Virus record (IMG/VR): IMGVR_UViG_3300032282_002747
Coordinates: 1-23,739 of that record
Length of the DNA stretch: 23,739 bases
Direction: 5' to 3' (one strand)
From: a virus
The notes below the pieces were generated by a model, which was not told where the DNA came from, did not search any database, and worked only from the letters and a program-made list of their open reading frames with translations. Each line of letters starts with the position of its first letter. The first letter of the stretch is position 1. Below, in pieces: positions 1 through 23,739 of this stretch. A program made the translations under genes and the position numbers.

Positions 1-1
1 A

Positions 2-1768
2 ATTGAAACAAATAAAATTGGGGAAATCCAAGGAAAAAGTGTTCCAAATTATGACAGACACAAGTATAATCGCTATGGCAATGAAATACGTCCAACACAA
101 CAAAGCTGGCTAAACGATCGTGTTGAAGCCATCCGCATATTTGTTAATGTTGCCAATAGAGAATTAGCTAAAATAAATGTCACATCAATCAATGGATGGA
201 ACAATAGACTAAGCAGGATCATTCCAACAAATGATCCAGCCTTCTCATATGATATTTCAACATATTGGAATTATATTGACTATGCTGATGCTACATTCGA
301 TAGTAATAAAATTCCAGTAGCAATACTTTCTTCGGCAACTGAACTATACAACTACAGCACAGCTAATGTTGGTGACTACTTAGAAGTGCTAGTTGGCGAG
401 CAACAAGTAAAGAACGTTTGGGAAAAATCAGTAGACGGATGGAAACTGGTATTCCAGGAGAATGGTACCATACAGTTAAGCAAGAAATTGTTTGACCTTG
501 CCAAAGTCCAGGATCTATGGGATGCAAGTCCCTGGGATAGTCTGCGTTGGGACGCATACCCATTCACTGAGCTGTCTGAAATCATAACAGCATTAAGAGA
601 AGATGTGTTTGTTGATTTTTATCAAGTGCATTACAATGTTATTTTCTTTGCATTGGTGAAAGAAATACTACGACAGAATCCATCTTGCCACTGGATAAGA
701 AAATCCAGCTACGTTGATGTTGAACGTGTTAGTGTTGATCCATTGGCACCTACGCCATACTATCGTAAAGAATATCTACGCAATGATGACAATGTGTTGA
801 CTGATTTTATCAATGAAGTTAAACCATATCATACAAAGATATTGAATCAAACAGAAGTAGATCAAATCAAAGATAATGTAAGTATTTCGTTTGATGATCT
901 ACGCAAGAGCAAGATTGTTATGAGATATGGCCGATTTGGCGATCAAACCTGGCAAGGATATTATATTGACGGACATCCTTTCAATCACTTGCAAGAAGGT
1001 TGGGATCGTAATCCTTGGGAATTTGAATTTACAGCCGAAGGATTGCTACCAGCAACCGGTGAACGTGTATCTCGTATGAAAAACTATCTATGGGATATGC
1101 CACAGTCAAAATACAATATCTTGATTGATACGATCATTGCTGGCCGTAGCTTTGGTATACAACCGGAAGCACTACAAGCAATCATTGATGGAAATACATT
1201 TTATCAACCTGAGTGGGATCGTTGGCCAGAAGAGATGGTTGCATTGAGCCCTGGGGAAAGTGTTGAAATACGTGTGATAAACAACACTCATGGTAGGGTC
1301 GTAAATAACGCTACAGTTGCATGGAGATATCATATGGATATCTTGGGCGGCACTACTGTCTATAGATATAACAATAGTGCGTCAACTACAGTTACAGAGT
1401 CTGTAAATGAAACTGCAACAGAGATACAGCTAGCCGATGCGTCTGTATTGACCCGTCCAGATCCAGTCAATGGAAAGCCAGGTGTTGTTTGGCTTGCACG
1501 TGAACGTATTGAGTTCTGGGAAATTGATGGAAATACCATCAAGCGTCTAGTACGTGGTACGCTAGGAACTCCAGTATTATCACAAACAGCCGGACGTAGG
1601 GTATATGATGGCGGACAGCAAAATCAAGTTCCTACGCCAGGCGAATTGAAAAATTGGCAAAATGCTCTTTATCCACAATGGAATGAAGAAGCGTTGACCT
1701 TGCTGGATAGCACCACAAGAGAAGCAGTTTTCCTTAAACAAGGGCGAGGCTATTTCGTCCCAGCTTGA
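2..1768 (+). CDS. Large virion structural protein, 5' partial
   Basis: The reading frame is open from the left edge of the window to a TGA at 1766-1768, giving at least 588 residues. The GTG at 386 is only an internal codon, so the gene starts upstream of the window. The protein is rich in Asn, Tyr and Trp. It contains an NEVKPYHTK segment near 808-840, which I associate from memory with large tail/baseplate-type structural proteins of marine T4-like phages, and a WDRNPWEFEF segment near 993-1030. No catalytic motif is seen. It heads a run of virion-type genes on the same strand, which supports a structural role. The exact position in the particle (baseplate, tail or fibre) cannot be told from sequence alone. 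The family assignment is by recall, not by a search. Confidence 0.72.
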   Translation: METNKIGEIQGKSVPNYDRHKYNRYGNEIRPTQQSWLNDRVEAIRIFVNVANRELAKINVTSINGWNNRLSRIIPTNDPAFSYDISTYWNYIDYADATFDSNKIPVAILSSATELYNYSTANVGDYLEVLVGEQQVKNVWEKSVDGWKLVFQENGTIQLSKKLFDLAKVQDLWDASPWDSLRWDAYPFTELSEIITALREDVFVDFYQVHYNVIFFALVKEILRQNPSCHWIRKSSYVDVERVSVDPLAPTPYYRKEYLRNDDNVLTDFINEVKPYHTKILNQTEVDQIKDNVSISFDDLRKSKIVMRYGRFGDQTWQGYYIDGHPFNHLQEGWDRNPWEFEFTAEGLLPATGERVSRMKNYLWDMPQSKYNILIDTIIAGRSFGIQPEALQAIIDGNTFYQPEWDRWPEEMVALSPGESVEIRVINNTHGRVVNNATVAWRYHMDILGGTTVYRYNNSASTTVTESVNETATEIQLADASVLTRPDPVNGKPGVVWLARERIEFWEIDGNTIKRLVRGTLGTPVLSQTAGRRVYDGGQQNQVPTPGELKNWQNALYPQWNEEALTLLDSTTREAVFLKQGRGYFVPA

Positions 1769-1797
1769 AAATGATTTAAGTACAACGGTAATCAACA

Positions 1798-1805
1798 CAT
1801 AAATA
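1798..1805 (+). promoter_or_regulatory. T4-type late promoter motif
   Basis: CATAAATA differs from the T4 late consensus TATAAATA at the first base. It lies in the 55-base gap before the gene at 1824. T4 late transcription begins about six bases after the motif, near 1811, which leaves a short leader holding the AGAGGA ribosome-binding site at 1812-1817. Confidence 0.55.
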
Positions 1806-1823
1806 TGAGATAGAGGATTTAGC

Positions 1824-2462
1824 ATGATAAAAGACACATTAGATGCACTAGTTGAAGGTCACATCAAGATCTGGGATCCAGAATCTGGTGAAATCTTTGT
1901 CAACAAGCGCAATGCCGTTAATTTTGAGAACATTTCTATTGCTATAGCCAACTTGTTGGCTGGTAATTTTACACAAGGGTTTTTTGTGTCAGAAATGCAC
2001 TTTGGCAACGGTGGAACTGTAGTTGATAGCACAGGCGCAGTTAGTTATCGTCCGCCAAATGTCAATGGACAAGCAGAACAGCTCTACAATGCTACATTCT
2101 TCAAAGTAATTGATGAAGACGATTTTGTCAACAATACCGACACAAATCTTAATAAGACTAACGTAACACACGTAAACGGCTTGAATTATACTGATATAGT
2201 GGCTACTTGTACGATTGATTATGATGAACCAATTACAGGTGATACTACGTTTAATCTAGCTGGTACATCACAAGATATACAGGATACTGCTACAAATATG
2301 GAAGGTTCGTTTGTATTTGACGAACTAGGCTTGAAGATAAAAAGCACAACAGGGGTACTAGGTACAGGATTATTGCTTACGCATGTGATTTTTCATCCTG
2401 TACAGAAGAGTGCTAACCGCTTGTTGCAAGTTATATACACCTTGCGTATACGTGCAGGTTGA
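1824..2462 (+). CDS. Virion structural protein (baseplate/tail type), 212 aa
   Basis: The protein has 212 residues and starts at an ATG seven bases after an AGAGGA ribosome-binding site. The N-terminus (MIKDTLDALVEGHIKIWDP) leads into a segment with FVSEMHFGNGG around residues 54-64, followed by beta-rich, Thr/Asn-rich sequence ending LLQVIYTLRIRAG. From memory this pattern belongs to structural proteins of marine T4-like phages that sit beside the YDINKSDG-type protein, as it does here. No signal peptide, transmembrane segment or enzymatic motif is visible. It has its own late-promoter-like motif at 1798. Virion localisation is inferred from neighbours and composition. Confidence 0.65.
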   Translation: MIKDTLDALVEGHIKIWDPESGEIFVNKRNAVNFENISIAIANLLAGNFTQGFFVSEMHFGNGGTVVDSTGAVSYRPPNVNGQAEQLYNATFFKVIDEDDFVNNTDTNLNKTNVTHVNGLNYTDIVATCTIDYDEPITGDTTFNLAGTSQDIQDTATNMEGSFVFDELGLKIKSTTGVLGTGLLLTHVIFHPVQKSANRLLQVIYTLRIRAG

Positions 2463-2469
2463 TTAAATA
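2462..2469 (+). promoter_or_regulatory. T4-type late promoter motif
   Basis: ATTAAATA overlaps the last base of the preceding stop codon and lies 20 bases before the ATG at 2490. A GAGG ribosome-binding site at 2477-2480 follows. The first two bases differ from the T4 consensus, so this is a weaker match than the site at 1798. Confidence 0.4.
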
Positions 2470-2489
2470 AGAGAACGAGGAAATAACAT

Positions 2490-3518
2490 ATGGCTTACGA
2501 CATAAACAAAAGCGACGGCACCCTACTAGTAACTATTCCTGACGGTGACCTAGATACCAGTACATCTATTAAGTTGCTAGGCAAAAATTTTGCTGGTTAT
2601 GGTGAAATAGTTGCTGAAGATTTAGTACACATGATGGAGCACTTTAGCTCAGCGGCAGCACCTGGTAATCCAATTGCCGGACAGCTATGGTTCAACCCAG
2701 TTACTAATCGCATTTCGGTGTATGATTCACAAGGAAACTGGAAAGAGTTAGGACAGCTAGTAGCCCAGATTAACCAGCCTACTGGTAATACACGTAGGGT
2801 TGGCGATTTTTGGTATCAAACTGATATCAAGCAGTTGTGGATTTGGGATGGTACAAGACATCAACCAGTTGGCTTTCCTAGTGGAGCGACTACAATTAAG
2901 TTTGTGCGCATCAAAGACGTGGACTCTGTTTTGCATGATGCTATTAAAGTAATCATGAGCGGCGAACTAATGGCTATTTTCTCTGGAGAAGGACCATATA
3001 CTCCGCATCCAGACGAAAAGCTAGAAGATGGTGTACAGGTTTTAACCGCAGAGTTTCCTCAAATTGGAAAAGGTCTACAGCTAACAAATCGCACAGGTTT
3101 CAAATTCCGCGGTATTGCGGTTGAAGCGGAATTTGCTGACTTAGCCGAAATGTATCGTAGTGATAAGAACTATATTGCAGGCACACTGATCAAGATTGGC
3201 GGCGAGTCAGAGGTAACAGTTGTAACCACCGATGCTGATGCTGATGTATTTGGTGTAGTATCAACCGACCCAGCTTTATTGATTGGTAGTAGAATTGGAC
3301 ATAACGAAACTAGAGTACCGGTTGCACTTAAAGGCCGAGTACCGGTTCGAGTAATTGGGGAAGTTAAAAAAGGCGATAAGCTAGTATCCAGTGAACTTGC
3401 AGGTCTTGCACGTTCAATGAAAAAAGGTGATGATCCATATGCTGTATTTGGTAGAGCATTAGGAAACAAAGAATCATCTGGAGAAGGCACGGTCGAAGCA
3501 ACTATTGGAGTTAGGTAA
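2490..3518 (+). CDS. Tail fibre/baseplate-type structural protein with chaperone-like C-terminus
   Basis: This is a 342-residue protein. The N-terminal part (about residues 2-90) starts YDINKSDGTLLVTIPDG and contains AGQLWFNPVTNRISVYD, a pattern I recall from tail or baseplate proteins of marine T4-like phages. The C-terminal part (about 205-335) has AEFADLAEMY, then GTLIKIGG, DVFGVVSTDPALL and a GRVPVRV...VKKGDKLVSS run. This order resembles the C-terminal trimerisation/chaperone domains of phage appendages (the Peptidase_G2-like type of phi29 gp12), in which a folded tail assists trimer assembly and may be cut off. Self-cleavage here is not demonstrated. The ATG has a GAGG site nine bases upstream. 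The gene is followed after two bases by the next structural gene. Confidence 0.68.
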   Translation: MAYDINKSDGTLLVTIPDGDLDTSTSIKLLGKNFAGYGEIVAEDLVHMMEHFSSAAAPGNPIAGQLWFNPVTNRISVYDSQGNWKELGQLVAQINQPTGNTRRVGDFWYQTDIKQLWIWDGTRHQPVGFPSGATTIKFVRIKDVDSVLHDAIKVIMSGELMAIFSGEGPYTPHPDEKLEDGVQVLTAEFPQIGKGLQLTNRTGFKFRGIAVEAEFADLAEMYRSDKNYIAGTLIKIGGESEVTVVTTDADADVFGVVSTDPALLIGSRIGHNETRVPVALKGRVPVRVIGEVKKGDKLVSSELAGLARSMKKGDDPYAVFGRALGNKESSGEGTVEATIGVR

Positions 3519-3520
3519 CT

Positions 3521-4516
3521 ATGGCGCTCAAAGGCGACAAGATACTGGCTCAGTTACATGATGACGCCAGGCTTAAAATAGATAAGGTTTATGCTGACCT
3601 TTTCCGTAACGAAGGGCCAAGTGCAACGCCATCGGTGCAAGCCAATCTTCGTTATGGCTGGGGCGGAAATCGTTCAGTCAATAAAAGCGTCGGAAGTAAA
3701 ATAACAGCCGAGTCTTTCAACCAACTGATTGACCGTCTTAATATTGCGGTCGAAAACACTGGATTAGCTAATGTTGAATTAGATAGACAGTTGCCGGCCA
3801 ATCAAAAGATACTTGCCGCATACTATAATGCAATCAACGATTATGCTAATAATGTATTGACTGTGCCAAATAATTTAAGCCCAGCACGTGCATCAATACA
3901 GCAACTTGGTACGGCAGCGCGATCAACCAATTGGCGAAGACAGTTAGTACTGACATTTGATACCATTTTTACCACGTATGATGAATCCAGACACTTTTTC
4001 AATTCTGGATCTACTATACGTATGGATTTTGAAATGAGTGGAAATGGCGCTGGACAAGGGTATCGTGATTGGCAATTCATATTCTATCGTGCCGGCCTTA
4101 TTTCTTATGGTGTAAATGGATTATCTATCAGCGGAACAGCACATTTTACTAACGAGAATGTGATGTTCCCAGAGCTTAACAATTCGGCTTATCAATTGCT
4201 TGGTACGATACAAACAGGCGGCGGATACGGTGGCTATGGGGGCTATGGGGGATACGGTGGCTATGGGGGATACGGTGGCTATGGTGACCCATTATACATA
4301 CGTGTATATGGCAAGCTAACAGGCGGACTGAATAATATTGTTAGATTCCGTCTTGTACTAGATAATACAAGCAATCTGGCAGCAGAAAAGAATGTAACAG
4401 GTACTACCCAGTGTTTTATTAGCAGGCGCAAACCAGTTGATAATTCAAGACCTAGCACATCCTTGGTTATTCCAGATCCAGAATTTAACCTAATCAACGA
4501 GTTTACTGGAACCTGA
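3521..4516 (+). CDS. Structural/adhesin-like protein with (GGY)7 repeat
   Basis: This 331-residue protein starts two bases after the preceding stop codon; a TTAGG just before the ATG can serve as ribosome-binding site. The N-terminal third is helical-looking (ILAQLHDDARLKIDKVYADL; FNQLIDRLNIAVENTG) and may form a coiled coil. The remainder is beta-rich, with FRMDFEMSG-like strands and an almost pure Gly-Gly-Tyr repeat at about residues 234-254. Glycine-rich loops are known at receptor-binding tips of T-even adhesins (gp38 type), so a tail-tip or fibre role is possible, but GGY is not the gp38 motif. It closes the structural run. No enzymatic motif is visible. I cannot name the protein. Confidence 0.62.
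   Translation: MALKGDKILAQLHDDARLKIDKVYADLFRNEGPSATPSVQANLRYGWGGNRSVNKSVGSKITAESFNQLIDRLNIAVENTGLANVELDRQLPANQKILAAYYNAINDYANNVLTVPNNLSPARASIQQLGTAARSTNWRRQLVLTFDTIFTTYDESRHFFNSGSTIRMDFEMSGNGAGQGYRDWQFIFYRAGLISYGVNGLSISGTAHFTNENVMFPELNNSAYQLLGTIQTGGGYGGYGGYGGYGGYGGYGGYGDPLYIRVYGKLTGGLNNIVRFRLVLDNTSNLAAEKNVTGTTQCFISRRKPVDNSRPSTSLVIPDPEFNLINEFTGT
4220..4282 (+). repeat. In-frame 9-bp tandem repeat encoding (Gly-Gly-Tyr)7
   Basis: Seven consecutive nine-base units each encode Gly-Gly-Tyr. The bases also form an 18-base higher-order unit (GGATACGGTGGCTATGGG) at 4223-4240 and 4250-4267, with a near copy at 4268-4285, interrupted by one single unit at 4241-4249. Every unit length keeps the frame, so slippage would lengthen or shorten the glycine-tyrosine tract without breaking the protein. 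Confidence 0.93.
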
Positions 4517-4539
4517 CACTCACCTGGTGATTACGTAGC

Positions 4540-4563
4540 GATAAATAACTGCGTATATAAATC
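4540..4563 (+). promoter_or_regulatory. Paired T4-type late promoter motifs
   Basis: Two matches lie close together before the gene at 4577: GATAAATA at 4540-4547 and TATAAATC at 4556-4563. Each differs from TATAAATA at one base. The first would start RNA near 4553 and leave a leader with the GTGAGGA ribosome-binding site at 4567-4573. The second would start too close to that site, so the first is the more plausible. This is the visible entry point for the long plus-strand accessory block. Confidence 0.5.
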
Positions 4564-4576
4564 ATCGTGAGGACAC

Positions 4577-4981
4577 ATGGACCAAAGACTCAAAGAAGCC
4601 ATTGAGTATAGCAACTACCGGCTAACACTCTCAACACATAAAAAGAACATACGTTTACGAGCTGATGCAATACAGCTGGTAAGCGATTCTGGCGGTATGT
4701 TTCGCTCAACGGAACAGTTAATACTATGGACGGATTACTTGATCAGAACCGGAATAGATCAGTATGTTCTTAACGATTCCAACGATCAGCCAATACTCGT
4801 CAAAGACTTACGGTCATTGCATAACAAGCTAACAGACAGTCATGCTAAATGCATGAATTTGTTACACGCTGAAAATGAAAAAATTAAACGTGCTCGAACT
4901 GTAGAAAAAATAGTCGACATACCAGCAGAGAAAACAGAGACAAATAATGAACAATCAGAATCCTCAAGCACAGACGCATGA
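4577..4981 (+). CDS. Unknown 134-aa phage protein, charged C-terminal tail
   Basis: I do not recognise this gene. It encodes 134 residues starting at an ATG with GTGAGGA upstream and paired late-promoter motifs. The first hundred residues look mostly helical, and the last thirty are rich in Glu, Ser, Thr and Asn, probably disordered. No membrane segment or catalytic motif is seen. It opens the accessory block after the virion genes, with the glycosyltransferase-like gene following. Whether it is a virion or an accessory protein is undecided. Confidence 0.6.
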   Translation: MDQRLKEAIEYSNYRLTLSTHKKNIRLRADAIQLVSDSGGMFRSTEQLILWTDYLIRTGIDQYVLNDSNDQPILVKDLRSLHNKLTDSHAKCMNLLHAENEKIKRARTVEKIVDIPAEKTETNNEQSESSSTDA

Positions 4982-4997
4982 GGACTCAGGTATCCTC

Positions 4998-5858
4998 ATG
5001 TTTGCTTATAACAATGAGCAAATAGATTATATTCGACTAGCATTATTAGCTGCCTTGAGTGCTAAGAAACACATGTGTAACAACCGTGTGGCACTTATGA
5101 CTGACCAAGGTACAGTAGCCTGGATGGTTCAGAGTCTGCCTAAAGATCTAATAGATAAAGCATTTGATCACATAATCGTTGAAGACGTAGAACATGAAAA
5201 AAATGTTCGTACACACTACGATAGTCCGTGGAATCAATTTCAGGCACAATTTTCAAACACGAATAAGCATTCTGTATTCCATAAAACTCCATTCAAGAAA
5301 AGTCTACTCATTGACGTAGACTATATCATTGGCAACAATAATTTAGATCATGTATTCGAAACTGAATCCAGTGTTGCTATGTTTGGAGAAGCAATGGACC
5401 TACGAGGGTTGCCTCCCCATCATTATGAACAAAACTTACATCCCCTTGGAATCAAGATGTGGTGGAGTACGGCTGTGTACTGGCAACAAGACGAACAAGC
5501 AAGATTGTTTTTTGACTTGTGGGAACATGTTAAAGACAATTATGAGTTCTATAAATTTACATACAAGTTTCCAGGAAATTTATTCAGGACTGATTATGCT
5601 GTAAGCATAGCATGTCATTTGCTAGCCGGACAGACTGGTGAAGAATGGGCTACACGTATATCTAACCAACCAATGAGATATATGGATGGCAAGGATGATC
5701 TCATGACAGCTGATCGCAATGGCTGGTTATTCTTAAGTAACGACAGACAAGAAAACTGGAAGAATCTCGCTGTTAGATTACAGGGCGAAAATATTCACTT
5801 CATGAACAAGAGAGGCTTGTTACGGCATTGGGAAAAAGCTATGGAGGCAGTATGTTAA
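4998..5858 (+). CDS. GT-A-like glycosyltransferase candidate
   Basis: The protein has 286 residues from the ATG at 4998. The N-terminus ILMFAYNNEQIDYIRLA fits the first beta-strand of a GT-A (nucleotide-diphospho-sugar transferase) fold, and KSLLIDVDYIIGN holds a DxD motif (Asp106, Asp108) of the type that binds metal and nucleotide sugar. A WWSTAVYWQ segment and a C-terminal NIHFMNKRGLLRHWEKAME follow. I chose 4998 because an AGG lies seven bases upstream and because sequence resembling the fold begins there. The in-frame ATG at 4947 would add 17 low-complexity residues and overlap the upstream gene by 35 bases. The sugar, acceptor and even activity are unknown. It would act in the cytoplasm on a phage or host glycan. 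Confidence 0.6.
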   Translation: MFAYNNEQIDYIRLALLAALSAKKHMCNNRVALMTDQGTVAWMVQSLPKDLIDKAFDHIIVEDVEHEKNVRTHYDSPWNQFQAQFSNTNKHSVFHKTPFKKSLLIDVDYIIGNNNLDHVFETESSVAMFGEAMDLRGLPPHHYEQNLHPLGIKMWWSTAVYWQQDEQARLFFDLWEHVKDNYEFYKFTYKFPGNLFRTDYAVSIACHLLAGQTGEEWATRISNQPMRYMDGKDDLMTADRNGWLFLSNDRQENWKNLAVRLQGENIHFMNKRGLLRHWEKAMEAVC

Positions 5859-6679
5859 ACATAGCATTTGTAATACACGGCGAAGACATCATTGATAGAT
5901 ATCGTAAAGTAGAAGCTAATACCCGGCTACTAAGATTACTAAATTCAAATTGTTTTATCCATTTGATTATTGCCGGCCGTGCCGCTGATATTGGCGTCAA
6001 TGTGAAATTATTCAATCATATCTACGAGGCAAAAAGTAACAATGAAGAAACGTATGTTACATTCCTGGCTAAAACACTACCACTGATTAATGTCGATAGC
6101 TTGTTATACCTTGATGAAAATCTCTTTTCTTTCTCCCCGTTACACGACGCAATTACCAGAAATCTAACATCTGGGGTATTCATTTCAAAAGATGTTCTTG
6201 ATTTCAGAGGAAATATAATTAACACAACATTGGCATGGCAAGATCAACAGTTAATGTTGAAACATAGCTGGCCAGTAATAAATGCAAAGTGTATTTGGTT
6301 TAATCAAGACCAAAAATCAATGTCTTTCTTTAAGGCACTAGAAGAATATTCTATTGCTTGGGAAAGTATTGGGTCAGAGATCAGCGACGGCGCGATGAAA
6401 ACGCCAACCCTTAATAACGTACTAAGTTTTGTATGCCAAACAAATGATGACGAATACAGCAAGACAGAAATATTAAACTATAGGCATTTTGGAAAAAGAA
6501 ATTATTCTAGAGATAGTAATTGGGTAAACAAAGATTGGTACAACTGGTTAGATGTATGGTGGGTATCCAGGGATATGCCCCAGTTACGAATTGAAAATTT
6601 TAGACAGCAAGGCTTGATCTATATGGAAGGTGACTATATAGAAAAAGTTGAAGAATGGTTAGAAAAGATAAACCGATGA
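5852..6679 (+). CDS. Probable degenerate paralogue of the preceding glycosyltransferase-like protein
   Basis: The ATG at 5852 follows GGAGG at 5843-5847 and overlaps the preceding stop (ATGTTAA). This is better than an upstream in-frame codon at 5828 inside the previous gene. The protein has 275 residues. Its layout mirrors the previous gene: LNIAFVIHG at the start, DSLLYLDENLFSF where the other has its DxD strand (here Asp88-Glu-Asn, so the motif is altered), an ISKDVLDFRG segment, and a closing LIYMEGDYIEKVEEWLEK that parallels NIHFMNKRGLLRHWEK. I infer divergence from a common ancestor, probably with loss or change of catalysis. A separate unknown function is possible. It ends in an ATGA junction with the next gene. 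Confidence 0.52.
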   Translation: MLNIAFVIHGEDIIDRYRKVEANTRLLRLLNSNCFIHLIIAGRAADIGVNVKLFNHIYEAKSNNEETYVTFLAKTLPLINVDSLLYLDENLFSFSPLHDAITRNLTSGVFISKDVLDFRGNIINTTLAWQDQQLMLKHSWPVINAKCIWFNQDQKSMSFFKALEEYSIAWESIGSEISDGAMKTPTLNNVLSFVCQTNDDEYSKTEILNYRHFGKRNYSRDSNWVNKDWYNWLDVWWVSRDMPQLRIENFRQQGLIYMEGDYIEKVEEWLEKINR

Positions 6680-7665
6680 CCAACATAGATATCTCTCATC
6701 TTTTCCTACCTCGCCGTGTCATTGAAAAATTTAGCGTCTGGTACAATGGGCAAAACGGAAAAATAACTGGAATTGCGCCACATACAGAAACTGATAGCGG
6801 AAACTTTATCATATCTGAATCAACTATATGCTTAGAACTGCTGGAAGGCAGTACTGCACTCAAAGAATATATCGTTGGATATGATCCTGAACAAATGATA
6901 AAACGACTAATGCATATTTCCGAATGGGGAAGTTTATTAGGAGAAAAGCATGAATTACAGTTAGTCGAGTTTGTTGATGAACAGAATATTACTAGCCAGT
7001 TCTCGTTAAACTTTTATAAAAATCAAAAGAAGTGTGAACTGATTGTCAATCACGATGCATTCATTAGCATGTTCCAAAAAGGTAACGAAGAGCAGATTGC
7101 ACATAGTCAACGACAGCATATATATTTTTTCATACGAGACAAGGACACTGGATATTTGTTGTCTAGGCAATCTTTTGAGTTTGATGTCAATAACGATACC
7201 ATAATGGAAAGCAATGTAGACTGGTTGTTGGACTATAATCTTAATGAAATAGAAGTCATAAGCCATAAAAATTTCTGCACGTACTCGTGGACGTGGAAGG
7301 AAAATCAGATTGAAAGAACAGTACGAGTTAATCGTACCAAAGTTATACCTGCTACACGGTCAGAAGAATTTGCTCATTTGAATTTCAGGATGTTAGATAA
7401 TCAACTGATATGTGATAGCACTATCAGTGATCCAAAAAATTACAGCATTGATGCAAACATAAAAATTTGGATTACAAAAAGAGAGCACCCAGATGCACTC
7501 ATTGGGAACATAAACATACCAGTTGATATGATTGCAAACAAAAAGTCATTCAGGATCGATACCGGACATCTTAAAGGATTAGACTTTGATAATCTTGACT
7601 TTTTGACAAGTAACCAGTATATTAAGATATACATGAAGGACTCTACGCATGCTAACACCAATTAA
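6676..7665 (+). CDS. Unknown 329-aa protein with SVWYN N-terminal motif
   Basis: The start is the ATG of an ATGA junction with the previous gene; an in-frame codon at 6655 would only extend into it. The protein begins with IEKFSVWYNGQNGKITGI, a pattern I recall at the start of uncharacterised marine T4-like phage proteins. It continues with several predicted beta-strand stretches separated by charged loops. There is no membrane segment, no signal peptide and no catalytic motif. The C-terminal third (about residues 240-329) looks like a separate beta domain. Its place between glycosyltransferase-like genes suggests a role in the same process, but this is by position only. Confidence 0.55.
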   Translation: MTNIDISHLFLPRRVIEKFSVWYNGQNGKITGIAPHTETDSGNFIISESTICLELLEGSTALKEYIVGYDPEQMIKRLMHISEWGSLLGEKHELQLVEFVDEQNITSQFSLNFYKNQKKCELIVNHDAFISMFQKGNEEQIAHSQRQHIYFFIRDKDTGYLLSRQSFEFDVNNDTIMESNVDWLLDYNLNEIEVISHKNFCTYSWTWKENQIERTVRVNRTKVIPATRSEEFAHLNFRMLDNQLICDSTISDPKNYSIDANIKIWITKREHPDALIGNINIPVDMIANKKSFRIDTGHLKGLDFDNLDFLTSNQYIKIYMKDSTHANTN

Positions 7666-8623
7666 CGAATTTGATATCGTCTTTATCAGCTACGACGAAC
7701 CCAATGCTGATGCAAATTTTGCCGATCTCTTGACCAAGGCTCCTTGGGCCAAGCGCAGTCACGGTGTCAAGGGCAGTGATGCTTGTCACAAAGCCGCTGC
7801 CGCACTAAGCGAAACTGAGAGATTTATTTCAATTGATGCTGACAATATAGTATGGGATGATTTTTTCAATATTGAACTCGATATGAGCAAGATTGGCCCA
7901 ACTGATGTTATTAGCTGGGCAGGTAAAAATGCAGTCAATGGTCTTATCTACGGCAACGGTGGTATTAAACTTTGGCCAAAGAGCGTAGTAATGAGCATGA
8001 AGACTCATGAGGCTGCTGAAGCCGCCAGCGCACAAGTAGACTTCTGTTGGGACATACACTACCACCAGATGAACAATGTGTACTGCTGGACTTACAACAA
8101 TGGCAGCGCATACCAAGCCTTCCGTGCCGGCTTCCGCGAAGGTGTTAAGATGTGTCTTGCAGGGGGTATACCGGTCAGCGTAGGCGAACTGCGGCAGCGT
8201 GTGCATCCAAAAAACCTGCGTAGACTATTAGTCTGGCAGAGTGTTGGTGCTGATGCCGAAAACGGTCTATGGGCAATGTATGGCGCACGGCTTGGTACTA
8301 TGCGCACCTTGTTTGATAAGACATTCAACTACGTTGATGTGCGTGACTTTGAATGGCACGATGATCATTGGTTCAATACAGTACAACCTAAATTTACCGG
8401 CGGTAAAGAAATATGTAAAGCCACAGGATGGCAATGGAACATTGAAACACTGAAAAATGAGATCAAATTACTTGGTACAGAGCTACGTACCAAGGCGAAC
8501 TTATCTATCGCCGAACTTGACGAAAATGGTTCTAGGTTCTTCAAAGAAAGCTATATCAATCCTAACAGGCTAGGCCCAATGATCAAAGAAGATCAAGTCA
8601 TACAAGGTGTGGACGGCTTCTAA
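7649..8623 (+). CDS. GT-A-like glycosyltransferase candidate, tandem copy 1
   Basis: The protein has 324 residues; its ATG overlaps the upstream gene by 17 bases and has GAAGGA at 7635-7640. Family hallmarks shared with the next gene are FISYDEPNAD (residues 12-21), a HGVKG segment (38-42), a DxD (Asp63-Ala-Asp65) after the strand ERFISI, and NGLIYGNGGIKLWPK (97-111). The layout fits a GT-A fold with a metal/nucleotide-sugar site, a group I recall from marine phages without known substrates. It is about 100 residues longer than its neighbour; the extra part is C-terminal. The first 500 bases look richer in G and C than the flanking genes. It ends in a TAATG junction. The substrate is unknown. 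Confidence 0.62.
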   Translation: MLTPINEFDIVFISYDEPNADANFADLLTKAPWAKRSHGVKGSDACHKAAAALSETERFISIDADNIVWDDFFNIELDMSKIGPTDVISWAGKNAVNGLIYGNGGIKLWPKSVVMSMKTHEAAEAASAQVDFCWDIHYHQMNNVYCWTYNNGSAYQAFRAGFREGVKMCLAGGIPVSVGELRQRVHPKNLRRLLVWQSVGADAENGLWAMYGARLGTMRTLFDKTFNYVDVRDFEWHDDHWFNTVQPKFTGGKEICKATGWQWNIETLKNEIKLLGTELRTKANLSIAELDENGSRFFKESYINPNRLGPMIKEDQVIQGVDGF

Positions 8624-9306
8624 TGTATGATGTATTCTTTATCAGCTACGACGAACCAGATGCAGATGTTAACTGGCAACGCCTACTGAAGTTTGCACCA
8701 GGTGCAAGACGGGTACACGGAGTTGAAGGGATACTACCAGCACATCAAGCGGCAGCACAGCAAAGCTCGACAAGTTCTTTCTTTGTGGTAGATGGTGATG
8801 CATGGATACATGACGACTGGAACTTTACTGCTGAGTGGTTTGATGATGTGTATCTACCTTATCCTTATAGCAATAAATCAGTAGCCGACTGTGTGTTTGT
8901 TTGGAGCAGTATTAATCCCTACAACGGATTGAAATACGGCAATGGTGGCCTCAAGCTATTGCCTAAGAAATTAACTTTGGATCACACAGGGTCAGTGGAT
9001 GTAACGACCGGAATATCTCCTTGTATCATGCCGCTTGATTGGGTAGCATGTGAAAATAGATTTGCTACTAGTAACTGGACTGCTTGGCGTGGTGCCTTTA
9101 GAGAATGTGCGAAACTATCTCGCGGTAGCGTGACTATATCAGAAGATAAGCTAAACACATGGACAACGACTGCTACTGGTGAATATAGCAATGCAATACT
9201 TGCCGGAGCCAATGCAGGAAAAGAATATGGAATGAGCAATAGATCAATCGAAATGATCAATGATTACGCCTGGCTGAAAGAACAATATGACCAAAAATTT
9301 CAGTAA
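8623..9306 (+). CDS. GT-A-like glycosyltransferase candidate, tandem copy 2
   Basis: This 227-residue paralogue of the preceding protein starts at the last base of its stop codon (TAATG). It has the same order of motifs: FISYDEPDADVNW (6-18), HGVEG (32-36), a DxD (Asp57-Gly-Asp59) in FVVDGDAWIHDDW, and NGLKYGNGGLKLLPK (101-115). It lacks the C-terminal extension of copy 1. The DxD and YGNGG segments are intact, so it is more likely active than decayed. The pair may add successive sugars or recognise different acceptors; that is inference. It overlaps the methyltransferase-like gene by 20 bases. Confidence 0.62.
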   Translation: MYDVFFISYDEPDADVNWQRLLKFAPGARRVHGVEGILPAHQAAAQQSSTSSFFVVDGDAWIHDDWNFTAEWFDDVYLPYPYSNKSVADCVFVWSSINPYNGLKYGNGGLKLLPKKLTLDHTGSVDVTTGISPCIMPLDWVACENRFATSNWTAWRGAFRECAKLSRGSVTISEDKLNTWTTTATGEYSNAILAGANAGKEYGMSNRSIEMINDYAWLKEQYDQKFQ

Positions 9307-9928
9307 TGAAAGCATAGTTTGGATTGCCGATACGCTCAGAAAGTTTCCTGATAATGCACAACGTATCTTGGATTGTTTTTGGCGCGGCCAAATTGACAGT
9401 AAAGTTTGGCTAATAAATCATCTAAATGAATACATGAAGTGGGATGTTGATCAGGAGCATGTGATTCATATTTTTGGCGGATGGTACGGTACATTAGCTA
9501 CTATGCTATTTGATTCAGCTGAGTTTACTATAAAGTTCATACGAAGTATAGACATTGACCCAGCATGCGAACCTATTGCTGATCACATAAACAAAGTAAA
9601 TGAGATGGATAAGTGGAGATTCAAAGCATTTACATCTAGCATGGACGAATGGAAATATGATCATCATCCGACAATAGTAATAAACACTTCGTGTGAACAT
9701 GTGACACAAGATACATACAACAGATGGCATTCAAAAATACCATCTGGAACATTTGTTGTATTACAAGGAAATGATTTCTTCTCTTGCACTGAACATATAC
9801 GTTGCAGTAAAACACTTGATGACTTTGTTTCACAATGTGGGAAATTCAAAGAGATTCTATATACAGGAGAATTTCCTACAGATGTTGGAAGCGGTTACAC
9901 TAGATTCATGTTGATAGGAATAAAGTAA
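9287..9928 (+). CDS. Class I SAM-dependent methyltransferase-like protein
   Basis: This is a 213-residue protein. Around residues 59-68 the sequence VIHIFGGWYG matches the glycine-rich S-adenosylmethionine loop (motif I) of class I methyltransferases. FIRSIDIDPACEPIAD (about 84-99) supplies the acidic residue expected at the end of the second strand. TIVINTSCEHVT (129-140) and GTFVVLQGND (154-163) fit the later strands. The N-terminal 50 residues are helical. The target (sugar, lipid, protein or small molecule) is not visible. It overlaps the upstream glycosyltransferase by 20 bases and abuts the SDR gene with no gap, so it is probably co-translated with both. A small-molecule or glycan methylase seems likelier from context than a DNA methylase; no DNA-methylase motif IV is seen. 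Confidence 0.6.
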   Translation: MTKNFSNESIVWIADTLRKFPDNAQRILDCFWRGQIDSKVWLINHLNEYMKWDVDQEHVIHIFGGWYGTLATMLFDSAEFTIKFIRSIDIDPACEPIADHINKVNEMDKWRFKAFTSSMDEWKYDHHPTIVINTSCEHVTQDTYNRWHSKIPSGTFVVLQGNDFFSCTEHIRCSKTLDDFVSQCGKFKEILYTGEFPTDVGSGYTRFMLIGIK

Positions 9929-10480
9929 ATGAGAAAAGTATTGATATTAGGACACACAAAAGGTATAGGAAAAGCCATATTCGATCGACTAACCTCAGAT
10001 GGACATAGTGTGAAGGGGTTAAGCAGAGAAGATGGTAATTTCAACATGGAGCAGCCAAATTCTAGAGAGCGTGTGGCTAATCTATTAGACCAATATGACA
10101 CGCTAATAATCAGTGCTAATGCAGGCTGGGCAAATGTTGAAATGCTGTATCGTGCCTGGGGTAAGTGGAAAGGTAGAAAAGACAAAACTATCGTAGTCAT
10201 GGGTAGCCACATAACTGAACAACCAAGAAACTTTTCTAATCTTTATCAGATATATAAAATTTCATTGGAAGCCGGCGTCAAGCAACTACAATCAGCTTCT
10301 CCATATCCAAATTTAGTACTACTAAGACCAGGCTGGGTGCAATCAGAAATGTCGGCTAGTGTTGAAGCAGCCAAAATGTCTCCGGATAGTGTTGCTGAAG
10401 TATTGGCATGGACGTTAGATGAAGAAACTAAACCTAGGGATTTCAGGATAACCAATGTCTTATTTGAGCCTAAAAAATGA
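9929..10480 (+). CDS. Short-chain dehydrogenase/reductase (SDR)
   Basis: The protein has 183 residues, short for the classical SDR length of about 250. The Rossmann dinucleotide motif GHTKGIG lies at residues 8-14 (SDR TGxxxGxG variant), the structural NAG at SANAG 62-66, a possible catalytic Ser at GSH 92-94, and the YxxxK pair as Tyr106/Lys110 in YQIYK. RPGWVQSEM (133-141) fits the stretch after the active site. The protein should be a cytoplasmic NAD(P)(H)-dependent oxidoreductase acting on an alcohol/ketone or sugar nucleotide. The C-terminal substrate loop is abbreviated, so the substrate cannot be inferred. The ATG directly follows the upstream stop. The gene overlaps the next by 26 bases. 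Confidence 0.8.
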   Translation: MRKVLILGHTKGIGKAIFDRLTSDGHSVKGLSREDGNFNMEQPNSRERVANLLDQYDTLIISANAGWANVEMLYRAWGKWKGRKDKTIVVMGSHITEQPRNFSNLYQIYKISLEAGVKQLQSASPYPNLVLLRPGWVQSEMSASVEAAKMSPDSVAEVLAWTLDEETKPRDFRITNVLFEPKK

Positions 10481-10982
10481 AGAGATATTCCTGTTCCGTA
10501 AATTGGAACAGACAGTAGACCTTACTAGGCTTCGTGCTGAAACCTGGAGCCTATTAGCCGATGTGCCTTTTGACGATCGAAACCAAGTTTGCTTACAAAC
10601 AGGCGGTATCGATGATTGGTACGAAGGCACAGGCGCAATGCCAAAGGGGGAAGACCTATCAAAATTTGATGATATGCATCCTCAACTAAAAGGCACATGG
10701 TGGGAGTCATTTATAAGAAACTTGCCATATAAGGTAAGCAGGACACGTATTGCCAGGCTGACTCCAAGAAAATGTTACAGCGTACACCAAGACTTCCATC
10801 GTACATTGCATATCGTGATACATACCAATCCAAAATCATATTTTCTTTTTATCAATGAACAGCGATTAATACACATGGAAGCTGACGGGCATATCTGGTA
10901 TGCTGATACCAAACGCCCACATACTGCATTCAATGGTGGTGACGATAGCCGTTTGCATCTAATGATGCGTGTGGATGACTAG
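10455..10982 (+). CDS. Asp/Asn-hydroxylase-type 2OG-Fe(II) oxygenase
   Basis: This is a 175-residue protein. A double-stranded beta-helix iron site is visible: His111-Gln-Asp113 in SVHQDFHRTLHIVIHT, the distal His156 in KRPHTAFNGG, and Arg166 in DSRLHLMMRVD for the 2-oxoglutarate carboxylate. The order H-x-D, R-x-L-H-x-x, PHxxxN, R-x-H is that of the aspartyl/asparaginyl beta-hydroxylase family. That family includes protein hydroxylases and LpxO, which 2-hydroxylates lipid A acyl chains. The substrate here is unknown. The ATG at 10455 has AGGA seven bases upstream and lies inside the end of the SDR gene; the ATG at 10477 is in another frame and soon stops. It is the first of five such oxygenases in the window. 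Confidence 0.78.
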   Translation: MSYLSLKNEEIFLFRKLEQTVDLTRLRAETWSLLADVPFDDRNQVCLQTGGIDDWYEGTGAMPKGEDLSKFDDMHPQLKGTWWESFIRNLPYKVSRTRIARLTPRKCYSVHQDFHRTLHIVIHTNPKSYFLFINEQRLIHMEADGHIWYADTKRPHTAFNGGDDSRLHLMMRVDD

Positions 10983-10997
10983 GCAATTATATACCAA

Positions 10998-11005
10998 CAT
11001 AAATA
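10998..11005 (+). promoter_or_regulatory. T4-type late promoter motif, leaderless spacing
   Basis: CATAAATA lies just after the 2OG oxygenase gene. The expected start six bases beyond its last A falls on 11011, which is the A of the next ATG. No ribosome-binding site lies between the motif and the ATG, so a transcript from here would be leaderless. Confidence 0.45.
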
Positions 11006-11010
11006 GCAGT

Positions 11011-11628
11011 ATGAAAATAGTCACTACATCAAGCGATACTATTGAACCAGCACTCTATAATCTATTAGTTCGATTCGTACAGCAAATTATTCTTGACAAT
11101 CCAAAAATTCCAGCAAGCAAAAATATGGGTCTTGATTCTGAATCAGGACTTCTTTGGAATATTGAAAATAAGAAACGCTGGACGTCGGAGAAGGGTGAAA
11201 TTGCCATACTATTAAACGATCAGGAAGAAGTAGTTGGGGTCAGTTGTGTTGAACGAACAGAGCAAAGTTTATTGTCCATTGGTGGTATACGCACCTGGGT
11301 ATTGAAACCCTATAGGGGAAAGAATGTAGTATCTAACATGCTACTAGGATCTAACCTTGAATGGTCGACGCAAAATGATATGGCTGGCATGATGCTGACA
11401 TTTAATGATTACAATAAATGGATATACGATGGCATCAAAAAGAAAACTTCAGGGAAAGCACCTGGACTCGATAAAATTTGGAGTGACTGGTGGGATGACT
11501 GCATCGTGATGTCAAGACCAATAAAGGTTAGATATGTTAATCAGTGGTGTGTTATTAAGCCAACAGGAAGACATTCGCCGGATATATTGAAATCATTGAT
11601 GGAGGGTCTTGATGCTATCTCCGAATGA
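11011..11628 (+). CDS. GNAT-like N-acetyltransferase candidate
   Basis: The protein has 205 residues from the ATG at 11011. An upstream in-frame codon at 10969 would overlap the previous gene by 14 bases and lacks support. GEIAILLNDQEEVVGVSCV (residues 62-80) fits the central beta-strands of a GNAT fold. GIRTWVLKPYRGKNVVSNML (92-111) matches motif A, where the R-G-K-x-V loop would bind acetyl-CoA pyrophosphate. Residues 115-135 would be the following strand and helix. The acceptor is unknown; amino-sugars, peptides and proteins are all used in this superfamily. The gene may be read from its own late promoter as a leaderless message, as well as by read-through. Confidence 0.6.
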   Translation: MKIVTTSSDTIEPALYNLLVRFVQQIILDNPKIPASKNMGLDSESGLLWNIENKKRWTSEKGEIAILLNDQEEVVGVSCVERTEQSLLSIGGIRTWVLKPYRGKNVVSNMLLGSNLEWSTQNDMAGMMLTFNDYNKWIYDGIKKKTSGKAPGLDKIWSDWWDDCIVMSRPIKVRYVNQWCVIKPTGRHSPDILKSLMEGLDAISE

Positions 11629-12598
11629 ACTTTACAGCAAATTTGAATTCACAGAAAACAATCATATAAAGTATTGGTATGATAATGATCCTTCTAAGAT
11701 ATTCAGAGAAGACGACTGGCAACAAACAGTTGGTACAGTAGGGTATAGTATACGTCCTAAGCTAACATTTCGAGGCGAACTTATCCGTACAACAAAGATA
11801 ATTTCACGTAAGCACAAAGAGCCAATGGCAGTATTTTTCTCTGGTGGACTTGATAGTGAAATCGCATTGCAAGCCTGGATCGAAAGCCGTGCTCCATTTA
11901 GACCAGTCATTGTAAAATTCAAGGATGACCTAAACAGCGCAGACGTGAATCAAGCAACTGGCTTCTGTGAGGCAGCTGGATTGACACCAACTTATCTAGA
12001 CTTTGATCCTGTGGCATTCTACGAAAGCGGAGACTGGCAGCGTATATGCAAAGAATATCAGAGCTATACATTTTATCAGCAGGTTCTATGCAAGGTTGCT
12101 GAGGACTTTGCTGAACCGATGATTACTATTGATGAAGTGGAAGTAGAGAAAACACCTGACCTGGATCACTTACTGAAAACAGGTGAGCACCGTATGCATT
12201 GGGTGTTCTTAAAGAAAGAAGATCAGGATGGAGTATGGCGTAGATTTGTTGCCAAGACTGGCATACCAGCATACAACAACTTCTATACATATAACCCAGA
12301 GACCATGCTGTCTTTCCTTGAGGGGTATGTTGTAAACAGACTGATAACCGATCAGATGCCAGGCAAGATGGGATGGACATCTAGCAAGAACGAAATTTAC
12401 GGGTCATTGACACGTTATCCATTTGATCCAAGACCCAAGCGCACAGGAGTAGAAAAGCTATTCCATATATGGACAGATGTAGAACATCAGTGTGCTAATC
12501 TATTATTTGCAACTGAACCTAGGATTTATGAGTTTGGTGCACATGAATTGATAAAAAATATGAAACAAGGCAAGGTGAGCGTATGCAAGACAATATGA
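11612..12598 (+). CDS. PP-loop ATP pyrophosphatase, asparagine-synthetase-like
   Basis: This 328-residue protein starts at the ATG at 11612, five bases after GGAGGG. The PP-loop SGGLDSE lies at residues 77-83 after the strand PMAVFF, as in enzymes that adenylate a carboxylate or amide (asparagine synthetase, beta-lactam synthetase, QueC, NAD synthetase families). About 70 residues precede the loop. There is no N-terminal glutaminase domain with a nucleophilic Cys2, so ammonia or another amine would have to be supplied. ITIDEVEVEK (123-132) may stand where related enzymes have their second ATP-site segment. The product could be an amide, an aminoacyl adduct or a modified base; context favours small-molecule or surface-polymer chemistry. 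It overlaps its GNAT-like neighbour upstream by 17 bases. Confidence 0.68.
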   Translation: MLSPNELYSKFEFTENNHIKYWYDNDPSKIFREDDWQQTVGTVGYSIRPKLTFRGELIRTTKIISRKHKEPMAVFFSGGLDSEIALQAWIESRAPFRPVIVKFKDDLNSADVNQATGFCEAAGLTPTYLDFDPVAFYESGDWQRICKEYQSYTFYQQVLCKVAEDFAEPMITIDEVEVEKTPDLDHLLKTGEHRMHWVFLKKEDQDGVWRRFVAKTGIPAYNNFYTYNPETMLSFLEGYVVNRLITDQMPGKMGWTSSKNEIYGSLTRYPFDPRPKRTGVEKLFHIWTDVEHQCANLLFATEPRIYEFGAHELIKNMKQGKVSVCKTI

Positions 12599-13164
12599 AG
12601 TGGTTAGATATGTCTAGCCTGGACGATATCAAATCATTAGCACAAGCGACCTATGCTAATCCGAAAGATACTTACCCAGTAGCATTACAGCCCGATTCGC
12701 GTATGTTTGAATTGTTCTTGGTACCAGAAGATATAGGCGGACATGAATGGCGTAAAACACTAGGCGTATATGATAAAGAAGGCAACCTAGTGATGGTTGC
12801 TGGTATACGACGTATGCAATATCAGCCTGTATGGTTGTTGAGCTTTGTACTCAGTAATCAAAAGAACATGGCAATGGTACGTAATTTCCGTGATATGATC
12901 ATGGCGTTATGTGACTATCATGAAAGCATTGGTATCAATGAATGGTATGTATCTAGTCCAGGTGGTAGAGAAGAAAGCTACCGTAAAATTATGCGTTTCC
13001 TGCGCGAGAGATATATAACATGGGTAGAGTGTACTATTCCGGCTGGAACTCGTAGTCCGTGGCCAGTTTATCATAGTATGCTAGGTTATGCAATACACAA
13101 TTTTGACGTGAATCTACGGAGGTATGTGAAACGTAGAGAACGCATGGAGCCAGACGAAGAATGA
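12583..13164 (+). CDS. Unknown 193-aa protein, possible GNAT-like fold
   Basis: This is a 193-residue protein. The ATG at 12583 lies five bases after AAGGTGAG and overlaps the PP-loop gene by 16 bases; the ATG at 12595 is an alternative. KEGNLVMVAGIRRM (about 66-79) followed by a VWLLSFVLS strand and a long helix (MAMVRNFRDMIMALCDYH) is the strand-strand-helix order of GNAT enzymes, and YVSSPGGREESYRKIM (about 126-141) could follow. The R-x-x-G-x-A pyrophosphate loop is not convincing, so the acyl-CoA site may be altered or the fold may be different. The C-terminus is basic, then acidic. It is joined to the desaturase gene by an ATGA overlap. Confidence 0.5.
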   Translation: MQDNMKWLDMSSLDDIKSLAQATYANPKDTYPVALQPDSRMFELFLVPEDIGGHEWRKTLGVYDKEGNLVMVAGIRRMQYQPVWLLSFVLSNQKNMAMVRNFRDMIMALCDYHESIGINEWYVSSPGGREESYRKIMRFLRERYITWVECTIPAGTRSPWPVYHSMLGYAIHNFDVNLRRYVKRRERMEPDEE

Positions 13165-14069
13165 TAACACTAAAACAATTTATAGATGATAATGTCGCAA
13201 CATATCGTGCGACACAACAAGTTCCGTATATTTTTGCGGTACTTATACCTTTTCACTTTTTAGCAATATACGGGCTATATCTCGGATATCAAAACTGGGA
13301 CTGGATCTATGCCGCCTGGTTTGTTGCTGGATGGGTAGTTTTTGGCGGACTTGGTGCATGTGTTGGACTGCATAGATGGATCAGCCATAAGGCTATTGAA
13401 GTACGTCCGTGGATGAAACCCGTTATGCATTGGATAATGGTATGTAGTTGTCAAGGCAGCGCCATATGGTGGGCCGCATTGCATCGTGGATATCATCATG
13501 CACACGCCGACAATCCAGAAAGAGACATCCATACTCCTAAGGATGGATTCTGGCATGCATATCAGGGTTGGATGTGGAAAGTAAAACATGATACGATCAA
13601 TTTGAAATATGGTATTGAGTATCTCAAGGACAAGAGTTTAGTGTGGCATCACAAACACTACAATCAGATCCTATGGGGAACACTGGTATTGATGATGGCA
13701 ATTGATCCAATGTTTGCATTTTGGTTCTTTGTGATTCCTACGATGTTCTCACTGCATAGTGATAGTATAGTAAATTCTGTATGCCATATTCCAGGTGCAG
13801 GCTATCGTTTTTATAACACAAAAGATCAGAGTGTTAACGTACCTTTGGTTGGGTGGTTTTGTTGGGGACAAGGTTGGCACAATAATCATCATAAGAGCCC
13901 AAGGCATTTTGACTTTGGTACTACTGTAAGTGGCAAGTGGTGGGAATTTGATCCTTGTTTGTTGCTGGTACCATTTATATCGCCCTGGCACGAAACCAAG
14001 CGTCTCTGGGGTCAGTGGTATAGAGCCTGGCGACATAATGAGAATGCAACCCCAGTGGAGATCGTGTAA
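13161..14069 (+). CDS. Membrane fatty-acid desaturase (delta-9/SCD type)
   Basis: The protein has 302 residues with hydrophobic segments near 22-42, 48-68, 88-106 and 172-198. The three histidine boxes of acyl-CoA/acyl-lipid desaturases are present: HRWISH (71-76), HRGYHH with downstream HAD (108-116), and HNNHH (240-244) in GQGWHNNHHKSPR. These bind the di-iron centre that inserts a cis double bond in a fatty acyl chain. The family needs an electron donor (ferredoxin or cytochrome b5); none is seen here, so host proteins would supply electrons. It should sit in the host inner membrane. The ATG is in an ATGA overlap with the previous gene, and the stop overlaps the next ATG (TAATG). Length is close to bacterial DesC-type enzymes. 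Confidence 0.88.
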   Translation: MITLKQFIDDNVATYRATQQVPYIFAVLIPFHFLAIYGLYLGYQNWDWIYAAWFVAGWVVFGGLGACVGLHRWISHKAIEVRPWMKPVMHWIMVCSCQGSAIWWAALHRGYHHAHADNPERDIHTPKDGFWHAYQGWMWKVKHDTINLKYGIEYLKDKSLVWHHKHYNQILWGTLVLMMAIDPMFAFWFFVIPTMFSLHSDSIVNSVCHIPGAGYRFYNTKDQSVNVPLVGWFCWGQGWHNNHHKSPRHFDFGTTVSGKWWEFDPCLLLVPFISPWHETKRLWGQWYRAWRHNENATPVEIV

Positions 14070-14701
14070 TGGGTTGGCTTTGCGTTGCTGCCAATATCGA
14101 GAACGAAGTAGTATATGCATGTGAAGATATGGAAGAGTTGCAATGGTTGACTGAACCATACTTCAATGTCATTCCTAAAATATTTGCCCTCAAGGACGAA
14201 GAAATAGAATGGCTACGTGCAGGACAGTTTGACTTCCGCATTCGCTACAATGGTCATCGCGCTGTGTACTTAGAGAAGATTGAACGCAAAGACGAAACAC
14301 GCCAGCTGAGCAAGCTGATATTATACAAGCACAAATTATTCAATCTATTCAGAGGACGTATTGAACATGGCTGGCACAAAGCCAAAAGCTTGATGCCAGA
14401 ACTTGATTTGGTATATGAGCGCAAGTACAAAGAAGCACTTGACATACTAGAAAATAAAGAAAAATCCATATACTACCATGACGGATTGGTTGCAGATTAT
14501 GCGCTTGAAACAGGAATGAAGATAGAGCATGCAGCCAGGCTGATAAAAGTCAAACATGAAAATGCAATGACGCACGTGCGCAAGTTGGAAAGATTAAGGA
14601 TTAGACATATGACCGCTATCAAGCGAGCAAAGGCTTTAGAGGAATTGGAAAAGGTCCACGGTGCTATTGACAAAGACCTCTTTACCAATATGTTACTATG
14701 A
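14069..14701 (+). CDS. Unknown 210-aa phage protein, helical charged C-terminus
   Basis: The function is not recognised. The 210-residue protein has a short globular N-terminus (MGWLCVAANIENEVVYACED) and then long, strongly charged helical stretches. The C-terminal part (about 155-205), from ADYALETGMKIEHAARL onward, alternates Arg/Lys and Glu on amphipathic helices. That pattern recalls the C-terminal segments of small phage proteins with repeated charged helices, some linked to tail-fibre assembly, but no specific family is assigned. It lies between the desaturase and the second PP-loop gene with TAATG and ATGA junctions, so it is tightly co-expressed with them. A scaffold or adaptor role is possible; there is no direct evidence. 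Confidence 0.58.
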   Translation: MGWLCVAANIENEVVYACEDMEELQWLTEPYFNVIPKIFALKDEEIEWLRAGQFDFRIRYNGHRAVYLEKIERKDETRQLSKLILYKHKLFNLFRGRIEHGWHKAKSLMPELDLVYERKYKEALDILENKEKSIYYHDGLVADYALETGMKIEHAARLIKVKHENAMTHVRKLERLRIRHMTAIKRAKALEELEKVHGAIDKDLFTNMLL

Positions 14702-15780
14702 CCCAGAAACTTGTTTATTACACACCACAGGCGCTGTTCAGCATACCTGAGATCAAGCAGAAGTATGCCAAAGAAGCCGCGTTCTGTAGCATGTTCAATG
14801 GATCAATCAGTTTGATTGATCGTACAGGAGCAATTGATATCCCTCCTGTTGACTGTCTTGTGCTGGATCATATTCCAGAGGCAGCAAAGCCACGTAGCTT
14901 CAGAGAAATATGCGAAGATAGATGGCAAGGAATCGTAGATCAAATTGATGCTGGTAAAGACATTGTTATCTTCTATTCCGGAGGTATTGATAGTACCTTG
15001 ATCGTGTGTCTTGCATTGATGCATCCAGATTGGACCAAGCATGCAAAACATATACACTTGGCATTCAACGAAGATTCCGTGAGAGAAAATCCTACATTCT
15101 TTGAAAAGTATATCATACCTGGATTTGCTGATCGATTGATCAATGCAAGCGAATTCCATACACTGATACAGGATGATCGTTATGTATGTGTCACAGGCGA
15201 ATTTGCTGACAACATCTTTGGTAGCTTGACACTCAAGAGCTATATGGATCACACCGGAGACTTTTCAGTGATACATGGTAACTTTGAAACACAAGGGTTG
15301 CCCTGGCTGTTGGCAAAAGTCAAAGACCATACACAGGTCGTAAATTGCCACGAGATGCTCAAAGTTTTGCTTGAGCAAGCACCAAGGAAGATGTTATCAA
15401 ATCATGACTGCTTCTGGTGGTTGAATTTTGCTACCAAATGGCAAGCAGTCAAGTTCCGTCTAGTAAGCCATGCTCCTACTCCGGAGTTGGTCAATGCCAT
15501 GGCCCAACGTGTGTTGCATTTCTTTGAAACCAAAGAATTCCAGCTATGGGCATTGTACACAGACGAAGATAAAGTATTGACAGACTGGTATAGTTACAAG
15601 TTACCAGCTAAAAAATTGATCTTGGAATGTAACGGAGACTTTGAATACTTCAAGTATAAGACCAAGTATCCTTCAATACCTAGTCTTACACGTTATGCCA
15701 ATATGCACGACTTCATCTACCTGGATGAAACTACAGGAATCTTTACTGCTTCAAAGAGCTTCCTGGCATTAGGATCGTGA
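14698..15780 (+). CDS. Asparagine-synthetase-like PP-loop ATPase, no glutaminase domain
   Basis: This is a 360-residue protein. The PP-loop SGGIDST lies at residues 94-100 after the strand DIVIFY. TGEFADNIFGS (166-176) corresponds to the G-E-G-A-D-E-x-F-G-G segment of the asparagine synthetase B synthetase domain, so this is a closer relative of that family than the gene at 11612. The N-terminal 90 residues do not contain the Cys2 glutamine amidotransferase domain. The family adenylates a carboxylate and then forms an amide. Precedents without amidotransferase activity include beta-lactam synthetases and surface-glycan amidating enzymes. The start is an ATGA junction. The 3' end overlaps the convergent TauD-type gene by 64 bases. 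Confidence 0.75.
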   Translation: MTQKLVYYTPQALFSIPEIKQKYAKEAAFCSMFNGSISLIDRTGAIDIPPVDCLVLDHIPEAAKPRSFREICEDRWQGIVDQIDAGKDIVIFYSGGIDSTLIVCLALMHPDWTKHAKHIHLAFNEDSVRENPTFFEKYIIPGFADRLINASEFHTLIQDDRYVCVTGEFADNIFGSLTLKSYMDHTGDFSVIHGNFETQGLPWLLAKVKDHTQVVNCHEMLKVLLEQAPRKMLSNHDCFWWLNFATKWQAVKFRLVSHAPTPELVNAMAQRVLHFFETKEFQLWALYTDEDKVLTDWYSYKLPAKKLILECNGDFEYFKYKTKYPSIPSLTRYANMHDFIYLDETTGIFTASKSFLALGS

Positions 15781-16625
15781 TCAACATTCATACGCCACAT
15801 CAAGCGTTCCTGTCCATCGTCGAGCTCACATGCAGTTCGACGATGCACAAACGGAAAGTTGTCGTATATAACTAAATCTGTTTCGTCCCAATGATGTTCA
15901 TATGTACAATCAGGCTGCTTTGACATCTCTTCTAGCATCTCAGCAACAATACCTGTGCCTCGCGGCTGACCGCCTACTTTGGTATCTACGATCCATCCTT
16001 CATTTTGTGTTTCATCTACGTAGTAGTTGACACGCGGACAATACTCGTCTGTGATTGGATGCTTGGTCATGCTAGGAAATTCTTGTAGATCTTTTCCAGG
16101 CTCATACCAGCTTTGTTGGACGATGCGAGTCATTCCCCAACGACGTTTAAGATCGTCGTTGACACCCTTAAATGCCTTAGGGGTATTCATCCAGATAGTA
16201 AAACCAGCTTCGGGATTGGGGCAGGTACGCATGTAGATCGCTCTGTGCGGGAAAGCATAGCTAACAGCATTGGGAATATCTGCATGCCATGGCATTTCTC
16301 TGTCACCTAGTCTTGCACTGATCTTGTTGCTGATAGCACTGATATATTCGGTACGACCATCTGGCATGATTATAGGAATAGACTTTTCTTTGCTGTAGGA
16401 ATATCTATCTTCCTTCCACGGAATACCAAAGCGTCTTGATACTCTCCAGAACTGGAACGGATCAAGTTTGATTTTCTTGAACACAAGTATCTTGCGTTCA
16501 TACAACATCTTGGCCAGGCTACCAGGTACGATATTTTCTAACCAATCGTGTGGACCTTCAAATATAGAACCCCAGTCATCAAATATATCAGATGCTCTAG
16601 TTCTAGGATCAACTTTATCAGACAT
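15717..16625 (-). CDS. TauD/TfdA-type 2OG-Fe(II) dioxygenase
   Basis: The protein has 302 residues, matching the usual TauD length of about 280-300. The iron ligands are visible as His114-Ala-Asp116 in MPWHADIPN and His261 in NFPFVHRRT. Arg274 and Arg278 in ERLMWRMNVD fit the 2-oxoglutarate-binding region. The segment VIYDNFPFVHRRTA aligns by pattern with the DNRATQH region of taurine dioxygenase. The family hydroxylates small molecules next to a carboxylate or sulfonate; many members act in natural-product pathways. The ATG overlaps the upstream oxygenase gene by eight bases and has GGAGGA nine bases before it. It is the last gene of the minus-strand cassette. Confidence 0.82.
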   Translation of the reverse strand: MSDKVDPRTRASDIFDDWGSIFEGPHDWLENIVPGSLAKMLYERKILVFKKIKLDPFQFWRVSRRFGIPWKEDRYSYSKEKSIPIIMPDGRTEYISAISNKISARLGDREMPWHADIPNAVSYAFPHRAIYMRTCPNPEAGFTIWMNTPKAFKGVNDDLKRRWGMTRIVQQSWYEPGKDLQEFPSMTKHPITDEYCPRVNYYVDETQNEGWIVDTKVGGQPRGTGIVAEMLEEMSKQPDCTYEHHWDETDLVIYDNFPFVHRRTACELDDGQERLMWRMNVDHDPNARKLFEAVKIPVVSSR

Positions 16626-17364
16626 TATAAAAGTCCTCCAGACCTGTTTTCTTCAAGAACGCCGGCGAAAATACACCGTCGACTCTCATGCTCCAGCCAG
16701 TGTATTGGCATGGATCGCTACCATGCCAATTGGCATTGTCAAACAGCGCAACACGGCTGGTGACATTGTGTTGCACTTTTTCATCATCGTCCCATACCCA
16801 AAAATTCTTACGTCCGTCTAGGCTCAACCAAATGAATTGATCTTTACGGCTTACACCGTCTGGATAATCACGATGCCTAATGCTTGATACACCGGGCTCG
16901 TTTACAAAGAACACAACACGCCCATATTCACTGAATATGTTCTGTTCTTCTAACCAGACTTTCAAGAAGTTGAAAAATTTGAAAGCAGGAGTGTCAACAC
17001 AATGCGCTGCCTTGTGCTTGTTAAAATAATCTCCGCCGCGTACTGTGCGTAGATGTATTGCTTCGTTTAGCGCAACCACGTCGTACATGTATTTGCAGAA
17101 CAACTGTATCTTGGGAGCAGACCCCAGTAGCTTTAGCATATTACGATGCTCATAATTTTCATCGTCGATAAGCTTCTTTGCAAAGTCACCAAGTTCAACT
17201 AATGATTGATCATACAGATTATCTTGTGCTCCTACTATACTTGGATATCTAAAAGGATGACTAGCGGCTAATGCAGCCGCTATTTTATGCTTTTGCAAAG
17301 CCAATGATTGTATATCAATATGAGGTTCTAGATCAAACCAAGGCTGTCCTTTGATGTTGTGCAT
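16618..17364 (-). CDS. 2OG-Fe(II) oxygenase / cupin-like, 248 aa
   Basis: In this 248-residue protein the C-terminal half has a jelly-roll pattern: His164-Arg-Asp166 in SIRHRDYPDG, then QFIWLSLDG and NFWVWDDD strands. The distal His214 in DNANWHGSDP and Arg227 in WSMRVDG complete an H-x-D...H...R facial triad plus 2-oxoglutarate arginine. The N-terminal 150 residues are mostly helical, with HLRTVRGGDYF near 104-114. The exact subfamily is uncertain: it may be closer to the JmjC/cupin group or to the Asp/Asn hydroxylases. It starts one base after the acyl carrier protein stop codon, so the two are very probably co-translated. Confidence 0.72.
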   Translation of the reverse strand: MHNIKGQPWFDLEPHIDIQSLALQKHKIAAALAASHPFRYPSIVGAQDNLYDQSLVELGDFAKKLIDDENYEHRNMLKLLGSAPKIQLFCKYMYDVVALNEAIHLRTVRGGDYFNKHKAAHCVDTPAFKFFNFLKVWLEEQNIFSEYGRVVFFVNEPGVSSIRHRDYPDGVSRKDQFIWLSLDGRKNFWVWDDDEKVQHNVTSRVALFDNANWHGSDPCQYTGWSMRVDGVFSPAFLKKTGLEDFYNV

Positions 17365-17365
17365 G

Positions 17366-17608
17366 TCAGTCTTTCTTTATTAACCTATCAATTGCATTGG
17401 CTAACTGTTCAACTGTCTTGACAACTTCGAGGCCGTCATCAGATAGTTCAACGCCAAACTCTTCTTCAACTGCCATGACCATTTCAATTGAATCAAGGCT
17501 ATCGAGTCCTAGGTCTTCGACGAAGTTTGAATTAGGCCAAACATCTTTGACATCAATCTTGCAGTATTTTGCAACAACTGCTTGTATTCTTTCTAGTGTA
17601 TCGTTCAT
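17366..17608 (-). CDS. acpP-like: Acyl carrier protein (ACP)
   Basis: This 80-residue carrier protein starts at the ATG of an ATGA overlap with the upstream oxygenase; an in-frame codon at 17620 would add only four residues. The 4'-phosphopantetheine attachment site is the motif LGLDSLDSIE, with Ser37 as the modified residue, followed by EMVMAVEEEFGVEL on helix II/III. Length, acidic composition and pattern are those of type II fatty-acid-synthase ACPs (about 77-85 residues). A host phosphopantetheinyl transferase would have to activate it; no such gene is seen here. It lies between two 2OG oxygenases in a five-gene operon, which suggests that it presents an acyl or aminoacyl thioester to them. 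Alternatively it could replace host AcpP. Confidence 0.93.
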   Translation of the reverse strand: MNDTLERIQAVVAKYCKIDVKDVWPNSNFVEDLGLDSLDSIEMVMAVEEEFGVELSDDGLEVVKTVEQLANAIDRLIKKD

Positions 17609-18180
17609 AGTGCGTCCCATATTACGTGTATCCTATCTGTTTTGCCTCGGTTCCAAAATGAGTGCGGCAAGCCATTCTCTAACCACCACACAGTTCCTAC
17701 AGGCATGAAGCATTCTTCTCCGTCAACTTCGCAGGCAGCATCGGGATTGGTATGCAATACCAAATGATAACGTCCGTACTTGCTGAAGTAGTCGCCTTCA
17801 TCAGTATGACGTGCTACTTCGCATTCGGCTAGTAGTTTACTAAGGAATATACGACCAACATCTTTACATCCAAGATGTTTTGATATACCCATGACACGAT
17901 CGTATATTGCACTGAGTGCTTTCATGTTCAATAGCATTTTATTATCAAACACTTCTAAGATATCATTTGCTTTGCGTGTGTCGTATCCTGCAGGTGCCAT
18001 GATATAACGTAGATGTATATTTTCAGTATGACGTAATGCAGCCGTCATACGTTGTCTACTTTGATTTTGCACCCAGGCTATCTTTACTTGATCGCTATCA
18101 CCGACTAACCATTCAGTTGCCAACGGCATAGTTTGGTCAGTCATCAAGAGCTTGAAATTTTTATAAGTTGTTTCGCTCAT
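17605..18180 (-). CDS. Asp/Asn-hydroxylase-type 2OG-Fe(II) oxygenase
   Basis: This is a 191-residue protein. The iron site His125-Thr-Asp127 lies in EVARHTDEGDYF, followed by KYGRYHLVLHTNP (134-146), then the distal His172 in NGLPHSFWNRG and Arg183 in TDRIHVIWD. The order matches the aspartyl/asparaginyl beta-hydroxylase family, as in the gene at 10455. The shared segments R-x-H-x-V-x-H-T-N-P and PHxxxN suggest the two are distant paralogues, although they now stand on opposite strands about 7 kb apart. The start overlaps the upstream stop by one base (TGATG) with AAGGAA before it. The stop overlaps the ACP start (ATGA), so ACP translation is probably coupled to this enzyme. Confidence 0.8.
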   Translation of the reverse strand: MSETTYKNFKLLMTDQTMPLATEWLVGDSDQVKIAWVQNQSRQRMTAALRHTENIHLRYIMAPAGYDTRKANDILEVFDNKMLLNMKALSAIYDRVMGISKHLGCKDVGRIFLSKLLAECEVARHTDEGDYFSKYGRYHLVLHTNPDAACEVDGEECFMPVGTVWWLENGLPHSFWNRGKTDRIHVIWDAL

Positions 18181-18605
18181 CAGCTGTTTCCTTTTATCAA
18201 TTCCGGATGATACATTTCAATTAGGCTTTCAAGTTCTCCGGCAAACATTCCTGCTGGGTCTTTGCTAATTTCAATTTCAAATATATGATCGTACATTGTG
18301 AGGTTTAACTCTTTTGACAAAGAATCAACAGCTTCTTTTTCGGCCTTGAATCTATCTGTATTTTTTAGATATGCTAACTTCAGCATATCTGCAGATGTCC
18401 AACAGCGCCATTGATAGCATGCAGAATCTGTTTCTGTTTCCCAATGTCCTAGATAACCTGTAGAAATGGCGCAACCCCAGGTTAGGCTAGAGTAGCTAAG
18501 TATCCATGTACGAATTGATGATGTTGTGTTCCCAAACCATACATCAGTTTTGGAGTCGTTGATGGAAGGAAATTTTCCATTCCATTTACGTAATAGCATC
18601 ATCAT
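18180..18605 (-). CDS. Unknown 141-aa Trp-rich protein, first gene of the ACP cassette
   Basis: No family is recognised. The protein has 141 residues and seven tryptophans among the first 69 (positions 8, 23, 34, 43, 55, 66 and 69), several next to Gly, Ser or Thr. The C-terminal half is helical and acidic. No transmembrane helix or known active-site motif is visible. The start codon could be any of three consecutive ATGs; the first has GAGG eight bases upstream. A late-promoter-like motif at 18628-18635 sits just before it. As the first gene of an operon with two further oxygenases and an ACP, it may be a partner or substrate-binding protein of the pathway, but only by position. Confidence 0.58.
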   Translation of the reverse strand: MMMLLRKWNGKFPSINDSKTDVWFGNTTSSIRTWILSYSSLTWGCAISTGYLGHWETETDSACYQWRCWTSADMLKLAYLKNTDRFKAEKEAVDSLSKELNLTMYDHIFEIEISKDPAGMFAGELESLIEMYHPELIKGNS

Positions 18606-18627
18606 TTGCTGTACCTCATTATACTAG

Positions 18628-18635
18628 TATTTATC
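18628..18635 (-). promoter_or_regulatory. T4-type late promoter motif, minus strand
   Basis: On the minus strand the bases read GATAAATA, one difference from TATAAATA. The motif lies in the 46-base divergent gap between the genes starting at 18605 (-) and 18652 (+). The expected RNA start, near 18622, leaves a leader that includes the GAGG before the ATG at 18605. No equally good motif is seen for the plus-strand gene. Confidence 0.5.
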
Positions 18636-18651
18636 GTAGGAGTTGCGACGT

Positions 18652-19113
18652 ATGGAATTGATCGAGATCATTGAATATCCGTTAGTTTTTTTAGTATGGA
18701 CATTTTGTTTATACTGGATACATCGTGTTGGTCATCGCATTCCTTTTGTTAACAAGTTTCACCAGGATCATCATTTATACATCAATCGCAAGGGCGGAAC
18801 CACATGGCATTGGAATAATTTGTTACTTTATAATGATACATGGAAAAGCACTATAGATTTATGGATCACAGAAGTTATTCCAACACTTATATTTTCAGCA
18901 GTGACCGGACATTGGTGGGTTATCATCTTCTATTATTTTTGGGCAGCATTACTACAAGAAGTAATTGAACATAATCCTAAATTTGATTGGTATCCGTTTA
19001 TTACAAGCGGTAAGTGGCATCTGGTGCATCATCGCCATCAACGCAAAAACTATGGACTGTTTATTCCTCTATGGGATAAGCTCTTTAACACATACAAACA
19101 TCATAATGGTTGA
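18652..19113 (+). CDS. Membrane fatty-acid hydroxylase / sterol desaturase superfamily
   Basis: The protein has 153 residues. The histidine clusters of the family are present: HRVGH (24-28), HQDHH (37-41), EH at 106-107 and HLVHHRH (123-129), followed by the closing pattern GLFIPLWDKLFNT. Hydrophobic segments are near residues 9-23, 70-87 and 88-105. These enzymes use a di-iron centre in the membrane to hydroxylate fatty acyl, sphingoid, sterol or carotenoid substrates. It is short for the family (usually over 200 residues) but has all the His boxes. The start is the ATG at 18652, nine bases after AGGAG; a TTG at 18643 abuts that site and is unlikely. The carotenoid-hydroxylase subgroup is an alternative. 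Confidence 0.82.
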   Translation: MELIEIIEYPLVFLVWTFCLYWIHRVGHRIPFVNKFHQDHHLYINRKGGTTWHWNNLLLYNDTWKSTIDLWITEVIPTLIFSAVTGHWWVIIFYYFWAALLQEVIEHNPKFDWYPFITSGKWHLVHHRHQRKNYGLFIPLWDKLFNTYKHHNG

Positions 19114-19115
19114 AC

Positions 19116-19937
19116 ATGAGACATCTTATACCTAACGCTTTCACAAATACACGAGCTAACGATAACATCGCTATAGATATGAAGTGGCAACGTCCTATCA
19201 TATTTGTAGAAGCACCTGGAACAACATCATACGACATATTTTTATATTGGCATCGACGTTCAATGCGTGATCCAAACTATGCTGGATTTATGGATCTCTT
19301 GCTAAATGTCAGGGGAGTCAATGACATTGGATGGACTGGAGAATATACCAGCCCCACAGATGTAGTTACATACGAAGAACCATATCTAGTTGAAGGTGAT
19401 GTATCAGTTAAAACAAGAATTGGTACTATTAAAGAAGCATTTGAAAAACGTGTTGATTTTGCCAACACACTTTTTATCAATGCACGTTCAACATATATAC
19501 GATATTACACTGAACCAGTTCATCCAGACTTACAAGAGAAACAAAACATGGTAGAAGATCAATTCTTTAGAGCAGCTAGACTAGTATTCATTGAAAAGAG
19601 CTTTGATCCTATATTCCAACTAGTACGTATGTCCAGGCAGGCTCTCCCGGATGATGCTGAGTTTGAGATTACACAACTACAGCTTGACTGGTATGTTGCA
19701 TCTACAATGCGATATCGTATGCTTAAAGAAAAGTGGAGAAAGAAATCTGCTATACTAGGTGTTGAATGGTATCAAAAAGGAAAGATGGAACTTAGTTGGC
19801 CGGATAAGGTTACCGCACAGTTAAACATGCCAGTTGATCAGTGGTGTCGTGCATCTTCTTTTCCTAAGAGGACATACAAGTCCCCAACTAACTTCAAAGA
19901 AGCAGATGCTTATCTTAAAGAGAAGCTGGCAAGCTAA
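19116..19937 (+). CDS. Unknown 273-aa protein
   Basis: No family is recognised. The ATG at 19116 is three bases after the upstream stop; a TTG at 19110 is an alternative start. The N-terminal RPIIFVEAPGTTSYDIF (about residues 26-42) looks like a strand followed by a Gly/Ser/Thr loop. That raised the thought of a sulfotransferase-like PAPS loop, but the rest of that signature is missing. The middle (105-165) is helical with an ARSTYIRYYTEPVHP segment. The C-terminal part is basic and Trp-rich (KEKWRKKSAILGVEWYQKG). No membrane segment. It follows the fatty-acid hydroxylase closely, so the two are probably co-transcribed. It overlaps the convergent oxygenase gene by 23 bases. Confidence 0.55.
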   Translation: MRHLIPNAFTNTRANDNIAIDMKWQRPIIFVEAPGTTSYDIFLYWHRRSMRDPNYAGFMDLLLNVRGVNDIGWTGEYTSPTDVVTYEEPYLVEGDVSVKTRIGTIKEAFEKRVDFANTLFINARSTYIRYYTEPVHPDLQEKQNMVEDQFFRAARLVFIEKSFDPIFQLVRMSRQALPDDAEFEITQLQLDWYVASTMRYRMLKEKWRKKSAILGVEWYQKGKMELSWPDKVTAQLNMPVDQWCRASSFPKRTYKSPTNFKEADAYLKEKLAS

Positions 19938-20517
19938 AAACTTTTGCGGCTTCTGGTAACGACATTATTGGTGAAAATCTTAAACTGAAAATAAGTCTAG
20001 TGGTGTTATTGTTGTTGATGACAGAATGCCATTCGCTTGTGCTAACAAGCATCGGACGGTCTAAACAAACAGTAGCGACAGTATCAAGGTCTTCCATATC
20101 TGCCATTGGAACACGTACATTACCGTAAGGACTATGCTTCTCTCCTTCGAGCCTGGTAATTTTTCCAGGCTTGACTTTATACCAAGACATATAGCTACCA
20201 ACATCGCATGTTAGCGGAATATTTAATGCCCATGGATGAGAAATGAATCCATTCTTGATTACTTCTGGATCACTGCTAGGATCTTTGTGTGGATTCATAC
20301 AACTGTTTGGTCCAGTTACTCCAAAGAATGCAGAAGCTGGTTTCAATCCTCTACCGACTATCCAAGGTTCGTTGTTAAATACTGACAGATCACTACGTTC
20401 GACACTGACAGTATTTTTTTGTGGCTTCTTAAGATGTTCGGCTTGATACTTGTCTTTCCATAGACTGAATATCTTATTAAGATCGATATCAAGATGTGCA
20501 ACAGGAAAATTATACAT
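19915..20517 (-). CDS. 2OG-Fe(II) oxygenase (Asp/Asn hydroxylase-like), 200 aa
   Basis: This 200-residue protein shows a beta-helix iron site as His77-Lys-Asp79 in MNPHKDPSSDP. Then come ALNIPLTCD and MSWYKVKPG strands, the distal His164 in STSEWHSVINNN and Arg174 in TTRLIFSLRF. From memory this arrangement is frequent among marine phage 2OG oxygenases of unknown substrate. The N-terminal part (1-60) is helical and charged. A late-promoter-like motif lies six bases before the ATG with no ribosome-binding site between, so the mRNA may be leaderless. The gene stands alone on its strand between two plus-strand genes. Confidence 0.72.
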   Translation of the reverse strand: MYNFPVAHLDIDLNKIFSLWKDKYQAEHLKKPQKNTVSVERSDLSVFNNEPWIVGRGLKPASAFFGVTGPNSCMNPHKDPSSDPEVIKNGFISHPWALNIPLTCDVGSYMSWYKVKPGKITRLEGEKHSPYGNVRVPMADMEDLDTVATVCLDRPMLVSTSEWHSVINNNNTTRLIFSLRFSPIMSLPEAAKVFSLPASL

Positions 20518-20522
20518 AGTGT

Positions 20523-20530
20523 TATTTAAC
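20523..20530 (-). promoter_or_regulatory. T4-type late promoter motif, minus strand, leaderless spacing
   Basis: On the minus strand the bases read GTTAAATA. The last A is at 20523, and six bases further is 20517, the A of the start codon. The gap ACACT holds no ribosome-binding site. The same spacing occurs at 10998-11011. Confidence 0.42.
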
Positions 20531-20556
20531 CGTGATTGTAAACTACAGGAGCATGC

Positions 20557-20835
20557 ATGTATCTAGTTAAGAAAACATTTCGTAAGAACAAAGACGCACA
20601 GTTTTTTGAAGATGGCGCATTTGAAGCATATCAACAAAAAATGTATCGTACAAAATGGTCATACGAACATAAGATAGTAGACTCTGATACACTAAGACAT
20701 ATCCATGTTTGGCCAAATGAAGACATATATCAAAGATGGGCAAACGATCCAACTGTGCTAGTGTTTGTATCAAATCTTGACAAGTACAACAAGGAAAATT
20801 CTATTTCCTGCAACGAAATACACGCTAAGGTTTAA
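20557..20835 (+). CDS. Small 92-aa protein, possible dimeric alpha/beta-barrel fold
   Basis: This is a 92-residue protein with AGGAG at 20547-20551, five bases before the ATG; an ATG at 20553 is out of frame. The sequence HIHVWPNEDIYQRWANDPTV (about residues 48-67) resembles the pattern near the C-terminal helix of antibiotic-biosynthesis-monooxygenase (ABM) and related dimeric ferredoxin-like proteins, where W-x-s-x-e-x-y-x-x-W-x-x-d-p is common. This is weak evidence and there is no catalytic residue to point to. It is divergent from the oxygenase at 20517 and overlaps the convergent thioesterase gene by 11 bases. If the fold is right it could act on an aromatic or polyketide-like intermediate; otherwise unknown. 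Confidence 0.55.
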   Translation: MYLVKKTFRKNKDAQFFEDGAFEAYQQKMYRTKWSYEHKIVDSDTLRHIHVWPNEDIYQRWANDPTVLVFVSNLDKYNKENSISCNEIHAKV

Positions 20836-21346
20836 TACGCCTATTGGGATTAACAAACGTACCATGCGCCTTGGCAGCGACTGTACCCATGGTACCCCAC
20901 CTGGCAAGATCCTGCTGATACACCATTGCCTCTAACTGTATCAATTGTCTTGAACCGGCAGCTAGTGTGACATGACACATCAACCATCTATTGGCACGTA
21001 CAGGATGGAGGAATTGTGTGCTCAGTTGTATAGTATGCGCAAACTTACCTTCAGTCATGTTATAACAGAACGCACCCATACAATGATCCAAGAATGTCAT
21101 TGTGGCACCACCATGTAGAACCTTGGCAGCATTCAAGTGCCTGGGTTCTACATACCACGCAAAGCTAGCCTCCATGTCGTTGTCCCATCGGAACCATACA
21201 TCCATTGTATGAGAGATGTAGTCGTTCCAGTCTTTACGACGTTGGCTGTATCCTTGTTGATTAAGGACTTCCGAGCACAAACTTAGTACGGAACTCGTAG
21301 AGTTCTCGTTGGCTAATTCCGTGCTGTGATCTGATGGCTTTGTCAT
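20825..21346 (-). CDS. PaaI-type hotdog thioesterase
   Basis: The protein has 173 residues. The hotdog domain spans about 45-165: HLNAAKVLHGGATMTFLDHC (70-89) is the PaaI/YbgC-type signature, with the HGG loop at 78-80 and Asp87 on the long helix, and HTIQLSTQFLHPVRAN (104-119) is the next strand pair. These enzymes hydrolyse acyl-CoA or acyl-ACP thioesters. The first 40 residues are Ser/Asn-rich and not part of the fold. The ATG at 21346 has AGGA at the right distance (seven bases), although it gives an 86-base overlap with thyX; a later non-ATG start is possible. Given the ACP in this window, release of an ACP-bound acyl group is an attractive role. It is last in the minus-strand block. Confidence 0.78.
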   Translation of the reverse strand: MTKPSDHSTELANENSTSSVLSLCSEVLNQQGYSQRRKDWNDYISHTMDVWFRWDNDMEASFAWYVEPRHLNAAKVLHGGATMTFLDHCMGAFCYNMTEGKFAHTIQLSTQFLHPVRANRWLMCHVTLAAGSRQLIQLEAMVYQQDLARWGTMGTVAAKAHGTFVNPNRRIKP

Positions 21347-22151
21347 TTCTCATTCCTGATTCGTAATCCATCCACTTGTCCTTGTTGATAAAGGAACGTA
21401 GCATTTCAGCTTCTTGGCGGCTAAGATACATGCCATCCTGCTGATAGTCTTCCCATGCTTCACATGCGATAGGGAACAGCGGCTTGGCCAGCTCATACAT
21501 GGCATTGGCAAAGTCTTGTATCTCCTGCTGTGCGTGGCTATCTGCACGTAGACGAATCATGTGTAGGAAGTTCTTGAGATTGGCCTTCCAATAGATGATG
21601 GTATAATTGTTTAGTGGTAGCGTGATACGTGCAAGCTCTCTGCTGAGCTCATCGCTTAGTTGATCTTGATATACATCGTATGAGACCTTGTTCACATGTT
21701 CCATGCGAGCAAGTACACGTACCTTGGTACCAATGTCCATTTCGCCATCGCGGCCCTGTCGATTGGTCTGGCTCTGCGGTGCAAGATATTCTGCTTCAGG
21801 TACATAGAATTCATCACTCATTTCGCTGTAGCGTCCAGAGTATTCGTTAATGCTGGCAGTACGATGTCGCACCAGCTGACGCATGATAAAGATTGGCATC
21901 TTGATCATGAACTTGACTTCACACATTTCAAACGGTGTAGTATGTTGATGCCGCATTAGATAACGAATCAGATTGCGATCATCATTGATTGTTTTTGTGC
22001 CTTGCCCGTAGCTGATACGAGCGGCTTCGGCAATGTCTGCATCGCACCCCATATGGTCGACGAGTACAACGAATCCGTTGTCGTGTACCTTACGTGCATT
22101 GTCTCCTTGGACATCTTCCCAAGTTAACCATTTTGATTTTTCTTCTGCCAC
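21261..22151 (-). CDS. thyX: FAD-dependent thymidylate synthase ThyX
   Basis: This is a 296-residue protein. The ThyX signature RHRTASINEYSGRYSE lies at residues 95-110, and RLRADSHAQQEI supplies the later conserved R...HAQ segment. The enzyme makes dTMP from dUMP with methylene-tetrahydrofolate and FAD, feeding phage DNA synthesis. Marine T4-like phages often carry it. The start is GTG at 22151 with an AGGAG site five bases upstream; the next in-frame ATG is far inside the conserved region. The C-terminus, SQRELYEFRTKF, fits the end of other ThyX proteins, so the stop at 21261 is not an artefact. A 25-base AT-rich hairpin lies just upstream in the 65-base gap before the gene. Confidence 0.96.
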   Translation of the reverse strand: MAEEKSKWLTWEDVQGDNARKVHDNGFVVLVDHMGCDADIAEAARISYGQGTKTINDDRNLIRYLMRHQHTTPFEMCEVKFMIKMPIFIMRQLVRHRTASINEYSGRYSEMSDEFYVPEAEYLAPQSQTNRQGRDGEMDIGTKVRVLARMEHVNKVSYDVYQDQLSDELSRELARITLPLNNYTIIYWKANLKNFLHMIRLRADSHAQQEIQDFANAMYELAKPLFPIACEAWEDYQQDGMYLSRQEAEMLRSFINKDKWMDYESGMRNDKAIRSQHGISQRELYEFRTKFVLGSP

Positions 22152-22165
22152 GAGTTACTCCTAAT

Positions 22166-22190
22166 ATGATATCTTATTATAAGATATCAT
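22166..22190. promoter_or_regulatory. AT-rich perfect inverted repeat upstream of thyX
   Basis: ATGATATCTTA and TAAGATATCAT form an 11-base perfect inverted repeat around a three-base centre (TTA). It sits between the stop of the 100-aa gene and the thyX ribosome-binding site. There is no GC-rich stem or T-tract, so an ordinary terminator is unlikely. An operator for a dimeric protein, an RNA processing site or an mRNA-stabilising hairpin are the options. Confidence 0.75.
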
Positions 22191-22216
22191 GTGTATATAC
22201 GCAAGAAATTTCTTGC

Positions 22217-22519
22217 TCAATCATCAGAGAAATGTTGTCCTAATAAAGTTCTGACATGTTTATGTACAGCATGTTTCAACTTCTCTGTATCCATTTTTAC
22301 ATCTATATTCTTTACGCGACTTACCAATTGGTCGAGTCCGCTAACATTAAATAGCTCACTGGAATTTTTAATCCCTCTGAGTTCTTCTTGTTTGATGACC
22401 AACATTTCGCCGCCGTCAAGATATATAGTGACTTGTTCAATGTACTCAACGGGGACGTCGTCCCAAACAACATCGCCGAGCAATTCCTCAAAACTTCGAT
22501 CTTTCTTTTTTATAGCCAC
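22217..22519 (-). CDS. Unknown 100-aa phage protein
   Basis: The protein has 100 residues with a GTG start; AAGGA lies eight bases upstream. It begins AIKKKDRSFEELLGDVVWDD, then has a short beta-hairpin-like TIYLDGGEMLVI and a helical C-terminus (LDQLVSRVKNIDVKMDTEKL). No family assigned. It is likely a small cytoplasmic or virion-accessory protein of the minus-strand block, with a 65-base gap to thyX that holds the AT-rich inverted repeat. It follows the ERxRQ-type gene by 11 bases and is probably part of the same operon. Confidence 0.58.
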   Translation of the reverse strand: MAIKKKDRSFEELLGDVVWDDVPVEYIEQVTIYLDGGEMLVIKQEELRGIKNSSELFNVSGLDQLVSRVKNIDVKMDTEKLKHAVHKHVRTLLGQHFSDD

Positions 22520-22530
22520 TAATCAGTCCT

Positions 22531-22803
22531 TTAGGTATCGTTGTTAGTTAGTTGACCGCGGTTAGACATATTCTGTTCATGCTCAAGAGCCGCAACAATA
22601 ACTGCCGCTGCCTTTATCATAGAGTCTCGCCACTGAGAACTATCCGGGGATCTACCCTTGTTGGACACTTCAGCATTAAGATAGGAAGAAGCGATCGCTG
22701 ACCAATCGTTTGGACCATGTCTTAAGTCGTACTCTGATCCCCAGAGATCCTTCTGCCTATTTCTTTCTGTAGCAATTGATTCTAAGATGTTTTCAGTTGT
22801 CAT
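22531..22803 (-). CDS. Phage protein of the ERNRQ...WG type, unknown function
   Basis: This is a 90-residue protein. ATERNRQKDLWGSEYDLRHG (residues 11-30) matches a pattern widespread in small phage proteins (E-R-x-R-Q-x-x-x-W-G-x-x-x-D), followed by a WSAIASSYLNAE segment and a helix with KAAAVIVAALEHEQN. In related phage proteins this second part often reads as KAGALIIAEIERL. The resemblance to all-alpha NTP-pyrophosphohydrolase (MazG-like) helices has crossed my mind, but metal-binding residues are not clear. Function unknown. The start is an ATGA overlap with the upstream gene. Confidence 0.65.
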   Translation of the reverse strand: MTTENILESIATERNRQKDLWGSEYDLRHGPNDWSAIASSYLNAEVSNKGRSPDSSQWRDSMIKAAAVIVAALEHEQNMSNRGQLTNNDT

Positions 22804-23384
22804 GCTTCAACGGCGGTCTTAGCATCTGCACCCTTGCGAGGACGACCAGGTCGTGATGGGTCTAATGTATCCGCTTCTTCTCTAAGCTTCTTAGCTTCAA
22901 ATTCAAACTGCAAAGCCTGACGACGCATGCCTTCAGCAATAGTCTTGTCATCCAATGTACCTGGCGCAGAGCGTTGTGTTAAAGGAGGAACATCTGCTTC
23001 GCCGCTGATATCACCGCTTGTGGTCTTCTGTGGAATCATCTGCTTTAACTGCGCATTAAGATCAGCAAGGGAAATGGTAACATTTGGCAAAGGAGTCATT
23101 GTGATTTCAGCAACAGGGACTTTTGTAAGTAAACCGCGCTTGTGCAAGTCTTCCAATACCTGCCCGCCATTGATGAATGAAGTACGCGATGCTACCTTGT
23201 AGAAATCCATGTCGGACTGCCCTTGGTTTTCTACGATATGCATCAGTTCATCAGATAGTTCTGGTTTCATGTCTTGTGTGAATGCCACCAAAGCCTGATC
23301 TGGTGCATCTGGTAGTTCTCTGAACACTACTACCAATTTCTTATTATCAGTTGATTTACCGATGTGTTTGATAAATGAGCTCAT
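22800..23384 (-). CDS. Conserved phage protein, 194 aa, unknown function
   Basis: The protein has 194 residues from the ATG at 23384, one base after the upstream stop; an in-frame GTG at 23396 would overlap that gene. The N-terminal part (about 14-95) has LVVVFRELPDAPDQALVAF, DELMHIVENQGQ and QVLEDLHKRGLL, and is followed by VAEITMTPLPNVTISLADLN. From memory this layout is seen in T4-like phages that also carry the neighbouring RGAFRANEL-type gene. The C-terminal third is Arg/Lys/Glu-rich, ending with RPGRPRKGADAKTAVEA, which resembles an AT-hook (GRPRK) or disordered tail. No enzymatic motif. A virion or assembly role is possible. Confidence 0.62.
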   Translation of the reverse strand: MSSFIKHIGKSTDNKKLVVVFRELPDAPDQALVAFTQDMKPELSDELMHIVENQGQSDMDFYKVASRTSFINGGQVLEDLHKRGLLTKVPVAEITMTPLPNVTISLADLNAQLKQMIPQKTTSGDISGEADVPPLTQRSAPGTLDDKTIAEGMRRQALQFEFEAKKLREEADTLDPSRPGRPRKGADAKTAVEA

Positions 23385-23385
23385 A

Positions 23386-23625
23386 TTAAGCACCACTTTC
23401 GTTAGCAGCCGCCAGTGCTACTTGTTTACCTTCTTCTGCCGCTGCCTTAGCCGCTGCCTCTTCCGCTGCCTTAGCCTGTTCTTGTGCCGCTTTAACAAAG
23501 GTGCTAATTTTATCAAATAGTTCACCGATAGGTTTTAATTCGTTTGCACGGAACGCACCGCGTTGCGTACAAATTTCAATTACGTTAGCCATTGTAGCCA
23601 AATCGTTAATGTTTAGATTAGTCAT
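23386..23625 (-). CDS. Small conserved phage protein with RGAFRANEL motif
   Basis: This is a 79-residue protein. The ATG at 23625 follows AAGGAG at the proper distance; an in-frame codon at 23664 lies upstream of that site and is rejected. The first half, INDLATMANVIEICTQRGAFR then ANELKPIGELFDKISTFV, is a pattern common to small proteins of T4-like phages. The second half is an Ala/Glu-rich helix (AKAAEEAAAKAAAEE), likely a coiled coil. Function is unknown. The gene heads the minus-strand block with a late-promoter-like motif at 23670. Confidence 0.65.
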   Translation of the reverse strand: MTNLNINDLATMANVIEICTQRGAFRANELKPIGELFDKISTFVKAAQEQAKAAEEAAAKAAAEEGKQVALAAANESGA

Positions 23626-23669
23626 GTTGTATATCTCCTTATGATGACTGGTTGAGTTAACCATGCATT

Positions 23670-23677
23670 TATTTAAT
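23670..23677 (-). promoter_or_regulatory. T4-type late promoter motif, minus strand
   Basis: On the minus strand the bases read ATTAAATA, about 45 bases before the ATG at 23625. The leader carries the AAGGAG site at 23635-23640. It lies just downstream (minus strand) of the terminator hairpin at 23718-23739, as expected where one unit ends and the next begins. Confidence 0.4.
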
Positions 23678-23717
23678 GATGTATATCAAAAGCCTGGTCT
23701 AGGGTTTTTGAAAAGAA

Positions 23718-23739
23718 TAGCGGCTCCGAAGAGCCGCTA
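23718..23739 (-). terminator. Rho-independent terminator with UUCG loop
   Basis: TAGCGGCTC and GAGCCGCTA form a perfect nine-base stem around CGAA, read as UUCG on the minus strand, and are followed on that strand by UUCUUUU. UUCG-loop hairpins are typical T4-type terminators. It would end a minus-strand gene that lies to the right of the window. The plus-strand tail is beyond the edge, so bidirectional use cannot be judged. Confidence 0.85.

Follow-up and report, generated by a model that had tools for sequence, protein, structure and literature searches.

A phage gene set of conserved order joins iron oxygenases to PP-loop ligases and GNAT acyltransferases and may build or decorate an amide compound

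The window, that is the whole stretch of DNA analysed here, comprises 23,739 nt of viral DNA (IMG/VR record IMGVR_UViG_3300032282_002747, positions 1-23,739) and its features are collected in Table 1. An earlier note on this DNA had claimed seven candidate non-haem iron oxygenases, and open frames are indeed present at all seven coordinates, with five of the seven exceeding the Pfam cut-offs; the iron-oxygenase cluster as observed there holds and is confirmed. Both membrane di-iron enzymes were rightly named, as each lies above its cut-off and keeps its histidine boxes invariant (26/26 rows for the desaturase, 22/22 for the FA_hydroxylase-family enzyme). All five proteins taken for 2OG-Fe(II) oxygenases carry the H-x-D...H...R motif, with Pfam agreeing for those at 10455, 15717 and 17605 and not for those at 16618 and 19915. 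The labels of the surrounding genes fared unevenly: the PP-loop label stands, both proteins keeping SGGxD cores, and so does the GNAT-like label, by profile for the protein at 10969 and by predicted fold for that at 12583. The acyl carrier protein (ACP) and the thioesterase were borne out and the SDR fell below its cut-off, while the methyltransferase, for which no Pfam family passed its cut-off, has a relative so annotated in phage Mosig; no profile backed the glycosyltransferase label.

Table 1. Features of the window, with coordinates, strand and the evidence for each assignment
Feature	Coordinates	Strand	Evidence
Two related proteins, glycosyltransferase-like by eye	7649..9306	+	family in 48/87 groups; no Pfam or PDB-profile support
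Methyltransferase-like protein	9287..9928	+	family in 57/87 groups; Mosig relative annotated putative methyltransferase
SDR-like protein	9929..10480	+	adh_short 22.6 bits (cut-off 26.6); family in 6/87 groups
2OG-Fe(II) hydroxylase, Cpz10-like Asp_Arg_Hydrox (AAH)	10455..10982	+	PF05118 29.9 bits (cut-off 22.6)
GNAT-a acyltransferase	10969..11628	+	profile to 3d8p, E 4.9e-5
PP-loop-1 (PPL1), putative AMP-forming amide ligase, NAD-synthetase/Asn-synthetase type	11609..12598	+	motif and profile
GNAT-b acyltransferase	12583..13164	+	predicted fold
Membrane di-iron desaturase	13161..14069	+	PF00487 43.1 bits (cut-off 29.7)
Protein without assigned function beside PP-loop-2	14069..14701	+	gene-order conservation
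PP-loop-2 (PPL2), Asn-synthetase-like	14698..15780	+	SGGxDST motif
TauD-type 2OG-Fe(II) oxygenase	15717..16625	-	PF02668 66 bits (cut-off 27)
2OG-Fe(II) oxygenase candidate OGc	16618..17364	-	motif; no 2OG Pfam family
Acyl carrier protein	17366..17620	-	PF00550 57.5 bits, above cut-off
2OG-Fe(II) hydroxylase, second AAH	17605..18180	-	PF05118 48.5 bits (cut-off 22.6)
Unknown protein, window lineage only	18180..18605	-	no family found
Di-iron FA_hydroxylase-family membrane enzyme	18643..19113 (start 18652 in the earlier note)	+	PF04116 65.9 bits (cut-off 31)
Unknown protein, window lineage only	19110..19937	+	no family found
2OG-Fe(II) oxygenase candidate OGd	19915..20517	-	motif; PF05118 15.8 bits, under 22.6
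Hotdog thioesterase (4HBT), peripheral	20825..21346	-	PF03061 41 bits (cut-off 20.6)

The AAH at 10455 keeps H111-x-D113...H156...R166 invariant in 25/25 alignment rows, and the second AAH has the same invariant residues. The family profile of the former matched the structure of Cpz10 (7v4f) at E 1.2e-41 with 168/178 positions covered. Cpz10 is described in PMC9814697 as the caprazamycin beta-hydroxylase, with a nucleoside-antibiotic intermediate as its substrate, and its iron triad, 2OG-binding Arg and relay His/Thr residues were taken from there. Seven AAH residues, H111, D113, H119, T124, H156, R166 and H168, all invariant in 25/25 rows, equal Cpz10 H115, D117, H123, T128, H160, R170 and H172 at a constant offset of 4, a match by residue number and not by direct alignment to Cpz10, and three further residues of the Cpz10 path (Y112, H144, M104) are the commonest letter of the family in 18, 16 and 16 of the 25 rows. 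AAH is thus like Cpz10 in its iron triad, 2OG arginine, relay residues and full-length profile match, but its genes sit in a phage setting. The solved structures nearest to the PF05118-type hydroxylases are this nucleoside-antibiotic hydroxylase and proline hydroxylases, the lipid hydroxylase LpxO being outside the comparison, and the link to Cpz10 offers a concrete starting substrate class for AAH.

The TauD enzyme keeps H114-x-D116...H261...R274/R278 in 12/12 rows, and its profile matches 7tcl, ScoE and carbapenem synthase, the last at E 9.5e-10 over a short stretch only. Its assignment as a ScoE-type isonitrile fatty-acid oxygenase was rejected, at 31.7 bits against the NCBIfam NF049937 cut-off of 400. 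OGc and OGd are candidate 2OG-Fe(II) oxygenases on the invariance of their motifs, which read H164-x-D166...H214...R227 in 17/17 rows and H77-x-D79...H164...R174 in 27/27, the window row included in both. No curated family profile recognised either: the Pfam scan gave OGc no 2OG family and only Lectin_C at E 0.098, and the OGd alignment of 27 members, window included, had zero Pfam matches at E 0.01. In profile-profile comparison with the Asp_Arg_Hydrox-type alignment both matched weakly (E 0.062 with probability 0.9 and E 0.011 with probability 3.8), with their histidines in register, which is no proof. The desaturase profile led to the stearoyl-CoA desaturase SCD1 (4ymk, E 1.1e-21), of which the protein is a genuine relative, so a lipid or acyl chain may be involved.

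Between these oxygenases lie the ligases and acyltransferases. PP-loop-1 has S78, G79, G80, D82 and E84 invariant in 32 rows and matches NAD synthetase by profile (3fiu, E 2.1e-6), and PP-loop-2, with SGGxDST invariant in 21 rows, gave only a weak profile match (best E 0.006). Neither could be accepted as an asparagine synthetase (PF00733) with glutaminase, as PP-loop-1 scored 14.1 and PP-loop-2 (Asn_synthase) 16.8 bits against a cut-off of 21, and the Pfam scan found no glutaminase or other domain in either protein. The AlphaFold2 model of GNAT-b (pLDDT 82.1) has the GNAT fold as predicted structure, with a Foldseek match to 3g8w (E 3.1e-8) and a superposition on 4lua with Z 17.3, rmsd 2.2 and 148 aligned positions. 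Inspection by eye of the GNAT-a and GNAT-b alignments did not reveal the usual R/QxxGxG/A acyl-CoA loop, therefore the donor is not clearly CoA and may for both enzymes be something else. For the protein at 14069 the model (pLDDT 93.9) matched no PDB fold at E 0.001; of the 59 relatives found in the fetched loci, 57 immediately precede PP-loop-2. In 6 groups PP-loop-2 has a GNAT-b relative next after it (hhalign probability 93.6).

To describe conservation, related loci were sorted into 87 groups and the best-labelled locus of each was counted. Same-strand neighbours recur as GNAT-a>PPL1 (45 groups), PPL1>GNAT-b (46), GNAT-b>desaturase (44), AAH>GNAT-a (38) and 14069>PPL2 (47). With GNAT-b as the only bait, PPL1 and GNAT-a were recovered in 35/35 groups and the desaturase and AAH in 34/35, and with OGc as the only bait AAH was recovered in 16/16 groups, the desaturase in 15/16 and PPL1 in 14/16; these pattern scans cover close relatives only, so that more distant GNAT-b or OGc genes may escape them. 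The 2OG-family genes number on average 2.27 per locus in the 67 groups with PP-loop-1 and 5 in total in the 20 loci without it. This exceeds a chance association, but the contrast is somewhat circular, since these same families supplied the profiles and each group was represented by its best-labelled locus. The conserved core is GNAT-a, PP-loop-1, GNAT-b and the desaturase, accompanied by at least one 2OG hydroxylase, and the 14069 protein with PP-loop-2 forms a second module; the iron oxygenases are variable, numbering up to seven in the window and ten in locus L029. One or more modules are missing from many phage loci and the outer genes differ between lineages. Within reach of the fetched loci, relatives of the ACP, of the proteins at 18180, 19110 and 20557 and of the thioesterase are confined to the window and the two lineages closest to it. 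The conserved order and co-occurrence support the proposal that phages carry a pathway whose neighbourhood is shared, and the survey of related phages found that neighbourhood common to relatives rather than its members carried independently.

The T4-type gp23 exceeded its cut-off in 8/18 of the relatives' records. In L005, L006 and L125 the module lies between the tail tube and tail sheath genes, in L099 it adjoins the tail tube gene (each of these tail families identified through one representative), and in the window it is downstream of virion proteins. Phage Mosig (MT647606) resembles these loci in having two Asp_Arg_Hydrox genes, a desaturase, a TauD gene, a GNAT and a methylase beside its tail fibres, with a 2OG gene on their other side, but PP-loop-1 and PP-loop-2 were not found in its 24.6-kb stretch. 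Outside phages, PP-loop-1 was found in only 18/290 sampled genomes of the bacterial phylum surveyed. Parts of the set adjoin it in 6/13 bacterial loci, and in the other 7/13 no partner was found by profile. L231 has a desaturase, two AAH, PPL1 and GNAT-b; L212 has AAH next to PPL1, and also a fusion of PPL1 with a GNAT domain; L223 has a desaturase, two AAH, two PPL1, an SDR, a GNAT and a B12-type radical SAM protein. A radical SAM protein of that same kind is also present in phage loci. Among the genes listed, no phage tail genes were seen by eye in the bacterial loci holding parts of the set. At E 0.01 PADLOC models matched 0/10 proteins (9 window proteins and 1 bacterial), so none was recognised as a known anti-phage defence protein.

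A conserved oxygenase set around two ligases and two acyltransferases, found partly in bacterial genomes also, suggests that these phages build or decorate some small molecule or surface compound. We lean towards a phage pathway acting on a compound that contains an amide or amino acid and is either free or attached to a surface; the pathway would build this compound or decorate it, and its chemistry and product we infer. The PP-loop enzymes would use ATP to activate a carboxylate for amide formation, and the GNATs would move an acyl or aminoacyl group. Hydroxylation of an amino-acid part would fall to the Cpz10-like hydroxylases and the TauD enzyme, and oxidation of an acyl chain or other membrane-bound part to the desaturase and FA-hydroxylase-family enzyme. 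The outcome would be an amide compound in oxidised form, with amino acids or acyl groups as its source, free or surface-displayed; since the genes stand among those for the virion and tail, it is probably produced late in infection. In the clavulanate, carbapenem and tabtoxin pathways, too, a PP-loop enzyme that forms an amide is paired with a 2OG oxygenase, and the TauD profile touches carbapenem synthase itself, but the PP-loop proteins of the window are only distant relatives of the named families. The acyl or lipid reading of the earlier note, which preferred a surface lipid or glycolipid, is weaker. It retains the SCD1-like desaturase in its favour; the ACP, thioesterase and SDR, however, are peripheral, and acyl handling is therefore not the core, which is made of PP-loop and GNAT proteins.

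Three alternatives were weighed, with probabilities given as mutually exclusive. It seems unlikely that the genes remodel the surface without a new amide scaffold, altering host LPS or lipid (decoration of O-chains or acyl groups, superinfection exclusion), even though the module lies in the tail region and lipids are the usual substrates of membrane desaturases and of the FA-hydroxylase family. The scanned proteins included none recognisable as an LPS or lipid acyltransferase, the ACP and thioesterase are not conserved and the glycosyltransferase label lacks profile support. In pelagimyophages, where a beta-hydroxylase is a core gene, host recognition clusters do carry glycosyltransferases, for which an LPS or lipid surface change was proposed, together with LPS genes and, in freshwater phages, a stearoyl-CoA desaturase, as described in PMC7029224. 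Modification of the virion, with a tail or fibre protein hydroxylated, acylated or glycosylated, is more doubtful still: the module stands among tail genes or after virion proteins and the Mosig oxygenase genes lie beside tail fibres, but by eye no tail genes were seen among those listed for the bacterial loci, a relative of membrane acyl-CoA desaturases would hardly be expected to modify a protein, and the nearest solved hydroxylases act on small molecules.

We regard as improbable, and as the least probable of the three, that unrelated auxiliary genes, each acting alone (for example in 2-oxoglutarate control or DNA repair), have gathered in a hypervariable region. The earlier note had spoken of single 2OG oxygenases in marine T4-like phages, which understates what is in print, since according to PMC3037559 14/16 T4-like cyanophage genomes have numerous 2OG-Fe(II) oxygenases, up to five in its table, tied there to 2OG level and DNA repair. 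These enzymes, and the cyanophage desaturases known through citing papers, belong to the same superfamilies in T4-like phages; the literature thus already has several 2OG oxygenases per T4-like cyanophage, as well as a desaturase from freshwater pelagimyophages, but what PMC3037559 tabulates is oxygenases per genome, without an ordered PP-loop and GNAT module. The varying outer genes would suit independent acquisition, and against it stand the conserved order, the co-occurrence with families not used as bait and the partial reappearance in bacterial genomes.

Phage auxiliary genes are usually read singly, and here iron oxygenases travel with two ligases and two acyltransferases in a core order kept across many phage lineages. 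If the amide-type pathway that we favour does make one compound, these would be phages with their own specialised chemistry. Tentatively, one may go further and imagine in T4-like phages an ancient class of specialised-metabolite pathways, partly common to bacteria of the Bdellovibrionota type. In such pathways an amide scaffold would be made by PP-loop ligases with paired GNATs and oxidised by interchangeable 2OG, di-iron and B12-radical-SAM enzymes, which would yield a family of bioactive or surface-displayed compounds made during infection. The core, at four to six genes, is small enough for expression and test.

The virus record, which the window spans in full (23,739 bases), opens with virion proteins and holds ThyX further on, with seven candidate iron enzymes in between. 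A protein of the virion region carries a run of GGY repeats. All seven enzymes proposed in the earlier note were found at the coordinates it gave, and five of them scored above curated profile cut-offs. Unlike these five, the two 2OG-Fe(II) oxygenase candidates OGc (16618) and OGd (19915) did not pass. Their HxD...H...R pattern was unvarying in 17 and 27 aligned rows, respectively, including the window (lowest identity to the window protein 29 and 18 percent), and judged by this pattern both are probable 2OG oxygenases. The accompanying genes named in the earlier note fared differently. The ACP and the hotdog thioesterase proved genuine by profile cut-offs, both PP-loop proteins (PPL1 and PPL2) possess SGGxD cores, and the two GNAT-like genes were borne out, GNAT-b by a GNAT fold in its predicted model and GNAT-a by profile. 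The methyltransferase label goes back to a likeness seen by eye and to a phage Mosig relative that is annotated in this way, and the glycosyltransferase-like label, given by eye, found no profile support.

Features of the window and of related viral or bacterial loci (L-numbers), with start and end positions
Feature	Record	Start	End
Virion-region protein with GGY-repeat run	window	3521	4516
AAH, Asp_Arg_Hydrox-type 2OG-Fe(II) hydroxylase	window	10455	
GNAT-a	window	10969	11628
PPL1 (PP-loop-1)	window	11609	12598
GNAT-b	window	12583	13164
Desaturase	window	13161	
14069	window	14069	
PPL2 (PP-loop-2)	window	14698	15780
TauD	window	15717	
OGc	window	16618	
AAH, second copy	window	17605	
FA-hydroxylase	window	18643/18652	
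OGd	window	19915	
ThyX	window	21261	22151
IscU/NifU-like protein	L025, virus	5888	6265
B12-binding radical SAM protein	L014, phage	10732	12261
B12-binding radical SAM protein	L223, bacterial	4433	5974
Two mnmA-annotated PP-loop proteins	L056, Pseudomonas phage Cygsa01	10730	12879
PPL1 domain fused to GNAT domain	L212, bacterial	10987	13116
PPL1 locus following family-2 glycosyltransferase-like proteins	L225, bacterial	2022	8508

Using the desaturase, FA-hydroxylase, PPL1 and PPL2 families as baits, and adding the window and three phage-record stretches, we obtained 210 loci, which were reduced to 87 groups by merging near-identical contigs; the best 80 of 280 relatives were used from the PPL1 scan and the best 80 of 193, representing 79 distinct loci, from the PPL2 scan. 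By clustering, the non-bait families GNAT-a (59 groups), GNAT-b (57), methyltransferase-like (57) and AAH (55) were almost as frequent as the baits PPL1 (66) and desaturase (64), the group counts by clustering and by profile alike taking in all four bait families. For GNAT-b the profile gave 47 groups as against the 57 by clustering, and 8 groups contained a GNAT-b relative. Gene order recurred as well, as on the same strand PPL1 was followed by GNAT-b 46 times, GNAT-a by PPL1 45 times, GNAT-b by the desaturase 44 times, AAH by GNAT-a 38 times and 14069 by PPL2 47 times. Two scans which detect close relatives only gave similar pictures: GNAT-b as bait yielded 62 loci in 35 groups (PPL1 35, GNAT-a 35, desaturase 34, AAH 34), and OGc yielded 31 loci in 16 groups (AAH 16, desaturase 15, PPL1 14). 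The survey of related phage genomes for co-occurrence thus found a shared neighbourhood, and not the independent carriage which the earlier note had set against its own proposal. Our verdict is that the island is real, conserved and uncharacterised, and probably serves biosynthesis or decoration.

Its core is module A, made up of GNAT-a, PPL1, GNAT-b and the desaturase, usually with AAH along. Module B, 14069 with PPL2, was found without module A too; in 6 groups PPL2 was followed by a GNAT-b relative. TauD, OGc, OGd, the FA-hydroxylase family, a third PP-loop protein and a B12-binding radical SAM protein are variable members, and the SDR family occurred in 6 groups. The radical SAM protein is common to phage loci and a bacterial locus. 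For the ACP, the thioesterase and the genes at 18180, 19110 and 20557, relatives came from no lineages but the two closest to the window, although some loci stop short of where these genes could appear. An account built on ACP and acyl handling would therefore fit mainly the window lineage. The 2OG-family genes averaged 2.27 per locus with PPL1 (67 groups) and numbered 5 in total over 20 loci without it, a contrast that favours PPL1 loci because the profiles were built from the same families and the best-labelled locus represented each group. The window has five 2OG and two di-iron enzymes, and a single virus contig (L029) has nine 2OG-family genes and one desaturase within about 20 kb. A small protein resembling, by eye, the IscU/NifU iron-sulphur scaffold lies in a module-bearing virus locus, and its family occurs in four groups.

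Compared with solved structures, the AAH family profile had its best match in Cpz10 (7v4f), with E 1.2e-41 over positions 8-175 of 178, followed by L-proline cis-4-hydroxylase 4p7w (E 6.7e-12) and 1e5r (E 2.4e-4). Matched by residue number, the seven invariant AAH residues coincide with those reported in Cpz10 as iron ligands, as the 2OG-binding arginine and, for three of them, as second-shell residues, and the other three residues named for Cpz10 agree with the commonest letter of the AAH family. In caprazamycin biosynthesis Cpz10 acts as a hydroxylase on an aminoacyl-nucleoside intermediate (PMC9814697). The desaturase is related to SCD1 (E 1.1e-21) and PPL1, by profile, to NAD synthetase (E 2.1e-6). 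Sulphur transfer by the PP-loop enzymes is disfavoured, since neither the PPL1 nor the PPL2 alignment has Cys in an invariant or near-invariant column, and this, together with the NAD-synthetase kinship, makes amide formation the likelier activity of PPL1. GNAT-a and GNAT-b, examined by eye, lack the usual CoA loop. Taken together, the Cpz10-like AAH, the SCD1-like desaturase, the kinship of PPL1 and the GNATs suggest that the product would be an oxidised amide compound made from amino acids or acyl groups, which may be free, lipid-borne or glycan-borne.

We also considered 14069 as a carrier protein. It lies directly 5' of PPL2 in 57 of 59 relatives, a count in which copies lacking PPL2 are under-seen as PPL2 was a bait, and its C-terminal residue is aliphatic, with a flush end, in 38 of 39 aligned rows (alignment A14), which suggested its C-terminal tail as the ligase substrate. 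However, in the predicted model, confident overall, the C-terminal end falls within helix 190-209 (last block pLDDT 80) with no free tail, and the model had no PDB fold match at E 0.001; the carrier role is thus not supported by the model. An isonitrile lipopeptide pathway was set aside likewise, as the best NCBIfam match of TauD, ScoE, stayed far under its cut-off and the ACP does not travel with TauD. A defence system was rejected as PADLOC gave no match at E 0.01 for ten proteins (nine of the window, one bacterial), and spread by plasmids as a search of 72,556 plasmid records with the window PPL1 gave nothing at E 0.001.

T4-type capsid gp23 was above cut-off in the records of 8 of 18 relatives, including records of 452,799 and 524,565 bases; the record that comes nearest to the window, 63 kb long and itself a fragment, gave none. 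Three loci (L005, L006 and L125) have the module flanked by the genes for tail tube and tail sheath, and in L099 it adjoins the tail tube gene. In the PPL1 tree (106 rows, 87 virus and 19 bacterial), 76 of the 87 virus rows formed one supported clade (95/99), separate from the 19 bacterial rows and with deep splits; 11 virus rows fell outside it, several of them long-branched, and one of the 11, L127, grouped with bacterial rows. Among 50,697 phage records there was no DNA match to window 10455-14069 and no match to the window PPL1 at E 0.01, while PPL2 had weak matches in one record, phage Cygsa01, and the desaturase matched three. The desaturase match in "Acinetobacter phage MD-2021a" (two near-identical records) was set aside, being surrounded by bacterial housekeeping genes. 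The PP-loop proteins of Cygsa01, distant relatives of PPL2, lie near baseplate genes.

Several elements are familiar from the literature. Numerous 2OG oxygenases in T4-like cyanophages have already been published (PMC3037559), and PMC7029224 describes a beta-hydroxylase in pelagimyophages, a stearoyl-CoA desaturase in freshwater ones and glycosyltransferases within a host recognition cluster linked to the tail. The isolate Pelagibacter phage Mosig has a similar locus, but without the PP-loop genes there; a word search of its genome announcement (PMC7892664) returned none of 'desaturase', 'hydroxyl', 'dioxygenase', 'auxiliary', 'biosynthesis' or 'tail fiber'. For the ordered PP-loop/GNAT/desaturase/hydroxylase module we found no published description in the literature searched, which lay mostly outside subscription journals.

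One scan of a genome collection produced just one relative, the locus L212 from a Bdellovibrionaceae genome assembled out of metagenome data, where AAH adjoins PPL1 and one protein has its PPL1 domain fused to a C-terminal GNAT domain. Within its phylum, taken as Bdellovibrionota, PPL1 was detected at E 1e-10 in 18 of 290 sampled genomes, and 13 loci from 12 of these 18 were examined. At least one partner family was present in six (L212, L223, L225, L226, L227 and L231), with most of the phage core present again in L231 and L223; by profile, seven of the 13 had none. The bacterial loci thus lend partial, independent support to a functional link between the module genes. Several proteins resembling, by eye, family-2 glycosyltransferases precede the PPL1 locus in L225.
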